The translations under genes and the position numbers were made by a program. Source: Pseudomonas gingeri (GTDB taxonomy: Bacteria > Pseudomonadota > Gammaproteobacteria > Pseudomonadales > Pseudomonadaceae). Taken from it: DNA of 64,000 nucleotides. Location: the NCBI RefSeq assembly GCF_013386165.1, contig NZ_JACAOS010000002.1, positions 124,001 to 188,000 on the forward strand, written 5' to 3'. The notes under the pieces were generated by a model. That model worked only from the letters and a program-made list of their open reading frames with translations, had not been told where the DNA came from and searched no databases. The stretch's first letter is position 1; every line of letters starts with the position of its first letter. Below are positions 1 to 64,000 of this stretch, in pieces.

Positions 1-272
1 GAGCAATAAGTTCTGATTTTTATTGTTTGTGTGTAATCAGGCCGTGGTGGCTGTTGCTAATGAATGTTTTTTTAGTCGCGTATTTTGAGGTGAAAAGGAT
101 GTCGCATGCACGGCGATGAGTATTGAGAGCACTATATTCTTCTCAATGCTCCAGGCGCAAAAAAAGAGCTGAGGCTTAAGGCGCCCGGATTGTTGAGTCG
201 CTAAAGATTTGTAATGGCACGGCCCCGTCAGCAGGGTCGCACTGACACAACTGATATTGAAGTGGTGAAGAA
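1..272. promoter_or_regulatory. Leader region upstream of gmd
   Basis: No gene is visible here. The stretch is AT-rich and probably carries the promoter of the polysaccharide locus. A 7-base inverted repeat (ATTGAGA at 122-128, TCTCAAT at 141-147) could form a weak hairpin. I did not see a JUMPStart/ops element. A purine-rich run just before 273 serves as the ribosome binding site of gmd. Confidence 0.35.
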
Positions 273-1367
273 ATGAGTGAGAAAAAAGTAGCTTTGATTA
301 CCGGTATCACCGGGCAAGACGGGGCTTATCTGGCGGAGTTCCTCCTCAAGAAGGGATACGCCGTTCATGGGGTCAAACGCCGTAGTTCGATGTTCAATAC
401 CGCGCGTATCGACCACTTGTACCATGACCCGCATGCGCAAGGCTACGATCTGACCTTGCATCATGGTGACCTCACCGACTCGAGCAGCTTGATTCGCATC
501 GTCCAGGAAGTTCAGCCGGATGAGATCTACAACTTGGCCGCTCAAAGCCATGTTGCTGTTTCTTTTGAAGAACCCGAGTACACGGCCAACTCCGATGCAC
601 TTGGCGCCTTGCGGCTGCTTGAGGCGATTCGGATTGCCGGTCTTGAGAAAAAGACCCGGTTTTACCAGGCCTCTACTTCCGAGCTGTACGGCTTGGTGCA
701 AGAAACGCCGCAGAAAGAAACCACTCCGTTCTACCCGCGTTCTCCTTATGCCGTAGCCAAGTTGTACGCCTACTGGATGACCGTCAACTATCGAGAGTCC
801 TATGGCATCTACGCGTGTAACGGTATTTTGTTCAACCACGAATCGCCGATCCGTGGTGAAACATTTGTAACCCGCAAGATCACCCGTGCTCTGGCGCGAA
901 TCAAACTGGGCCTTCAAGAGTGCCTGTACCTGGGGAACATGAACGCGTTGCGTGATTGGGGGCATGCCCGTGACTACGTTGAAATGCAGTGGCTCATGTT
1001 GCAGCAAGAGGTTGCGGAAGACTACGTGATCGCGACAGGCGAACAGCACTCGGTTCGAGAGTTTGTCGAGTTGGCCGCTCAGGAAATTAACATCAAGATC
1101 CGCTGGGAAGGGCAGGGGGTTGAGGAAAAGGGTTACGATGCCGCGACCAACAAATGCATCGTCGCGGTTGATCCGCGCTATTTCCGGCCTGCCGAAGTAG
1201 AAACGTTGCTCGGTGACCCAAGCAAGGCCAAGGAAAAACTGGGTTGGGTGCCGGTGACCAGTTTTGCCGAACTCGTGAAAGAGATGATGCAGGAAGATAT
1301 GCGCGAAGCAGACCGGGATCAACTGGTCAAATCCCATGGCTATAAATATTTCAACTACCAAGAGTAA
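273..1367 (+). CDS. gmd: GDP-mannose 4,6-dehydratase
   Basis: Converts GDP-D-mannose to GDP-4-keto-6-deoxy-D-mannose in the cytoplasm, the entry step for GDP-perosamine, GDP-rhamnose and GDP-fucose. The 364 aa protein has the usual length for Gmd. It shows the N-terminal Rossmann motif GITGQDG (residues 11-17), the active-site segment STSELYG with Thr135 and Glu137, and the SDR pair Tyr159/Lys163 in SPYAVAK. The start has a purine-rich ribosome binding site just upstream. It is the first gene of the polysaccharide locus and lies 9 bases before the aminotransferase that probably uses its product. No Rmd, Fcl or WbpW gene is nearby, so the perosamine branch is the most likely fate. Confidence 0.95.
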
Positions 1368-1376
1368 GGGGCTGAG

Positions 1377-2462
1377 ATGATCCCGGTTTATCAGCCTCAT
1401 CTGGGCGGTCGCGAAAAGGAATATGTCAATCAATGTCTTGATTCGACATGGATCTCTTCGCGTGGTGAGTTCATTTCGCGTTTCGAAAATGCGTTTGCTC
1501 AATACATTGGTTCAGAACATGCGACTACCGTAAGCAATGGCACCGTAGCCCTGCACCTGGCGATGGCGGCTTTGGGGCTGGGTCCGGGTGACGAGGTGAT
1601 CGTTCCGACGCTCACCTACATCGCTTCGGTCAATACCGTTATGCAAACTGGCGCCCGAGTGGTCTTTGCCGAGTCGTTGGCTGACACCTGGAACGTCAGT
1701 GTTGCCGACATCAAGAGCCGAATCACCGAGAACACCAAGGCTGTCATGGTGGTTCATCTGTACGGTCTGGCTTGTGACATGGATGAGATCGTCGCGTTGT
1801 GCAATGAGCACAACCTGTTGCTGATCGAGGATTGTGCCGAAGCGTTTGGCTCGCTGTACAAGGGGCAACATGTAGGCACCTTCGGCGATGTGGCGACATT
1901 CAGCTTCTTCGGCAACAAGACCATCACTACCGGAGAGGGTGGGATGGTCGTTTGCAGGGACAGGGTTGTTCATGACAAGGCCTGTCATCTGAAAAGCCAG
2001 GGCGTGAGCAAGACACGTGAGTATTGGCACGATGAGTTGGCTTTTAACTATCGTATGACCAATATCTGTGCGGCCATTGGGCTTGCGCAACTGGAGCGGG
2101 CGGATGAGATACTTGCTCGCAAGCGCCAGGTGGCCGACTGGTACCGCGAGGCGCTGGTGGGGCTGCCATTGGCCCTGCATGCCGAGCAGCCAGGCACACG
2201 TCATTCCTACTGGATGTGTTCCATCCAGCTGGATGACGCAGAGCAGCGCAAAGGGTTGCGAGATCACTTGAAGGCGCAGGAAATTGAAACACGCCCTCTC
2301 TTTCCACCCGCTCATACCATGCCTCATTGTAGAACTGACGAAGTTTTTGCCGTGGCGCAGGATCTCAGCTTGCGTGGGGTTAACCTACCCAGCTATCCGA
2401 CGCTGAGTCGTGATCAGGTGTGGCAGGTGGCGAATGAGATTCGGAAATATTTTTCGAGTTGA
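1377..2462 (+). CDS. per: GDP-perosamine synthase-type aminotransferase (DegT/DnrJ/EryC1/StrS)
   Basis: A PLP-dependent sugar aminotransferase of 361 aa that probably converts GDP-4-keto-6-deoxymannose plus glutamate to GDP-perosamine. The opening residues (IPVYQPHLGG...YVNQCLDSTW) resemble Per/RfbE proteins as I remember them. The internal-aldimine lysine is Lys181 in FFGNKTITTGEGG, and the PLP-phosphate segment SNGTVALH is at 53-60. It follows gmd by 9 bases, which supports the substrate assignment. A different 4-amino sugar synthase of the same family is possible, because these enzymes cannot be separated securely by eye. The gene differs clearly from the second DegT aminotransferase of the locus at 10166. 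Confidence 0.8.
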   Translation: MIPVYQPHLGGREKEYVNQCLDSTWISSRGEFISRFENAFAQYIGSEHATTVSNGTVALHLAMAALGLGPGDEVIVPTLTYIASVNTVMQTGARVVFAESLADTWNVSVADIKSRITENTKAVMVVHLYGLACDMDEIVALCNEHNLLLIEDCAEAFGSLYKGQHVGTFGDVATFSFFGNKTITTGEGGMVVCRDRVVHDKACHLKSQGVSKTREYWHDELAFNYRMTNICAAIGLAQLERADEILARKRQVADWYREALVGLPLALHAEQPGTRHSYWMCSIQLDDAEQRKGLRDHLKAQEIETRPLFPPAHTMPHCRTDEVFAVAQDLSLRGVNLPSYPTLSRDQVWQVANEIRKYFSS

Positions 2463-2565
2463 ACGAGTCGTGATCGCGGCCGAGTAATCGGCTGCGATTC
2501 CATCATGGTGCATTGACGTTGCTGAAATGATGGTTTGAACTTAATGAACGCTTGAAGGTGGATCG

Positions 2566-3348
2566 ATGTTTTCGTACTTCTCTCGTGTATGGGCGGCCCG
2601 GTATTTTTGGGTACACCTTGCGCTGGCTGATTTGAGATCGAGGTGGAGGCGGTCTTTTTTTGGTGTCACTTGGTCAATTATACAGCCGCTGGGGCTGACC
2701 TGTTTGTTGGCGTTGGTATTCAGTCGGATTCTTCATACTGATATTGTGACCTATGCACCCTACATTCTCTCGGGGATTATTGTCTGGGAGTATATCTCTG
2801 CGAATACCATCGGCGGTTCGCTTTCGTTTGTCCAGGCGGATGCTTATATAAAACAGTGCAATCATCCCCTGGCGATCTACACGCTGAGAAATATTCTGAG
2901 CAGCTCCATTGTTTTAATGCTAGCGAGTCTTTCTCTTTATGGGTGGGTCGCTATCGTGCTACCCGAAAATTTTGGCTGGAGCTGGTTGGCCACGTTAACC
3001 ATTTACCCAGTTTTAGCGGCAATCGCTTGGCCCGTTTCAACCCTGCTGGCCTATGTCAGCACCCGTTTCAGAGACGTACCGCATGCGCTTGGGCTGGTCA
3101 TGCAGTCGTTGTGGTTTATCTCCCCGGTCTACTTTGAGGAGAAAATGTTCAGGAGCGGCGGGTTGCACGCTCTGGTGGACTACAACCCCATTTATCATAT
3201 TCTTCAATTACTCAGGGCGCCCTTGCTGCATGGGGAGTGGCCGACCCTTGAGAATTACGTGTTCAGTTTGGGGACTGCCTTGGTGCTGGGGCTGATCGCT
3301 ATTCTGGTCGGGTATAAATCTGAGCGAAAGGTGATTTTCTACTTATGA
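2566..3348 (+). CDS. wzm: Polysaccharide ABC exporter, permease subunit (Wzm type)
   Basis: Integral inner-membrane protein of 260 aa, the usual size for the ABC-2 family permeases that move finished, undecaprenyl-linked O-polysaccharide across the membrane. The sequence has an amphipathic N-terminus (WAARYFWVHLALADLRSRWRR cut short here) followed by about six hydrophobic segments, for example around residues 45-65, 110-135, 145-170 and 235-255. A good ribosome binding site (GAAGGTGG) precedes the ATG. The stop overlaps the start of the ATPase gene by 4 bases, so the two subunits are translationally coupled. Its presence, and the absence of any wzx/wzy gene, indicates the ABC-transporter-dependent route of O-antigen assembly. 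Confidence 0.88.
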   Translation: MFSYFSRVWAARYFWVHLALADLRSRWRRSFFGVTWSIIQPLGLTCLLALVFSRILHTDIVTYAPYILSGIIVWEYISANTIGGSLSFVQADAYIKQCNHPLAIYTLRNILSSSIVLMLASLSLYGWVAIVLPENFGWSWLATLTIYPVLAAIAWPVSTLLAYVSTRFRDVPHALGLVMQSLWFISPVYFEEKMFRSGGLHALVDYNPIYHILQLLRAPLLHGEWPTLENYVFSLGTALVLGLIAILVGYKSERKVIFYL

Positions 3349-4100
3349 AGAAAAATCGTATTTTACTCGAGAATGTGAATCTGCATTATGCGGCGATGGC
3401 TTATCGAGAGCGATCGTTGAAGTCGCTGATGGCCAGTGCTTTTAAAAAAGCCGCCCGGAATAAACAGATCGCGGATATTCATGCATTGAAGAATGTCAAT
3501 GTGGAAATCAATAGCGGTGAGCGTGTAGGGCTGTTGGGCCATAACGGCGCTGGGAAAAGCACCTTTTTGAAAACTGTTGCCGGCTTATATCCTGTTTCAA
3601 GTGGCGTTTTGCAAGTCAGTGGCCAAGTCAGGTCACTTTTTGATTTAAGCCTTGGGTTTGAGCCCGATGCAACGGGCAGAGAGAATATCCTTTATCGCGG
3701 TTTGCTGCTTGGTCTCTCGCCCAAGTTTATGCGCCAAAAGGAAGAGGAAATTGTTGCCTTTGCCGGGCTTGGAGAGTTTATCGACTATCCTATAAAGACC
3801 TATTCTGCAGGTATGCAGGTTCGCTTGGCGTTTGCTATATCAACCACAGTGGGTGGCGATATTCTGTTGCTGGACGAAGTGATCGGTGCGGGCGATGCGA
3901 ATTTCATGGAAAAGGCCCGCTCACGAATTACCTCATTGATTGAGCAGGCAGAGATTCTGGTACTTGCCTCTCATGATTTTAATGCGCTGAAGTCTATCTG
4001 TACCCGCGGCTTGGTGTTTCATCATGGTGTTGTTGTCTATGACGGTGATATCGAAGATGCCATTGTGGAGTACAAGATTGTTAATGCGTCGGTTCAGTAA
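3345..4100 (+). CDS. wzt: Polysaccharide ABC exporter, ATPase subunit (Wzt type, short form)
   Basis: ATP-binding partner of the Wzm permease, 251 aa. It shows Walker A GHNGAGKST (about residues 65-73), the signature YSAGMQ (153-158) and Walker B ILLLDEVIGAGD (173-184). The protein ends after the nucleotide-binding domain. It therefore lacks the C-terminal carbohydrate-binding domain that longer Wzt proteins (about 400 aa or more, as in E. coli O9a) use to recognise a terminally capped chain. It is the size of exporters that do not need a cap. The start overlaps the wzm stop (ATGA). The last 20 residues are not obviously shortened by a frameshift: no carbohydrate-binding domain is recognisable in the 39 bases before the next gene. 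Confidence 0.88.
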   Translation: MKKNRILLENVNLHYAAMAYRERSLKSLMASAFKKAARNKQIADIHALKNVNVEINSGERVGLLGHNGAGKSTFLKTVAGLYPVSSGVLQVSGQVRSLFDLSLGFEPDATGRENILYRGLLLGLSPKFMRQKEEEIVAFAGLGEFIDYPIKTYSAGMQVRLAFAISTTVGGDILLLDEVIGAGDANFMEKARSRITSLIEQAEILVLASHDFNALKSICTRGLVFHHGVVVYDGDIEDAIVEYKIVNASVQ

Positions 4101-4139
4101 TAGAGCGCCCGTTGAGTGCTGGGTATGAGAGGTGAAGCC

Positions 4140-4769
4140 GTGGCAGTCTATTCGGGTTTGTTGATTCTCGGTTTTGGTGGTCATGCTCGCAGCATCGCCG
4201 ATGTTGGACTGAGTGCTGGCATTGCCCGGCTCTGCTTCGTCGATAAGAATGCTCGTCCTGACGAGTCTTTCGTTGGGTTCGAGGTATTGCCCGAATGGGT
4301 GGGCGAACTCCCGGAGGGGTGGGCAGTCATCCCGGGAAGTGGTGATAATTTCAAACGACAGTCTCAGCTGGCGTTTGCTACTGAACAAGGTTGGCCCATC
4401 GCGACACTCGTGGCGCCTACTGCCACGTTGGGGGTTGGATCGACAGTCGGGGCGGGCAGCTTTGTTGCGCAACACGCACATGTGGGGCCGATGGCCAGTG
4501 TTGGTAAAGGGTGCATTGTGAATTCGGGGGCGATTATCGAGCATGACTGTGTCGTTGGGGACTACACGCACGTTTCCATCGGTGCCTGCGTGGCAGGACG
4601 CAGCAGGATCGGCCGATATTGTTTTCTGGGCGCAGGGTCAACGGTCATTGATGGTTTGAGTATTACTGATAGCGTGATACTCGGTGCTGGGGGGTGCGCA
4701 ACTCAGGCGCTTGAGTTGTCGGGTACCTATGTGGGTGTGCCTGCTCGATTAATAAGTGGGATGCGCTGA
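4140..4769 (+). CDS. Sugar N-acetyltransferase, PglD/NeuD/PerB-like
   Basis: Probably transfers acetyl from acetyl-CoA to the 4-amino group of GDP-perosamine. The protein has a Rossmann-like nucleotide-sugar domain starting with LLILGFGGHARS and a left-handed beta-helix of hexapeptide repeats in the C-terminal half (for example VGKGCIVNSGAIIEHD). The His in IEHDCVVGD matches the catalytic-base position of PglD-type enzymes. I chose GTG at 4140 because GAGAGGTGA lies five bases upstream; ATG at 4125 or GTG at 4116 would give a protein 5 or 8 residues longer. Position between wzt and a glycosyltransferase, just after gmd and per, supports an N-acetylperosamine product. O-acetylation of another sugar cannot be excluded. 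Confidence 0.72.
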   Translation: MAVYSGLLILGFGGHARSIADVGLSAGIARLCFVDKNARPDESFVGFEVLPEWVGELPEGWAVIPGSGDNFKRQSQLAFATEQGWPIATLVAPTATLGVGSTVGAGSFVAQHAHVGPMASVGKGCIVNSGAIIEHDCVVGDYTHVSIGACVAGRSRIGRYCFLGAGSTVIDGLSITDSVILGAGGCATQALELSGTYVGVPARLISGMR

Positions 4770-4772
4770 AAA

Positions 4773-5885
4773 TTGAAAGTTCTTCATTTTTTTAAAACCT
4801 ATTACCCAGAAACGATGGGTGGTACTGAACAAGTTATCTTTCAGTTGGCCGAAGCCGGGATAGCGCATGGCGTCAATTCCGAGGTTTTATACCTCAGTGA
4901 GCGGGGGGCGACGCGTGGGCAGCGCCTGGGTCAGCACCTTACGCATACCTCAAAGCTTGATCTGCATGTGGCATCGACAGGTTTTTCGCTCTCGGCATTC
5001 AGGGATTTTAAAGAGTTGGCGCATGAGGCGGACATCATAAACTACCACTTTCCGTGGCCCTTTATGGATGTCGTACACTTTTGGACCGGTGTGCGCAAGC
5101 CAACAGTCGTCAGTTATCACTCGGACATAGTCAAGCAGAAAACCTTGTTACGGTTGTATCAGCCGTTGATGCACCACTTTCTGAGTCGGGTCGATAGAAT
5201 CGTTGCTTCGTCTGCAAACTATGTCGAAAGTAGTCCAACATTAGGTGCTTTCAAGGAAAAGCTGTCAATTATTCCTATCGGACTGGACCGAAACACTTAC
5301 CCTGCCGTGACTCCCGAGAAGCTTTCATTCTGGAAGTCTTCCGTAGGTGATCGGTTCTTTCTTTTTATCGGTGCGCTGCGTTATTACAAAGGTCTTGACT
5401 ATCTATTGGAGGCCGCGTCGACGGTGCCCTATCCCATTGTCATTCTGGGGCAGGGGGCGATGGAGTGCGAGTTGAAAGCGAAATCCCAACGATTGGGATT
5501 ATCCAATGTTCGCTTTTTAGGTGGCCTTTCGGATCCTGATAAGGCCGCCTTGCTCCAATTGTGCTATGGCTTGGTTTTTCCGTCGCACTTGCGTTCAGAG
5601 GCATTTGGTATTTCCTTGCTGGAGGCGGCGATGTTTGGTAAGCCGCTGATCTCCTGTGAGATTGGTACCGGTACCAGCTATATCAATATTGGCGGCGAAA
5701 CCGGTTTGGTGGTTCCTCCAGCCAACCCTCCGGCGTTGGCTGATGCGATGAGACAGCTGTGGGAGGGGCCTGCTGTGGCGGCGGAGATGGGACGTCGGGC
5801 TGCTTTGCGTTTCGAGCAGCTCTTTACTGCAGATGATATGGCCCGTGCTTATGCTGAAGTCTATCGTAAGCTGCTTTCTCGATAG
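4773..5885 (+). CDS. Glycosyltransferase family 4 (WbpZ-like opening)
   Basis: A cytoplasmic GT-B glycosyltransferase of 370 aa, probably adding a GDP-activated 6-deoxy sugar to the growing lipid-linked chain. The N-terminal donor-side loop VLHFFKTYYPETMGGTEQV resembles WbpZ-type GDP-sugar transferases of Pseudomonas. The C-terminal half has the GT4 segment FPSHLRSEAFGISLLEAA, whose E-x7-E pattern binds the nucleotide sugar. The only start that keeps the full N-terminal motif is TTG at 4773, three bases after the previous stop, so low-efficiency initiation or coupling is likely. The gene is followed by a 272-base gap that holds a strong hairpin. Confidence 0.78.
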   Translation: MKVLHFFKTYYPETMGGTEQVIFQLAEAGIAHGVNSEVLYLSERGATRGQRLGQHLTHTSKLDLHVASTGFSLSAFRDFKELAHEADIINYHFPWPFMDVVHFWTGVRKPTVVSYHSDIVKQKTLLRLYQPLMHHFLSRVDRIVASSANYVESSPTLGAFKEKLSIIPIGLDRNTYPAVTPEKLSFWKSSVGDRFFLFIGALRYYKGLDYLLEAASTVPYPIVILGQGAMECELKAKSQRLGLSNVRFLGGLSDPDKAALLQLCYGLVFPSHLRSEAFGISLLEAAMFGKPLISCEIGTGTSYINIGGETGLVVPPANPPALADAMRQLWEGPAVAAEMGRRAALRFEQLFTADDMARAYAEVYRKLLSR

Positions 5886-6043
5886 TCGTTACCAGGGAAT
5901 TTCAGCATATTTGGCAGATTAGTGGCGATCTGGAATGAACCGCACGTACACTATTGCCCCCAGGTTTGGCAGGATGATGTCGTGTCATTTGTTCGGTGCT
6001 TGATTGAATGGATGCGAAAGCGCTCTGATTGATCAGGCAAGGC

Positions 6044-6077
6044 CCGGTTCAGAACGGGATTTTCCGTTCTGAACTGG
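6044..6077. terminator. Strong perfect hairpin between two glycosyltransferase genes
   Basis: An 11-base perfect inverted repeat, GTTCAGAACGG (6047-6057) and CCGTTCTGAAC (6064-6074), with a 6-base loop GATTTT; a G-U pair and two G-C pairs extend the stem to 6044-6077. No T-run follows, so it is not a textbook rho-independent terminator on the + strand. It could attenuate transcription, protect the RNA end or bind a protein. Confidence 0.5.
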
Positions 6078-6157
6078 CTGCCGCCGTCGCCAACTGGTTT
6101 TTGACAGCAGCGTCAACGACGACATTGCTGCGTACGTAATAGCTAATGGAATAAATA

Positions 6158-8452
6158 ATGTCAGGTAAACCATTGCGAGTGATGTGGCTACTCAATCATG
6201 GATCTGCGCGAAAATTCGAATTGCCCATGCTTAAATCCGTGGGGATCAGCGAGATTTTTCTGCCTAAATCCTATCCTCAGGAGGTTGGTTTTCGATCTGC
6301 CAGTGTCGACTACTCCGAGGATGCGAGCCTGACGATTCCACCTGAAGACCTGGAGATTCTCAACGCTCAGAATTGGTATGTGGCACCGACCAAGGAAGCG
6401 TGGGGTATTGCCAACAAACATTTTGACATTTGTTTTTTTATTTGCCATTCGCCAGGTTTCATGAATGAAGTGTCCCGATCCTTTGAAGGGGCGGCTATTT
6501 GGCGCGCGTATGGGCTCGACAAAACGTTAAGCTACGCAGAAATAGTCAAAATTTGCCACTATGGCAGCCAGTCTGTGAAGCGTTTGGGGCGTAGGCTCTG
6601 GTTCGGCATCGCCTATGATCACCTGGCGAGCATAGAACCGCTTTACCTGCAGAAAAGAAAAGTGTATCTGCCCTTGGGGCTCAGTAATTGCGAACTGACT
6701 CCAACGTGGAGAGGGCGTGATCAGGTTATATTTTTTGTTTGTCCGGATATTGGTTTCAGTAGTTATTACAAGTCGGTGTACGAAGACTTTAAGCGGGATT
6801 TTGGGGAGTTCTCTTACAAGATAGGAGGGTCTCAACCTATTGAGGTTGATGATCCTCATGTACTGGGTTTTGTGACTAACGAAGAGCATGAAAGCAACAT
6901 GAGAGAGTCGAGGCTCATGTTCTATCACTCCCGTGAGCCGAATCACATCCATTACCATCCTTTCGAAGCGATTCGGGTGGGTATGCCTTTGGTCTTTATG
7001 GCAGGAGGGATCCTGGACCGAATGGGGGGGATTGGTTTGCCTGGGCGATGTGAAAGCATAGCTGAGGCGAAGATTAAAATTCGCAAGATATTGAATAACG
7101 ATGAATCGCTGATTCGGCGTATCTGCGAGACCCAGGTCATCCTGCTGGATCCTATGCGCTCAGAGAACTGTGTGGACGCCTGGCGTATCGGCTTCAAACA
7201 GATTGTTTCTGAACTTGAGTCCATCAAGAACGAGCAACGCTTCAAACCTCATGTGAAAAACAAAAAAGTTGCCGTGGTGGTGCCAGTTGAATACCGTGGC
7301 GGCAGCTTGCGTGGGGCAAAACTCATGGCGCAGGCTATTTATGCTGGTGCGCGTGATTGGGATGAGCCCGTCGACGTCGTTTTGGCACACCTTGATGTAC
7401 AGGCTAGTTATAAGGATGAGGAGTTCAAGGACGTCAGTGAACATATCCAGCGTCGAGCATATCGCTGGAAAGTTCTTGATGGGGGCAGTGCGCGCCGCGC
7501 CATGCGGTATGCTGGCCATGATGGTTGGGAACCTGCATCCGAGCAATATATGGTGCCAGATGATGGCATCCAGCAGTTATTGGACTGTGACGCCTGGATC
7601 ATTATTTCTGATCGAATAAGCATTCCTTTGCTTCCATTGCGACCTTGTATATTCGTTGTCTATGATTATTTGCAACGTTATGAAAGACGTATGGCGGGCG
7701 CCGATCAGAACTTTATTCACGCGGTTCGTCACGCGCAAAAAGTCTTGGTGACCACTGAGTTCACCAAGAATGACGCCATTCAGTACGCGGGTGTTGATGA
7801 ACAGCGCCTGGTAAAACTGCCGATGCTCGCACCCGATTTTTCCTGTGAAGATTCGGTGTCTCCAGTCAGCGATGCGAAGGTTTCTCCCTATTTTGTTTGG
7901 ACCACTAACGCGGGCGTGCATAAAAATCACGAAAATGCATTCAAGGCGCTGAGCTTTTATTATGGGAGTCTGAATGGAAAGCTCGATTGCCATATCACCG
8001 GCGTTGATACCAAGAAGCTCCTGAAGAGCTTGCATGATCATCTACAACCGGCGATCAAGGTCGCGAAGTCAAACAGGATCCTGAAAAAGCGCCTGAACTG
8101 GTTGGGTGAACTGCCCGATGATGAGTACCGCTCCGTTCTGCGTGGGGCTGCCTTTCTTTGGCATGCGGGAAAAATCGATAATGGTACGTTCAGCACCATC
8201 GAAGCGGCTTATTTTGGGGTGCCTGCACTCAGCAGTGACTATCCCGCCATGCACGAAATCAATGCTCAGTTTGCATTGAACCTGACGTGGATGGACCCTG
8301 ACGACTATCAGGATATGGCACACAAGCTTAAGGAAATGGAGATGACGTACATTTCCAAGATTGCAAGCCTACCGACCCATGAGCGCTTGAACGAACAGAG
8401 TGTCGGACGTTTGGGCGGAAAATACTGGGAGGTCATCAGGGAATGTCTGTGA
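6158..8452 (+). CDS. Double-domain glycosyltransferase (two GT-B units)
   Basis: A 764 aa protein that appears to hold two GT-B glycosyltransferase units in one chain. The C-terminal half (about 370-764) is a GT4-type unit with WTTNAGVHKNHENAF and the E-x7-E region GTFSTIEAAYFGVPALSS. The N-terminal half has its own GT-B-like signature around 255-285 (HIHYHPFEAIRVGMPLVFMA), preceded by a stretch with no recognised motif. Two donor sites would let the protein add two sugars in turn or polymerise a repeat. The ATG at 6158 has only a weak ribosome binding site. The stop overlaps the next gene by 10 bases, suggesting a paired function. Acceptor and donor sugars are unknown. Confidence 0.72.
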   Translation: MSGKPLRVMWLLNHGSARKFELPMLKSVGISEIFLPKSYPQEVGFRSASVDYSEDASLTIPPEDLEILNAQNWYVAPTKEAWGIANKHFDICFFICHSPGFMNEVSRSFEGAAIWRAYGLDKTLSYAEIVKICHYGSQSVKRLGRRLWFGIAYDHLASIEPLYLQKRKVYLPLGLSNCELTPTWRGRDQVIFFVCPDIGFSSYYKSVYEDFKRDFGEFSYKIGGSQPIEVDDPHVLGFVTNEEHESNMRESRLMFYHSREPNHIHYHPFEAIRVGMPLVFMAGGILDRMGGIGLPGRCESIAEAKIKIRKILNNDESLIRRICETQVILLDPMRSENCVDAWRIGFKQIVSELESIKNEQRFKPHVKNKKVAVVVPVEYRGGSLRGAKLMAQAIYAGARDWDEPVDVVLAHLDVQASYKDEEFKDVSEHIQRRAYRWKVLDGGSARRAMRYAGHDGWEPASEQYMVPDDGIQQLLDCDAWIIISDRISIPLLPLRPCIFVVYDYLQRYERRMAGADQNFIHAVRHAQKVLVTTEFTKNDAIQYAGVDEQRLVKLPMLAPDFSCEDSVSPVSDAKVSPYFVWTTNAGVHKNHENAFKALSFYYGSLNGKLDCHITGVDTKKLLKSLHDHLQPAIKVAKSNRILKKRLNWLGELPDDEYRSVLRGAAFLWHAGKIDNGTFSTIEAAYFGVPALSSDYPAMHEINAQFALNLTWMDPDDYQDMAHKLKEMEMTYISKIASLPTHERLNEQSVGRLGGKYWEVIRECL

Positions 8453-10092
8453 AACATTATGGAATCTACTTGGCTTATGCTCCGGGCGTTGATTTACGTC
8501 ATGAGGGGCTGGGCCGTTATCTTGCCGCGTTCGTGAAGGGGGCCTCGGAGAGGGATGATGTCAAGTTTGTCCTTGTCTGCCCAAGTTGGACAAAGGAAGG
8601 TCTGGTTGAGCTGTTCTCCAGTGAAGGCATCAATAACGAAAAAATTGAAATTGTCAGCCCTGCAAAGAAGCCCATCGTCCTGGAACTGTATGAGCGCTAT
8701 CTCGAGCGGAAAAAACGTCGAAAAAAATCCAGGATAGGTCGATGGATCCTGGAAAAATATTGCGTGCTCAAACAGGCAGCCATCAATCATGCCGAACAGC
8801 GTTTGGTCACTGTTGATATTGTAACCGGTGTACTTTTTGCTTTTGAACTGGCGTTGGCGCTGGGACTTGCCCTGCTCCTGAGTCCGTTGTTTCTGCTGTT
8901 GTTGGTTGGCGTTATCATGGTCCGATCAAAAGCCATGATTTATAAGAGACTAAGGCCCTATCTTCGACTCATTTCACGCGTTAGCCGGCTGCTGGGCAAC
9001 CCCAAGGACGATACGTTTGTATTACGTTTGTATCGGCGTATGGAAAAAGTCGAGTCCGAGCGGATGCTCGGTTTGATCGGGCGGATGGAGACTGTTCGCG
9101 CATGGTACAGCCCAGCGGCTTTCTGGCCGGCGTTCAACCAGATCAAGGCTCCCCGGCTCATGTGTGTACCGGACGTGGTGCTATCGGACTTCCCGATTGG
9201 TTTTTCGAGCGTAGGCGGAGACCGATTCCTGCAGACCTTTGAAAGCGTGCGCACAGCTATCCAGAACGGACAACACTTTGTCACCTATAGTGACACCATC
9301 AAATGGGAAACGTTAGTCGATCATTATTTGGTCCGTCCCTCGGATGTCTCGGTCATCCACCATGCACCCAATATGCTCAATCAGTGGGTGACGACCCGCG
9401 GTTTCAAGGACCTTGAGGCGACATCCCACCATTACTGCTCGACGCTTTTGTCCTCGGCCCTGCGTAAGTCTTCTAACAAAAACTACACAGTGGGGTTCGT
9501 CAATGCTGAGTTCAAGTATTTGTTCTATGCCAGCCAGTTCAGGGCAAACAAGAATATTCTGACTTTGTTGAGGGCCTATGAGTACCTGCTTAGAAAGAAG
9601 TATCTCAAGCACAAACTGATCTTGACCGGGGACCCGGATAAGTTTCCGGTGGTTAAAGACTTTATCGTCGAACACGGTCTGGAGAACGACGTGTTATGTC
9701 TCCATGGCCTGAGTGTTCAAGAGCTTGCTGCTTGCTACAAGCTGGCAGACCTTGCCGTGAACCCCAGCTTGAGCGAAGGCGGCTGTCCCTTTACCTTTAC
9801 CGAAGCGATGTCGGTAGGTACGCCGGTGGTCATGGCTAGGATTGCCGTGACCGAAGAAGTGTTGGTTGATGAGGTGCTGCAGTCCAAGACGTTCTTCGAC
9901 CCTTATGATTGGCGAGACATGGCTCATCGTATCGAGTGGGCGGTCGCGCATCGAGAGGAGTTGGTAGCGACGCAGATGCCAACCTATGAGCTGCTTTCCA
10001 AACGTACTTGGGCAGATGTGGTCAATGATCACATTGCTGTGCTGGATTCCATCTCCGCTACTCAGGGGCAGTCGGGCTCAACGTCCACCTGA
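8443..10092 (+). CDS. Glycosyltransferase family 4 with internal membrane hairpin
   Basis: A 549 aa protein with GT4 features in the C-terminal part: FYASQFRANKNILTLLRAY (about 360), the acidic region NPSLSEGGCPFTFTEAMSVG (about 445) that binds the nucleotide sugar, and a terminal helix. Unusually, residues about 125-165 form a long hydrophobic stretch (ALGLALLLSPLFLLLLVGV) after a very basic segment (ERKKRRKKSR), which looks like a membrane-inserted hairpin inside the N-terminal GT-B domain. The start overlaps the end of the 764 aa glycosyltransferase by 10 bases, so the two are probably made together. Role: most likely a chain-extending transferase held at the membrane near the Wzm/Wzt exporter; substrate unknown. 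Confidence 0.7.
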   Translation: MSVKHYGIYLAYAPGVDLRHEGLGRYLAAFVKGASERDDVKFVLVCPSWTKEGLVELFSSEGINNEKIEIVSPAKKPIVLELYERYLERKKRRKKSRIGRWILEKYCVLKQAAINHAEQRLVTVDIVTGVLFAFELALALGLALLLSPLFLLLLVGVIMVRSKAMIYKRLRPYLRLISRVSRLLGNPKDDTFVLRLYRRMEKVESERMLGLIGRMETVRAWYSPAAFWPAFNQIKAPRLMCVPDVVLSDFPIGFSSVGGDRFLQTFESVRTAIQNGQHFVTYSDTIKWETLVDHYLVRPSDVSVIHHAPNMLNQWVTTRGFKDLEATSHHYCSTLLSSALRKSSNKNYTVGFVNAEFKYLFYASQFRANKNILTLLRAYEYLLRKKYLKHKLILTGDPDKFPVVKDFIVEHGLENDVLCLHGLSVQELAACYKLADLAVNPSLSEGGCPFTFTEAMSVGTPVVMARIAVTEEVLVDEVLQSKTFFDPYDWRDMAHRIEWAVAHREELVATQMPTYELLSKRTWADVVNDHIAVLDSISATQGQSGSTST

Positions 10093-10165
10093 GGGCGAGC
10101 TTTTCAGCGCACCAGTTCAGGGGTGCCTGAAATTTAAATGTTTACGCTTCGAAGGGAGAATATCG

Positions 10166-11263
10166 ATGCAGCAAATCAACAACCTTTCAGCAAAAATTGG
10201 AAAATTCCAGGGGTTGATCAATACAGCTGTCCAGCGCGTGGTCGCCAGTGGCTGGCTGGTCCTGGGGCCTGAAGTGAAGCGCTTCGAGGCTTCTTTTGCC
10301 GAATATTTGGGGACTGGCCACTGTGTGAGCGTGGCCAATGGTACCGACGCCATCGAGCTGGCCTTGAAAGCGTTGGGTGTTCAGAAAGGCGACCGGGTTG
10401 CCACTGTTGCCAATGCCAGTATGTATACCACGACCTCGATTTTGGCGATTGGAGCCATACCGGTCTTTATGGATGTCGACCTGGATACCCAGCTTGTCAC
10501 GCTGTCGCAGGTGCAGCATGCCATTGAATCAGGTGTGAAAGCGGTCGTTGTCACGCATCTATACGGTTTGGCGGTTCCGCAGATTCAGGAAATCTCGGAG
10601 TTGTGCGCAAAACATAATGTGCCGCTTCTCGAGGACTGCGCACAAGCTCATGGTGCCGTTAGACATGGCAAACGCGTAGGGACATTTGGCGACGCTGCCA
10701 GTTTCAGTTTTTACCCTACAAAAAACCTCGGCGCGCTGGGTGACGGGGGAGCGATCGTTACCCACTCCGAGGAGCTTGCTCGGCGGGCGTCCCAGCTTCG
10801 GCAATACGGTTGGTCCTCGAAATATTGTGTCGAGCTGGAAGGTGCTCGAAATAGCCGGCTGGATGAGATGCAGGCGGCCATTCTTTCCGAGTTTCTTCCC
10901 TTCCTGGATGAGGGGAATGCACGGCGACGTGAGATTGCCGAGCGGTACAGGACAGAAATAAAGAAGTCAGAGATTAGCCACCCTCAAGAAGGCAGCAGCG
11001 CCTACGTGGCCCATCTTTATGTCATAAAGTGTCCGCAAAGAGATGCACTGCAGCAACACCTGCGTAGCAGGAATATTGCGTCAGACGTTCATTATCCCAT
11101 CCCGGATTATAAACAACCGGTGTTCAATAATAGCTACCATGATGTCTGTCTGGAAAACACCGAGTTTCTTGCCAGGGAAATTCTGACACTCCCTTGTTAT
11201 CCGGAAATGACCGATGTCGAGGTCAGTGCCGTGATTGATGCGGTAAACGGGTGGGGGGCATGA
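10166..11263 (+). CDS. fdtB: DegT/DnrJ aminotransferase, probable dTDP-3-keto-6-deoxyhexose 3-aminotransferase (FdtB-like)
   Basis: PLP-dependent sugar aminotransferase of 365 aa. PLP-lysine is Lys186 in YPTKNLGALGDGG, the form typical of the FdtB/QdtB/DesV group that aminates C3 of dTDP-3-keto-6-deoxyhexoses. I chose ATG at 10166 because GAAGGGAGAA lies just upstream; the open frame runs further upstream into the previous gene but has no better start. The gene overlaps the next one (ATGA). The bifunctional FdtD-like protein two genes downstream supplies the ketoisomerase and acetyltransferase that this step needs, so dTDP-Fuc3NAc or dTDP-Qui3NAc is the likely pathway. RmlA and RmlB, needed to make the precursor, are not in the window. 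Confidence 0.78.
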   Translation: MQQINNLSAKIGKFQGLINTAVQRVVASGWLVLGPEVKRFEASFAEYLGTGHCVSVANGTDAIELALKALGVQKGDRVATVANASMYTTTSILAIGAIPVFMDVDLDTQLVTLSQVQHAIESGVKAVVVTHLYGLAVPQIQEISELCAKHNVPLLEDCAQAHGAVRHGKRVGTFGDAASFSFYPTKNLGALGDGGAIVTHSEELARRASQLRQYGWSSKYCVELEGARNSRLDEMQAAILSEFLPFLDEGNARRREIAERYRTEIKKSEISHPQEGSSAYVAHLYVIKCPQRDALQQHLRSRNIASDVHYPIPDYKQPVFNNSYHDVCLENTEFLAREILTLPCYPEMTDVEVSAVIDAVNGWGA

Positions 11264-12207
11264 AGTACTCGGTCATTATCCCGGTCTACAAGAACGCAGA
11301 GTCTATTCCACGCTTGATTCAAGTGCTGGCTGAAGTCAACGTGAGTCTGAATAACGAACTGGAAGCCGTTTTTGTGGTAGACGGGAGCCCGGATGCTTCG
11401 TTCTCTCTGCTTCAGAAAGAATTGGGCCGCCTTCCATTCTCTGCGCAACTCTTGGTGCACTCCCGAAATTTTGGCTCGTTTCCGGCCATTCGTTCTGGCC
11501 TGATAGCGGCTTCTGGGGAGTATTTCGGGGTCATGGCTGCAGATTTGCAAGAGCCGCCCGAGTTGTTGATAAGCTTTTTCCAAGCGTTGTCGAATGACGA
11601 GTGTGATGTGGCGATCGGTACGCGTAATGCTCGAAGCGATCCCTTCCTCAGTCGCCTGGCATCATCGATGTTCTGGGGGCTGTATAGGAAGCTGGTGGTC
11701 CATGATATGCCCAAAGGCGGTGTTGATATCTTTGGCTGTAATCGGGCTTTCAGGGACCAGCTTCTAAAACTTGAAGAGTCCCGTTCATCGCTGATCGCAC
11801 TGATTTTCTGGTTGGGGTTCAGGCGTAAGTTCGTTGATTACGAGCGTCAGGTCCGCCAGGAGGGCAAGTCTGCCTGGACATTCAAGAAAAAGCTGGAATA
11901 TATGATGGACAGTATATTCGCTTTTACCGACTACCCGATTCGCCTTTTGATTCGCATGGGAACCATCGGCTCGCTGGGTGCCGTACTGGTGGGGCTGATG
12001 GTGATCATCGCGCGGGTTTCCGGTGCCATTGCTGTTCCAGGTTATGCGGCGACCATGCTTGTTGTTCTTCTCCTGGGGACATTGAATCTCCTGGGGCTGG
12101 GGCTGGTGGGGACCTACGCTTGGCGTGCTTATGAAAACACCAAACAAAGGCCGCTGGCGGTCGTATCGATCAAGCTGAAAAATAGGGAAGGTGATGAGAA
12201 TGCCTAA
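11260..12207 (+). CDS. Membrane-anchored GT2, polyprenyl-phosphate sugar transferase (GtrB/ArnC-like)
   Basis: A 315 aa family 2 glycosyltransferase with an N-terminal GT-A domain ([17 protein letters not shown]) and the acidic metal-binding segment [12 protein letters not shown] near residue 90. Two C-terminal transmembrane helices lie at about 235-260 and 268-292. This is the layout of GtrB, DPM1 and ArnC-type enzymes that move a sugar from a nucleotide to undecaprenyl phosphate on the cytoplasmic face. ATG at 11260 overlaps the fdtB-like stop. Placement between the two genes that probably make dTDP-Fuc3NAc suggests this sugar as donor. The GtrA-like flippase two genes downstream completes the set. 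An unusual point is that gtrB precedes gtrA and is split from it by the fdtD-like gene. Confidence 0.8.
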
Positions 12208-13150
12208 TCAATTCATACATCCAACCGCTGATGTGAAAAGCAGCAACATCGGTCCGGATACCCGTGTTTGGCAATATGTAGTTATTTTTCCGGAAGCCGT
12301 TATTGGGGCGCAGGTCAATATATGCTCGCATTGTCTGATCGAGAACGATGTCATCATCGGCGATCGCACAACGATTAAGTCAGGTGTATTTGTCTGGGAC
12401 GGTCTCAGGATCGGTGCGGATGTGTTTGTCGGCCCCAATGTCACCTTTACAAATGACAAGTTTCCACGGTCAAAAATATACCCTGAGTCATTCTTGCAAA
12501 CCGTCATACACGACAAGGCTTCTATTGGCGGTGGTGCAGTCATTCTACCGGGCATCACCATTGGCACTGGGGCAATGGTTGGCGCTGGCGCGGTGGTGAC
12601 CAAGTCGGTCCCGCCTTACGCAATCGTTACCGGTTCGCCTGCCAGAATCACCGGCTATGTCGAAAATGCGTCCTCAAGCAATCAACCGCTGCCACAGTCC
12701 ATAGAGGGTGCTGATCAAGCAGAGGCTATTACGAGAGTGGGTGTGGGGGACGTAACGGTTCACCGTTTGAAGTATATTGCTGATATGCGAGGTGACTTGT
12801 CGGTAGGTGAGTTTCATAAGGATATTCCGTTTTCGCCTAAACGTTACTTTTTGGTGTTCGGTGTCCCGAGTCAGAAAACCCGGGGTGAACATGCGCATCA
12901 TAAATGTAGCCAGTTTTTGATTTGTGTGAAGGGCAGCTGTGCCGTCGTTGTTGATGACGGAAAAAACAGGGTTGAAGTTGTGTTGGATGCGCCGAACAAA
13001 GGTATTTATCTGCCGCCTCTGATATGGGGGATTCAGTACAAGTATTCGGAAGATGCCGTGTTGTTGGTTTTTGCTTCAGAGTATTACGAGGCGGATGATT
13101 ATATTAGAGAATACTCTGAGTTTTCAAAAATCACTGCGGAAAAAAGCTGA
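12200..13150 (+). CDS. fdtD: Bifunctional sugar N-acetyltransferase / 3,4-ketoisomerase (FdtD/WxcM-like)
   Basis: A fusion of two enzymes. Residues about 1-150 are a left-handed beta-helix acetyltransferase (repeats such as [16 protein letters not shown] and [16 protein letters not shown]), like FdtC/WbpD proteins. Residues about 175-316 are a cupin like FdtA, with the His-rich active-site segment [12 protein letters not shown]. The same fusion is known as FdtD of Shewanella denitrificans, a ketoisomerase/N-acetyltransferase for dTDP-Fuc3NAc. The cupin would make the 3-keto sugar for the FdtB-like aminotransferase, and the other half would acetylate the amine. Possible starts are GTG 12191, ATG 12194 and ATG 12200; AAGG at the best distance favours 12200. 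It overlaps the preceding gene. A Qui3NAc product is possible, since the isomerase stereochemistry cannot be read by eye. Confidence 0.82.
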
Positions 13151-13166
13151 AGTGAATGAGTTTTGT

Positions 13167-13583
13167 ATGAAGAGTCGTATGCGTAAGTGGGCGGTTTTTT
13201 TGATGGGCGGCTTATTGAACACGGCGATAACTTACGGCATTTATCTGCTGCTGGGTTTGTTCCTGACGTATCAGGTTGCCTATGTTATCGCTTACGCGTG
13301 CGGTATCGGGTTTTCGTACCTGTTCAATTCGCAGGTCGTTTTTCAAGTGAAGAGGACGTGGATCGGATTCGTTCTGTATCCGCTTGTTTATTTGATTCAG
13401 TACGTACTCTCTGCATCAATTTTGCATTTCATGGTCGAGCGCTTGGCTATTTCAAAAGAGATAGCCCCCCTGTTGATTGTGGTCTTGCTGACCCCGGTAA
13501 CTTACCTCTTGAGCAAAACCTTGCTGCACGCCACTCATCAGTCGAAGTCGACTGTGCAGTCACAGGTTTCCGATGATAAATAA
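13167..13583 (+). CDS. GtrA-like lipid-linked sugar flippase
   Basis: A small membrane protein of 138 aa with four hydrophobic segments (starting FLMGGLLNTAITYGIYLLLG) and the GtrA-family feature GFSYLFNSQVVF between helices two and three. GtrA proteins are thought to flip undecaprenyl-phosphate-linked sugars made by GtrB to the periplasmic side. ATG at 13167 is the most likely start; GTG at 13152, directly after the upstream stop, is the alternative. The 3' end overlaps the next gene by 11 bases. Together with the GtrB-like gene and the following GT-C-like proteins it forms a complete O-antigen side-chain modification set. Confidence 0.8.
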   Translation: MKSRMRKWAVFLMGGLLNTAITYGIYLLLGLFLTYQVAYVIAYACGIGFSYLFNSQVVFQVKRTWIGFVLYPLVYLIQYVLSASILHFMVERLAISKEIAPLLIVVLLTPVTYLLSKTLLHATHQSKSTVQSQVSDDK

Positions 13584-15780
13584 TACTGAGTACTTTATGG
13601 ACCAAAGCGTCTCTTGGCGCCGACCGGATTGTGCAAGTGTAAAAGCAATCCTGGCGCACACATTACCCTCAGCGCTGTTGGTGTTCGTGCTCTGGTTGCC
13701 ATTCGGTTTTGCCTTGACCGGCCTTATTGAGGAATGGGGGGTGTTAGGTCTGTTCACCACCCAAGGGCTTTTTTTTATTGCCGATCCCGGGAGCCCTCTT
13801 CCGGCGCACGCCCTTAGGCCTTTAACGATTTTTCCGCAAGCCATCGCATATTATCTGGATCCTTATTCATTTGATTATTGGAACTGGCTTTTAGCACTTT
13901 CGCTTTTTGTAAAGGGAGCGGCGCTTAGTTATATAGTCAGTAAAATGACGGGGGCACTGCGTTGGGGAGTGGTTGCGAGTATCCTGATCTTGATTTACCC
14001 GGCGGACACCATGCAATTGTCTTTTCGGGCACTTCACATTAATTGGGCGTTAGCGCTTGTGCTGCTTGGGACGGCATTGTTCATATTTGCCCTTGATGTG
14101 AAAAATGCACGGTTGTCCTATTTTTTGAGCGCTATCTCCGCTGGGTTATTGTCCTGTGCATGCGCTATGTATGAGGTCTCATTATTATTTTCAATCATTC
14201 CTCTTTTTGTTCCTTTTGTACTGGTAGGAGGGAGGGGGGCGATTGCTCAGGCGCGTCTTAATATTGGGAAATATTTGATTTTTTTTGCAGGAGCCTTAGC
14301 CTATATTTTTTATGTGTATCATACGGCACCATTGGTGAAAAGTTACCAAAGTGGTTTTGCTACTACTGGTAGCGTCATGGCAACTCTCCAACATTCATTG
14401 CCAAATTTGTTTTCAATTGGGTTGTTAAGAACAGCTTTGGGGGGGTGGTTTGACGCGTTGAGAATTACGGGTGTTGAATTTTCAAATTATGGATACGCAA
14501 CTGCGGTTGTTTTTTTGCTTACGATGTTTTTTTGGTGTTTTGCATATATTGATAAATGTAAGACTCAGGGTGTAGAAAAAAAATCGTCTAAAGGGTTCAT
14601 CGTGCGCTTTTTGACGGTTGGCGTGATTTTTGTGCTGCTGGGGTATGCACCTTTTTTGCTGTCTGTCTCCCATCAAAGTATTAGTCAGAGAACATTTTTA
14701 TTTGCTTCCGTAGGTGGAGCGATAATCACGCTTTCTGTGCTTATGTTCATAGGCAGACTCAGTGATAAAATGTCGCTTTGCGGGATAGCAGCTTTGTTTT
14801 TTATAGGCTTTTCGACACAGCTTTTTCAGTTTCATCACTACGTTCAGCTCTCCGATAGGCAGAAAATTATACTGAGCGATATAGTCGATAAATTTGATGG
14901 TGAGGATGCAGGTAAGACGATTTTGGTGCTCGATAAAAGCGGTCAGCTTGACAGCACTTGGATGTTTCTAAAAGCCAATCTGATGTCGGCGATGAGCTAT
15001 ATTTATGGTCACCCGATTAATCGCTTAGAGATTTGCTACATGCCGGCCAAAGAGTGGCAACAGACAGATGTTATCGGTCGAAAAGGACAGTGTGAAGAGA
15101 CCGCGGATGGATGGATTTTTCATTATCCCACGCCGATAAGTGGACCGGGTATTGAGTTGACTCCGAAAATTGACGATAAATTTTTGTCGAAAAATGATGT
15201 TATCACCTTGGTCGTTGATCCGGATAAAATACAGGTTCCGAATGCGACGCCAACTGTTGAAAAGCCGTGGCTCGAAGAAGAAAGCCGAACGGGCTTAATT
15301 TATAGGGGGGTCATTGCTCGATCAACACCGCCCCTCTCGATAGTAAAATTTAAAAATGATCTGGTAAGTGATCACTATTATTGGGGCTTTGGCAATTGGT
15401 GGAGCATGGAATTTCCGATTGCGGGTGCTGGTTGGCGGCCGGCAGAGTGGCAGATTAATCGATTTTATCACAAGGCTTCGGCATGGAAAATTAATGAAAA
15501 TGCTGATTTATACTTCAGTTTTTTGTCCGTGGCTAAGAAACATCGGTTGCATGGACGGTTTGAAGTGTTTGCTGGGCCTGAGATAAAAGCTAGCATGAAA
15601 ATTTTGATTAATGGCTCACCAGTTACGCTTAAATGGACGAGCGAGAATGATTTTGAGGCCACCGTGGGGGAGGGGTTGCTGAAAACAGGAGTGAATACCA
15701 TCACCTTTAGTTCTGCTGTTAATAATGCCTATTATGGCCTTTCGGCGAAATTGGATTGGGTTGAAATTACAAAATACTAA
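13573..15780 (+). CDS. Large GT-C-like membrane glycosyltransferase, probable
   Basis: A 735 aa protein with an N-terminal membrane domain of about ten or eleven hydrophobic helices (residues about 28-425) and a soluble C-terminal part of about 300 residues that should lie in the periplasm. The first loop after helix one carries an acidic pair (GLIEEWGVLG), the place where GT-C enzymes keep catalytic acidic residues. The order GtrB, GtrA, large variable membrane protein is that of gtr operons, where the third gene attaches the flipped sugar to the O-antigen. I infer that role. The soluble tail ends in a fold-like stretch (FEVFAGPEIKASMKILING) that may be a carbohydrate-binding beta-sandwich. 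Base composition is clearly more AT-rich than in the first six genes of the locus. Confidence 0.6.
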   Translation: MINNTEYFMDQSVSWRRPDCASVKAILAHTLPSALLVFVLWLPFGFALTGLIEEWGVLGLFTTQGLFFIADPGSPLPAHALRPLTIFPQAIAYYLDPYSFDYWNWLLALSLFVKGAALSYIVSKMTGALRWGVVASILILIYPADTMQLSFRALHINWALALVLLGTALFIFALDVKNARLSYFLSAISAGLLSCACAMYEVSLLFSIIPLFVPFVLVGGRGAIAQARLNIGKYLIFFAGALAYIFYVYHTAPLVKSYQSGFATTGSVMATLQHSLPNLFSIGLLRTALGGWFDALRITGVEFSNYGYATAVVFLLTMFFWCFAYIDKCKTQGVEKKSSKGFIVRFLTVGVIFVLLGYAPFLLSVSHQSISQRTFLFASVGGAIITLSVLMFIGRLSDKMSLCGIAALFFIGFSTQLFQFHHYVQLSDRQKIILSDIVDKFDGEDAGKTILVLDKSGQLDSTWMFLKANLMSAMSYIYGHPINRLEICYMPAKEWQQTDVIGRKGQCEETADGWIFHYPTPISGPGIELTPKIDDKFLSKNDVITLVVDPDKIQVPNATPTVEKPWLEEESRTGLIYRGVIARSTPPLSIVKFKNDLVSDHYYWGFGNWWSMEFPIAGAGWRPAEWQINRFYHKASAWKINENADLYFSFLSVAKKHRLHGRFEVFAGPEIKASMKILINGSPVTLKWTSENDFEATVGEGLLKTGVNTITFSSAVNNAYYGLSAKLDWVEITKY

Positions 15781-16029
15781 CTGTTTTTTTTGTCAGTAGT
15801 CGTCGAAGCGGATGCTGGTCAGTCCTCGCTGATCAGTGTCTCGTTCGAGATGGTTTACTGTCTACTGCCGTGAAGATAGCGCCAAATTAGCTTGTGACGA
15901 TGATTTGAGAAAATATTAGAATGAGCAACAGGCCTGAGTCAGGTTGATGTCACAATGCGGCGGATTGTTTTCCTGGCATTTCGAAGCTTCAGTTATAGTG
16001 TGTGAATTTTGTACTCGGAGTTTTATAAA
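15781..16029. other. AT-rich gap between two GT-C-like genes
   Basis: No gene or recognisable repeat is visible in these 249 bases. A possible ribosome binding site GGAG (16017-16020) lies nine bases before the ATG at 16030, and the gap probably holds a separate promoter for that gene. Confidence 0.3.
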
Positions 16030-17685
16030 ATGGATGCTGTAGTGGTGCATACTACTTCAAAAAAAAATTTAAGCCCCCTAGGTCCAATTAGAATTATTTT
16101 ATTTGCCTGGGGTGCTTATCTGGCGTGGCTTTTGGCTCTTCAGGTGAGTGGCACAGGTATAGGTTTTAAAGTTTGGCCTATAGGTGAAGACAGAAACTGG
16201 CTTTATCTTCTGCGTAGTGGGAATCCAATTCAGATTTTCCAAGAGTTTTGGGCTCTGGACAGTAGGAATCCTCTAGCTGCTTTTTGGTGGATTTTGATAT
16301 CGCCGATCATAAAAGTTTCTGACTGGGGGCTCCATGTCGTTTCATTGATTGTCTCACCCTTGATTGCGATTGTAACCTTCCTGACGCTTGATAGACTGGA
16401 CCGTGGCCGTAGTCGTCTGTTCGCCTTGTTGGTGGCGCTTTTGGTGTTGCTTTGGAACTTTCCGGCAAGGCATGATCATGTCGATAGAGTGATGGTTATT
16501 GCATTAGCATTTTCGCTTCTGACAATTTTTTTATATGCAAGATTTATTGATGAGGACAGGCGTAGAAAGGGTTTGCTTCTCTCCGCGCTGTTTTGTTATT
16601 TGATTGCGCTGGCAACATATACAATTCAGTCAGGTGCAATTATTGCTGTTCCCTTCCTTGTGTTATTTCGATTGCAGAGACCATTAAAAAGTCGCTTATT
16701 ATGGGCTGGCTGCGATTCGATATTTTTTTTTACGACCTTTATGGCTTATACCTTAACATGGATGCATTTTGCTGGGCCTTCTTCCGGCTCGACGTTTCAT
16801 ATCGCATATAGTGATCTTTTGGCTAATGTTTCGGTCAGCCTTAAAGCTTTTATTTTTCCATCATCAAATCAACAGTTTATTGATGTGGCCAAGGCTGAGT
16901 TTTTAGAGAGTCAGCGTATTTTTTGGTATTTTTTCTCCGCTGTTTCAGGGTTTTTTTTGGTTCTATCAATAGTGTTAGGTTCTAGATTGACTGCAACTTT
17001 TCCTCCTCTTGGTTGGATTGGGTTGCTGCTTGTGTCTATTGGTCTTCCAACAGTATTTGTGGAGGCTGGTAACCCAATGTGGGGGCCCGGTAGCCGATCC
17101 ATTATGCTTCTTCAAGTATGGGAGCCGGTGTTGATTGTTTCGTTAATTTTTGTCGCTGCCTCCCTGATTCGAAACGAGGCGGCTAGGCGTTGGGCTTGTG
17201 CTATTGCTGTTTCTTTGGTTTGTGCGGTGATGCTTTTTGTGACGATTGGCTTCAATCACCTTCAAACTGAAGTTTCTTTTTATCAGAGAAACCTTGCTTT
17301 GGCGCTGAGAGAAATAGATAGTGGACAAGAAGTACCAATGAACTACCTAGTAAAAATTCATAATCCGGTTAGCCCGAAAGTTGGCAGCGAGCCAACCTTG
17401 GCGAGCTATGCCCCGACAATTTTAGGTCGTAATGATACTTCGTTACGTCTTTTTGTTAGCTACCCATCTCCAGCGCCTGCGTACGATGAAGTTTGGAAGG
17501 TGACATTTAAAGATGAAGGGGTGATCAATGCTAAGGCGTCTTTCGATAGATCTTTTGTTAAATATGATAATCTCAAAATTGTTTATTTCGATGGAGTCAG
17601 CTTGACTGTTCCAGGGCTTGTAACGCAGGAAGATTTTCAAGGGCTGCAGGTAAAATGGGATAGAACTCTGCCCATTGTGCAGTAG
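16030..17685 (+). CDS. GT-C-like multi-spanning membrane protein
   Basis: A 551 aa integral membrane protein with about ten hydrophobic helices and a short soluble C-terminal tail (about 400-551). The first extracytoplasmic loop holds WPIGEDRNWLYLLR, with an Asp/Glu pair in the position expected for the GT-C fold; the neighbouring 735 aa protein has a comparable acidic pair. I infer a periplasmic transferase or polymerase-like role for undecaprenyl-phosphate sugars. The start at ATG 16030 is supported by GGAG at 16017-16020; an in-frame TTG at 16009 is less likely. Codon use is AT-rich like its neighbour. Similar proteins are usually annotated only as hypothetical or glucosyltransferase domain proteins. 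A Wzy-like polymerase is an alternative. Confidence 0.55.
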   Translation: MDAVVVHTTSKKNLSPLGPIRIILFAWGAYLAWLLALQVSGTGIGFKVWPIGEDRNWLYLLRSGNPIQIFQEFWALDSRNPLAAFWWILISPIIKVSDWGLHVVSLIVSPLIAIVTFLTLDRLDRGRSRLFALLVALLVLLWNFPARHDHVDRVMVIALAFSLLTIFLYARFIDEDRRRKGLLLSALFCYLIALATYTIQSGAIIAVPFLVLFRLQRPLKSRLLWAGCDSIFFFTTFMAYTLTWMHFAGPSSGSTFHIAYSDLLANVSVSLKAFIFPSSNQQFIDVAKAEFLESQRIFWYFFSAVSGFFLVLSIVLGSRLTATFPPLGWIGLLLVSIGLPTVFVEAGNPMWGPGSRSIMLLQVWEPVLIVSLIFVAASLIRNEAARRWACAIAVSLVCAVMLFVTIGFNHLQTEVSFYQRNLALALREIDSGQEVPMNYLVKIHNPVSPKVGSEPTLASYAPTILGRNDTSLRLFVSYPSPAPAYDEVWKVTFKDEGVINAKASFDRSFVKYDNLKIVYFDGVSLTVPGLVTQEDFQGLQVKWDRTLPIVQ

Positions 17686-18060
17686 CACAAGTTTAAGACG
17701 AGCAGTCATGCGGGACCGATTTGCCGAATTTTATTAAATTATCAGTATTATTTATACCTGCACTGAAAATGGTGGGCGATTTGATAGATAATTACCTCTT
17801 GGTGGGGCATTACTCTTTTTATTGCCAACGCCAGCTTGTACCAGACGGAGGGCTAATTAATGGGTTTCATTGCAGCTTGCCGGTATGGGGAATTATTGGG
17901 GGGGACGGATCTGTCTTTCAGATTTTTCTATGGTAGAACGGCTTAGGCTGGATGATTATTTTGAGATTTTTCAGCCCTAAAAAATAGCATGAAAATGCTA
18001 GTTAGCGGTTCTCTATTTGTATTTCGCTGGAGGTGGAGTTTGGCCTAGCGCAGCCAAGAG
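17686..18060. other. AT-rich gap before the transposase relic
   Basis: I see no gene with recognisable family features. A short open frame at 17721-17936 has no ribosome binding site or known motif. The stretch separates the sugar-modification module from the transposase relic and probably marks one side of an old insertion. Confidence 0.3.
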
Positions 18061-18560
18061 AGTATTTGGTGTTAGCCCCGTAGTGTCAAGCTGACACCGG
18101 CTGAGGAGGCGATGGTGGTTGAGTCTCGTCAGCGGGCGATGCTGTCTTTGCTGCCGTAATAGTTGAGGCGCAGCGCCTTGCATCGTTGCCTGGTGCGTCA
18201 TGAACTCAGTCGGATCCCCAATAATACCGACTCCCCCAACCGCGGTAAATTCGCACCGACGGAGATGGGTTATCTGCATATCGACAGCTCTGAGCTACGC
18301 CTTGAGAGCGGCAAACAACATATGTTCGCGTCTATCGAACGGATGATGAACTTCACTTCTGTCGCACTTTTTGGCGCGGCAACAAATCGCAACGGCACCG
18401 TGTTTTTATGCCTAGGTGATTGAAATTTTTCCGTGCCAAATCCATACCATCCTTGCTGGCAACGGCTCGGCGTTCACTGAGCAACCCAGATTTCAGAATG
18501 GCGCCACCAACTTCTTCGGGAAACACATCTTTGATCGCGCTCCCAAGCTTGAATCTGGAT
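18061..18560 (+). pseudogene. Decayed IS481-family transposase fragment
   Basis: Reading frame 1 from 18091 gives LTPAEEAMVVESRQRAML, then two stop codons near 18157-18162, then SALHRCLVRHELSRIPN, then the catalytic-core segment GYLHIDSSELRLESGKQ. After about 18415 the match continues in another frame with the segment IHTILAGNGSAFTEQP, the second DDE motif (its Asp is changed to Ala, with Asn following). These pieces match the order of IS481-family transposases (HTH, then D-D-E core beginning with Y-x-H-x-D). At least two stops and one frameshift show that it is dead. I could not define terminal inverted repeats, and the C-terminal Glu part is lost. Confidence 0.78.
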
Positions 18561-18687
18561 CTCCAGTTCCGATCACTACACGGGTTGACCCAGTTCTCTT
18601 CCGGGTACGCCTTGAAATGTACATCATTCTACGTAAAATATGGATATCCCTTGATGGTGTATTGCCTGTACAATCATGCTTAAATGA

Positions 18688-19803
18688 ATGTCACTTAAGC
18701 GACCAGTTATGAATGCAAAATTTTCAGGCCGAATAGTTTTTTTAGATTATATGAGAATCGTTGCTTTCATGAGTGTAGTAGTTGGTCATGAATTTTTTAT
18801 ATACTTAGTTAATATGGCGCAAGATAAAAGCCTTCACGCTACTTTTAGATATATGGCGGATATGCTGATCCCCTTGTTTCAAGGTGGAGCCGCGGGCGTT
18901 GTGATTTTTTTTCTAAGTTCAGGCTATATCATAACTCACGTGCTACAGCGTGAAACAACTCAGATTTTCCTGGTAAGGCGGGTTCTGCGAATTTACCCTC
19001 TTTATATTTTTGCAGTACTGGCGGAGTCATTATTCGCAACAGTATCATTTGGTGCGCCGTTTCCTTCGCTGTCAATAATGTTGGCTCGACTTACGTTGAC
19101 TGGAGATTTTTTTGATACGCCCTACGCCCTTACAGGTGTTGAATGGTCGTTGAGAATTGAGGTGCTCTTTTATCTATTTATGGCATTGGTTAAATATGTT
19201 GGGCTTTTCAAGGCTCAAAGATTGCTGCCGTGGGTTTATGTTGGCATGGTTGTTTTTTTTCTATATGCCCCTGCCTTTCCTGATTTTGCCGTATGGTCGG
19301 ATGGCTATTTCAATATTTACGCCCCATTTCTTTTGGCCGGTTCATGTGTGTATCTGATAGAAAAGAGGTTGGCTAATGCTTATGTCTGCACTGCCGCCGT
19401 TATTTTAGTGATGGTTGTATTTTGTCTTCTTATGTCATCCTATCACCCGGCATGGAAGGAAAGTAATTTCGCGGTCATGGCACTCACTATCTTCTTGGTC
19501 AGCTGGCATTGGGGGCGTTTTCTTAAAGACGGCCTCTTCCTTCGAATGACCTCAGAGATAACATACTCAGTTTATCTTTTCCATGGTTGGCTATGGGCGT
19601 ATATCAAAAGCGCTATGAAAGGTACTGGCCTATCAGGACTTACACTCGACGTGGCGGTGTTTGCAATACTGCTCTGTGTTTGTTACTGCCTAACTGTGAC
19701 TGTCGAGCGCCGTGGAATTTATTCTGGCCGATGGATAAGTAATCGTCTGAATAACAAGCAAATCGGGTCCCCTCTGCAAGATCGGGTACCAACGCCCGGT
19801 TAA
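18688..19803 (+). CDS. Acyltransferase 3 family O-acetyltransferase (OafA-like)
   Basis: A 371 aa integral membrane protein of the acyltransferase-3 family, which transfers acetyl (or other acyl) groups to surface sugars at the membrane. It has the typical N-terminal start IVFLDYMRIVAFMSVVVGHE with the conserved His, followed by about ten hydrophobic helices, the RR-x-RIYPLY segment (VRRVLRIYPLYI) near residue 95, and the short hydrophilic tail. It is 371 aa long, the usual size for the membrane-only form without the SGNH domain. ATG 18688 is used here; ATG 18709 is also possible. It lies just downstream of the IS481 relic and is AT-rich, consistent with gain by transfer. It probably decorates the O-polysaccharide of this locus. 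Confidence 0.82.
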   Translation: MSLKRPVMNAKFSGRIVFLDYMRIVAFMSVVVGHEFFIYLVNMAQDKSLHATFRYMADMLIPLFQGGAAGVVIFFLSSGYIITHVLQRETTQIFLVRRVLRIYPLYIFAVLAESLFATVSFGAPFPSLSIMLARLTLTGDFFDTPYALTGVEWSLRIEVLFYLFMALVKYVGLFKAQRLLPWVYVGMVVFFLYAPAFPDFAVWSDGYFNIYAPFLLAGSCVYLIEKRLANAYVCTAAVILVMVVFCLLMSSYHPAWKESNFAVMALTIFLVSWHWGRFLKDGLFLRMTSEITYSVYLFHGWLWAYIKSAMKGTGLSGLTLDVAVFAILLCVCYCLTVTVERRGIYSGRWISNRLNNKQIGSPLQDRVPTPG

Positions 19804-20522
19804 ATTTATACGGTTGCCAAATGCCTACGCTCCTTCTGCGTGTGATATTTCAAGGCGCGACGCGGACGTGCCTTGTTAACACCTCACCTCAATTTTTTGT
19901 GGGGCTCAAGGATCAGTGACGATGCGGTTCGACTATGCGCTCAACGGTATTGTTGTCGAAGGGGCAGCATCACGATCGAGCAGGGGCACCGCTGGCAGTC
20001 GACTGATGATGCGGTCAAACATACGATTTTCTGTTCAGCAAGACTAAATATCTCTCACGCATCAGATGCAGCTGGATTAGGCCTCTCTCTCAGTTCGACA
20101 CTTTCCATTTCGTTTAACTGGGTCAGTTGAAGCGTAATCCGATCACCTGTTGTGAGCTTTATTATTTTGGGGTGAACCCAGACATCGAATCCCATCTGCT
20201 GCTCGAATCATTAGGCCGCAAGGGCCAGATTGAATAGAGATCCACGATCACTGATACCCACTCCTGATTGAGGTTATTACAAAACCTCATACCCCCATGA
20301 CTTTTAATGGTTACACCCCCCTCCAACCCCAGTGATAAAAAAGCGCAAACACCAGCTCACTCATAAAAACAAAGAGCGTTTGCACCATGACCCAGCCCCA
20401 CTGCCGCGTCCTCGCCAGCTTCCCGCTGCGCTCTGCGTTACCCGACTTTGACCGTTCGTGTCCCAAGGCCCGTACGCGTTTCTGATCACCCTCCATTTCC
20501 CGCGTCCCTGAGATAAACACTC
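19804..20522. other. 719-base gap between surface locus and catabolic operon
   Basis: I see no gene here. A short open frame at 19873-20130 has no recognisable product. A 7-base inverted repeat, TGAGGTT (20269-20275) and AACCTCA (20283-20289), can form a hairpin. The composition changes from AT-rich on the left to GC-rich by about 20400, so this is the right-hand border of the polysaccharide region. The last 150 bases probably hold the promoter of the fae-like operon. Confidence 0.4.
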
Positions 20523-21035
20523 ATGAAAGAACAAGACCTGTACATCGGCGAAGGTTTCGAAGGCCCCGGCGTGAACGCCGCCCACATCAATATCCTGATC
20601 GGCCCGCGCAACGGTCCGGCCGGCCAGGCCTTCGCCAACAGCCTGGCGTCGCCGAGCCAGGGCCATTGCCCGTTCATGGTGATCGCCCAGCCGAATATCC
20701 CGGTCAAGCCGATGACCCTCTACGTCAACAAGGCTGCCATCGGCAGCGACTTCCACGGCAATGCCACCTGGGGCGCGTCCCAGGCCGGGATCGCCAAGGC
20801 TGTGCTCGAAGCGCTGCTCGACGGCACCCTGCCGGCCGAAGCCGAAGACGAATGGGCCATCGTCACCGCCAACTGGGTCAACCCTTCCTGCGATGACCTC
20901 GATGCCGTCTACCTGAACAACTACAACGCCTGCCGCACCGCGATCCGCGCCGCCCTGACCGGCCTGCCGGTACGCGCCCAGCTCGCCGATGTGGTCAACC
21001 ACGTCGCCAACCCTTTCTACACCCCGAAAGCCTGA
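20523..21035 (+). CDS. Formaldehyde-activating enzyme (Fae) homologue
   Basis: A 170 aa protein of the Fae family. Classical Fae condenses formaldehyde with tetrahydromethanopterin in methylotrophs. The N-terminal motif NAAHINILIGPRNGPAGQAF aligns with the Fae active-site region, and His21 falls on the catalytic His. The length matches Fae. It is the first gene of a tight set: 10 bases separate it from an aldo/keto reductase gene, followed by an aldehyde dehydrogenase and an MFS transporter. Pseudomonas is not known to make tetrahydromethanopterin, and no such gene is here, so the carrier may differ or the protein may bind another small aldehyde. The fold assignment is firm; the reaction is not. 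Confidence 0.85.
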   Translation: MKEQDLYIGEGFEGPGVNAAHINILIGPRNGPAGQAFANSLASPSQGHCPFMVIAQPNIPVKPMTLYVNKAAIGSDFHGNATWGASQAGIAKAVLEALLDGTLPAEAEDEWAIVTANWVNPSCDDLDAVYLNNYNACRTAIRAALTGLPVRAQLADVVNHVANPFYTPKA

Positions 21036-21045
21036 GGTCCGCGCC

Positions 21046-22080
21046 ATGCAATATATTCGTCTGGGCAACTCCGGCCTGCAGGTCTCCAAACTGTGCCTCG
21101 GCACCATGAACATGGGCACGCCGGACTGGAAACCGTGGATCTTCGATGAGAAGAAAAGCGAACCGATCGTCAAGCATGCGTTGGACAATGGGGTGAACTT
21201 CATCGACCTGGCGGACTTCTATTCCGCCGGTGTCGGCGAGGAAGTGGTGGGGCGCATCCTCAAGCGCCTGACCCGTCGCGAAGATATCGTGGTGACCACC
21301 AAAGTCGGCTACGGCACCCGCAGCGGCATCAACGCCAGCGGTCATTCGCGCAAACACATCATGGACAGCATCGACGCGTCCCTGAAACGCCTGGATATGG
21401 ATTACGTCGACGTCTTCATGCTGCATTACTTCGACGTGAACACCCCGGTTGAAGAAACCATGAGCGCCATGAACGATATCGTGCGTTCCGGCAAGGCGCG
21501 TTATATCGGCGTTTCGACCATGCTCACCGGGCAGTTGGCGAAGATCCTCATGGCTTGCGAGCGCAACGGCTGGGTCAAGCCGATCAACATGCAACTGCAA
21601 CTGAACTGCGCCTACCGCGAAGAAGAGCGTGAGATGCTGCCGTTCTGCCGTGACCAGGGCCTTGGTGTTTCGGTGTTCAGTCCGCTGGCCCGTGGCCTGT
21701 TGACCGGCGACGTGCAGTCGACCCGCAACCAGACCGACTTCTTTACCCAGCAGATGTACAGCGACGAAGCCTCCTTCGAGATCGCCCATTCGGTGCAGCG
21801 TGTGGCCCGCCGTCGTGGTGTCTCCAACGCGCAGATCGCCCAGTCCTGGGTGGTCAATCACCCGGGCGTGGATTGCATGCTGGTGGGCGCCGACACCACC
21901 GAGCAGTTCGACAGTGCCCTGGCGGCCCTGGAGACCCGCCTGGACGCCGACGAGCTGTACGAGCTGGAACGCAACTACACCCCGTGTGATGTGATCAACG
22001 ACTACACCGCGGGCAAACGTATCCTGCGCTCGGCCCGTCCGTCCCAGCCAGCTTTCACCCTGACCGAGGCCGTGGCATGA
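21046..22080 (+). CDS. Aldo/keto reductase
   Basis: NAD(P)H-dependent aldo/keto reductase of 344 aa with a TIM-barrel fold. The catalytic tetrad can be read: Asp/Tyr in FIDLADFYSAG, Lys in VVTTKVGYGT and His in FMLHYFDV. The cofactor-binding C-terminal part contains SPLARGLLTGDV. I start at ATG 21046, after GAGGTCCGC, because the longer frame runs back through the Fae gene. It shares four bases (ATGA) with the following aldehyde dehydrogenase, so the two work in the same pathway. It could reduce an aldehyde or ketone, or in reverse oxidise an alcohol. The family includes YhdN- and L-glyceraldehyde-3-phosphate-type members; the substrate cannot be named. Confidence 0.88.
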   Translation: MQYIRLGNSGLQVSKLCLGTMNMGTPDWKPWIFDEKKSEPIVKHALDNGVNFIDLADFYSAGVGEEVVGRILKRLTRREDIVVTTKVGYGTRSGINASGHSRKHIMDSIDASLKRLDMDYVDVFMLHYFDVNTPVEETMSAMNDIVRSGKARYIGVSTMLTGQLAKILMACERNGWVKPINMQLQLNCAYREEEREMLPFCRDQGLGVSVFSPLARGLLTGDVQSTRNQTDFFTQQMYSDEASFEIAHSVQRVARRRGVSNAQIAQSWVVNHPGVDCMLVGADTTEQFDSALAALETRLDADELYELERNYTPCDVINDYTAGKRILRSARPSQPAFTLTEAVA

Positions 22081-23510
22081 GCGAGTTGATCCGTACTGGC
22101 AACTACATCGATGGCCAATGGTCCAGCGGCGGCCCGACCTACCCGGTGCTGAACCCGGCCAATGGCGAGCTGATCACCCAGGTGCAACGCGCCGGCGCCG
22201 AGGAAACCGACCTGGCCATCGCCGCCGCCGAGCGGGCCTTGCCGGCCTGGCGCAAGCTGACCGCGAAGGAGCGCAGCGTGCGTCTCAAGCGCTGGAGCGA
22301 GCTGATGCTGAGCAACCAGCGCGAGCTAGCCACCTTGCTCAGTCGCGAACAGGGCAAGCCCCTGGCCGAAGCCATGGGCGAGGTGGTCTATGCCGCCAGT
22401 TTCCTCGAGTGGTTCGGTGAAGAAGCCAAGCGCGCCTATGGCGATGTAATCCCGAGCCACAAGGCCGATGCGCGGATTATCGTCACCAAGGAAGCCATCG
22501 GTGTGGTCGCGGCGATCACTCCGTGGAACTTCCCGCTGGCGATGGTCACCCGCAAAGTCGGCCCGGCCCTGGCCGCCGGTTGCACGATGATCCTCAAACC
22601 TTCGGAAGAGACGCCGCTGTCGGCTTTTGCCCTGGCGGTACTGGCGGAGCAAGCGGGGATTCCGGCGGGTGTGTTCAACATCGTGTCCGGCGATGCCGTG
22701 GCCATTGGCGGTGCGCTGCAGGCGTCGTCGGTGGTGCGCAAGCTGTCCTTCACCGGCTCGACCCGCACCGGCAAGTTGCTGATGCGCCAGGCTGCCGACA
22801 CCTTGAAAAAGGTTTCTCTGGAACTGGGCGGCAACGCGCCCTTTATCGTGTTCGATGACGCCGATCTGGACGCGGCCGTGAAGGGCGCGATGGCTTCGAA
22901 GTTCCGTAATACCGGGCAGACCTGTGTTTGCGTGAACCGCTTCTTTATCCAGGAGGGCGTCTACGAGGCCTTCACCACCAAGTTGGCGGAGGCGGTCAAG
23001 GCCCTGCGGGTCGGCAATGCGCTGGACGGCGAAACCGAGCAGGGGCCGCTGATCAATACGGCCGCGTTGGGCAAGGTCGAGCAGCATGTCGGCGATGCAT
23101 TGGAGAAAGGCGCCAAGCTGTTGTGCGGCGGTCGCCGTCATGCCCTGGGCGGTACCTTCTTCGAGCCGACCATCCTCACCGAAGTCGGCGATGGCATGCT
23201 GATTGCTCAGGAAGAGACATTCGGTCCGGTGGCGGCCTGCTTCCGCTTCAAGGACGAGGCCGAGGTGCTGCGTCGGGCCAATGACACGCCATTCGGCTTG
23301 TCGGCGTATTTCTACAGCCGTGATATCGGCCGGGTCTGGCGCATGGCTGAAGGCCTGGAGGCCGGGATGGTGGGGATCAACGAAGGGATCATCTCCACGG
23401 AAGTGGCGCCATTTGGTGGCATCAAGGAATCGGGCCTGGGACGTGAAGGCTCGCACTACGGTCTGGACGACTATCTGGAAGTCAAATACCTGCTGATGGG
23501 CGGTCTCTAA
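22077..23510 (+). CDS. NAD(P)-dependent aldehyde dehydrogenase (succinate-semialdehyde type)
   Basis: Aldehyde dehydrogenase of 477 aa, closest in feel to the GabD group. The catalytic Cys lies in NTGQTCVCVNR, the general-base Glu in SLELGGNAPF, and the cofactor motif FTGSTRTGK is intact. It oxidises an aldehyde to an acid with NAD(P)+. The overlap of four bases with the aldo/keto reductase and the Fae homologue two genes upstream points to detoxification or use of a small aldehyde. Whether that is formaldehyde, a hydroxyaldehyde or succinate semialdehyde is open; I doubt a simple gabD role because no gabT is next to it. Confidence 0.88.
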   Translation: MSELIRTGNYIDGQWSSGGPTYPVLNPANGELITQVQRAGAEETDLAIAAAERALPAWRKLTAKERSVRLKRWSELMLSNQRELATLLSREQGKPLAEAMGEVVYAASFLEWFGEEAKRAYGDVIPSHKADARIIVTKEAIGVVAAITPWNFPLAMVTRKVGPALAAGCTMILKPSEETPLSAFALAVLAEQAGIPAGVFNIVSGDAVAIGGALQASSVVRKLSFTGSTRTGKLLMRQAADTLKKVSLELGGNAPFIVFDDADLDAAVKGAMASKFRNTGQTCVCVNRFFIQEGVYEAFTTKLAEAVKALRVGNALDGETEQGPLINTAALGKVEQHVGDALEKGAKLLCGGRRHALGGTFFEPTILTEVGDGMLIAQEETFGPVAACFRFKDEAEVLRRANDTPFGLSAYFYSRDIGRVWRMAEGLEAGMVGINEGIISTEVAPFGGIKESGLGREGSHYGLDDYLEVKYLLMGGL

Positions 23511-23523
23511 GCCCAGAGCCCCC

Positions 23524-23624
23524 TGTAGGAGCGAGCTTGCTCGCGAAAGAGTGTCAACGATAACGCAGAGTCGCTGCGATACCGCGGTGTCCTGGCGTTC
23601 ATCGCGAGCAAGCTCGCTCCTACA
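23524..23624. repeat. REP doublet (GAGCGAGCTTGCTCGCGA type)
   Basis: Two inverted copies of a REP-like element: TGTAGGAGCGAGCTTGCTCG at 23524-23543 and its reverse complement ending at 23624 (CGAGCAAGCTCGCTCCTACA). The arrangement is typical of Pseudomonas REPINs and sits between the aldehyde dehydrogenase and MFS genes. It may also end or stabilise transcripts. Confidence 0.85.
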
Positions 23625-23683
23625 AATGGGCGGTGTTTTAACTGGTTTCACTTCTCCGTCAATAACAACAACTGGAGACGAAT

Positions 23684-25045
23684 ATGTCCGTTCAACCCGT
23701 CAAAATTGATGATCTGCCCATCGGCCGCTTTCATATCAAGATCGCTGGCCTGACCTTCGGTGCCCACTTTACCGACGGCTATATCCTCGGTCTGATCGGT
23801 ATCGCGTTCACCCTGATCAGTCCACAACTGCACCTCAATACCTTCTGGCAGGGCCTGATCGGTGCCTCGGCGCTGATCGGCCTGTTCCTTGGCAGCCTGT
23901 TTTTCGGCTGGATCTCCGATCGCCTCGGACGGCAGAAAATCTTCCTGGTCAGCTTCGTGCTGATTACCCTGGCGTCGGTGATGCAGTTCTATGCCGAAAC
24001 CGCGATGCAGCTGTTTCTCTGCCGGGTGCTGATCGGCATCGGCCTGGGCGGTGACTTCAGTGTCGGCCATGCAATGCTGGCGGAGTTCTCACCGCGTAAA
24101 CACCGTGGTGTATTACTCGGCTCGTTCAGCGTGATCTGGACCTTCGGTTATGTTGCCGCGACCTTTGTCGGCACCGCCATGCTGGGGATGGGCGATGACG
24201 CCTGGCGCTGGATGTTGGCTTCCTCGGCGATCCCCGCCGGCCTGATCCTGCTGGCGCGCATCGGCACGCCGGAATCACCGCGCTGGCTGGTCAACCAGGG
24301 GCGTGTCGCCGAGGCCCGAGCCATTGTCCGCAAGCACCTGGGCGAACACGTGGTGCTCGATGAGGAGCAAACCACGCAAACCCGCGCCGGCTACGCGGTG
24401 CTGTTCAGTCCCGAGTACCGCAAGCGCACGGCGTTCAACTGTCTGTTCTTCGTTTGCATCGTCATGCCGTATTTCGCCATCTACACCTTCCTGCCGTCGA
24501 TCCTGCAGAAGATGGGGCTGGCCGAGGGCTTTGGCACGGAGCTGATGCTCAACCTTCTGCTGATCGTCGGTGCGCTGATCGGTATCTGGTGCACGGTGAA
24601 GTTTTCCCGCCGGGGCTTCCTGATCAACTCGTTCATTATTCTCGCGGCGGCCCTGTTCCTGCTGGCGGTGTTGCCGGGCAGCGCGGCGTGGCTGATGGTG
24701 CTGGTGTTCGGGCTGTTCACCCTGGTGTTGTCGGCGGTGAGCAACCTGGTCGGGGTGTTCCCGGCAGAAAGCTTCCCGACGGACGTGCGGGCCAGCGGGA
24801 TCGGCCTGGCGACGGCGGTCAGCCGCCTGGGTTCGGCGGTGAGCACCTTCCTGTTGCCGGTGAGTGTGGCGGGAATCGGCTTGAGCCCGACCATGGGCAT
24901 CCTCGCTGCGATCCTCGCACTGGGCGCATTGATCTCCTGGGCCTGGGCGCCGGAGACCAAGTCGCTGACCTTGAGCCAGGCGTGCAAGGCCGACGAAGTA
25001 GTGCCGGGCGAAGTGCTCAGGCCGGTCAAGGCAGTGAGCATCTGA
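23684..25045 (+). CDS. MFS transporter, sugar-porter-like
   Basis: Inner-membrane transporter of 453 aa with twelve predicted helices. Family marks include GWISDRLGRQKIF after helix two, GIGLGGDFSVGHAMLAEF, and the second-half PAESFPTDVRASG that is typical of the sugar-porter/NiaP-like branch. It should import or export a small organic compound by proton coupling. The ATG follows a ribosome binding site (ACTGGAGACG). It lies after the REP doublet and in the same direction as the fae-like operon, so it is probably the carrier for that pathway. Substrate unknown; sugars, aromatic acids and nicotinate-like compounds are all moved by relatives. Confidence 0.82.
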   Translation: MSVQPVKIDDLPIGRFHIKIAGLTFGAHFTDGYILGLIGIAFTLISPQLHLNTFWQGLIGASALIGLFLGSLFFGWISDRLGRQKIFLVSFVLITLASVMQFYAETAMQLFLCRVLIGIGLGGDFSVGHAMLAEFSPRKHRGVLLGSFSVIWTFGYVAATFVGTAMLGMGDDAWRWMLASSAIPAGLILLARIGTPESPRWLVNQGRVAEARAIVRKHLGEHVVLDEEQTTQTRAGYAVLFSPEYRKRTAFNCLFFVCIVMPYFAIYTFLPSILQKMGLAEGFGTELMLNLLLIVGALIGIWCTVKFSRRGFLINSFIILAAALFLLAVLPGSAAWLMVLVFGLFTLVLSAVSNLVGVFPAESFPTDVRASGIGLATAVSRLGSAVSTFLLPVSVAGIGLSPTMGILAAILALGALISWAWAPETKSLTLSQACKADEVVPGEVLRPVKAVSI

Positions 25046-25073
25046 CCGGGCGGTATTGGGCGATAAACACGGA

Positions 25074-25174
25074 CCTGTAGGAGCCGGCTTGCTGGCGAAC
25101 CGCCAAAGGCGGCCATTCATCGTGCTTTGCGGCGTCGATGAGATTGCCTTCGCCAGCAAGCCGGCTCCTACAGG
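25074..25174. repeat. REP doublet (GAGCCGGCTTGCTGGCGA type)
   Basis: Inverted pair of REP-like elements: TGTAGGAGCCGGCTTGCTGG starting at 25076 and its mirror ending CCGGCTCCTACAG near 25173. It differs in the core (CCGGC in place of GAGC) from the doublet at 23524, so two REP subtypes lie 1.5 kb apart. It separates convergent genes (MFS and LysR). Confidence 0.85.
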
Positions 25175-25194
25175 TCGTGCGTTTCCTTGGGGAA

Positions 25195-26070
25195 TCAGGG
25201 GTTGCTCACCAGGCTCAACCATTCGGTAAACAGCCGCACTTTCGACAACCCCTGTTTGTCGTTCGCCACATCCAGCCAATAGCCATAAGGTCCGACCACC
25301 TCCACCGGGGTGATCGGCAGCAGGCTGCCATTGGCCAGTTCCTTGACGATCATCTGCCGATCGATCACCGCCAGCCCACCGCCGGCCAGCGCGGTGTTGA
25401 TCACCTGGTCCAGGGTGCTGAATTCCAGACCCTGTCGGGCATCCACGTCCTCACGGCCCATGGCCGCCAGCCAGTTCTCCCAGACCTTGAGACGCTTGCC
25501 GTCGTGCAGGATATGCAGCAGCGGAAAGTGACGCAGGTCCGGTGCCTCGCCCTGCTCGAACAATTCCGGGCTGGCCACCGCGATATGCCGCTCCATCACC
25601 AGTAACTGGCTGCTGCAATGGCTGTCCGCTTCCAGGCCGAAACGGATCTGGCAGTCGACCTCGGCCAGGCTGTCATGACTGGCCTGGTTGGTCACGCTGA
25701 GGCTGATATCCGGGTAGCGCTGACAGAACGCCCGCAGGTGCGCCGACAGCCAGCGAGTGGCCCAGGTCGGTGGCGCGAGGATGCGCAGGCGCTGGCGCAG
25801 ATTGGGCACTCGAACGGCTTGCAGGGCGCGTTCGATATGGTCGAAGGCATCGCCCAACTGCGGCGACAGGGCGGTTCCCGATTCGGTCAGCGAAAGGCCC
25901 CGGGGCGTGCGCACGAACAGGGCGACGCCGAGGTAATCCTCCAGTTGCTTGATCTGTCGGCTGACCGCGCCCTGGGTCACGTTCAGGGACGCGGCGGCCT
26001 GGCTGAAGCTTCGATGCCGGGCGACTTCCTCGAACACGCGGAGCATGTTCAGCGAGGGCAGTTGACGCAT
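25195..26070 (-). CDS. LysR-type regulator, GcvA-like
   Basis: Transcription regulator of 291 aa. The N-terminal winged helix-turn-helix (residues about 5-65) contains FEEVARHRSFSQAAASLNVT and QGAVSRQIKQLEDYLG; the rest is the ligand-sensing domain with the GcvA-like phrase APPTWATRWL. The gene faces the fae-like/MFS operon (convergent) and lies downstream of the porin gene, separated by a terminator-like hairpin. It is not divergent from any gene, so its targets cannot be read from position. The neighbouring fae-like operon or the porin gene are both candidates. A second GcvA-like gene lies at 38416 and resembles it in the DNA-binding region. Confidence 0.85.
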   Translation of the reverse strand: MRQLPSLNMLRVFEEVARHRSFSQAAASLNVTQGAVSRQIKQLEDYLGVALFVRTPRGLSLTESGTALSPQLGDAFDHIERALQAVRVPNLRQRLRILAPPTWATRWLSAHLRAFCQRYPDISLSVTNQASHDSLAEVDCQIRFGLEADSHCSSQLLVMERHIAVASPELFEQGEAPDLRHFPLLHILHDGKRLKVWENWLAAMGREDVDARQGLEFSTLDQVINTALAGGGLAVIDRQMIVKELANGSLLPITPVEVVGPYGYWLDVANDKQGLSKVRLFTEWLSLVSNP

Positions 26071-26259
26071 GAAATAGATACTCCGGACCGGCTGGCGCAG
26101 CGCTGAAAAACACCGCGTTGAAGCACGGCGTCGACCAGCGTGGAGCCGGTTTATTGTTGTTTTTTGAGATGCTTTTTTTCTGTAGGAGATATCTGACTAT
26201 CAGCGGCGAGCCGATGCAAGCGTTGCTTGGCGAGAGTGAGTAAAAAAAGCGAAGGGGAT

Positions 26260-26293
26260 GGAAAAAGGTGGGAGAGCCCAGGTGCTCTCCCAC
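26260..26293 (-). terminator. Rho-independent terminator, leftward
   Basis: A 10-base perfect stem (GTGGGAGAGC at 26268-26277, GCTCTCCCAC at 26284-26293) with a 6-base loop. On the - strand it is followed by CTTTTTCC, a short T-run. It lies 74 bases beyond the porin stop codon and before the LysR gene, so it probably ends the leftward transport operon. Confidence 0.7.
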
Positions 26294-26323
26294 AAAGATG
26301 CGCAATGAAATGAGGAGGGGATG

Positions 26324-26353
26324 GCGTGGGAGCCGGCATGCCGATTCCCACGC
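26324..26353. repeat. REP-like single hairpin after the porin gene
   Basis: Inverted repeat GCGTGGGA (26324-26331) and TCCCACGC (26346-26353) around the palindrome CGGCATGCCG. It resembles a single REP element and lies directly after the porin stop codon. Confidence 0.5.
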
Positions 26354-26366
26354 AATAGCAGAACAA

Positions 26367-27548
26367 TCAGAAGTAGTAGCCGATGTTCACATACAGCTGG
26401 TTTTTCCAGAGGTCGGTACCGCCGGCCGCGAGGCTCTGGGTATAGCTGCTGCCGCCGATGTACGGATCGTTCTTGCCGATCAGCCATTCGGTGGCGACCC
26501 AGAATTTGCTCACCGAAAACGAGGTGCCGAGGATCAAGCGTTGCGAGGTCTTGAAGTCATCCGCCGATTTGTCGAAGGCACTGTAGTTGGCATACAGCTT
26601 GATCCCGCTGATCTGGTCGAGCAGGTACTTGCCGTCGACGTCGTAGCTCAGGTCGGCGACGTAGAGGTTGCCGCGGCTGGCGACGTTGAAGGTGCCGTCA
26701 TAGCCGCCGAAGGTCACCACCTCGTTGCTGCCCGGGTTGCGTGGTGACATCTGCTGGCGCGCCGCCTGCAATTGCAGGCCCCACGGGCCGTCCTTGCCCA
26801 GGTAGTGGATGGCCACGGCATTGCGTCGCCCGTCTTCATGGGTGTCGCGGTTTTCCAGGGTCGAGGTCAGTCCCGAGATCCCCACCTCGGATTTCCAATT
26901 ACCCAGTTGCATGGCCTTGGCCAGGCGCACCACGGCGGTGTTGTGTTCCTGGTTGTCGCTGCCATCGGTCACATAGCTGTCGGCCCGGGAGACCACGGTG
27001 GAGTAGGTGTCGCCGTTGCTGGTGCCGCGCCCTTGCAGGGCCGGACGCAGGTAGAAGCCGGCTTGCAGGTTCCAGTCGCCGCTCTGCTGGATGTACTTGG
27101 CCCCGACCTGTTCCACGTCCTCCAGGCCGACAACGTTGCCCAGGGTTTCATAGAAGGTGCTGCCGAAGTAGGGTTGCAGGCCGAACGGAATCTGGTTCAG
27201 GCCGACCTGGACTTGTTGGTCAGGGTTGAATTTGTAGCCGACCCAGGCGGTTTCGGCGAACTGCACCGCGCCGATGCGATCGGTGTACTGGTAAGGGTAG
27301 GAGCGCCCGTAGAAACGGTACTTGGCGGCGGCGATCCAGGTGTCGGAGTTGTACTTGGCGGTGAGGAACGCGGTGTCGAAATCGAACTTCTGGATATCGC
27401 GATCCGGGGCGTAGTCCCAGCGATAGCGGACGGCGCCGCCGATGTCCAGGTTGTCGGTGACCTGGATGGCCATCGCGGGGGTGGAAAGGGCGCCCAACAG
27501 CGCCAGCGGGGTTAATGAGCGCAAGGCCCGGGTGGTGTTCAAATTCAT
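26367..27548 (-). CDS. Outer-membrane porin-like beta-barrel
   Basis: A 393 aa exported protein. A Sec signal peptide runs to AMA at about residue 27. The mature part has alternating hydrophobic and aromatic strands, many Tyr/Gly and short turns, and ends in NIGYYF with the terminal Phe that is recognised by the BAM machinery. It probably forms a channel for the compound taken up by the ABC importer encoded upstream on the same strand (27685-32823). It is not OprD by eye and looks nearer to the generic carbohydrate or phosphate-porin group. It is the last gene of the leftward set, and a terminator follows at 26268-26293. Confidence 0.75.
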   Translation of the reverse strand: MNLNTTRALRSLTPLALLGALSTPAMAIQVTDNLDIGGAVRYRWDYAPDRDIQKFDFDTAFLTAKYNSDTWIAAAKYRFYGRSYPYQYTDRIGAVQFAETAWVGYKFNPDQQVQVGLNQIPFGLQPYFGSTFYETLGNVVGLEDVEQVGAKYIQQSGDWNLQAGFYLRPALQGRGTSNGDTYSTVVSRADSYVTDGSDNQEHNTAVVRLAKAMQLGNWKSEVGISGLTSTLENRDTHEDGRRNAVAIHYLGKDGPWGLQLQAARQQMSPRNPGSNEVVTFGGYDGTFNVASRGNLYVADLSYDVDGKYLLDQISGIKLYANYSAFDKSADDFKTSQRLILGTSFSVSKFWVATEWLIGKNDPYIGGSSYTQSLAAGGTDLWKNQLYVNIGYYF

Positions 27549-27684
27549 GGTCGCTCCGTCTCTCTAGGTTTATTGTTGGCAACAGCCATCCCGGCCGCGG
27601 CAAAAACGCGGTCAGGATGAAAGGGGTAAGGCCCGCTACGACGAACGCTGCAAACAGCGTCCCTGTGGCGGCGGGCCGGGAGGA

Positions 27685-29325
27685 TCAGCCGCCGGTGGCA
27701 CTCAGGCCCGCTGCTGGTCCCACCTGGGGCGGCGGTCGAACCGAAGCCCCGGGCGCGGCGGCCAACAGGGTCTGGGTATAGCTATGCCGAGGCTGCAACA
27801 GCACTTGCTCGGCGGTGCCGTACTCGACCACTTCGCCCTGGCGCATCACCGCGATGTGATCGCTGATCTGCGCTGCCACGCGCAGGTCGTGGGTGATGAA
27901 CAGGATGCTCAGGTTCAGTCGTTGCTGGAGTTCGGCGAGCAACTCCAGCACCTGTTTCTGCACCGAGACGTCCAGTGCCGAAACGCTCTCGTCGGCAATC
28001 AGGACCTGCGGGCGCATGGCCAGGGCGCGGGCGATGCCGATGCGCTGGCGCTGGCCGCCGGAGAACTGCCGGGGTTTGCGTTTCAGTGCGTCGCGCTTGA
28101 GGCCGACCTGCTCCAGCAAGTCGCCGGCTTCGATCCAGGCGTCCTTGGCCGACAGCCCGCGCAGTTGCGCGGCACGGGCGATGATGTCGCCGACCCGATG
28201 GCGCGGATTGAGCGAGCCGTAGGGGTCCTGGAAAATCATCTGGATCTGCCGCCGACCGCGGGTCAGCGCCTCGCCCTTGAGCGCGAGGAAATCGCTGTCG
28301 CCGAGCCAGACATGCCCGCTGTCGCTGTCCACCAGACGAATCGCCGCCTTGACCAGGGTGCTCTTGCCCGAGCCGGACTCACCGACAATCGCCAGGGTCT
28401 TGCCCCGTGGCAGTTGCAGCGAGACATCCTTGAGGGCACAGACCTGGCGTCCTTCGACGTGATAGGTCTTGTTCAGGTGTTCGATGCGCAACGCCATCTC
28501 ACCGTCGGCGCAGGGCACGTGCAGTTCCGGGTTCAACGCCGGGACCGCGGCAATCAGCTTGCGTGTGTAAGGGTGGCGGGGCGCCTGCAACACTTGGTCG
28601 CGCTCACCGATTTCCACCAGGCAACCGCCTTCCATCACCGCGATACGGTCGGCGATTTCCGCCACCACACCGAAGTCATGGGTGATGAACAGGATGCCGT
28701 GCTGGCCGCGACCGCGCAGGTCGCGGATCAGTTTGAGCACCTGGGCCTGGGTGGTCACGTCGAGGGCGGTGGTCGGTTCGTCGGCGATCAGCAGGTCCGG
28801 GTTCATCGCCAGGGCCATGGCGATCACCACCCGCTGGCATTGGCCGCCGGAGAGTTGATGGGGAAAGCTGTTGGCGATGCGTGGCGGCTCCGGCAACTGG
28901 GTCGACTCCAGCAGCGCGAGCATGCGTTCGCGGCGTTCCGCCGGGCCCATGTCCGGCGCGTGGATCTCGAAGATTTCCTCCACTTGCCTGCCGATGCGAA
29001 TCGCCGGGTTGAGGGCCGCCATGGGCTCCTGGAAGATCATCGCGATGCGGTTGCCACGCAGGCCGCGCAACTGCGCTTCAGGCATGCTGCAGATGTCCTC
29101 GCCGAGGAAATCGATACGCCCTTCGCTGTGACGCAGGCCCTTGGCGTAATCGCCCATGATGGCTCCGGACAGCACCGATTTGCCCGAGCCGGACTCGCCG
29201 ATCACGCAGAGGATTTCACCCTTGCGCACGTCCAGGTCGATTTTCTGGACCGCATGGCTGCGGTCCGCGCCCGGTGGCAGTTCGATGGACAACCCCTCGA
29301 CGCGCAATACTTGTTGGTTGCTCAT
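27685..29325 (-). CDS. ABC importer ATPase, fused DppD-DppF type
   Basis: A 546 aa protein with two complete nucleotide-binding domains, each with Walker A GESGSGKS (about residues 40 and 325), LSGGQ-type signature ([18 protein letters not shown]) and Walker B ([24 protein letters not shown]). It energises the peptide/opine/nickel-type importer formed by the two permeases and the family-5 binding protein encoded just upstream. The fused layout is like GsiA or YejF. The true start is ATG at 29325-29323 with AAGGAG upstream; a longer frame that continues into the permease gene is not coding. Two bases separate it from the permease stop. Confidence 0.93.
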
Positions 29326-29327
29326 AC

Positions 29328-30164
29328 TCAACTCCTTGTGCCTTTCTGGGCGTGTTCGTCCAGGCCGTCCGCCAGCAGGCTGAGGCCGAGCATCAGGGTG
29401 GAGATGGCAATGCAGGGGAAGATCACCAGGTGGGGGAACGCGATGGCCATGCTGCGGCCTTCGTTGATCATGCCGCCCCAGTCCGGGGTCGGTGGTGGCA
29501 AGCCGAGTCCGAGGAAGCCGAGGGCGCCGATCATGATCGCGGTGTAGCCGATGCGCAGGCAGAAATCGACGATCAACGGGCCGCCGCAGTTGGGCAGGAT
29601 TTCCACGGTCATGATCCGCAGCGCACCTTCGCCCTGGGTGATGGCGCTGAGCACATAGTCCCGGGAACGCAGGTCCATGGTCAGGGCGCGCATGATCCGG
29701 AAGATCGCCGGGGCGCTGGTGAAGGTCACCGCGATCAGGATGTTCAGCGCCGAGGCGCCGAGGGCGATGATGATCACGATGTACAGCACCAGCACCGGGA
29801 ACGACAGCACGGTGTCGGCGATATAGGACAGCACCGAATCGACCCAACCGCTGAAGTAGCCGGCGCACAGGCCCATGGCGATGCCGACGGCAAACGCGGT
29901 GAGGGTCGCCAGGGTCGACCAGAGCAGTACCGTACGGGTGCCCCAGATCAGTCGCGAGAGAATGTCGCGGCCCAGCACATCGGTACCCAGCAGGAAGGTC
30001 TGGCCGCTGCCGTCGTCGCCGAACGGCGTCAGCAGCGGGGTGAAGCTTTCCAGCGGATCATGGGGTGCCAGCCACGGGGCGAAGATCCCGAGGATCACCC
30101 AGCCGCCCACCAGGAACAGGCCCAGGGCCGCCAACGGGTTCTTGAATGCATGCAGAAGATTCAT
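29328..30164 (-). CDS. ABC importer permease (DppC type)
   Basis: Inner-membrane permease of 278 aa with about six helices. N-terminal part has the DppC-like segment FAPWLAPHDPLE and the loop LLGTDVLGRDILSRLIWGTR that is shared by DppC/OppC-type subunits. The EAA-type loop contacting the ATPase lies near LTMDLRSRDYVLSAI. It pairs with the DppB-type permease encoded immediately upstream (4-base overlap) and the dual ATPase downstream. The substrate class of such importers runs from di- and oligopeptides to opines, sugar-phosphates and nickel complexes, so the subunit itself says little about the cargo. Confidence 0.92.
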   Translation of the reverse strand: MNLLHAFKNPLAALGLFLVGGWVILGIFAPWLAPHDPLESFTPLLTPFGDDGSGQTFLLGTDVLGRDILSRLIWGTRTVLLWSTLATLTAFAVGIAMGLCAGYFSGWVDSVLSYIADTVLSFPVLVLYIVIIIALGASALNILIAVTFTSAPAIFRIMRALTMDLRSRDYVLSAITQGEGALRIMTVEILPNCGGPLIVDFCLRIGYTAIMIGALGFLGLGLPPPTPDWGGMINEGRSMAIAFPHLVIFPCIAISTLMLGLSLLADGLDEHAQKGTRS

Positions 30165-31114
30165 CGGGCGCTCCCGCCAAGGCTGCGCAGCGTGATGCGC
30201 GGGTTGAGCCAGGTATAGGCCAGGTCGGAGAGGATCTTGGTCGAGCCCACCACCAGTGCACTGATCATGGCGCAGGCCTCGATCAGGTAGACGTCATGGT
30301 TCAGCGAGGCGGTGTAGAGCAGCGAGCCGAAGCCTTTGTAGGCGAAGAACACCTCGACCACGATGACGTTGGACAGCAGCCACGGGATGTACAGCATGAT
30401 CACCGTGACGGGTGCGATCAGCACATTGCGCAGCGCATGGCGCAGCACGATGCGTGAGGTCGAGGCACCCTTGAGGCGGGCGGTGCGGATGTACGGCGCC
30501 TGCATCACCTCGACCATCGAGGCGCGGGTGATCCGTGCCAGGTAGCCGACGCCGAACAGGCACAACACCATCAGCGGCATCGCCAGTTGCAGGGCGCTGA
30601 AACCGTCGCTCATGCTGCTCACGCCGGGCAGCCAGTTGAGCCAGAACACAAAGATTGCCGAGACGAACACCGCGCTGGCGAAGTCCGGAATCGAGGTGGT
30701 GACGATGGACAGGAACGACACCAGGCGGTCCAGGAGCGAGCCCTGGCGAATCCCGGCCAGGACGCCGAGGGTCAGTGCCACGGGAACCATGATCAGCAGC
30801 GCGAGGCCGGCGAGCATCAGGGTCTGTCCCAGATTGGGCAGCAGCAGGTCCATCACCGGTTCACGAAAGTGCACCGAGGTGCCCCAGTGGCCACTGACGA
30901 AGTCCTTCAGCCAGATCAGGTAACGCCACAGGAACGGTTGATCGTAGCCGTGCTCGGTGAGCCAGGCGGCGCGTTGGTCGGCGGCGGAGTAGGGGCCGAG
31001 GACGTTGATCGCGACGTCCTCGATATTCAACTCCAGGGCGAAAAAAACGATCAGTGACACCGACAACAAAGTCGCTGCCAGGGCCAGTAGCTTGCGCCAC
31101 AGAAAATCAGCCAT
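30161..31114 (-). CDS. ABC importer permease (DppB type)
   Basis: Inner-membrane permease of 317 aa with six helices. It starts with the DppB-like FLWRKLLALAATLLSVSLIV followed by a periplasmic loop with HGYDQPFLWRYLIWLKDFV, the place where DppB-type subunits carry the same pattern (G-x-D-x-P). The ATPase-contact loop is STRIVLRHALRNVL near the C-terminus. It shares 4 bases with the DppC-type gene. Between this gene and the binding-protein gene lie 74 bases. Part of the leftward transport operon. Confidence 0.92.
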   Translation of the reverse strand: MADFLWRKLLALAATLLSVSLIVFFALELNIEDVAINVLGPYSAADQRAAWLTEHGYDQPFLWRYLIWLKDFVSGHWGTSVHFREPVMDLLLPNLGQTLMLAGLALLIMVPVALTLGVLAGIRQGSLLDRLVSFLSIVTTSIPDFASAVFVSAIFVFWLNWLPGVSSMSDGFSALQLAMPLMVLCLFGVGYLARITRASMVEVMQAPYIRTARLKGASTSRIVLRHALRNVLIAPVTVIMLYIPWLLSNVIVVEVFFAYKGFGSLLYTASLNHDVYLIEACAMISALVVGSTKILSDLAYTWLNPRITLRSLGGSAR

Positions 31115-31188
31115 GTTTGCATGCTCCGGCTATACAGTTGCCGGCTCGCCGCACCGGGGTGGGCGAGCTCATTGTTTCAAAGGTCGGA

Positions 31189-32823
31189 TCAGGCGCTGAG
31201 CCAGGTTTCGTTCATCGGGTAGAAGTCCGATGGATGGACCTGGAAGCCTTGGACCTTCTGCGACGTGGCGGTGAACTTGTCAGCCCAGAACGGCTGGACG
31301 ATGACGCAGGCGTCCTGGAGAATCTGTTCGACGCTTTGCATCGCCAGGGAGCGCTGCTTCGGATCGACGATACCCATGGCCTTGTCCAGGGCCGCGTCGA
31401 AGGCCGGGTCGTGGTAATGGCTTTCGTTCCAGGCGCCGCCGCCGCGGTAGGCCAGCTCCAGGGACATCACCCCGAGTGGGCGGTGGGCCCAGTAGGTGAG
31501 GCTGAAGGCGGCCTTGTCCCAGATCGGCCAGTACTGGGTGGCGGGAATCACCTTGAGGTTGATGCGGATGCCGGCTTCCAGGCAGTTCTGCTGGAGGATC
31601 TGCGCGGTGTCCTGCTCGTAGCGACCCTGGGTGTTGCCGACGATCAGGTCGATGTCGATACCCTTGGGGTGCCCGGCTTCGGCCAGCAGTGCCTTGGCCT
31701 GGGCCACGTCGCGGGCACGCTTGGGCAGCGGGAAGTATTCCGGGTGCGATGGCGCCACATGGTGGTCTTCGCCCAGGGTGCCCATGCCGCGATAGGCGAT
31801 CTTGAGCATTTGCGCGTTGTCGGCGCAGAGCGCCACGGCCTTGCGGATGCGCAGGTCGTCGAAGGGCTTCTGGTCCACGGCCATGCGCATGACCACGGTC
31901 TGCGCCGATTTGCAGGTCAGCAGCTTGGCGTTGGGCAGGCGCTTGGCCAGGTCCAGTTCGGCCACGGTAACGCGGTACAAGACGTCGACTTGTCCGGCTT
32001 GCAGGGCGGCCAGTTGGGTGGACACGTCGGTGCCCATGTCGACATAACGCAACTCGTCGAGGTAGGCCGGCTTGCCCCAGTAGTCGGCGCGCTTGGCGAA
32101 GGTGGCTTCCTTGTTCACCGCGAACGAGCCGAGTTTGAAAGGACCGGTGCCGACGGGGTTTTTCGACCAGTCGTCACCGGCCTTGAAGCTGCGATGAACA
32201 ATGGCGCAGGTGAAGGCATTGAGCATTTCCGGGATCGCCAGGATCGGCCGCTTGAGCACCAGCTTGAACTGGTAAGGCCCGAGTTTTTCGAATGAGACGA
32301 TGTCCTGGAACGCGGTGCGGTTGACCGACTTGGAGTCGGCGCCGGTCCAGCGTTGGAAGTTGTGCTCGACGTCGTCGGCGTTGAAGGCGTCGCCGTTGCT
32401 CCACTTGACGTCCTGGCGCAGGTTGAAGACCCACTCCTTGAGATCGTCCGAGGGTTTCCAGCTTTCAGCCAGGTACGGGTGGGTGATGTTCTGGGCGTCG
32501 ACCCAGGTCAGGTATTCCAGGCTGTTGCGCATCAGGTTCGAGGCTTCGATCCAGGTGATGAGCATCGGGTCCTGGATTTCCTGGATGGCGCAGGCAAAAC
32601 GCAGGCTGCCGCCGTTGCGCGGGGTCAGGGTTTCGCCGGCCTGGGCAGGGCCACTGAGCAAGGCTGAACCGACGAAGGTGCTGGCGGTGGCGGCGGTGAT
32701 GCCCAGCAGCGTGGCAGTGTGCAGGAACTGACGACGGCTGATCTGGCCGCTTTTGGCCTGGATGCACAGGTCTGCTACGGCTGAATGCGGCGCAGAGCCG
32801 TCCAGGGTCTTTAAGTCTTTCAT
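31189..32823 (-). CDS. ABC importer periplasmic binding protein, family 5
   Basis: A 544 aa substrate-binding protein of the DppA/OppA cluster. The N-terminus has a twin-arginine signal (SRRQFLHTATLL at about residues 29-40, cleavage after AQA near 62), so the protein is probably folded before export. The mature part holds the family feature YLAESWKPSDDLKEWVFNLR. I place the start at ATG 32823 because GGAGAGGCT lies just upstream; the frame before it lacks a better site. It would capture the cargo of the importer in the periplasm. The M24 enzyme and the oxygenase encoded upstream (33432 and 34836) probably act on that cargo inside the cell. Confidence 0.92.
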   Translation of the reverse strand: MKDLKTLDGSAPHSAVADLCIQAKSGQISRRQFLHTATLLGITAATASTFVGSALLSGPAQAGETLTPRNGGSLRFACAIQEIQDPMLITWIEASNLMRNSLEYLTWVDAQNITHPYLAESWKPSDDLKEWVFNLRQDVKWSNGDAFNADDVEHNFQRWTGADSKSVNRTAFQDIVSFEKLGPYQFKLVLKRPILAIPEMLNAFTCAIVHRSFKAGDDWSKNPVGTGPFKLGSFAVNKEATFAKRADYWGKPAYLDELRYVDMGTDVSTQLAALQAGQVDVLYRVTVAELDLAKRLPNAKLLTCKSAQTVVMRMAVDQKPFDDLRIRKAVALCADNAQMLKIAYRGMGTLGEDHHVAPSHPEYFPLPKRARDVAQAKALLAEAGHPKGIDIDLIVGNTQGRYEQDTAQILQQNCLEAGIRINLKVIPATQYWPIWDKAAFSLTYWAHRPLGVMSLELAYRGGGAWNESHYHDPAFDAALDKAMGIVDPKQRSLAMQSVEQILQDACVIVQPFWADKFTATSQKVQGFQVHPSDFYPMNETWLSA

Positions 32824-33431
32824 GAGCCTCTCCGAAACGTGGGCGTTGATGCGTGTTTGATGGATGCAACGAAACGACAACTGGTACTGTCAGCTGTGGA
32901 TCACCAGACATGGCATTGGCAGCAGAGCAAAGCTCGGAGCGTTCAGGAGGCGGAACTTGGGGTAGGACATAGGACGGCTCTCATGTTGTTTTTATTTGAG
33001 GTGTTTGCAGTTTTGTCATCTCGCCATTTATGAACAAACGATAAATTCAGCGAGCAAACGTTCGAAAAATGCACATTACTAATCGTCCTGCCCCTCCAGA
33101 CGCTTCCTTGCTCCTTCAAGCTGTTCGGTTCATCGCATTCGCCAACAAATGGGCTCCCACAATCCGGGGAGGACGCCGGACCTGGAACCCTTTGGGCGCT
33201 AATTTGCTGGCGAAGATTGCTGCGGGTATGTGTTGAATGCGAGGGAGGGAGCTTGGGCGGACAGGTAGCAGACATGATTGCTCTCGCTCGTTTGTTTTTA
33301 TTGATGAGCTTTGATTGGCGACTTTTATCACCGGCTCATCGCGCGACCCTAACTATTAAAACTCATGCAGGTATGAGTTCAGGTAATACCATGAGACCGA
33401 CTTGCCTGCGAAGGCGGTCTCTCGGATTCAG
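32824..33431. other. 608-base gap inside the leftward operon
   Basis: No gene seen. The stretch probably holds a promoter for the binding-protein gene. A weak REP-like pair lies around 33125-33215 (TTCGCCAACAAATGGGCTCCCAC and TTGCTGGCGAAG on the opposite strand), too diverged to call firmly. Confidence 0.35.
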
Positions 33432-34658
33432 TTACCTGGGCAACAATCGCGGATCAAACGGGTAATCGGAGAGCAGTTCAATACCGTTTTCGTGGATGTA
33501 GATCTGCTCCTCCAGCTTGACTCCTTCACCTCCGGCGTCGTGGCCGATGTAGCTCTCCACGCAGATGGTCATGCCGGCTTCGAACACCCCGTCATAGCCC
33601 AGTGCATCGATGTCTTCGCGGTGCACCACGTAGGGGTATTCACCGGTCATGCCAACCCCGTGGGCCAGGGCGAAATAACGGTTGGCCTTGTAGTGGTCGG
33701 GGATCTTCCAGGCCAGCTCCGCATACTCCTTGAAGCTGCGTCCGGCCTTGAGCATTTCCATGTTGGTCTGCACCTGTTCATAGGCCAGCTTGTAGAGCTC
33801 CTGCTGCTTGTGGGTGGCCGCCTGTTCGCCACAGAGAAAGGTCCGCGAGAAATCCGCGTAGTAACCGAAACGACCGACCACATCGGTGTCCAGCGCCACC
33901 AGGTCGCCGGCTTCGATGGGCCGTGTGCTGCACTCCTGGAACCAGGGGTTGGTGCGGGGGCCGGAAGAGAGCAGACGGGTTTCCACGTAGTCGCCGTCGG
34001 TGGCGATCACGTGCTGGTGCAGGTGCGACCAGAGTTCGTTTTCGCTGATGCCGGGTTGCAGTTTGCTTTCCATCAAGCGCACCCCGGCTTCGGTGGCGCG
34101 CAGGCTGGCGCGGATCATCTTCAACTCGTTCGGCACCTTGATGCAGCGGGCGCGCTCCAGGGGTTCCTGGGCATCGAAGACCTGATAGCCGAGTTTCTGC
34201 AATTCGAAGGCCGCCGCCGAGGTGGCGCTCTCGATGGCGATGCGTTTACCGCCGCCGCATTTGCGCACCAGGTCGTCGATTTCGGCGGCCCAGTCGGCGG
34301 TGACGTTGCTCAGGAAGCTGTCGCAGAAGTAGTAGGAGATCGCCTTGGCCGGGCGAACCTCGTCGACGGTGTTCAACGACTCGGCCAGGTGCAGGCAGCC
34401 GCCGAATTCGAAGACCACCACCGGACCTTCGGCGGGGATAAAGGCATAACGGGCCGGGTTGCGCGCCGAGTACACCTGCATGTTGCGCGAGCCGGTGGCG
34501 TAGCGCATATGGGTTGGGTCGAACAGCACGCAGGCGGCGTAGTCGCGTTTTTTAAGTTCATTGCGTACCCGTTGCAGGCGGTCCAGCTGGATCTGCTGGA
34601 TCTCGGCGTAGGTGGGTTCGCAGTCGGACGGATTACGGTTGGGGCCGGAAAGACTCAT
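33432..34658 (-). CDS. M24-family metallo-enzyme, DddP-like
   Basis: A 408 aa protein with the pita-bread (aminopeptidase P/creatinase) fold. The closest family I recognise is DddP, the DMSP lyase: shared phrases include SSGPRTNPWFQEC, LDTDVVGRFGY, QTNMEMLKAG and SDYPFDP. Metal ligands are all present: Asp257, Asp259, Asp269, His333, Glu368 and Glu383. The Asp that acts as base in DddP (six residues after the metal His, Asp377 in the Ruegeria numbering) is Gly339 here (AHGVGMTGEYP). So a true DMSP lyase is doubtful. Hydrolysis of an N-acyl or betaine-like compound or a proline peptide is possible. The gene lies between an oxygenase gene and the ABC importer. Confidence 0.8.
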   Translation of the reverse strand: MSLSGPNRNPSDCEPTYAEIQQIQLDRLQRVRNELKKRDYAACVLFDPTHMRYATGSRNMQVYSARNPARYAFIPAEGPVVVFEFGGCLHLAESLNTVDEVRPAKAISYYFCDSFLSNVTADWAAEIDDLVRKCGGGKRIAIESATSAAAFELQKLGYQVFDAQEPLERARCIKVPNELKMIRASLRATEAGVRLMESKLQPGISENELWSHLHQHVIATDGDYVETRLLSSGPRTNPWFQECSTRPIEAGDLVALDTDVVGRFGYYADFSRTFLCGEQAATHKQQELYKLAYEQVQTNMEMLKAGRSFKEYAELAWKIPDHYKANRYFALAHGVGMTGEYPYVVHREDIDALGYDGVFEAGMTICVESYIGHDAGGEGVKLEEQIYIHENGIELLSDYPFDPRLLPR

Positions 34659-34736
34659 GGGGTGTTCCTCGCTAATACCGGTTGGTGATGGAAATTTGTT
34701 TTTATAAGCAGCTGTATTTGTTGGGTGCGCAGGATC

Positions 34737-34821
34737 TGTAGGAGCCGGCTTGCTGGCGATGGGGCCAGTGAGCCTTGCACCGCCTGACTGGTCGCCATCG
34801 CTGGCAAGCCAGGCTCCTACA
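34737..34821. repeat. REP doublet between oxygenase and M24 genes
   Basis: Inverted pair: TGTAGGAGCCGGCTTGCTGG at 34737-34756 and the reverse complement ending near 34821 (CAAGCCAGGCTCCTAC with one changed base). It is of the CCGGC subtype and lies inside the leftward operon. Confidence 0.85.
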
Positions 34822-34835
34822 AGGACCGCGTATAT

Positions 34836-35717
34836 TCAGTCGAGCAATTGGTCGCTGCGCACCCGGCTGCGTTCGGCTTGCAGGTGAGCTTCGGAGAGCC
34901 GCCCGTAGAGCTGCTTGGTGCGCTCGGCGCGGCCGATGATTCCGGGCTTTTCCGAGTAGGCGAAGATCGCGGTATTGCGTTCCACCGCACCTTCGACACG
35001 GGTCACCCGGTGCACTGAAAAGCGCCCTTTGAAGATCTGCAGATCGCCGGGATTGAGCTCCAGGTACTTGACCCGGCTGCGATCCTCACCCCGTACCACC
35101 TTGCCCACTGCGCCGAGGTTTTCCGCCGTGCGCGAGCGAATCATCGGCGCGTACTCGAACAGGCCGCCGGCCTCGGGCTTCTGGGTCATCATGCTGACAA
35201 TGAATTCGTTGGTGTCGAAGTGCCAAGGCTGCTGGGTGCCCTCCGGCATCACGTTGATCACCAGGCCGGCAAAGGGGTCGGCATATTCGAAAATCTCCGG
35301 TTCCCCCAGGCAGGCGCCGATGAAACGTTTCATCATCGGCGAGACGTAGAGCCGGTGAATGATCGCGTCCGGGGCGATCATGTCGCGGGTCACGAAGCCG
35401 CTGGTGCGCTCCATGAAGGTGCGGCGCGGGTCTTCAGCCGGCAGGGTGGGATCGTCTTCGGTGAAGTAGGCGTTGACCTTGCGCACCGAATAAAAGGTCT
35501 TGTCCGAGAGCGCCTGGCCCTCGAGGCGAGCCTGTTCCAGCACTTCGGGACGCAGGAAATTCTTCAGCAGGCAGCAACCGTCGACAGCCAGTTCGGCCCG
35601 GGCGTGATCGATCAGTGCCTGTAATTGGACATGGCCCGAATCATGAATGGGATAACGTTCGGTGTTGACGATATCGCTGATATCGCCCACTTCGGCATCG
35701 GCAAGTTGAAGGCTCAT
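34836..35717 (-). CDS. Fe(II)/2-oxoglutarate oxygenase, PhyH/HalD-like
   Basis: A 293 aa cupin-fold oxygenase of the phytanoyl-CoA dioxygenase superfamily. The iron triad is readable: His166 and Asp168 in QPWHFDTNE and the distal His236 in FSVHRVTRVEG, with Arg247 as a likely 2-oxoglutarate ligand. Because Asp168 is kept, it should hydroxylate or demethylate; halogenases of the BesD/HalD group have Gly or Ala there. It would modify the compound imported by the ABC system encoded downstream, before or after the M24 enzyme acts. Divergent from the LysR gene at 35857 with about 140 bases between, a normal layout for LysR control. Confidence 0.78.
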   Translation of the reverse strand: MSLQLADAEVGDISDIVNTERYPIHDSGHVQLQALIDHARAELAVDGCCLLKNFLRPEVLEQARLEGQALSDKTFYSVRKVNAYFTEDDPTLPAEDPRRTFMERTSGFVTRDMIAPDAIIHRLYVSPMMKRFIGACLGEPEIFEYADPFAGLVINVMPEGTQQPWHFDTNEFIVSMMTQKPEAGGLFEYAPMIRSRTAENLGAVGKVVRGEDRSRVKYLELNPGDLQIFKGRFSVHRVTRVEGAVERNTAIFAYSEKPGIIGRAERTKQLYGRLSEAHLQAERSRVRSDQLLD

Positions 35718-35856
35718 TTCGGGCTCCTGAAGTTAACGATCATTAGTCGCCAGTGCAAGGTTCGAAGTTGTCTCGGCGTTGAATCGATAGTTGCTTAAAA
35801 GCAGGAGTAATAGAAATGATGAGTTACGATCGAATCCATCGGCAGGAGCGATAGTT
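35718..35856. promoter_or_regulatory. Divergent promoter region, oxygenase operon / LysR
   Basis: 139 bases between divergent genes. It should contain both promoters and the LysR binding site. I did not find a clear T-N11-A palindrome by eye, so this is placed on layout only. Confidence 0.4.
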
Positions 35857-36768
35857 ATGTCAGGTCATCTGGACGGAACATTGCTCAAGGTGTTTGTGGC
35901 GATTATTGAATGCCAGGGGTTTTCGGCGGCGGCCGAGCGCCTGCATAAAACCCAGTCGACCATCAGCCAGAGTCTGCAACGCCTGGAAGAGGTGGTGGGC
36001 ACACCCTTGATCCACCGCACCAGCCGCAGCGTCAGCCTGACCCCCAGCGGCGAAACCTTCCTGATCTATGCGCGGCGCATCCTCAAGCTGCACAACGAGG
36101 CGATCAACGCCGCGCATCTGCCCAATGACCTCGCCTGCATCCATGTCGGAATGCCCGAGGACTACGCGCAATACTGCCTGGCCGGGGTCTTGCGGGATTT
36201 TCGTGAACACTTTCCCAAGGTCCGCCCGGACGTTTGCTGTGAGGCTTCGGTGGCCCTGGTCGGGCGTTTGCAACGGGGTGAGCTGGACCTGGTGCTCGGC
36301 GTGCAGCATGCCAGCCTGCAACAGGGCGAATTTCTCTGCGACGAGCCGCTGGTCTGGGTGACGGCGGATGAGCGTTCCTGGAGGGATGACGCGTCGGTAC
36401 CGCTGGCGGTCTATGCCGAGGGCTGCGCCTTTCGCGCCAATGCCATCGACGCCCTGGCCGAGGCCGGTCGGTCCTGGCACGTGGTCTACACCAGCCAGAG
36501 CCCGCGGGGGATCGGGGTGGCCATCGAAGGTGGCGAAACGGTGGGGGTGACCGCCCGCCGGTTGGTGCCGGAGGGCTGGCGGATTCTCGATGAGCGGGAC
36601 GGTTTCCCGGCCATCGAGCCGGCCCGCTTGATGCTCTGGCGTTCCTCGGCCTGCCAGGAGCCGGGGCTTGAGGCGATGGTGGAGATGCTCGGACGCCAGT
36701 TGCGACGCTCAGATCGGCTCGTGGAGCAGTGGCCGACTGCGTTGGTGGCGGGCCATGACTTGCAGTAA
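35857..36768 (+). CDS. LysR-type regulator, divergent from oxygenase operon
   Basis: A 303 aa LysR regulator. The N-terminal helix-turn-helix contains FVAIIECQGFSAAAERLHKT and STISQSLQRLEEVVG (about residues 10-50); the C-terminal domain senses an effector. ATG at 35857 follows GGCAGGAGCG; a longer frame from 35791 is less likely. It probably controls the leftward operon of oxygenase, M24 enzyme, importer and porin that begins 140 bases away. Its 3' end overlaps the convergent MFS gene by 60 bases. Confidence 0.88.
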   Translation: MSGHLDGTLLKVFVAIIECQGFSAAAERLHKTQSTISQSLQRLEEVVGTPLIHRTSRSVSLTPSGETFLIYARRILKLHNEAINAAHLPNDLACIHVGMPEDYAQYCLAGVLRDFREHFPKVRPDVCCEASVALVGRLQRGELDLVLGVQHASLQQGEFLCDEPLVWVTADERSWRDDASVPLAVYAEGCAFRANAIDALAEAGRSWHVVYTSQSPRGIGVAIEGGETVGVTARRLVPEGWRILDERDGFPAIEPARLMLWRSSACQEPGLEAMVEMLGRQLRRSDRLVEQWPTALVAGHDLQ

Positions 36769-37944
36769 CAGCAGGCTGGCGAGGACCCAGCCGGCGATCC
36801 AGGCATGGATGATGGCGAACGAGCCGCTGCTTTGCAGCAGCAGGCCGTTGGCCCAGTTTGCGCTGGCGCTGCCCAGGCCGTAGCCGACCATGCTCAGGCT
36901 CACCACCTGCAGGCTTTGCACGGGTGTCAGGCGGGCGCTGAGGTAGGCGGCCATCAGGCCCCAGACGGGAAAATAGAACAGCGCGAACAGCCCGGCGGCC
37001 AGCCAGGTCAGCAGCAGGCCGGGGTGCAGCAACAGGCCGAGCATGGCCAGGCCGAAGGCACCGATGCTGATGGCCATGACCCGCAAGGCTCCCCAGCGAT
37101 CAGCCAGCGATCCCAGTGACATCCCGCCCAGGGCGCCACAGGCGCCGATCAGGGTCCAGAGCGAGCCGGTAACCTGCGGGCCCGCGCCCAGTCGTTCGGT
37201 GACGAAGGCCGAGAGGAAGTTGAGGAACGGGCCGCTGATGCTGCCGATAAAACCACTGAGCAACAGGATATGCACGGCGACGGGCTGTTCCAGGCACAGG
37301 CGCAACCAGTGCCGGAGTACCCGAACCAGAGAGGTCGCCGACTGGGGGCGGGTGTCCGGTTGGCGGGCGAGGGGCGCCAGGCCCCAGAGGGTCAGCACGG
37401 TGACGCCCAGGGTGAGCCCGGCGCAGATCAGCCAGAACGCACTTAGGGAAATGCCCTGGAGCAGGGCGATAAGAATACCGTTCAGGCAGATGGCAAAGGC
37501 CGCTCCGGAAGAGGCCAGGCCCAGCACCCGACTGCGGTGGGACGCGGGAATCACTTCGCCGGCCAGGGCGGCAATCGCGTTCCAGTTGGACACCGCGCAG
37601 GCCGAGACCAGTGCCAGGCACAAGGCGAAGGGCAGGACCCAGGGCGTGGCGACCGCCAGTGCCAGCAGCACCGGGCTGAGCAGCATGGTCAGGCGCACCA
37701 TGTTCAAGGGGCTGATCCAGGCGGCGGCGATCCCGCTGGCAATCGAGGCACCCATATAGAAGAGTTGCAGCAAGGCGGCGATGGAGGCGGCCTGGCTATA
37801 ACTCAGTGAGAAGTGTTGGCGGATCTCGGGTAACAGGGCGGAATAAAGAAAAATACTGAATCCGTGGGTACTGGCATTGCAGCAGGTGAATATAAAAGCG
37901 AGCAGGCCAAGTGTTCTGGTTGGGGAGTTTTTTATGATTGCCAT
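36709..37944 (-). CDS. MFS transporter (12-helix)
   Basis: Inner-membrane permease of 411 aa with twelve hydrophobic helices. The motif SLADRWGALRVMAIS after helix eight marks the second half; the N-terminal half contains PEIRQHFSLSYSQAASIAAL. It resembles YbfB/CynX-type or general drug/metabolite MFS proteins. The start is placed at ATG 37944; the frame continues 14 codons further upstream to a less likely start. It runs against the LysR gene at 35857, with a 60-base overlap of the two 3' ends. Substrate unknown. It may be an exporter of the same compound or unrelated. Confidence 0.75.
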   Translation of the reverse strand: MAIIKNSPTRTLGLLAFIFTCCNASTHGFSIFLYSALLPEIRQHFSLSYSQAASIAALLQLFYMGASIASGIAAAWISPLNMVRLTMLLSPVLLALAVATPWVLPFALCLALVSACAVSNWNAIAALAGEVIPASHRSRVLGLASSGAAFAICLNGILIALLQGISLSAFWLICAGLTLGVTVLTLWGLAPLARQPDTRPQSATSLVRVLRHWLRLCLEQPVAVHILLLSGFIGSISGPFLNFLSAFVTERLGAGPQVTGSLWTLIGACGALGGMSLGSLADRWGALRVMAISIGAFGLAMLGLLLHPGLLLTWLAAGLFALFYFPVWGLMAAYLSARLTPVQSLQVVSLSMVGYGLGSASANWANGLLLQSSGSFAIIHAWIAGWVLASLLLLQVMARHQRSRPLLHEPI

Positions 37945-38415
37945 TACGCGGCCCGAAAAGTAAGTTGTTAGAAAAATCTGCAACACAATGGGGCGAAAGT
38001 AGTGATGACGCCCAATGTAAGTGCGCAGAAGTTTTTGATTTAAAGTGATAGGGCAGGGTAGCGTTTATAAGTTGAAAATAACCAGTGCTGAATACTCATG
38101 AGGCGTGTGCGAAATACTCGTGCTATTTATCTTTTAACGACAGTTTTACTGCAAAAGCGACCTTGAACGCTTACACCTGCTGTCAGGAGCGCCCCCTCTG
38201 TAGGAGCGAGCTTGCTCGCGATGGATCTGAGAGCGCCACGGTACACCAGGCCCTCAGCGGTATCGTTGACGACCATCGCGAGCAAGCTCGCTCCTACAGG
38301 GGGGGCGTCGTCGCCGGCAGGGTTATTTTGTAGGACGATAGACAAAAAGGAATGTTACCCACCCCCGGCACCATGCGATGCTTGGCACTGTCCGGCCCTT
38401 GGTGAGTGTCTTTTC
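37945..38415. other. Gap between divergent MFS and LysR genes, with REP doublet
   Basis: No coding region is visible. It should hold the promoters of the MFS gene (leftward) and the LysR gene (rightward). A REP doublet fills 38199-38298. Confidence 0.4.
38199..38298. repeat. REP doublet (GAGCGAGCTTGCTCGCGA type)
   Basis: TGTAGGAGCGAGCTTGCTCG at 38199-38218 and its exact reverse complement ending at 38298. It is the same subtype as the doublet at 23524-23624. Confidence 0.87.
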
Positions 38416-39363
38416 TTGAAACGCAAAATGCCCGCGCTCAATGCGCTCAAAGCCTTCGAAGTCGCTGGTAGCACCGGCAGTTTTACCCGTGCTGCCGAGC
38501 TGCTGAACGTGACCCAGAGCGCCGTCAGCCGCCAGGTCCGTCAGCTTGAGGAGCAACTGGGCGAAAGCCTGCTGGAGCGCCGTCATCACCACCTTGAATT
38601 GACCACTGCCGGGCGTGTCCTGCTGCGTGCGCTGCATCAGTCCTTCGACAAGATCGAGATGACCGTGCGCGGCATCCAGGAGAAGAACCACGCCAACCGC
38701 CTGCGCATCAATGCGCCGCCGACCTTTACCAGTCGCTGGTTGCTGCCACGCCTGGGGCGCCTGCGCCAGCAGCACCCGGGGCTGGAGTTGAGCATCACCA
38801 CGCGCCTGCAGGACAGCCTGGCCGAAACCAGTACCCTGGATTGCGCGATCCGCTTTGGCGACGGTGAATGGGATGGCCTGGACAGCTCGCTGCTGATGCA
38901 TGAGCGGCATATCGCCGTCTGTTCGCCGAGCCTGTATGCCCGCGAACTGAGCGGGCAGGAAGAGATCGACCTGAATCGCCTGACCCTGCTGCATGTGCTG
39001 GCCAAGGAAGACCAGCGTTACCTGACCTGGAAACACTGGCTGGACGCGGCGCGCATCAGTGGTGTCGATACCCTGAGCGGTTATGAGTTCGACCTGCTGG
39101 ACCTGGCGATCGGTGCCGCCGTCGACGGCCTGGGCATCACCATCGCCGACTGGCACATGGTGGCCGGCGAGCTGGCCAGCGGGCAGTTGACCCAGGTGCT
39201 CAACGTGCACGTGGATGGGCACCAGTCCTATTGGCTGGTGACACGCCAGGAGCAGACACAGATTCCCCAGTTGCAGATTTTCAGCCAGTGGTTGCAGGAA
39301 GAACTGGAGCTGGCGCGGCGGCACCTGGAGCCGTCCACGGCGGCGCTGATGCCGGTTATCTGA
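38416..39363 (+). CDS. LysR-type regulator, GcvA-like
   Basis: LysR regulator of about 315 aa. The DNA-binding part contains FEVAGSTGSFTRAAELLNVT and SAVSRQVRQLEEQLG, then the GcvA-like NAPPTFTSRWLLPRL. The start may be TTG 38416 (with GGTGAG at 38401) or ATG 38428, four residues further on. It lies in the same direction as, and 119 bases before, an aldehyde dehydrogenase gene that starts a small catabolic operon, so it probably regulates that operon. It shares the fold and DNA-reading helix with the regulator at 25195. Confidence 0.85.
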   Translation: MKRKMPALNALKAFEVAGSTGSFTRAAELLNVTQSAVSRQVRQLEEQLGESLLERRHHHLELTTAGRVLLRALHQSFDKIEMTVRGIQEKNHANRLRINAPPTFTSRWLLPRLGRLRQQHPGLELSITTRLQDSLAETSTLDCAIRFGDGEWDGLDSSLLMHERHIAVCSPSLYARELSGQEEIDLNRLTLLHVLAKEDQRYLTWKHWLDAARISGVDTLSGYEFDLLDLAIGAAVDGLGITIADWHMVAGELASGQLTQVLNVHVDGHQSYWLVTRQEQTQIPQLQIFSQWLQEELELARRHLEPSTAALMPVI

Positions 39364-39482
39364 AGGCCAGGCGGTAACCTGCATTTTTTGAATGTTTGCC
39401 GCCTGAATTAATCGTTTGTTCATCCCGCGCCGGATGACAAGACTGCTGGCTTCTCAGATAAGAAAAGTACGAGAACCAGTAC

Positions 39483-40907
39483 ATGTCTTCCCAGCGCAAC
39501 TTTGTTAACGGTCAATTCGTCGAGCCCACCGGCACTGCCCGGATCGCAGTCTATAACCCGGCCACCGAAGCCTTGATCGACCACGTGCCGGCCGCCACCG
39601 CCGCAGAGGCGATCCAGGCCGTCGACGTCGCCGACGCCGCCCAGAGGATCTGGGGCAAGCTCACCAGTATCCAGCGCGCCGAGCACCTGCGCAGTTTTGC
39701 CGACGCCCTTGAAGCCCAGGCCGAAGATATCGGCCAGGCCCTGGCGGCAGAGTCCGGCAAGAGCGTCGCCGACGCCAGCAACGAAGCCCGTTATGCGGCG
39801 CAGATCACCCGCTATCACGCCGAATGGGCGCGGCGTATCGAAGGCGAGATCATTCCCAGCGACACCCCGGACGAAAACCTGTTTCTGCAGCGCGAGCCCA
39901 TCGGCGTCGTCGCCTGCCTGATCCCGTTCAACTACCCGGTCTACACCCTGCTGCGCAAGATCGCTCCCGCGCTGATCGCCGGCAACACCGTGGTGGTCCG
40001 TCCGAGCAATAACACACCGATCTCGGCGTTTGCCATCGCCCGGGCCGTGCAGCAATCGAGTCTGCCTGCCGGGGTGTTGAATATCCTCACCATGGACCAC
40101 GACACCGCCGCCAGCGTCTGTACCCACAAGGCCGTCGGTCTGATCACCCTGACCGGTAGCGTCAACGCCGGGCGTATCGTGCTCGACTACTGCAAGGCCA
40201 ATATCGCCAAGCCGTCCCTGGAACTGGGCGGCAAGACCCCGGCGATCATCGAGGCCGATGCCGACCTGGAAGCGGCCGCCAGCGCCATCGTAGCGTCCAA
40301 GACCACCCACTGCGGGCAGTTGTGCACGGCGGTGGAGCGGGTCTATGTCCAGGAAAGCGTGTACGAGCGTTTCCTCGCGCTGCTCAAGGAGAAAATCAGC
40401 GCGGTACGGTTTGGCGACCGCGCGGTGGACGCCAGCCTGATGGGCCCGCTGGTCAATGCCAGTTCGCGGCGCAACATCCACGCCATGGTCGAACGTGCCG
40501 TGGCTGCGGGTGCGGTGCTGGAGACCGGCGGTGTGATCCCGCAAGGTCCCGGGCATTTCTACCCGCCGACCCTGCTCAGCGGTTGCCGCCAGGACATGGA
40601 GATCATCCAGGAAGAAATCTTCGGCCCGGTCCTGCCGGTGCTCAAGTACCGTGATATCGACGAGGCGCTGGCGATGGCCAACGATCACCAGTTCGGCCTG
40701 TCGTCGGTGCTCTATACCGAGAACTACCGCACGGCGATGAAAGTGGCGAATGCCATCGAGTCCGGCGAGCTGTACGTCAACCGGACCCCGGCCGACCCTT
40801 ACCAGGGTTTCCACGCCGGCTGGAAACGCTCCGGCCTGGGCGGCGATGACGGCAAGCACGGCATGCTCGAATTCACCCAGACCCGACTGGTGGTCATGAA
40901 GTATTGA
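39483..40907 (+). CDS. Aldehyde dehydrogenase, AldA-like
   Basis: NAD-dependent aldehyde dehydrogenase of 474 aa, nearest to the lactaldehyde/glycolaldehyde group (AldA). It has the general-base Glu in SLELGGKTPAII, the catalytic Cys in THCGQLCTAVER, and the C-terminal phrase TPADPYQGFHAGWKRSG that is typical of AldA-like enzymes. It starts an apparent operon with an MFS transporter, an enolase-superfamily protein and a GMC oxidoreductase. The set would oxidise an alcohol or aldehyde of a sugar or sugar acid. The ribosome binding site is weak (AAGAAAAGTACGAGAACC), and the substrate is not evident. Confidence 0.85.
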   Translation: MSSQRNFVNGQFVEPTGTARIAVYNPATEALIDHVPAATAAEAIQAVDVADAAQRIWGKLTSIQRAEHLRSFADALEAQAEDIGQALAAESGKSVADASNEARYAAQITRYHAEWARRIEGEIIPSDTPDENLFLQREPIGVVACLIPFNYPVYTLLRKIAPALIAGNTVVVRPSNNTPISAFAIARAVQQSSLPAGVLNILTMDHDTAASVCTHKAVGLITLTGSVNAGRIVLDYCKANIAKPSLELGGKTPAIIEADADLEAAASAIVASKTTHCGQLCTAVERVYVQESVYERFLALLKEKISAVRFGDRAVDASLMGPLVNASSRRNIHAMVERAVAAGAVLETGGVIPQGPGHFYPPTLLSGCRQDMEIIQEEIFGPVLPVLKYRDIDEALAMANDHQFGLSSVLYTENYRTAMKVANAIESGELYVNRTPADPYQGFHAGWKRSGLGGDDGKHGMLEFTQTRLVVMKY

Positions 40908-40914
40908 AGAAAAG

Positions 40915-41004
40915 CAGCTGCAAGTTGTGAGCTTCAAGCTGCAAGTTGGAAGTGGTAGGTGTTCAGGCCTTTGGCTTGTGGCTTACGGCTCGTGGCTTGC
41001 AGCT
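40915..41004. repeat. Imperfect long inverted repeat, third repeat family
   Basis: The stretch starting AGCTGCAAGTTGTGAGCTTC at about 40915 is a mismatched mirror of the stretch ending TCGTGGCTTGCAGCT at about 41004. The 30-base arms match at about two thirds of positions. It differs from the TGTAGGAGC doublets and lies between the aldehyde dehydrogenase and MFS genes. It may end transcription or reduce read-through. Confidence 0.6.
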
Positions 41005-41072
41005 ACCCCTAATAACAACAATTGATAGAGAGGGGCGACCGCACACTGGCGGATCGCCCGAGGTCCCACGTC

Positions 41073-42383
41073 ATGTCCAAGCCTGCTATTGCCCAGGTTC
41101 ACGCCGCCGCCACGTCCGTCAAAAGTGACAAGGGCAGCCGTTATTTCCAACTGATGTTGCTGGTCCTGGCCGCCGGAGCGATCTACCCGATCCTCTACTT
41201 GCGCCAGGTCTACCAGACCACCATGCTCGAAGTGTTTCACATCAACCACAGCGAGTTGGGCTATCTGTACTCCATGCTCGGGACGATCTTCCTGCTCAGC
41301 TACCTGCCCAGCGGCTGGCTGGCGGATCGCCTGGCGCCACGCTTCCTGATCTTCTTCTCGTTGGTGGCGACCGGCCTGTTGGGCATCTGGTACTCCACCG
41401 CGCCGTCCATGACCGGGTTGATGATCATCTTCGGTTGCTGGGGCCTGACCACCGGCCTGACCTTCTGGGCCTCGGTGCTCAAGCGCGTCAAGATGATTGC
41501 CGAGCAGTCCGAGCAAGGGCGTTTCTTCGGCATCCTCGACGGCGGCCGCGGCCTGGTGGAAGCGATGCTCGCCACCGTGGCCCTGGGGCTGTTCGCCTAC
41601 GCCACCGAAACCCGTGGTGAGTCGGCGACCGAAGGCTTCAAGCACGTGGTCTACCTGTACTCCTTTACCTGTATCGCCATCGGTTGTGTGCTGGTGTCGC
41701 TCAAGGATCCCAAGTCCGCTGCCAGCGAAAGCGCCGTGGAGCAAGAAAAGAGCAACCTGCTGCAGGACCTCGCTACCCTGGTGAAAATCCCCGAGCTGTG
41801 GCTGGTGACCGCCATCGTGTTCTGCGGTTATCACATCTTCTGGGCGACCTACAGCTTCTCCGACTACCTGCAAGGCCACGGCATGACCGCGGTCATGGCC
41901 GGGACCATCACCACCATCAAGTTGTGGATGCGTCCCATCGGTGGTATTGGCGGCGGCTACCTGGGGGACAAGTTCTCCAACGTCTCGGTGCTGATCGTTG
42001 CCCTGATTCTGGCGACCCTGGGGATCCTCGGACTGATCGTCTTCCCTTCGCTGGGCAGTGTCGGCGTGCTGGTGGTCACGGTGATCTTCATCGGCCTGAT
42101 GACCTACGCCATCCGTGGTCTGTACTGGGCGATCCTCGACACCTGCAAGCTGCCGTTGCGTATCACCGGCCTGGCCATCGGCATTGTCTCGGTGGTGGGT
42201 TACCTGCCGGACACCTTTATCCCGCTGATCAACGGCTACCTCACCGAAAACTACCCCGGCACCCTCGGCTACCAGCTGTATTTCGGCTACATCGCCTTTA
42301 TCGGCGTGCTGGGCACCCTGGCCGCCCTCGCATTGCGTGCCCGGGTGAATAAATTCAAGACCAACCACAAGGCAGGTGCCTGA
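41073..42383 (+). CDS. MFS transporter (YihN-like)
   Basis: Inner-membrane transporter of 436 aa with twelve helices. The N-terminus carries RQVYQTTMLEVFHINHSEL and the loop GWLADRLAPRFLIF. The overall pattern is like the YihN group of sugar-derivative transporters. I start at ATG 41073, after GAGGTCCCACG; an ATG-less extension to 41022 is unlikely. One base separates its stop from the next gene's start, so it belongs with the enolase-superfamily gene. It probably imports the substrate for the following enzyme. Confidence 0.75.
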   Translation: MSKPAIAQVHAAATSVKSDKGSRYFQLMLLVLAAGAIYPILYLRQVYQTTMLEVFHINHSELGYLYSMLGTIFLLSYLPSGWLADRLAPRFLIFFSLVATGLLGIWYSTAPSMTGLMIIFGCWGLTTGLTFWASVLKRVKMIAEQSEQGRFFGILDGGRGLVEAMLATVALGLFAYATETRGESATEGFKHVVYLYSFTCIAIGCVLVSLKDPKSAASESAVEQEKSNLLQDLATLVKIPELWLVTAIVFCGYHIFWATYSFSDYLQGHGMTAVMAGTITTIKLWMRPIGGIGGGYLGDKFSNVSVLIVALILATLGILGLIVFPSLGSVGVLVVTVIFIGLMTYAIRGLYWAILDTCKLPLRITGLAIGIVSVVGYLPDTFIPLINGYLTENYPGTLGYQLYFGYIAFIGVLGTLAALALRARVNKFKTNHKAGA

Positions 42384-42384
42384 G

Positions 42385-43602
42385 ATGAAAATCGTCTCCC
42401 TGGAAACCCATATCGTTGCCGTACCGCCGCCGCACATCGGGGGCATGTACTGGCTGTTCGTCAAGCTCAAGACCGACTGCGGTATTGAAGGCGTCGGCGA
42501 GATCTATGCCGCCACCTTCGGGCCCAAGGCCATGGTGCCGATCATCGAGGACGTGTTCGAGCGCTACCTGCAGGACCAGGATCCGCACCATATCGAGCGC
42601 TTCTTCCGCCAGGCCTATTCCAGCGGTTTCACCCAGCGTCCGGACCTGACCATGATGGGCGTGGTCAGCGGACTGGAGATGGCCTGCTGGGACATCATCG
42701 GCAAGGCGGCGAACAAGCCGGTCTATGAGCTGCTGGGCGGCAAGGTCAACGAGCGGTTGCGTTCCTACACCTACCTGTACCCGGTGAACAGCAAGGGCGA
42801 GTACGACTACGACGACCCGGACCTGGCGGCCGAGTGTGCCATCGAGAACATGAAGCTCGGTTTCACCGCCGTGAAATTCGACCCGGCCGGGCCTTACACC
42901 GCCTATTCCGGTCACCAGATTTCCCTGGAAGTGCTGGAGCGTTGCGAAACCTTCTGCCGCAAGATCCGCGAAGCGGTGGGCGACAAGTGCGACCTGCTGT
43001 TCGGTACCCATGGGCAGATGGTGCCGTCCTCGGCGATTCGCCTGGCCAAGCGCCTGGAGAAGTACGACCCGCTGTGGTTTGAAGAGCCGGTGCCGCCAGG
43101 CCAGGAAGACGCCATGGCGCAAGTGGCCGCCAAGACCACGATCCCGATTGCCACTGGCGAGCGGCTGACCACCAAGTACGAGTTCTTCAAGCTGTTGCAG
43201 GCCGGCGGTGCGTCGATCCTGCAGATGAACGTGGCGCGTTGCGGCGGCCTGCTGGAAGCCAAGAAGATCGCCAGCATGGCCGAGGCCTACTACGCGCAGA
43301 TCGCCCCGCACCTGTACAACGGCCCGATCGGCGCGGCGGCCAGCTTCCAACTGGCGACCTGCACACCGAACTTCCTGATCCAGGAAAGCATCATGACCTG
43401 GGGCGGTTTCCACGCCGAAGTGCTGACCAAGCCGCTGCAGTGGGAAGACGGCTACATCATCCCGTCGACCGAGCCGGGCCTGGGGGTCGAGCTGAACATG
43501 GACGTGGTGCGCAAGCACACGCCCTACACCGGACAGCGGCTGCACCTGCAAATGGCGCCGACTCCCGTCGATGTGAAAGACACGTCGCCGGCCAGAGGCT
43601 GA
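42385..43602 (+). CDS. Enolase-superfamily protein (mandelate racemase/galactonate dehydratase-like)
   Basis: A 405 aa protein with the enolase-superfamily fold (N-terminal capping domain, then a barrel). It resembles DgoD-type sugar-acid dehydratases. Two metal ligands are visible: Glu in WFEEPV (233/234) and Glu259 in ATGERL. His309 in IAPHLYNGPIG is in the place of the catalytic His of DgoD. The first metal ligand, normally Asp in the phrase I-D-F-H-G, reads G-T-H-G here (Gly207-Thr208-His209), so metal binding may differ. The gene is one base after the MFS gene and 56 bases before a GMC oxidoreductase. A cycloisomerase or dehydratase of an unusual sugar acid is my best guess. Confidence 0.8.
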   Translation: MKIVSLETHIVAVPPPHIGGMYWLFVKLKTDCGIEGVGEIYAATFGPKAMVPIIEDVFERYLQDQDPHHIERFFRQAYSSGFTQRPDLTMMGVVSGLEMACWDIIGKAANKPVYELLGGKVNERLRSYTYLYPVNSKGEYDYDDPDLAAECAIENMKLGFTAVKFDPAGPYTAYSGHQISLEVLERCETFCRKIREAVGDKCDLLFGTHGQMVPSSAIRLAKRLEKYDPLWFEEPVPPGQEDAMAQVAAKTTIPIATGERLTTKYEFFKLLQAGGASILQMNVARCGGLLEAKKIASMAEAYYAQIAPHLYNGPIGAAASFQLATCTPNFLIQESIMTWGGFHAEVLTKPLQWEDGYIIPSTEPGLGVELNMDVVRKHTPYTGQRLHLQMAPTPVDVKDTSPARG

Positions 43603-43658
43603 GCCCTCCTGCCGCCCTGGGACAGGGCGGCGTTTTCAACGAATCAGCGGTAACCTGC

Positions 43659-45269
43659 ATGACATACGACTACATCATCGCCGGCGCGGGCGCCGCCGGT
43701 TGCATCCTCGCCAACCGCCTGTCGGCTTCGGGGAAATACTCGGTCCTGTTACTGGAAGCGGGCGGCAAGGACGCTTCGTTCTGGTTCAAGATCCCGGTCG
43801 GTTTCGCCAAGATGTATTACAACCCGACCTTCAACTGGATGTACTACAGCCAGCCGCAGAAGCAACTGCACAACCGGGAAATCTATGCCCCCCGGGGCAA
43901 GGTCCAGGGTGGCTCGGGCTCGATCAACGCCATGGTCTATGTGCGTGGCCAGGCCCATGACTTCGATGACTGGGCCGCCAACGGCAATGATGGTTGGGCG
44001 TTCAAGGACGTGCTGCCGTATTTCCGCAAGCTGGAAAATCACCCCCTGGGCGATACCGAATATCACGGTGGCAGCGGGCCGATCAGCATCACGCCGATGC
44101 AGGGGCATACGCATCCGATCTGCGATGTGTTTCTCGAAGGCTGCGAGCAGTTGGGTTATCAGCGCAGCGACGACTTCAACGGGCCGAAGTTCGAAGGCGC
44201 GGGGGTCTATGACGTCAACACCCGCAACGGCCAGCGCAGCTCCAGCAGCTTCGCCCATTTGCATCCGGCCCTGAGCCGGCCGAACCTGACCGTGGAGCAC
44301 CATGCGCTGGTGGACCGGGTGCTGTTCGACAACGACCTGCGTGCCATCGGCATCTCCATCAACCAGCACGGCGTGGCGCGCTCGTTCAAAGCCAACAAGG
44401 AAGTGATCCTCTGCGCCGGTGCGGTGGATACGCCGAAGATCCTGCAACTGTCCGGGGTCGGCGACCAGAGCCTGTTGAGCGAACACCGGGTGCCGGTGGT
44501 CAAGCACTTGCCCGCGGTGGGGCAGAACCTGCAGGACCACCTGTGCGTGAGCTACTACTACAAGGCCAATATCCCGACCTTGAACGATGAGCTGGGCTCG
44601 CTGTTCGGCCAGCTCAAGCTGGGCCTGCAATACCTGCTGACCCGCAAGGGCGCGTTGGCGATGAGTGTCAACCAGGCCGGTGGGTTCTTTCGTGGCAGTG
44701 AAGAGCAGGCGCATCCGAACCTGCAGATGTACTTCAACCCCTTGTCGTACCAGATTCCGAAGAGCAACAAGGCCAGTCTCAAGCCGGAACCCTATTCGGG
44801 CTTCCTGCTGTGCTTCAACCCGTGCCGGCCGACCAGTCGCGGTAGCGTGCGGATCGCCTCGAAGAACCCGGCGGATGCGGCGCTGATCGACCCTAACTAC
44901 CTGAGCACCGAGAAGGATATCGACGAGGTGTTGCAGGGCAGCCGGCTGATTCGCAAGATCATGCAGGCACCGGCGTTGCGGGCGATCACCGTCGATGAAG
45001 TGTTGCCGGGCAAGGCGGTGAACGATGATGCGGCGATGCTGGAGTATTTCCGCGAGAACAGCGGGTCGATCTATCACCTGTGCGGTTCCTGCGCCATGGG
45101 CTCGGACCCGCAGGTGTCGGTGGTCGACAAGCGCCTGAAGGTGCATGGGATGAAGGGCTTGCGGATAGTCGATGCATCGATCTTCCCCAACGTGACTTCG
45201 GGTAATACCCACGCAGCGGTGCTGATGGTGGCGGAGAAGGGGGCGGACCTGATTCTTGAGGACGCCTGA
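43659..45269 (+). CDS. GMC-family FAD oxidoreductase (choline dehydrogenase-like)
   Basis: A 536 aa flavoprotein. The FAD-binding Rossmann motif AGAGAAGCILANRL is near the N-terminus (residues 8-21), the GMC signature PRGKVQGGSGSINAMVYVRG near 75-95, and the C-terminal His-containing segments HLCGSCAMG and NVTSGNTHAA close the active site. It oxidises an alcohol to an aldehyde (AlkJ/BetA type), and an aldehyde dehydrogenase lies two genes upstream, so the two may act in sequence. I chose ATG at 43659, since the longer frame overlaps the enolase-superfamily gene. No ribosome binding site of note was seen. A strong hairpin follows at 45282-45313. Confidence 0.9.
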   Translation: MTYDYIIAGAGAAGCILANRLSASGKYSVLLLEAGGKDASFWFKIPVGFAKMYYNPTFNWMYYSQPQKQLHNREIYAPRGKVQGGSGSINAMVYVRGQAHDFDDWAANGNDGWAFKDVLPYFRKLENHPLGDTEYHGGSGPISITPMQGHTHPICDVFLEGCEQLGYQRSDDFNGPKFEGAGVYDVNTRNGQRSSSSFAHLHPALSRPNLTVEHHALVDRVLFDNDLRAIGISINQHGVARSFKANKEVILCAGAVDTPKILQLSGVGDQSLLSEHRVPVVKHLPAVGQNLQDHLCVSYYYKANIPTLNDELGSLFGQLKLGLQYLLTRKGALAMSVNQAGGFFRGSEEQAHPNLQMYFNPLSYQIPKSNKASLKPEPYSGFLLCFNPCRPTSRGSVRIASKNPADAALIDPNYLSTEKDIDEVLQGSRLIRKIMQAPALRAITVDEVLPGKAVNDDAAMLEYFRENSGSIYHLCGSCAMGSDPQVSVVDKRLKVHGMKGLRIVDASIFPNVTSGNTHAAVLMVAEKGADLILEDA

Positions 45270-45281
45270 GTCACCTCCGAT

Positions 45282-45313
45282 CCTGAGGACACTGGCCAAC
45301 CCGTGTCCTCAGG
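45282..45313. terminator. Bidirectional terminator hairpin
   Basis: Perfect 11-base inverted repeat, CCTGAGGACAC (45282-45292) and GTGTCCTCAGG (45303-45313) with a 10-base loop. It lies between convergent genes (GMC oxidoreductase and serine hydrolase) with 13 bases on each side, so it probably ends both transcripts. Confidence 0.75.
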
Positions 45314-45326
45314 GGGCGAGGGGGCG

Positions 45327-46661
45327 TTACTTCTGTGGAGGTGCCATCAGGAAATTCCCCAACGCCTCGAACGCCGGCAAGGTCACTGGATCGTTGGCCG
45401 AGTTCGCGGCCACGGGGTGTGAGGCATACCGCACGATGACCATCTCGGCCTTGGGATCGATATAGATCCGCTGGCCATGGACGCCCCGGGCCATATAGGC
45501 CCCGTGGTCGTTATGGGTCACCCACCACATGTCGCGATAACTCCAGCCTTGCAGCATCGAATACCCGGCCTTGGCAAACGCGCCCCTGTCGGCACCCCGG
45601 CGGATATCCTCGATCACGACCTTGGGCACGATCTGCTGCCCATTGGCCTGTCCATTGTTGCGCAGCATCTCCCCAAAGCGCGCCAGGTCCCGTAACCCGG
45701 TATTCAATCCGCCCCCGGCAAACGGCGTACCGATGGAGTCCACGGTGAAATACGCATCCTGTTCCGTGCCCAACTTGCTCCAGATCCGCTCCGACAGTAC
45801 CTGCGCCACGTTATGCCCGGTGGCCCGGGAAATGACCCAGCCCAGGACATCGGTGTTTACGGTCTTATAGGCAAATGCACCGCCATGGTCACCCTCGGGC
45901 TGCACCGTTTCGAGGAACTCGTAGTAGTTGCGCGGCCCCTGGTAATCCGCCGGTTTTGGCAGTGGGTTGCCCGCCTGTGCATGGAGCCAGACGCCGGCGC
46001 TCGGATCGCTGTAGTCCTCGCTGTAATCGAGTGCCGTGGTCATGTCGAGCACCTGGCGCACGGTGGCACTGCCAAAGGCCGACTTTGCCAGTTCCGGTAC
46101 GTAGTCCTTGATGTGTTTGTTGGCGTCGATCAGCCCTTCGGCCACCAGTGTTGCACCCACCGTGCCGACCACCGACTTGGTCACCGACATCGCCGCGTGT
46201 TGTCCTTGGGGGGTCAATGAACCGAGGTAGCGTTCGTACACCAGTTTGCCGCGATGCAGCACCACGATCCCGTCGGTATAGGTCGCTGCCAGGGACTGTT
46301 CCCAGGTCATCGGGGCTTGTGTGCCGAGGGGCGTGAAACTCAGCGCATCGATATCGCCGCGCAAGGCTTGTGGTAGCGCGACAGGCGCTCCCAGACCACG
46401 GGATACGCTGGTGGTGGGCATTAACTGGCGAAAGTGCGAGACGCTCCAGCGCATCGCCGGAAAACGGAAATAACTGCCATCCTCGAAGCGCAGGATGCGA
46501 TCGGCCGGAGGTGGGGCGCCAATCATCCAGCCGAGTTTCGCCGGATCGCTGGCGGCGGCATCCGGGAAGGTCGCTGCCGTCTCGGCGAAAGCCGTGGGGC
46601 AGGCCAGTACGGCGAACAGCAGGGGTAGGCTTCGTGCCTGTCTGAAAGACATCTTGAGCAT
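45327..46661 (-). CDS. Exported serine hydrolase of the beta-lactamase (class C/NylB) family
   Basis: A 444 aa protein with an N-terminal signal peptide (to about TAFA, residue 26). The catalytic Ser-x-x-Lys is SVTKS near residue 175 of the exported form and fits the class C/esterase/6-aminohexanoate-dimer hydrolase group, with a Tyr-x-Asn-like element in VNTDVLGWV (Tyr replaced) and the third-box region GVHGQRIYID. It would hydrolyse an amide or ester in the periplasm. A true beta-lactamase role is unlikely. ATG at 46661 has AAGGAAGG upstream; the open frame runs further but no good start is seen. Convergent with the GMC gene, divergent from the lipoprotein gene. Confidence 0.8.
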   Translation of the reverse strand: MLKMSFRQARSLPLLFAVLACPTAFAETAATFPDAAASDPAKLGWMIGAPPPADRILRFEDGSYFRFPAMRWSVSHFRQLMPTTSVSRGLGAPVALPQALRGDIDALSFTPLGTQAPMTWEQSLAATYTDGIVVLHRGKLVYERYLGSLTPQGQHAAMSVTKSVVGTVGATLVAEGLIDANKHIKDYVPELAKSAFGSATVRQVLDMTTALDYSEDYSDPSAGVWLHAQAGNPLPKPADYQGPRNYYEFLETVQPEGDHGGAFAYKTVNTDVLGWVISRATGHNVAQVLSERIWSKLGTEQDAYFTVDSIGTPFAGGGLNTGLRDLARFGEMLRNNGQANGQQIVPKVVIEDIRRGADRGAFAKAGYSMLQGWSYRDMWWVTHNDHGAYMARGVHGQRIYIDPKAEMVIVRYASHPVAANSANDPVTLPAFEALGNFLMAPPQK

Positions 46662-46867
46662 GTGAACCTTCCTTGAGTCAGTGGGACTGAGCTTGGACAA
46701 CCAGGTATGTTTATGCAAGTTGGCGCGACGTCGCGGGGCTCTGGAATGGGGATGTGCTCAAGTCGAGGAGCCCTTGCGCCGGGCGGCGCAAGGCCTTTCA
46801 TGCACGAGTGATTCGTATTGGCCGGCCACAGTGCTAAAGTCGCTTCTTTTTTTGGCAGGGAACGGTC

Positions 46868-47218
46868 ATGCGGATGTTAATCGGGGCTTTGGCGGTAGTG
46901 GCGTTGGCGGGATGCGCGGGGCCAGCCATGAACCAGACCCGTACCACCGGGCCGACCAAGACCTTCACTTCGAGCAAGGCCGAGAATGTCGTTGCCCAGT
47001 GCATCCAGTTTGCCTGGCAGGAAGAGGCGGTGTTCGGTGTGGATGCGGCAGCCTATCTGCAGCCGGGCTACAAGAACGGTTCGACCGTTTATACCCGGAG
47101 TTCGGAGTTCTTTGCCGATGTGCGTCGCGAAGGGGCGGACACGGTGGTCGACTACTACGCGACCGCCAGCAAGCCGATTGGCGCAAGAAGGCTGGCGGCG
47201 GTAGCGACCTGCCTGTAA
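46868..47218 (+). CDS. Small lipoprotein of unknown function
   Basis: A 116 aa protein with a signal peptide and a lipobox (VALAGCAG, Cys16), so it should be lipidated and membrane-bound. The mature part has conserved-looking residues (two Cys at 45 and 115 that may bond, and a basic C-terminus GARRLAAVATC). No family was recognised. Start ATG 46868 is preceded by AGGGAACGG. It is probably expressed alone: 206 bases separate it from the divergent serine hydrolase, and a REP doublet follows. The two Cys may form a disulphide in the periplasm. Confidence 0.7.
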   Translation: MRMLIGALAVVALAGCAGPAMNQTRTTGPTKTFTSSKAENVVAQCIQFAWQEEAVFGVDAAAYLQPGYKNGSTVYTRSSEFFADVRREGADTVVDYYATASKPIGARRLAAVATCL

Positions 47219-47242
47219 CTACCCCGACGACACCGCCGCCCC

Positions 47243-47326
47243 TGTAGGCGCCAGCTTGCTGGCGATGGCGTCCGGACACGCGCAGCAAGGCTCAAGGGCC
47301 CCATCGCTGGCAAGCCAGCTCCTACA
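47243..47326. repeat. REP doublet after the lipoprotein gene
   Basis: TGTAGGCGCCAGCTTGCTGG at 47243-47262 and the mirror ending CAAGCCAGCTCCTACA at 47326. A CCAGC core variant of the CCGGC subtype with a changed base in the left half. Confidence 0.8.
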
Positions 47327-47398
47327 CAGGGACCGAGTCGAACGTTGTTGTGCGTTAGCGCGCAAGACGGCATCTACAGGGGGGGGCGGGCAATTGGA

Positions 47399-48253
47399 TC
47401 AGCGCTCGTAGGTGTAGAAGCCGCGGCCGCTTTTACGGCCCAGATATCCGGCAGCAACCATTTCCTTGAGTAACTGCGCCGGACGGTACTTGGGTTCGTC
47501 GAAGCCCGAATGCAGGCTTTCCATGATCGCCAGCAGGGTGTCCAGGCCGATCAGGTCCGCCAGGGCCAGCGGGCCGATCGGCTGGTTGCAGCCCAACTGC
47601 ATGCCGGCGTCGATATCCTCGGCGCTGGCCAGGTCCTCCTGAAGCACGAAGATGGCTTCGTTGATCATCGGGCAGAGGATGCGGTTGACCACGAAACCCG
47701 GACGGTTGCGGGCGGTCACCGCCGTCTTGCCGATCTGCCCGGCCAGGGCCATGGCCTGGGCATGGGTGGCATCGCTGGTCTGCAGGCCACGGATCACTTC
47801 CAGCAGGCCCATCATCGGCACCGGATTGAAGAAGTGCAGGCCGATAAAACGCCCGGGCTGGTCGATGGCCGCCGCCAGTTCGGTGATCGACAGCGACGAG
47901 GTGTTGGTGGCGATAATGCATTCGGCACTGGCCACTTCGGCCACCTGCCGGAGAATGCGTTTTTTCAGTTCGAGGTTTTCCGTGGCCGCCTCGATCACCA
48001 GTTCAGCCCGGGCCAGCACCGCATAGTCGCTGCTCAGGCTGATACGGCCGAGGGCCGCCTGCTTGTCGTCGGCGCTGATCACGGCTTTGCGCACTTGCCG
48101 GTCAAGGTTGCCGGTCAGGGTTGCCAGGCCTTTTTCCAGGGCCTGCTGCGAGACGTCGATCAGCGACACTTCAAGGCCGGCCACCGCACAGACCTGGGCA
48201 ATCCCGTTGCCCATGATGCCGGCGCCGATCACGGCGATACGTTGAATACTCAT
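47399..48253 (-). CDS. 3-hydroxyacyl-CoA dehydrogenase (3-hydroxybutyryl-CoA type)
   Basis: NAD-dependent dehydrogenase of 284 aa. The N-terminal Rossmann motif GAGIMGNGIAQVCA binds NAD, and the catalytic His is in GLHFFNPVPMMGLLEV. It is the short, monofunctional form (HBD/PaaH type) that oxidises (S)-3-hydroxybutyryl-CoA or similar to the 3-oxo compound. The thiolase gene lies 12 bases upstream on the same strand, so the pair takes a hydroxyacyl-CoA to two acyl-CoA products. An AraC-type regulator gene is divergent from the thiolase gene. Which acyl chain is used cannot be read from the sequence. Confidence 0.92.
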   Translation of the reverse strand: MSIQRIAVIGAGIMGNGIAQVCAVAGLEVSLIDVSQQALEKGLATLTGNLDRQVRKAVISADDKQAALGRISLSSDYAVLARAELVIEAATENLELKKRILRQVAEVASAECIIATNTSSLSITELAAAIDQPGRFIGLHFFNPVPMMGLLEVIRGLQTSDATHAQAMALAGQIGKTAVTARNRPGFVVNRILCPMINEAIFVLQEDLASAEDIDAGMQLGCNQPIGPLALADLIGLDTLLAIMESLHSGFDEPKYRPAQLLKEMVAAGYLGRKSGRGFYTYER

Positions 48254-48265
48254 GTTCTGTCGTCC

Positions 48266-49447
48266 TTAAACCCGTTCGAAGATAACGGCGATGCCTTGCC
48301 CGCCGCCGATGCACATGGTGGCCAGGCCGTAGCGCCCGCCGGTGCGATGCAGTTCGTGAATCAGTTTGGTGGCGATGATCGCGCCCGTGGCGCCCACCGG
48401 ATGGCCCAGGGCAATGCCGGAGCCATTGGGATTGACCTTGGCCGGGTCGAAGTCCAGTTCCTGGCTGACGGCGCAGGCCTGGGCGGCGAAGGCGACGTTG
48501 GCCTCGATCACGTCCAGGTCGGCCACGGTCAGGCCGGCGCGCTTGAGGGCCAGGCGCGTGGCGGGAATCGGGCCCAGGCCCATCAGTTCCGGTTCGAGAC
48601 CGGCATGGGCGTAAGCCACCAGGCGCGCCAGGGGTTTCAGGCCGTCGCTTTGCAGCGCGGCGCCAGTGGCCAGAAGCAAGGCGGCGGCGCCGTCATTCAG
48701 GCCCGAGGCGTTGCCGGCGGTGACGGTACCGTCCTTCTTGAAGGCGGTTTTCATCTGCGCCAGTTGTTCCAGCGAAGTGGCCCGTGGGTGCTCGTCGACA
48801 CTGAACAGTTGCGTGCCCTTGCGGCTGCGCACTTCCACCGGGACGATTTGCGAAGTGAAACGGCCTTCGTCGATGGCGCGGCTGGCCCGCATTTGTTCTT
48901 CCACGGCCAGGGCGTCCTGCATCTGCCGGGTGATGCCGTTGCGCTCGGCAATGTTCTCGGCGGTGATGCCCATGTGGATCCCGTGGAACGGGTCGTGGAG
49001 AATGCCGAGCATGTAGTCGATGGCCTGGACATTGCCCATGCGCGCCCCCCAACGGGCCGAGGGCAGCAGGTAAGGGCCACGGCTCATGGATTCGGCGCCG
49101 GCACCGATAGCGATGTCGGCATCACCCAGCAGCAGGGTTTGCGCCGCTGAGACAATGGCCTGCAAGCCCGAACCGCAGAGGCGGTTGACGTTGTAGGCCG
49201 GGGTTTCCTTGGGAATGCCGGCGTTGATGGCGGCGACCCGGGACAGGTAGGCGTCCTGGGTGTCGGTGGGGATCACGTTGCCCATCACCACATGGCCGAC
49301 CCGCGCCGGGTCCACGTCGCTGCGTTGCAGGGCGGCCTTGACGGCGGTGGTGGCCAGTTCGCTCAAGGGAACGTCTTTCAGTGAGCCGCCGAAGGTGCCG
49401 ATGGCAGTACGAGCGGCGCTGACGATATACACTTCGGGCTTTGACAT
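48266..49447 (-). CDS. Acetyl-CoA C-acyltransferase (thiolase)
   Basis: A 393 aa thiolase with intact active site: Cys91 in NRLCGSGLQA, His in GHPVGATGA and Cys in CIGGGQGI near the C-terminus. It splits a 3-oxoacyl-CoA or joins acetyl-CoA units. It is encoded with the 3-hydroxyacyl-CoA dehydrogenase 12 bases downstream. Relatives include BktB- and PhaA-type enzymes, whose chain-length preference cannot be told by eye. The window also contains a second thiolase (52171), so the two are likely to serve different pathways. Confidence 0.92.
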   Translation of the reverse strand: MSKPEVYIVSAARTAIGTFGGSLKDVPLSELATTAVKAALQRSDVDPARVGHVVMGNVIPTDTQDAYLSRVAAINAGIPKETPAYNVNRLCGSGLQAIVSAAQTLLLGDADIAIGAGAESMSRGPYLLPSARWGARMGNVQAIDYMLGILHDPFHGIHMGITAENIAERNGITRQMQDALAVEEQMRASRAIDEGRFTSQIVPVEVRSRKGTQLFSVDEHPRATSLEQLAQMKTAFKKDGTVTAGNASGLNDGAAALLLATGAALQSDGLKPLARLVAYAHAGLEPELMGLGPIPATRLALKRAGLTVADLDVIEANVAFAAQACAVSQELDFDPAKVNPNGSGIALGHPVGATGAIIATKLIHELHRTGGRYGLATMCIGGGQGIAVIFERV

Positions 49448-49606
49448 GGGGCAGTCCTGATTATTGTGAGGATCAGCGTGCTTGATCTTTGTAGGGACGG
49501 AGGCAGTGCATCCAGTGCTGCAAGTCTAGGACGTGCCCGTCCACTCGGCCTATGCCGAAACTGCTCAGTAAACCTGTGACTTTTTGCCATACGCAGCTTG
49601 GGATTC

Positions 49607-50629
49607 ATGAAAGAAAAACATTCGGTGTCGTCCTATTTCATCAAAGCCCTGCTGGTGCGTTTTCTCGACCAGCCGCAGCGCATTGCCGAGTTGTTGCAGG
49701 CTGCGGGTTTTGCCGAGCGCTCCCTGGACGAACTGGGCGAGCGGGTCGCGCCGAAGCTGTTGGCGCAGCTCTGGCTGACGGTGATCGGTGAACTGGGCGA
49801 CGAGTTTTTCGGTTTTGATTCCCACGGCATGCCCATCGGCAGCTTCGCCCTGATCTGTCGGGGGCTGATCCAGGCACCGACCGTGGGCAAGGCCCTGGGC
49901 CTGTCGTTGGAGTATTTCGCTCTGTTCCTGCGCGACATCCAGGCCCAGGTGCAGGTCCGTGGCAAGCGGGTCGTCGTGGTGATGCGCACTGAAACCCAGG
50001 ACCCATACCTGCAAGCGGTGATCACCGAAACCTTCCTGATCCTGATCGTCGGCTTGATGTGCTGGCTGGCCGGACGACGCATTCCCATCAGCCGTGCACG
50101 GTTCGCCCATGCCCGCCCGTCCCATGGTGACGAGCACCTGTTGTGGGGCGCCTATGTGGAGTTCGACGCGGCGGTGACCGAGATCGAATTCGAGCGTGAA
50201 TACCTGCGCTTGCCGGTGCTGCAGGATCGCAAGTCGCTCTATAGCTTTTTACGGGATGCGCCGCAGTCGGTGTTTATCCGTTTTCGTAATCGCGAGGGCT
50301 TCAGTGCCCGGGTGCACCAGCGCTTGCGTGCCTGCGGTTATGATCATTGGCCGACCCTGGAACAACTCGCGGCGGAGTTCGATATCCACCTGGCCAGCCT
50401 GCGCCGGGCGTTGCAGCGTGAGGGTTTTTCCTATCAGGAAATCAAGGACGAGGTGCGCCGGGCCATCGCCTTCGAGCGTTTGCGCAGCACCAGCATGAGC
50501 ATCGCCGATATCGCCCAGGAGGTCGGCTTTCGCGAACCTAGCGCCTTTCACCGCGCCTTCAAACAGTGGACGGGGGAGAGCCCCGGGAGTTTTCGTTTGC
50601 GTGGGTCGCCGGGATCAGCACAGCGCTGA
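49607..50629 (+). CDS. AraC-family regulator (OruR/ArgR-like arrangement)
   Basis: A 340 aa regulator. The C-terminal third (about 240-340) is a double helix-turn-helix: HLASLRRALQREGFSYQEIK and SIADIAQEVGFREPSAFHRAFK. The N-terminal 200 residues match the Arabinose_bd-like domain common in Pseudomonas regulators of short metabolite pathways. It is divergent from the thiolase gene with 159 bases between, the usual layout for control of the thiolase/hydroxyacyl-CoA dehydrogenase pair. The ATG at 49607 has no strong ribosome binding site (CTTGGGATTC). The effector is probably the substrate of that pathway. Confidence 0.85.
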   Translation: MKEKHSVSSYFIKALLVRFLDQPQRIAELLQAAGFAERSLDELGERVAPKLLAQLWLTVIGELGDEFFGFDSHGMPIGSFALICRGLIQAPTVGKALGLSLEYFALFLRDIQAQVQVRGKRVVVVMRTETQDPYLQAVITETFLILIVGLMCWLAGRRIPISRARFAHARPSHGDEHLLWGAYVEFDAAVTEIEFEREYLRLPVLQDRKSLYSFLRDAPQSVFIRFRNREGFSARVHQRLRACGYDHWPTLEQLAAEFDIHLASLRRALQREGFSYQEIKDEVRRAIAFERLRSTSMSIADIAQEVGFREPSAFHRAFKQWTGESPGSFRLRGSPGSAQR

Positions 50630-50688
50630 CGGATTCAGCTATAACCTTCGCTTCATTTATCGCTGTTCATCAACTCGAGGAGCCGTTC

Positions 50689-51087
50689 ATGCCGTCCCAG
50701 CATCTGACCGAATACGAAGACGCCAACCCGGAAGTGCGTGCCGTCTACGACGACATCATGCACACCCGCAAGGTCGAGCAGGTCAACAACTTCTGGAAGT
50801 GCCTGGCCGCGCACCCGCCGACCTTGCGCCGTACCTGGGAGAGCCTCAAGGAGATCATGGCCCCCGGTGCGCTGGACCCGCTGACCAAGGAGTTGATCTA
50901 CGTCGCTGTCAGCGTCACCAATAACTGCCCGTATTGCATCGCCTCCCACACCGCTACGGCGCGCAAGGCGGGCATGACCGACGAGATGTTTGGCGAGTTG
51001 CAGGCCGTGGTCGGCATGGCCAACGAAACCAATCGCCTGGCCAACGGTTATCGCATACCGCTGGATGAGGCGTTCAAGCTGGACTGA
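50689..51087 (+). CDS. Carboxymuconolactone decarboxylase/AhpD-like protein
   Basis: A 132 aa protein of the CMD superfamily. The AhpD-type redox motif is readable: Cys-x-x-Cys followed by a His (NCPYCIASHTATARKAG), the pattern of peroxidase-linked members, not of true decarboxylase. It may work as a small alkylhydroperoxidase. ATG 50689 follows CGAGGAGCC. The gene lies 59 bases after the AraC gene in the same direction, and may be read from its promoter. Functional partner not evident. Confidence 0.87.
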   Translation: MPSQHLTEYEDANPEVRAVYDDIMHTRKVEQVNNFWKCLAAHPPTLRRTWESLKEIMAPGALDPLTKELIYVAVSVTNNCPYCIASHTATARKAGMTDEMFGELQAVVGMANETNRLANGYRIPLDEAFKLD

Positions 51088-51146
51088 AGCCGCCAGGGGC
51101 GGACCCTTTCCGGGAGCCTCTGGAGGCGTTGTGCCTCAACGCGAGC

Positions 51147-51905
51147 CTAGTGGGGACGCGAGGGTTTGAGCATTTGTATCCACTCGGCAGCAAGGCGATG
51201 GCAATCGCCCGGCCAGCGGGCAGTCAGCAGGTTGCCGTCGCGGACTACGAAGCCACGGCCCGGTTTGTTGGCGGAGTCGCGCAGCAGTGCCGGCGGGCCC
51301 TGGGCAAAGTCTTTCGGGCTGGCCAGTGCCGCCTTGATCTCGGACTCGACGGTGTGCGGGTAGGTTCGATAATAACGCCCGAGCCAGGGTGCGGTGATCA
51401 ACCAGGCCGCGAGCTCCATGCTCGCCGACAGCAGGCCGGTGACCTTGCGGCCATACAGCACCGAGCGTCCGGTGTCCGGATCCAGGGTGCGCGCCAGCAA
51501 CAGCGGGCCGTGGCACACCGAGGCAACAGGTTTGTCGGTCTTGAAGAAGTGCAGGACGATCCGTTTCGCCGCGTCGGACTCCAGCAGGCTACGCATGCCC
51601 TCGGCATGGCCGCCAGGCACCAGCAGCGCGTCGAACTGCGCAGGGTCGACATCGGCGTAGGCCAGCGGCTGCTTGAAGTGTGGGTCGGCGATCATCGCCT
51701 GGTAGCTTTCCAGATCGGGTTTGCGGGTCATCAGCATCGGGTTGAGCAGGCCGAAGCCTTTTTCCACCAGCCGCGGGTCGGCATAGGCGGGGACGCCATC
51801 GGGGGTGGCGAAGCGGATATCCAGTCCTGCGCGGTGCATCGACTGCCAGGGCACGCTGCTTTCGGTGGGGTCGTAGTCGGAATGGGGGAGCAGGATCAAG
51901 ATCAT
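51147..51905 (-). CDS. DJ-1/PfpI-family protein (Hsp31-like)
   Basis: A 252 aa class-I glutamine amidotransferase-like protein. The nucleophile elbow is ASVCHGPLLLA with Cys, and a Glu lies in the segment near the N-terminus; the C-terminal part has VRDGNLLTARWPGD, as in the Hsp31/GATase1 group. Members act as deglycases, glyoxalases or chaperones, so the reaction cannot be settled. It is convergent with the AhpD-like gene (59 bases between the two stops) and is followed upstream by a run of repeats (51990-52150). Confidence 0.82.
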   Translation of the reverse strand: MILILLPHSDYDPTESSVPWQSMHRAGLDIRFATPDGVPAYADPRLVEKGFGLLNPMLMTRKPDLESYQAMIADPHFKQPLAYADVDPAQFDALLVPGGHAEGMRSLLESDAAKRIVLHFFKTDKPVASVCHGPLLLARTLDPDTGRSVLYGRKVTGLLSASMELAAWLITAPWLGRYYRTYPHTVESEIKAALASPKDFAQGPPALLRDSANKPGRGFVVRDGNLLTARWPGDCHRLAAEWIQMLKPSRPH

Positions 51906-52021
51906 GCGAAGGCTCTATCGGCATGGGATAGAGTTGATAGTAGCAGCAAGATTATCGCCTGCCCTGTCAACGCTCGACTACCTGCGATGAGGCCCTTGAG
52001 TCTTGCGGTGTTCTTACTGGC

Positions 52022-52150
52022 GCCATCGCCAGCAAGCCGGCTCCCACGGGCCAGCATTTCACCACAAAATATCGTCAGGCCCGGGCCCATGTAGGAGCGA
52101 GCTTGCTCGCGATAGCGCCCGTTAGGAAGGGCTTCACCGCGAGCAATCAG
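52022..52150. repeat. Two adjacent REP-like elements
   Basis: A single REP of the CCGGC subtype (CATCGCCAGCAAGCCGGCTC at about 52024-52043) is followed by a single copy of the GAGC subtype (TGTAGGAGCGAGCTTGCTCG at 52090-52109) with a partial mirror (CACCGCGAGCAATCAG, about 52135-52150). It is a mixed array between the DJ-1-like and thiolase genes. Confidence 0.7.
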
Positions 52151-52170
52151 GCATCGACCGGCTGCTCCTG

Positions 52171-53349
<1,179 letters not shown>

Positions 53350-53363
53350 CGCTTCATTCCTCA

Positions 53364-54023
53364 TCAGGAAAACTGCATTTCAGGCACGTGGTCGGGAACG
53401 ATCAGTTTACCCGCGGTCTTGCTGACAATCTCTTCGACGCTGACGCCAGGTGCCCGCTCCTTGAGAATAAACGCGCCGTTTTCGATTTCCAGGTAGGCGA
53501 GGTCGGTCAGCACCCGCTTGATGCAGTTGGCGCCGGTCAGCGGCAGGCTGCAACGCGACAGCAGTTTCGACTCACCGTCCTTGGACGCATGGGTCATGGT
53601 GACGATGATGTTGTCCGCGCCGGCCACCAGGTCCATGGCGCCGCCCATGCCCTTGACCAGCTTGCCGGGGATCATCCAGGAGGCGATGTTGCCCTGCACG
53701 TCGACTTCAAAGGCGCCGAGCACCGTGAGGTCGATATGGCCGCCGCGAATCATCGCGAAGGACTCGGCGGAGGAAAAGATCGACGCGCCGACACGGGCGG
53801 TGACGGTCTGTTTGCCGGCGTTGATCATGTCGGCATCGACTGCGTCGTCGGTCGGAAAGGCGCCCATGCCGAGCAGGCCGTTTTCCGATTGCAGCATGAC
53901 TTCCATGCCGGCCGGGATGTAGTTGGCCACCAGGGTCGGAATGCCGATGCCCAGGTTCACGTAGTAGCCGTCCTGCATTTCGCGGGCGACGCGCTGGGCC
54001 ATTTGTTCGCGGGAAAGTGCCAT
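53364..54023 (-). CDS. dhcB: CoA-transferase subunit B (DhcB/ScoB type)
   Basis: Subunit B of a 3-oxoacid or dehydrocarnitine CoA-transferase, 219 aa. The active-site Glu that forms the CoA thioester is Glu47 in [10 protein letters not shown]. The start is ATG 54023; the long open frame running beyond it overlaps the A-subunit gene in another frame. Together with subunit A (37 bases upstream) and atoB, it would transfer CoA to a 3-oxo acid, whose CoA ester is then split by the thiolase. Gene order and divergent LysR match the Pseudomonas carnitine-breakdown genes dhcRAB-atoB. Acetoacetate as substrate is the alternative. Confidence 0.75.
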
Positions 54024-54060
54024 GTTCTTGTTCTCCGTTAGTCGAGGGATGGGCCAGGAA

Positions 54061-54759
54061 TCACTTGCGTACGGTGCGCTGTTCGATGCGTTTCTCGAAC
54101 GTGCCGCAGATGACCCGGTCGACGTAGATGCCAGGGGTGTGGATCTGCGCCGGGTCCAGTTCGCCGGGTTCGACGATTTCCTCGACTTCGACCACGGTGA
54201 TCTTGCCGGCGGTGGCGGCCAGCGGGTTGAAGTTCTGGGCGGTGTGGCGGTAGATGACGTTGCCGAAGTGGTCGGCTTTCCAGCCTTTGACGATGGCGAA
54301 GTCACCGGTGATGGACTCTTCCATCAGGTACGGACGACCGTTGAATTCACGGGTTTCCTTGCCGTCGGCGACCGGGGTGCCGACCCCGGTGGCGGTGAAG
54401 AACGCCGGGATACCGGCACCGCCGGCGCGCATTTTTTCGGCGAGGGTGCCTTGCGGGGTCAGCACCACTTCGATTTCACCGCTGAGCAGTTGTTTTTCGA
54501 AGAGGGCGTTTTCGCCGACATAGGAGGCGACCACCTTGCGGATCTGCCGGTCTTCCAGCAGCACACCGAGGCCGAAACCGTCGACGCCGCAGTTGTTGGA
54601 GACCACGGTCAGGTCGCGGGTGCCTTTGCGCTTGATCTCGGCGATCAGGTTCTCGGGGATACCGCACAGGCCGAAGCCGCCACTCAGGACCGTCATGCCA
54701 TCCTCGAGCCCGGCCAGGGCTTCTTCATAGGAAGACACGCGTTTATCGAAACCTGCCAT
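54061..54759 (-). CDS. dhcA: CoA-transferase subunit A (DhcA/ScoA type)
   Basis: Subunit A of the CoA-transferase, 232 aa. It shows the family glycine-rich segment [16 protein letters not shown] and the CoA-binding loop [15 protein letters not shown] 54759 is preceded by GAGG at eight bases, better than the ATG nine bases upstream. First gene of the leftward cluster; the LysR gene is divergent with 142 bases between. Subunit B follows after 37 bases. Substrate candidates: dehydrocarnitine, acetoacetate or another 3-oxo acid. Confidence 0.75.
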
Positions 54760-54854
54760 ATGCACCATCCTCTTGTTGTTTGTCGGACTCGCCGTTGGAG
54801 GTGAGTGTTGCTCCGGAAGATATATTTGTTAAGTTGATTTTTAGGGTCGATTGA

Positions 54855-54868
54855 TTGATAAAGATCAA
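54855..54868. promoter_or_regulatory. Palindrome in the divergent dhcA/dhcR promoter
   Basis: Perfect inverted repeat TTGAT-AAAG-ATCAA (14 bases) between the divergent genes, 34 bases before the LysR start. It fits the T-rich/A-rich dyad form of LysR operators and is a candidate binding site for the LysR regulator. Not proven. Confidence 0.45.
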
Positions 54869-54901
54869 CAATGTTCTTTTCTTCCAGTAGAGACCTCGTT
54901 C

Positions 54902-55804
54902 ATGACCGTTAAACAGCTTAGGGCCTTTCTTGCGGTTGCCCAGAGCCTGAGCTTTGCCGTGGCGGGCGAGCGTCTCTATTTGTCGCAATCGGCCCTGAGC
55001 CTGACCATCAAGGCCCTGGAAGAAGGCCTGGGCGGGCGGCTGTTCAGCCGCAACACCCGCAACGTCGCGCTGACCCCGGAAGGCGAGGTCCTGGTGCCCC
55101 TGGCCCGACGCCTGATCGCCGATTGGGACAATGCCGAGGACGAACTGCGTCAGCGTTTCACCTTGCAGCGCGGCCGCGTGACCCTGGCCGCCATGCCGTC
55201 ATTCGCCGGTAACCTGTTACCACCGATCCTCAAGACCTTCCGCGCACGCTATCCCCAGGTCAATGTCACGGTCAACGATGTGATCAACGAGCAGGTCCTG
55301 GAGATGGTGCGCGACGGCCAGGTGGAACTGGGCGTGGCCTTCGAGCCGCAGCAAGGCTCGTCGCTGGCCTTCACGCCGCTTTATATCGACCGTTTTGTTG
55401 CCGTGGTGCCGGCGGATTCGCCGTGGGTCGATCTGGCGCAGATCGATTGGCCGACCTTGCTGACGCAACCTTTTATCACCTTGCAGCGCCCGTCCACGGT
55501 GCGGGTGATGCTGGAGGAACACCTGCGGGCACGGGACATGAGCTTGCCGGTGGAGTTCGAGAGCCATCAACTGGCAACGGTGGGGCGCATGGTCGCCAGC
55601 GGGTTGGGGGTGAGTGCGGTGCCGGCCTTGTGTGTCGGACAGATGCGCGAGCTGGGCGCACGCTGCATCACCTTGTGTGATCCGGTGGTCGAACGGGCTA
55701 TCGGCGTGCTGACCAAACCCGGTCACGAGCTGTCGGCGGCGGCCCAGGCATTGTTTGATGTGTTGCAGGAGGAAAGATTAAGTTACTTGTATTTCGAAAA
55801 ATAA
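54902..55804 (+). CDS. dhcR: LysR-type regulator of the CoA-transferase cluster
   Basis: A 300 aa LysR regulator. The N-terminal part has QLRAFLAVAQSLSFAVAGER and the recognition helix SALSLTIKALEEGLG (about residues 30-45). It lies divergent from the CoA-transferase cluster, as DhcR does in P. aeruginosa, and probably activates it. ATG 54902 is chosen over an in-frame upstream extension (54851) that would run through the palindrome at 54855. The name is based on synteny and should be taken with caution. Confidence 0.75.
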   Translation: MTVKQLRAFLAVAQSLSFAVAGERLYLSQSALSLTIKALEEGLGGRLFSRNTRNVALTPEGEVLVPLARRLIADWDNAEDELRQRFTLQRGRVTLAAMPSFAGNLLPPILKTFRARYPQVNVTVNDVINEQVLEMVRDGQVELGVAFEPQQGSSLAFTPLYIDRFVAVVPADSPWVDLAQIDWPTLLTQPFITLQRPSTVRVMLEEHLRARDMSLPVEFESHQLATVGRMVASGLGVSAVPALCVGQMRELGARCITLCDPVVERAIGVLTKPGHELSAAAQALFDVLQEERLSYLYFEK

Positions 55805-55873
55805 CTGCATCGGCTGTGGACCTTTTTCTACGATGCGCAATCATTACCCCATGAATATCCGAAGGAGGTGTGT

Positions 55874-56434
55874 ATGTTCATCCGGTCTTTGACCCTCGCT
55901 GTACTGTCTATCGTTGCTGCAAGTCCTGTCTGGGCAGCCGATGATGCGTCGCCGCTGGCCCAGGATCTGGGGAAGAACCGGGCGTTGATCGTGATTGCGC
56001 CGAGTACGGTGGATCCTACGTTGGTCAGCTTGACGAAGGCCATCGCCGACCCGGCCAACAAGAAGGAGATCGACGATCGCCAACTGGTGCTCTACGAAGT
56101 GGCCCAGACCGTCGGCAAGCGCGCGGGTAAATGGATGGAGCAGCCCGCCACCATGGCGCTGATTCGCGGGCTCAAGCTTGGGGTCACACCGGAAGGTGTC
56201 TCCACGGTGATCCTGGTGGGCAAGGATGGCGAGCAGACGACCCTGCAGCACAATGGGCCGATTGCACTCAAGGAGGTGTTCAGTGCGATCGATGCACTGC
56301 CGGCCTCGGAGAAAGCCGCCGTTGCACCCGCGCCACCAGCGGCAGCGGAAGCCAAGCCGGTGAAGGGCGCGAAAGGTGCCAAGGCCGAGAAGGCCGGCAA
56401 GCCGGCGGCTCCGGCCAAGGATCTGGAAGATTGA
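55874..56434 (+). CDS. Exported DUF4174-like protein with Ala/Pro/Lys-rich tail
   Basis: A 186 aa protein with an N-terminal signal peptide (cleavage near VWA, residue 22), then a domain of about 115 residues (NRALIVIAPSTVDPTL...VGKDGEQTTLQH) like DUF4174 thioredoxin-like proteins, and an unstructured Ala/Lys/Pro tail (KPVKGAKGAKAEKAGK). The start ATG 55874 follows AAGGAGG by five bases. Function unknown. Periplasmic. The tail may anchor the protein to a negatively charged partner such as the cell wall. Confidence 0.75.
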   Translation: MFIRSLTLAVLSIVAASPVWAADDASPLAQDLGKNRALIVIAPSTVDPTLVSLTKAIADPANKKEIDDRQLVLYEVAQTVGKRAGKWMEQPATMALIRGLKLGVTPEGVSTVILVGKDGEQTTLQHNGPIALKEVFSAIDALPASEKAAVAPAPPAAAEAKPVKGAKGAKAEKAGKPAAPAKDLED

Positions 56435-56477
56435 TACGCAACGCTACTTACTGGGCTAATCCATAGAGGTCAGGGTC

Positions 56478-57248
56478 ATGTCGGGCGTTCACAAGGCAGC
56501 ACAAGTCGGCTTCAGCACTGAAGCCAAAACCTATGCCCACGGGCGTCCTGACTATCCCGCCGAACTGCTGTCTTGGCTGCGTGACACTTTGGGGTTAGTG
56601 CCGGGGGCGCAGGCGATCGATCTCGGTGCCGGCACCGGCAAGTTCACTCGTTTGCTGGCGGCGAGCGGTGCCACAGTGACGGCCATCGAGCCGATCGAGG
56701 CGATGCGTGCTGAACTGGTCGATCGTCTGCCGCAGGTCCGGGCGTTGTCAGGGACGGCCGAGGCGATGCCGCTGGAATCCGAGGTAGGCGATGCCCTGCT
56801 GTGTGCCCAGGCGTTCCACTGGTTTGCCCATGAAGCGGCGCTCGCCGAGATTCATCGGGTGCTCAAACCGGGCGGGCGACTCGGGCTGGTGTGGAATGTG
56901 CGTGATGAGTCGGTGGACTGGGTGGCGGCCATCACCCGGATCATTACCCCTTACGAGGGCGATACACCGCGTTTTCATACCGGCGCCTGGCGCCAGCCAT
57001 TCAACGGCCGCTATTTCTCGGCGCCAGAGCTGAGTTGTTTCGAGTACACCCATGTGGGCCCGCCCGAGGAAGTCATCATCGACCGTTTCCTCTCGGTCAG
57101 CTTTATTGCGGCATTGCCGGCAGCGGAAAAGGCTCAGGTGACCGAGCAACTTCAGGCCCTGATTCAAAGCCATCCGGCCTTGCGTGGCCAAGAGACCATC
57201 GCCTTTCCTTACCGGACCGAGGCGTATCGCTGCATTCGTCTGGATTGA
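56478..57248 (+). CDS. Class I SAM-dependent methyltransferase
   Basis: A 256 aa protein with the SAM-binding motif I IDLGAGTGKFTRLLAASG near residue 47 and the methyltransferase type 11 core following. It begins with TEAKTYAHGRPDYP, typical for a set of small-molecule methyltransferases with unclear substrate. The start has a ribosome binding site (GAGGTCAGG). It is the first of two genes on this strand before a convergent synthetase cluster. No partner suggests a role. Confidence 0.87.
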   Translation: MSGVHKAAQVGFSTEAKTYAHGRPDYPAELLSWLRDTLGLVPGAQAIDLGAGTGKFTRLLAASGATVTAIEPIEAMRAELVDRLPQVRALSGTAEAMPLESEVGDALLCAQAFHWFAHEAALAEIHRVLKPGGRLGLVWNVRDESVDWVAAITRIITPYEGDTPRFHTGAWRQPFNGRYFSAPELSCFEYTHVGPPEEVIIDRFLSVSFIAALPAAEKAQVTEQLQALIQSHPALRGQETIAFPYRTEAYRCIRLD

Positions 57249-57319
57249 TAGCGGCTGGTCAGCGGGCTACCCGTTGTTTAGGATCGTGCCTTGCAATGGA
57301 TCAGGGTCATGGAGTGGGT

Positions 57320-57715
57320 ATGAAGGGCAGCTGTGCTTGCGGGGCCGTCGAGTATGAAATCGACGCTATCGATATGCCGATCGGGCATTGTCATTGCCAT
57401 ACCTGCCGCAAAACCCATGCGGCGGCCTTTGCCAGCACCGCTGGGGTCCAGCGCGAGCATTTTCGCTGGCTCAAGGGCCAGGAAACACTCACCGCCTATG
57501 AGTCCTCGCCGGGAAAGCTGCGCCATTTCTGTTCGCGCTGCGGCTCGCATCTGATGGCCGAGAGGTTGCACCTGCCTTTGGTGATTGTGCGTGTCGCAAC
57601 CTTGGATGACGATCCGGGCGTGGTGGCCGAGCAGCATATCTGGGTGTCCCATGACGTGCCGTGGCTGCGCTATGAAGGCATGCCCGAGTATCTGGAGTGG
57701 CAGCCGGGGCGATGA
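57320..57715 (+). CDS. GFA-family zinc protein
   Basis: A 131 aa protein of the glutathione-dependent formaldehyde-activating (GFA)/CENP-V family. Zinc-binding Cys pairs are readable: CACG at 5-8, CHCHTCRKTH at 24-33 and CSRCGSHL. GFA family members bind zinc and small molecules; few have proven formaldehyde activity. The ATG at 57320 is 71 bases after the methyltransferase stop and is preceded by GGAGTGGGT. It is convergent with the phosphopantetheinyl transferase gene, 27 bases apart. It need not be linked with the Fae-like protein at 20523. Confidence 0.85.
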   Translation: MKGSCACGAVEYEIDAIDMPIGHCHCHTCRKTHAAAFASTAGVQREHFRWLKGQETLTAYESSPGKLRHFCSRCGSHLMAERLHLPLVIVRVATLDDDPGVVAEQHIWVSHDVPWLRYEGMPEYLEWQPGR

Positions 57716-57742
57716 CTGAGCGACAAAAAAACGCACGCCTGT

Positions 57743-58348
57743 TCAGTGGCTGCGGCCCGGTGTAACGGGAAGCACCAGCATTCCCACCAGCCCGGGTGGC
57801 AGGTCGAGCCCGAAACATCGGTAATCGGCTTCGGGTTCACCGGACCATTCCTCCAGGGCCCGCCCTGCGCATTTCAGCGTTGCCTCGCGCAGGCACCAGG
57901 CCTGGGCGAACGCTTGCGCGCGCTGCTCTTGAGCCACTTGCCTCAGGCCTAGTGTTGTTTGCGGCCCCAGGTAGTCGCGCGCCACGCTCTCCCAGTCCGG
58001 GATGTCCCGCACCCGCATCAGATCGATACCGACTGGCCCGTACAGGTGCAGGGCGGCGACCGAGATATCGTCTTCGTGACTGATCGAAAGGCCTGGCTCA
58101 TGGCGCCCGGTGATGAGCACGCGGGGCGCCTGGCCGGGCACATGGGGGAAAGACAATGCGCTGGGCGGTAGGCCCAGCGTCTGGCTAATGACTGCCCTCA
58201 AGGCTTCGCGAATCTGTGCCCTGGCCTCGGCGCGGCTGGCACCGGCGGGGTGTCGGGTGCAGATCAGCACGACGCCTTGCTGCGGCGGCGGCAGGGCGCC
58301 CGGCCATGGGTGCAGGCTCAAGACGGCCATGGCCTGCCCCTCGGTCAT
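57743..58348 (-). CDS. 4'-phosphopantetheinyl transferase (Sfp-type)
   Basis: A 201 aa enzyme that transfers the phosphopantetheine arm of CoA to the Ser of carrier domains. The metal-binding segment VGIDLMRVRD (Asp) and the downstream helix WCLREATLKCAG are conserved; the W-x2-K-E-A box reads W-C-L-R-E-A, with Arg for Lys. It overlaps the end of the synthetase gene by 4 bases (ATGA), so it is translated with it and probably activates its carrier domain. ATG 58348 is the start that gives this overlap. Confidence 0.87.
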   Translation of the reverse strand: MTEGQAMAVLSLHPWPGALPPPQQGVVLICTRHPAGASRAEARAQIREALRAVISQTLGLPPSALSFPHVPGQAPRVLITGRHEPGLSISHEDDISVAALHLYGPVGIDLMRVRDIPDWESVARDYLGPQTTLGLRQVAQEQRAQAFAQAWCLREATLKCAGRALEEWSGEPEADYRCFGLDLPPGLVGMLVLPVTPGRSH

Positions 58349-61300
58349 GCCCGGGCGGGAGAGGCCGGGCAGCCCACCCAGCAACTGCCGGCGGGAATAT
58401 GCTCACCCTTCATGACCAGCGTCAGCGCGCCGAGGTGTGCGCCGTCGGCTACCTGGGCGCTGTACAGCACCGCGCTGCGGGGGCCCATGTAGACACGTTG
58501 GCCAATGAGCACGTGATCGATCTTCATGATCCGATCCTCGAACAGATGTGTCTGCGGGCTCGCCATGGCATTCAGTTCACTGTCATCGCCGATGCTGACG
58601 CAGTCGAATTCGGTGATGTCGGTGCTGTCCATGTAGACACCTTTGCCGATCTTGCTGCCGAGCAGGCTGAACGCCGGCGGCAACCACGGCGTACCCCGCA
58701 GGTAGCGCATGAAGTTGGGCACGGCCATGCTTTCGTAGAGGCTGGTGACGCTTTCCGAGAGCCAGACAAAGGGTGTCCACATCGGTTCGGCGCGTTTGCG
58801 GTAACGTCCCACCGCCAGCCATTTGAAGGCCACGACGAACAGGTAGTTGCCCAGGCCATAGGCCAGGCCGATCAATGCCAGCCAGGCCAGCATCTGACCC
58901 CAGCGGCCGTCGCTGGCCAGCGGCATCAGGTCGAGGGTGACGGTATAGCCGACCGCGATCACCAGGGCATGGGGGGTGACGATGCGCAAGCCTTCGATCA
59001 AGCCACGGGACAGGCGCCGCAACGGTGACGGTCGGAACGTCAGGGACTCGGGATAACCGCTGGCCTGTTCGCGAGCCGGCAGGTTGATCGCTGGTGAGCC
59101 CAGCCACGTGTCGCCGTCGGACAATTGCCCATTGGCCGGCGCGCAGGAGTGCACGCCGATCAGCACATTTTCCGGCAGCACGGTGCCATCTGGAATGTAG
59201 CTGCCGTTACCGACGAAACTGCGGTTCGACACCACGGTCGGCTGAACGGACATCCAGCCACCCTCGACCTGCTCGTCACCGAGCATCACGGCGTCGGCGA
59301 TAAAGGTTTCGTCCCCCAGGGTCAGCATGTACGGCACCACGCCCTGGGCGCTGGAGATCTCCGCGTCGCGGCCGACCTTGACCCCGAGCAGGCGATACCA
59401 GAAAGGTGCGTACACCGTGGCATAGAGGCCGGACAAGGTGTTCAGGCTCGACTCCTGGATATGGCTGACCAGCCATTTGGCGCAATAAGTGTTGCTGTGC
59501 AGCGGATAACGTCCGGGCGCCAGGCTGGGCAGGGCGATCTTGCGGATGGCGGCCGAGGCCAGGGCGGTGATGACGATCAGTACGGCGCTGGTCGGGAACG
59601 CCAGTACAAAGTAGCGGGCCAGTTGCACGCCGATTCCGTTGCCCTGTAGCCAGGGCATCAGGTTCTGTGCGTCGATCCAGTCCATCAGGGCGAAGGCCGG
59701 GAACACCGGAATAAAGAACAGCGTGGCAATCAACAGGATGCCGAACACAAAGAACAGGTTTTCGGCAAATCGACGTCGCGCCGTCACCTGTGGCCGTGGT
59801 GGCAGGCGCTGCGGATCGTAGGCGCCGGTATCCCGGGCCGGCGCGCCGCCCCGGATGCGTCCGGCGGGCACGTTGCATCCATCGGCGAGGGCCGACTGGC
59901 CTTCCAGGCGGGCGCAATGACCGAGGCCAGTGTTGCCTTCGAGGATCGCATAGGAGCCGACGCAGGCCTGCTCTTCCAGGGTGATGGGCCCCAGATGCAG
60001 CTGGCCGCGCTCGACGCGGGCGTTTTCGCAACTGACGGCGTTACCGATACTGACGCCGGAACCGAGGGTCAACAGGTCCGGTGCGCGCAAACTCATGGAG
60101 CCGACCGTGACGTCGTTGCCGATCTTGGCCCCGAGAGCCCGCAGCCACAGGGGATAAAGCGAAGAGCCGCTCAACAGATAGACCGGCGCTGACTCGATCA
60201 TGCGGTCGGCGACCCACCAGCGGTAGTAGACCAGGCCCCACAACGGGTAGGTCCCGGGCTTCATGCGCCCGGCCACCAGCCATTTGCCGGCGATGGCGAT
60301 GATGAACTGCATGACCGTCGCCAGCAGGAATACCCCGATGGACGCAAGCGTGGCGACAGACAGGGAGTCGCCCGGTGCGCCAGTCAGGGAGTGAAAGGTA
60401 AAGAACGGGGCCAGCCATTGCATCATCCGCAGGCAGACCATCGGCGGTAATGCCAGGGCCTGCGCCGCGGCGCAACGCCAGCGGCGGAAGGCGGACGGTG
60501 GTGTCCATGGGGCCTGGACCGTCAGCGGTTCCTGCGTCAACGCCAGTACCGCGGCAATCGCACCGATGCGCCGTTGCTGGTAAATATCGCGCACCGTCAC
60601 GTGGGCGAAGCGAGCGTCGGTACGCAAGGCCGACGCCAGGCGTGCGGCGAAGAAGGAGTGACCGCCCAGGTCGGTGAAAAAGTCCGCATCGCGACGGATG
60701 GGCTGACCGGGGAACAGCGTTGCCAAGGCGTTGAACAGAGCCTCTTCGGCTGGCGTCTCGGGGGTGTCGGAGTCCAGGCCGGCAAGGTTGGCGGATACAC
60801 TCAGCGGGCGAGCCTTGAGGGTCTTGCGATCGATCTTGCCGGAGGTCAGGCGGGGCATGCTGTCCAGCAACTCGAAGTGTCCCGGCACCATATAGGACGG
60901 TAATTGCAACTGCAGCGCCTTGCGCAGTTGCGGGACCAATGCGCTTTCACACAGCGACTGGTCAGGCACCAGATAGGCGACGAGTTGGTCGATGCCATGG
61001 TCATTGCGCAGCAGCACCGCCACGGTGCCGACGCCCAGTTGTTGCGCCAGCAGGGCTTCGATTTCACCGAGCTCGACCCGGAAGCCACGAATCTTCACCT
61101 GATCATCGGCGCGGCCCAGGCACTGCACCTGGCCGTCGACATCAATGCGCGCCAGATCGCCGGTGCGGTACAGACGGGCATCGTGGTAGCCGGTGCTCCA
61201 GGGGTTGGGCAGGAACTTCGCGCGGGTCAGGTCGGGCCTACCCAGATAACCGTCGGCCAGGCCCGGACCGATGATGCACAGTTCGCCGGTTTCTCCCCGT

Positions 61301-62388
61301 GGCAGCAGGGTGGGCGTACGCTCGGGGGAAGGGTCGACGTCGTTGGCGATCACCAGCAGGCCATAGTTGGGCAGCGGTGTACCGATGGTCACCGGCCGGC
61401 CGGGTGAAAGGCGGGCAAGGCTGGCCGAGACCGTGGCCTCGGTGGGGCCATAGGTGTTGAAAATTTCGCGACCCGGCCGGCTCCAGCGCTCCACCAGCGA
61501 TTCGGGGCACATCTCGCCGCCGAGGTTGATCAGGCGCAGGCTGGGCACTTCCTCACTGAACAACGCCAGCAGGGTCGGCACGGCATGCAGCACGCTGATC
61601 TTCTGCTCGGTCAGCATGCGCGGCAGGGTTTCCGGATCGCCGCTGATCTCCTTGGGACCGATCCACAGCGTTGCTCCCACCAGGTAGGCGATCCAGATTT
61701 CCTCGAAGGACATGTCGAAGGCGACTGAAAAGCCCTGGTAAACCCGGTCAGAGGCTTGAATACCGAGCACCGCGTTTTCGCTTCGCAGGAAATGGCAGAT
61801 GCTACGCTGGGAGATCAGGATGCCTTTCGGTTTGCCGGTTGAACCCGAGGTATAGATGACATAGGCGGGGTGATCGGGCAGGGCGCCGCTGCGGCGTGAC
61901 AACACGGCGTCGGTTGGAGTCAGCAGGGTTTCGGCGGTCCAGAACCGCAGGCCGGCCTCTTTCAGGCTCGGCGCCAGCTGTTCACAGGAGACAACGCCCA
62001 CGGCGGCGGCATCGGCCATGCAGATTTGCAGGCGTTCGACAGGTGTGTCCTGGTCCAGCGGCAACCAGGCGGCACCGGCCTTGGCGATGCCGGCTTGCAT
62101 CACCAGCAACTCGATGCCGCGGGGTAGCCACAGTCCGACGATCTGTCCTGGGCGCACACCCGCCTGGATCAGGCCAGACGCCACCCGATCGGCTTGTTGG
62201 CTCAGTTCGCGGTAAGTGAGCTGGCGCTCGCCGCAGATCAGTGCGATCTGATCCGGGGTCCGCCGGGCGCTGTCCTCCAGCAGGTCGGCCAGGGTTTCCT
62301 CGTGGAGTAATTCAGGTTGGATAGGGCCATATAGTACGTCCGATAAGAACGCTGTCTGACGTTGTTTTTGCATGATCGCTTTATTCAT
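58345..62388 (-). CDS. Pls-like single-module peptide synthetase with membrane and beta-helix domains
   Basis: A protein of about 1347 aa with the Pls/PosA layout. Residues 1-510 are an adenylation domain (YTSGSTGKPKG, YRTGDLARI, LTSGKIDRK); 545-620 a carrier domain (DLGGHSFFAARL). The rest has about six hydrophobic helices around three blocks of acetyltransferase-like beta-helix repeats and tandem soluble domains, as in the epsilon-poly-lysine synthetase. My reading of the specificity positions is D-M-E-H-N-G-T-V-S-K. The acidic third residue suggests a basic amino acid, but this is tentative. Other starts (62373) are possible. Product: a homo- or short amino acid polymer, not a classical peptide; no condensation domain is seen. 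Confidence 0.82.
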   Translation of the reverse strand: MNKAIMQKQRQTAFLSDVLYGPIQPELLHEETLADLLEDSARRTPDQIALICGERQLTYRELSQQADRVASGLIQAGVRPGQIVGLWLPRGIELLVMQAGIAKAGAAWLPLDQDTPVERLQICMADAAAVGVVSCEQLAPSLKEAGLRFWTAETLLTPTDAVLSRRSGALPDHPAYVIYTSGSTGKPKGILISQRSICHFLRSENAVLGIQASDRVYQGFSVAFDMSFEEIWIAYLVGATLWIGPKEISGDPETLPRMLTEQKISVLHAVPTLLALFSEEVPSLRLINLGGEMCPESLVERWSRPGREIFNTYGPTEATVSASLARLSPGRPVTIGTPLPNYGLLVIANDVDPSPERTPTLLPRGETGELCIIGPGLADGYLGRPDLTRAKFLPNPWSTGYHDARLYRTGDLARIDVDGQVQCLGRADDQVKIRGFRVELGEIEALLAQQLGVGTVAVLLRNDHGIDQLVAYLVPDQSLCESALVPQLRKALQLQLPSYMVPGHFELLDSMPRLTSGKIDRKTLKARPLSVSANLAGLDSDTPETPAEEALFNALATLFPGQPIRRDADFFTDLGGHSFFAARLASALRTDARFAHVTVRDIYQQRRIGAIAAVLALTQEPLTVQAPWTPPSAFRRWRCAAAQALALPPMVCLRMMQWLAPFFTFHSLTGAPGDSLSVATLASIGVFLLATVMQFIIAIAGKWLVAGRMKPGTYPLWGLVYYRWWVADRMIESAPVYLLSGSSLYPLWLRALGAKIGNDVTVGSMSLRAPDLLTLGSGVSIGNAVSCENARVERGQLHLGPITLEEQACVGSYAILEGNTGLGHCARLEGQSALADGCNVPAGRIRGGAPARDTGAYDPQRLPPRPQVTARRRFAENLFFVFGILLIATLFFIPVFPAFALMDWIDAQNLMPWLQGNGIGVQLARYFVLAFPTSAVLIVITALASAAIRKIALPSLAPGRYPLHSNTYCAKWLVSHIQESSLNTLSGLYATVYAPFWYRLLGVKVGRDAEISSAQGVVPYMLTLGDETFIADAVMLGDEQVEGGWMSVQPTVVSNRSFVGNGSYIPDGTVLPENVLIGVHSCAPANGQLSDGDTWLGSPAINLPAREQASGYPESLTFRPSPLRRLSRGLIEGLRIVTPHALVIAVGYTVTLDLMPLASDGRWGQMLAWLALIGLAYGLGNYLFVVAFKWLAVGRYRKRAEPMWTPFVWLSESVTSLYESMAVPNFMRYLRGTPWLPPAFSLLGSKIGKGVYMDSTDITEFDCVSIGDDSELNAMASPQTHLFEDRIMKIDHVLIGQRVYMGPRSAVLYSAQVADGAHLGALTLVMKGEHIPAGSCWVGCPASPARA

Positions 62389-62866
62389 AAGCGGGGTATT
62401 CCCTGTTTTGTTAGGGGCGGTCCGACGCCTTTGCCCTCTGGGGTGAAGCCGGCAGGAGGGCCAATGAACTACACGGGCTCTATCATTGAAAAAACTGTGT
62501 TTGTATCTGTTTTGATACAATTCATTCCGAGCAAGTCCATGATTGAGCCCGTCAGCGCTTCAGATTTTGCCGCCAGTGCGGACGACAACTTGAGTCTCTC
62601 AGAGCGCAGCTGTACGGAAGTTGAACGCTGGGTAGGCATGCACAAATAGGGTGCACGGGCAGAGCACGAAGTCCAACAAACAGGGGACCCGGAGCGAAGT
62701 TCGAGAATGGAACAGGAGACGAGCGGTAGGCGTGCAGCAACCTGGGAAAGTCCCTGGGTCAAAGTTGTTATAACGTTAGATTATATTTTTATAAGCGCTC
62801 ATAACTTTAACCGCTATGCTGCGGGCCAGATTTTTTGTGGTCGTGCTGAATTCACAGGGCTTGCTA
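62389..62866. other. 478-base gap between synthetase and TSUP genes
   Basis: No gene found. It holds the divergent promoters of the synthetase (leftward) and the TSUP-type gene (rightward). An AT-rich stretch around 62764-62805 (TTATAACGTTAGATTATATT) is a likely promoter segment. Short open frames here have no recognisable family. Confidence 0.35.
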
Positions 62867-63652
62867 ATGGATGTCGGTAATTTCGGTTTTGTCGTTGCAG
62901 GTCTGGTGGTCGGTTTCATCGTCGGGATGACCGGAGTCGGTGGCGGTTCGTTGATGACGCCGATCCTGCTGTGGTTCGGTATCAACCCGGCCACTGCGGT
63001 GGGCACGGACTTGCTGTACGCGGCGATCACCAAATCCGGAGGCGTTCTCGTTCACCGGAAGAACGACAATATCGACTGGAAAATCACCGGTTGGCTGACC
63101 CTGGGCAGCGTGCCGGCGGTGTTGTTGACCTTGTGGTTTCTGAGCAGCCTGCATACCGCGCCGGAAGCCTTGAACAGCATCATCAAGCAATCCTTGGGTT
63201 TTGTGCTGTTGCTGACGGCCCTGGCGGTGCTGTTCAAGAACAAGTTGCTGGCGTTTGCCCATCGACGCGGGGTCGATCACTCGCAGATCAGTGACTCGAA
63301 GTTGAACGGGCTGACGGTGGTGACCGGCTTGATCCTCGGCACCATGGTGGCCTTGACCTCCATCGGTGCGGGTGCCCTGGGCACTGTGGCCTTGTTTATC
63401 CTTTATCCGTTCCTGCCGACCCGGCGCCTGGTGGGGACGGAAATCGCTCACGCAGTGCCGCTGACCCTGGTTGCGGGCCTGGGGCATGCAAGCATGGGCA
63501 ATATGAACTGGGAGCTGTTGGGCTTCCTGTTGATGGGCTCGTTGCCGGGGATCTACATCGGCAGTCACCTGGCCGGGCGGGTGCCGGATAATATCTTGCG
63601 GCCTTTGCTGGCCTTCATGCTGTTTTCCATCGGCTACAAGCTGGTGTTCTGA
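62867..63652 (+). CDS. TSUP-family transporter (TauE/SafE type)
   Basis: An integral membrane protein of 261 aa with about eight helices. The first helix ends in the family motif GMTGVGGGSLMTPILL, and the second half repeats it as LTSIGAGALGTVALF. Members export sulfite, sulfoacetate or other organic anions. Sequence and position give no substrate. ATG 62867 is used; the longer frame to 62816 has no ribosome binding site. It is divergent from the synthetase gene. Confidence 0.87.
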   Translation: MDVGNFGFVVAGLVVGFIVGMTGVGGGSLMTPILLWFGINPATAVGTDLLYAAITKSGGVLVHRKNDNIDWKITGWLTLGSVPAVLLTLWFLSSLHTAPEALNSIIKQSLGFVLLLTALAVLFKNKLLAFAHRRGVDHSQISDSKLNGLTVVTGLILGTMVALTSIGAGALGTVALFILYPFLPTRRLVGTEIAHAVPLTLVAGLGHASMGNMNWELLGFLLMGSLPGIYIGSHLAGRVPDNILRPLLAFMLFSIGYKLVF

Positions 63653-64000
63653 GCGCTATGTCAGCCGGCGAGCATCTTTCGATTCCACGGCATCCGCACC
63701 AACACACGGGCTAAACCACAAAAACCGGACCAGCCCGCAAACACGAGACCGGCCCCGACGAAGCCCGACAATAGTGGCAAATATGGACGGCGGAAATGAA
63801 GAGCGTCGGATGGACTTCGAATTGATCGCGAGGGTGCATGAACCACCTCGGGTAGGCCGTTACCGGTCGATTTGAAAAAACTCACGCCGGACGGCCATTC
63901 TCATAACGAGCCAATAGAGGCAGTATGCTATCGGTCTGCGGGTGCTTCAGCTGGTGGGCACCAAAACGAATAAGCGATTGAAAAAACGCTATAGGCTTTA
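63653..64000. other. Right-edge region, no identified gene
   Basis: I see no known gene. A 74-codon open frame on the - strand (63661-63885, GTG start) contains one hydrophobic segment ([19 protein letters not shown]), but its sequence has no family that I recognise. The last 100 bases contain no recognisable RNA or repeat. The sequence runs off the window. Confidence 0.3.

Follow-up and report, generated by a model that had tools for sequence, protein, structure and literature searches.

A separate clade of Fae-family proteins in Pseudomonas and other bacteria as a candidate for tetrahydromethanopterin-independent catabolism

The Fae fold has, to our knowledge, only one established activity. 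Fae1, the formaldehyde-activating enzyme, is EC 4.2.1.147, and Fae2/Fae3 is the name of a paralogue group within the same family. Fae1 and mch are described as markers of H4MPT-linked formaldehyde oxidation, although they also occur in non-methylotrophs (PMC3763247), and Methyloversatilis is described as growing on methanol and methylamine without need for fae2 and fae3 (PMC5023235). Roseobacters are said to lack fae. In the literature considered here, work on "formaldehyde-activating" proteins of fungi and of non-methylotrophs concerned the glutathione-dependent formaldehyde-activating enzyme, Gfa.

The window analyzed here, a 64,000-nucleotide stretch of Pseudomonas gingeri DNA, encodes on its forward strand a Fae-family protein of 170 aa (20523-21035), an aldo/keto reductase (AKR) of 344 aa (21046-22080), an aldehyde dehydrogenase (ALDH) of 477 aa resembling succinate-semialdehyde dehydrogenase (SSADH; 22077-23510) and an MFS transporter of 453 aa (23684-25045); the gene coordinates given for all four by the original prediction, 20523-25045, are correct. 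Its recognition of a Fae homologue from length and catalytic His also holds: the protein matches the Fae family PF08714 over its full length (165.2 bits versus a cut-off of 27, profile positions 1-158 of 159), exceeds the cut-off of the Fae equivalog TIGR03126 (136.3 versus 118.05 bits), and has as its best solved relative the Fae of M. extorquens (1y5y, E 4e-24), to which the catalytic His of the A-H-I motif, His21 in the window Fae, can be aligned. Purifying selection acts on the gene, with a median of 0.09 for dN/dS in the 73 pairs, out of 79 usable ones, that have dS > 0.2. An AlphaFold2 model built from 21 near-identical sequences, from loci among the best 80 of 218, was too poor to be used (pLDDT 44, pTM 0.40).

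The phylogeny places the window Fae in a clade of its own, apart from both H4MPT-linked Fae1 and Fae2/3. Support for this clade is 97/95, or 88/90 when Streptomyces is added, and 96/94 for the Fae1 group, all values and the failure of the window Fae to group with Fae1 being subject to a long-branch warning. Nor does it group with Fae2/3, and it keeps His21 and has no insert after residue 124. All sampled clade members (19/19 plus 16/16) share a signature of Asn23, His78, Trp83 and Asn163 together with His21, these four positions being Asp, Gln, Phe and His in 19/19 Fae1 sequences. Among the presumed substrate-site residues of Fae1 (Asp23, Leu52, Lys70, Thr72 and Gln87), Lys70 and Gln87 are unchanged in 35/35 sampled members, like the catalytic His, and positions 52 and 72 are variable. 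The clade extends to Streptomyces clavuligerus, whose member is 45% identical to the window Fae, above the 26-37% of matches found in 15 of 289 genomes from another class of the phylum, which were left out of the tree. Proteins of the clade are labelled "formaldehyde-activating enzyme" in plasmid records, and no paper on them was found in the open-access literature among the matches listed, as judged from titles and the starts of abstracts.

The presence of this clade is dissociated from that of the methanopterin pathway. The original prediction had noted no methanopterin gene in view and had proposed a genome search; this observation can be extended genome-wide for three markers, as mch, ftr and the beta-RFAP synthase gene were not found in this genome. 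The mch and ftr part of the proposed search thus came back empty. Beta-RFAP synthase and ftr are likewise absent from six other clade-only genomes, by searches that detected their positive controls (genomes G542, G539 and G649), and mch is absent from 58/58 Fae-positive Pseudomonas genomes. In a sample of the phylum, mch is present in all 17 genomes whose best Fae match reaches at least 211 bits and in 0/5 genomes with a clade-range match alone. A similar pattern is seen in a Burkholderiaceae-like family, where mch accompanies Fae1 in 42/42 genomes and is missing from 30 of the 31 with clade-range Fae alone. By its residues, its place in the tree and its pathway context, the window Fae departs from Fae1; its TIGR03126 score falls within the range of that equivalog.

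The operon shows a conserved core. Fae, AKR and ALDH occur together in 80/80 named loci (the best 80 of 218), with the AKR always as second gene, and in 16/16 fetched loci of the Burkholderiaceae-like family; the order in Ensifer is AKR-Fae-ALDH. Pseudomonas, Burkholderia/Caballeronia, Ensifer and Streptomyces have in common that Fae is accompanied by an SSADH and by an alcohol/aldehyde oxidoreductase, which is either an AKR or a hydroxyacid dehydrogenase. The AKR (PF00248, 230 bits) has DepB as its nearest solved chain (8hwn, E 1.5e-55). The ALDH (PF00171) scores 695 bits against the SSADH model TIGR01780 (cut-off 646) and 739 bits against the GabD equivalog PRK11241, below its cut-off of 828, and its stretches TRK, (F/Y)RNxGQTC and GREGS match five solved SSADHs, with ARK for TRK in 4v6h; these motifs presumably hold the residues that bind the carboxylated aldehyde in succinate-semialdehyde dehydrogenases.

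Of the operon originally predicted, the link to AKR and ALDH thus stands in those 80 best-matching loci, but tight coupling does not extend to the MFS gene. This gene begins 173 nt downstream of the ALDH gene, behind a 22-bp inverted repeat (by eye), and is an optional part: 12/75 scored loci lack it, and each of these 12 has a Dpp-type ABC transporter. Its nearest models are aromatic-acid/H+ symport, sugar porter and organic-cation families, all below cut-off. A Dpp/Opp-type importer, as an alternative transporter, is also encoded on the reverse strand of the window (two-domain ATPase, 27685-29370; permeases, 29328-30164 and 30161-31114; substrate-binding protein, 31189-32823), with homologues beside the Fae operon of Ensifer (ATPase 61%, permeases 68% and 65%, binding protein 58%). 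Between the two transporter loci, also on the reverse strand, lie a GcvA-like LysR-type regulator (25195-26070; PF00126/PF03466), which likely controls the Fae operon and has a homologue as neighbour in 74/80 named loci, and a conserved protein that matches neither Pfam nor NCBIfam and looks porin-like by eye (26367-27548), with homologues in 55/80 (both counted by clustering in the best 80 of 218). A conserved block ahead of the operon holds a candidate LysR operator, the palindrome TCAT-N6-ATGA (20287-20300). It occurs in the 600 bp preceding fae in 55 of the 76 scorable loci among the best 80 of 218, versus 59/1600 random windows, and is absent from this region in 10/10 loci from other genera. 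The same palindrome lies at 33363, upstream of the ABC operon, but an operator common to both operons was rejected, as none is found in loci L160 and L164. Identity of the M24 protein at 33432-34658 as a DddP/DMSP lyase was also discarded (325 bits versus the DddP cut-off of 600), and the protein, whose homologue is present in the stretch of genome G071 and not in that of G277, was treated as accessory.

A second module, on the forward strand, comprises another GcvA-like LysR regulator (38221-39363, exact start uncertain), an AldA-type aldehyde dehydrogenase (39483-40907; NCBIfam PRK10090, 524 bits versus a cut-off of 500), an MFS transporter (41073-42383), an enolase-superfamily (MR/MLE) enzyme (42376-43602; PF13378/PF02746) and a choline-dehydrogenase-like GMC oxidoreductase (43662-45269, start uncertain; PF00732/PF05199), which reaches 582 bits with the NCBIfam choline dehydrogenase subfamily, below the cut-off of 605. 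The enolase-superfamily protein has, by eye, Gly where Asp would be expected as a metal ligand. With tallies that count species and not independent events, Fae is carried by 53 of 54 enolase-positive Pseudomonas genomes, and the enolase by one of 240 Fae-negative genomes. Against a common pathway count five Fae-positive Pseudomonas genomes without the module enolase, as well as the enolase/GMC modules of Rhizobiaceae and Leisingera, for which no fae is annotated in the stretch shown.

Importers of the betaine family adjoin the operon in two other lineages. In the Burkholderiaceae-like family, a betaine-family ABC permease and ATPase lie next to Fae in seven of the 16 fetched loci, four of these seven also having an adjoining betaine-type binding protein (BLAST), and no betaine-type importer was found by BLAST in the remaining nine. 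In S. clavuligerus, the gene of an OpuAC-family binding protein overlaps the start of fae. The locus contains an SSADH, its AKR is replaced by a hydroxyacid dehydrogenase, and neither a GMC nor an enolase gene is seen over the 16.5 kb that were read. The binding proteins fall short of the curated ProX and OsmF cut-offs (85 versus 215 and 186 versus 400, respectively). No betaine-type importer is present in the window or in Ensifer, the Pseudomonas and Ensifer importers being of Dpp or MFS type.

Taken together, the SSADH residues of the ALDH, the co-occurrence with the GMC/AldA/enolase module and the betaine-family importers point to multi-carbon catabolism rather than to simple formaldehyde handling. 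Judging from sequence and genomic context, the window Fae may well be a catalytic, tetrahydromethanopterin-independent member of its family that carries out one catabolic step on an imported multi-carbon compound; we infer both its catalysis and the order of the steps. The compound would enter through an outer-membrane protein and the MFS or ABC importer, the GMC oxidoreductase and AldA-type dehydrogenase would convert an alcohol to an acid, and the enolase-superfamily enzyme would perform an elimination or epimerisation. Next, the Fae-like enzyme and the AKR would process a carbonyl intermediate, giving a carboxylated aldehyde that the SSADH-like enzyme would oxidise to a dicarboxylate. The importers in the two other lineages suggest a substrate resembling a betaine or a quaternary amine, which is possible and is proposed tentatively. 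On such a compound, in place of formaldehyde and pterin, the Fae-like enzyme could perform Fae chemistry, in which an aldehyde and an amine are joined or split, although we consider amine-aldehyde chemistry for this enzyme fairly doubtful. It is somewhat unlikely, too, that the Fae fold has been recruited to a carbinolamine-type or related carbonyl reaction in an undescribed pathway for betaine-like compounds, in which case "formaldehyde-activating enzyme" would be a misannotation. Since a multi-carbon pathway is indicated, formaldehyde and glycolaldehyde, put forward as inducers of the operon in the original prediction, may not be the right ones. Sulfoquinovose and carnitine pathways, which were considered for their resemblance, were set aside.

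Formaldehyde detoxification was set aside as well, the dehydrogenase being of SSADH type and no C1 genes having been seen. The same observations make it unlikely that formaldehyde freed within the pathway, for example by N-demethylation, is joined by the Fae-like enzyme to tetrahydrofolate or a thiol, the alternative carriers suggested by the original prediction: the scanned genes of both modules include no demethylase or C1 enzyme, and the ALDH is not a formaldehyde dehydrogenase. Retention of three Fae-site residues, His21, Lys70 and Gln87, would fit this explanation, as would a betaine-like substrate, which could yield formaldehyde by demethylation, but Asp23, a presumed substrate-site residue, is Asn in 35/35 members and folate has the same pterin head. 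Alternatively, the Fae-like protein might be a hydro-lyase or aldolase that takes what the enolase-superfamily enzyme produces and makes from it the carboxylated aldehyde for the SSADH-like enzyme. A route leading from an acid-sugar-type dehydratase to a semialdehyde dehydrogenase would be expected to include such a step, the scanned genes of both modules contain no recognisable 2-keto-3-deoxy-acid aldolase or dehydratase, and the two modules are found together in 53 genomes; however, the S. clavuligerus locus has an SSADH with no enolase gene in 16.5 kb, and Gly in place of the Asp metal ligand (by eye) makes enolase chemistry uncertain, so that we hold this role to be quite unlikely.

A non-catalytic function, as an aldehyde-binding sensor (also raised by the original prediction), carrier or protective protein, has a precedent in that not all members of the family take part in the known reaction, as indicated by the dispensability of fae2 and fae3 in Methyloversatilis (PMC5023235), but it is very improbable given an operon of enzymes, a separate LysR regulator close by, and His21, Lys70 and Gln87 in 35/35 sampled members. 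Hardly credible at all is an ordinary Fae that uses tetrahydromethanopterin scavenged from other microbes, because no mch or ftr is present to use the product, the site residues are changed and the clade is separate, even though the TIGR03126 equivalog score (136 versus 118 bits) would speak for it.

These results add a new caveat to the use of Fae as a marker, as the clade exceeds the Fae equivalog cut-off and yet occurs in genomes without mch. If the proposed catabolic pathway is real, the Fae fold would gain a second reaction, and bacteria associated with soil and plants a new catabolic route.

Compared with known systems, the window ALDH lies above the SSADH subfamily cut-off and retains the substrate-site motifs of GabD-type SSADHs, but it falls under the GabD equivalog cut-off and its exact substrate may therefore differ. 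With Gfa, which is a different, zinc-dependent protein family, only the name is in common. The Fae2/Fae3-type paralogues, a label assigned here by score, likewise belong to the Fae family and stand outside its known reaction, but position 21 is Glu or Met in the six rows sampled, which also carry a five-residue insert after residue 124, and the genomes with such matches in the phylum sample contain Fae1 and mch as well, whereas the window clade is mostly found without these. Finally, Fae1 (1y5y, Methylobacterium/Methylorubrum extorquens) is of the same family and length, and shares the catalytic His, Lys70 and Gln87 with the window Fae. The window Fae is 33.5% identical to the Fae encoded next to mch in Azoarcus sp. 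KH32C and differs from Fae1 by Asn23, His78, Trp83 and Asn163, by its separate clade, by a genome in which no mch, ftr or beta-RFAP synthase gene was detected, and by its operon with an AKR and an SSADH.

The window's Fae-family gene (20523-21035, + strand; 170 aa) matches PF08714 at 165 bits and TIGR03126 at 136 bits, above the equivalog cut-off, and is the only PF08714 match in the Pseudomonas gingeri genome (G000; 7.65 Mb, 54 contigs). The aldo/keto reductase (AKR) gene starts 10 nt past the fae stop, the gene for the succinate-semialdehyde dehydrogenase (SSADH)-like aldehyde dehydrogenase (ALDH) overlaps the stop of the AKR gene, the MFS gene lies 173 nt downstream of the ALDH gene, and a GcvA-like LysR gene converges on the operon from the opposite side. 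Between ALDH and MFS, a 22-bp inverted repeat (23525-23546/23602-23623, by eye) is presumably of the Pseudomonas REP kind. The best 80 of 218 Fae relatives were kept (79 labelled Pseudomonas and one MAG labelled Paucimonas), including Fae of three P. gingeri strains with 99% identity to the window's. The order Fae-AKR-ALDH is conserved in all 80 loci, one ALDH leaving the contig end, which bears out the coupling of these genes proposed in the original prediction. Fae is under purifying selection, with a median pN of 0.04 versus a pS of 0.35 (79 usable comparisons) and a median dN/dS of 0.09 (73 pairs with dS > 0.2). MFS is present in 63 of the 75 scorable loci, the other five of the 80 not being scorable; a Dpp-type ABC ATPase lies beyond the porin-like gene in 12/12 MFS-less and 22/43 judgeable MFS-bearing loci (Fisher p 0.002, excluding 20 MFS-bearing loci where no porin-like gene was seen). 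The operon has decayed in two genomes (stretches L147/L148): G023 has lost the ALDH match and its AKR is fragmented, and in G121 a Fae fragment alone was found.

In a midpoint-rooted 39-row tree, with long Ensifer and Streptomyces branches and a software warning that long branches join one another, Fae from Pseudomonas, Burkholderia-like and Ensifer loci form one group (support 97/95), joined by Streptomyces clavuligerus (88/90) and separate from both the tetrahydromethanopterin (H4MPT)-linked Fae1 (96/94) and the paralogous Fae2/3 (100/99). In the alignment, the 19 clade rows (nine from Pseudomonas and G441, eight from Burkholderia-like loci and G461, one Ensifer and one Streptomyces) all retain His21, Lys70 and Gln87 (M. 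extorquens chain numbering) and all carry Asn23, His78, Trp83 and Asn163; these last four positions hold Asp, Gln, Phe and His in 19/19 Fae1 rows. Sixteen additional loci, fetched from the family of G612 (below), have the identical clade pattern. We take His21 to be the catalytic acid and Asp23, Leu52, Lys70, Thr72 and Gln87 to be the substrate-binding positions (UniProt); if these roles hold, the clade would have kept the catalytic acid with part of the pterin site altered. Nothing on the clade was found in the open-access literature searched, among the matches listed. Caballeronia sp. Lep1P3 has another Fae homologue (locus L198, 32673-33206), which lies beside an isocitrate lyase/PEP mutase-family gene; in the tree it falls with Fae2/3, and its catalytic His is replaced by Met (by eye).

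The distribution of H4MPT-pathway markers largely follows the same division. Of 298 Pseudomonas genomes sampled, 58 carry Fae (in G121 as a fragment), and none of these 58 has mch. Across the phylum sample, 22 of 398 genomes scored above the Fae cut-off and G364 adds a sub-cut-off match with stops; mch is present in 17 of these 23, precisely those with a best Fae match of at least 211 bits, and missing from G364 and from G000, G441, G461, G612 and G614, whose only Fae match scores 163-171 bits. Beta-RFAP synthase and ftr were found neither in the latter five genomes nor in G023 and G121, and were detected by the same searches in G542, G539 and G649. The predicted lack of the H4MPT pathway in the window's genome thus stands, with mch, ftr and beta-RFAP synthase searched in G000 and none found. 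The family of G612 is presumably Burkholderiaceae, as its members group in the tree with named proteins of Burkholderia and Caballeronia; it has Fae in 76 of 249 genomes. With Fae kinds labelled by score range, mch is present in all 42 genomes with a Fae1-range score (>= 230 bits) and absent from 30 of the 31 that score in the clade range (160-186 bits) but not in the Fae1 range, the exception, G1169, having partial mch and, in addition, a partial 196-bit match. Both kinds occur in 21 genomes; three have Fae fragments only, one of them with mch. All 16 loci of this family that were fetched and read (15 genomes) carry the clade residues.

In 36 genomes a second module is found 10.7-22.3 kb away from fae; it comprises genes for a GcvA-like LysR, an AldA-type ALDH, an MFS, an enolase-superfamily enzyme and a choline-dehydrogenase-like GMC oxidoreductase (gene order from the window and six more stretches). 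At E <= 1e-150 the enolase was found in 53 of the 58 Fae-positive Pseudomonas genomes, the other five lacking it, and in 1 of the 240 Fae-negative ones, making 54 of 298 in all. Among the 53, the two genes lie within 25 kb in 36, at 36-37 kb in two, more than 500 kb apart on one contig in two and on different contigs in 13, and the pairing is therefore not explained by linkage alone, with the caveats that common descent raises the count and that some linkage may be hidden by contig breaks. Enolase also lies within 15 kb of Fae in at least six of eight Burkholderia/Caballeronia plasmid records (40 of 86 enolase matches listed), whose Fae are 68-71% identical to the window's. The window's enolase-superfamily protein (42376-43602, +) has G-T-H (by eye) where we would expect the metal-ligand motif D-x-H, and its nearest solved relatives are entries with family-only names. 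Rhizobiaceae plasmids L196 and L199 carry GMC, enolase and ALDH genes as a module, together with a gene for a hydroxyacid-dehydrogenase-type oxidoreductase that shares 40-41% identity with the one in the S. clavuligerus fae locus.

Neighbouring importers offer a hint to the operon's substrate, and a hint only, because the window importer itself is Dpp-type. In Ensifer adhaerens CTYH.Ch1, AKR-Fae-SSADH adjoins a Dpp-type importer that shares 58-68% identity with that of the window. In seven loci of one sub-lineage (L200-L205, L213) the Fae operon is separated from the LysR/GMC genes by a ProU/OpuA-type importer, and no such importer was found in the other nine fetched loci of G612's family; permease and ATPase were detected in 7/7, and an operon-adjacent binding protein in 4/7 (L200, L201, L203, L213), L202, L204 and L205 having a detected homologue (62-63%) only farther away. 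The L200 binding protein matches PF04069 (OpuAC) at 184 bits and falls below the ProX cut-off (85 vs 215), and the L200 ATPase exceeds the betaine/proline/choline family cut-off (349 vs 327). The fae gene of S. clavuligerus overlaps the end of the gene for an OpuAC-family binding protein (188 bits; OsmF 186 bits, below the cut-off of 400), and genes for a hydroxyacid-dehydrogenase-family oxidoreductase and an SSADH follow ~0.8 kb downstream of fae. The relatives of the Pseudomonas operon MFS include organic-cation transporters. Elsewhere in the window, a DddP-like M24 metalloenzyme gene (33432-34658, -; 325 bits, below the DddP cut-off of 600) stands beside one for a distant HalD/PhyH-type dioxygenase (34836-35717, -); the pair is present in the G071 stretch (L160) and not in the G277 stretch (L164).

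The SSADH-like enzyme retains stretches found in five solved SSADHs, which we take to accommodate a carboxylate-bearing aldehyde; its own aldehyde therefore probably carries a carboxylate, and formaldehyde would be an unlikely main substrate. The AKR, or the hydroxyacid dehydrogenase in Streptomyces, would interconvert this aldehyde and the matching alcohol. Fae chemistry either joins an aldehyde to an amine, losing water, or splits the two, taking water up, and the simplest repurposing would be such aldehyde/amine chemistry on a pathway intermediate. Alternatively, the Fae-like enzyme might act as a hydro-lyase or aldolase, supplying a step that no other gene seen in the two modules would cover.

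Compared with known systems, the window protein belongs to the Fae family by its PF08714 match. It also passes the NCBIfam equivalog cut-off for H4MPT-dependent Fae1, but differs from Fae1 in tree position, site residues and genome context; because it falls within the family and outside Fae1 on these comparisons, we would call the clade's Fae a variant within the known Fae family, distinct from Fae1.
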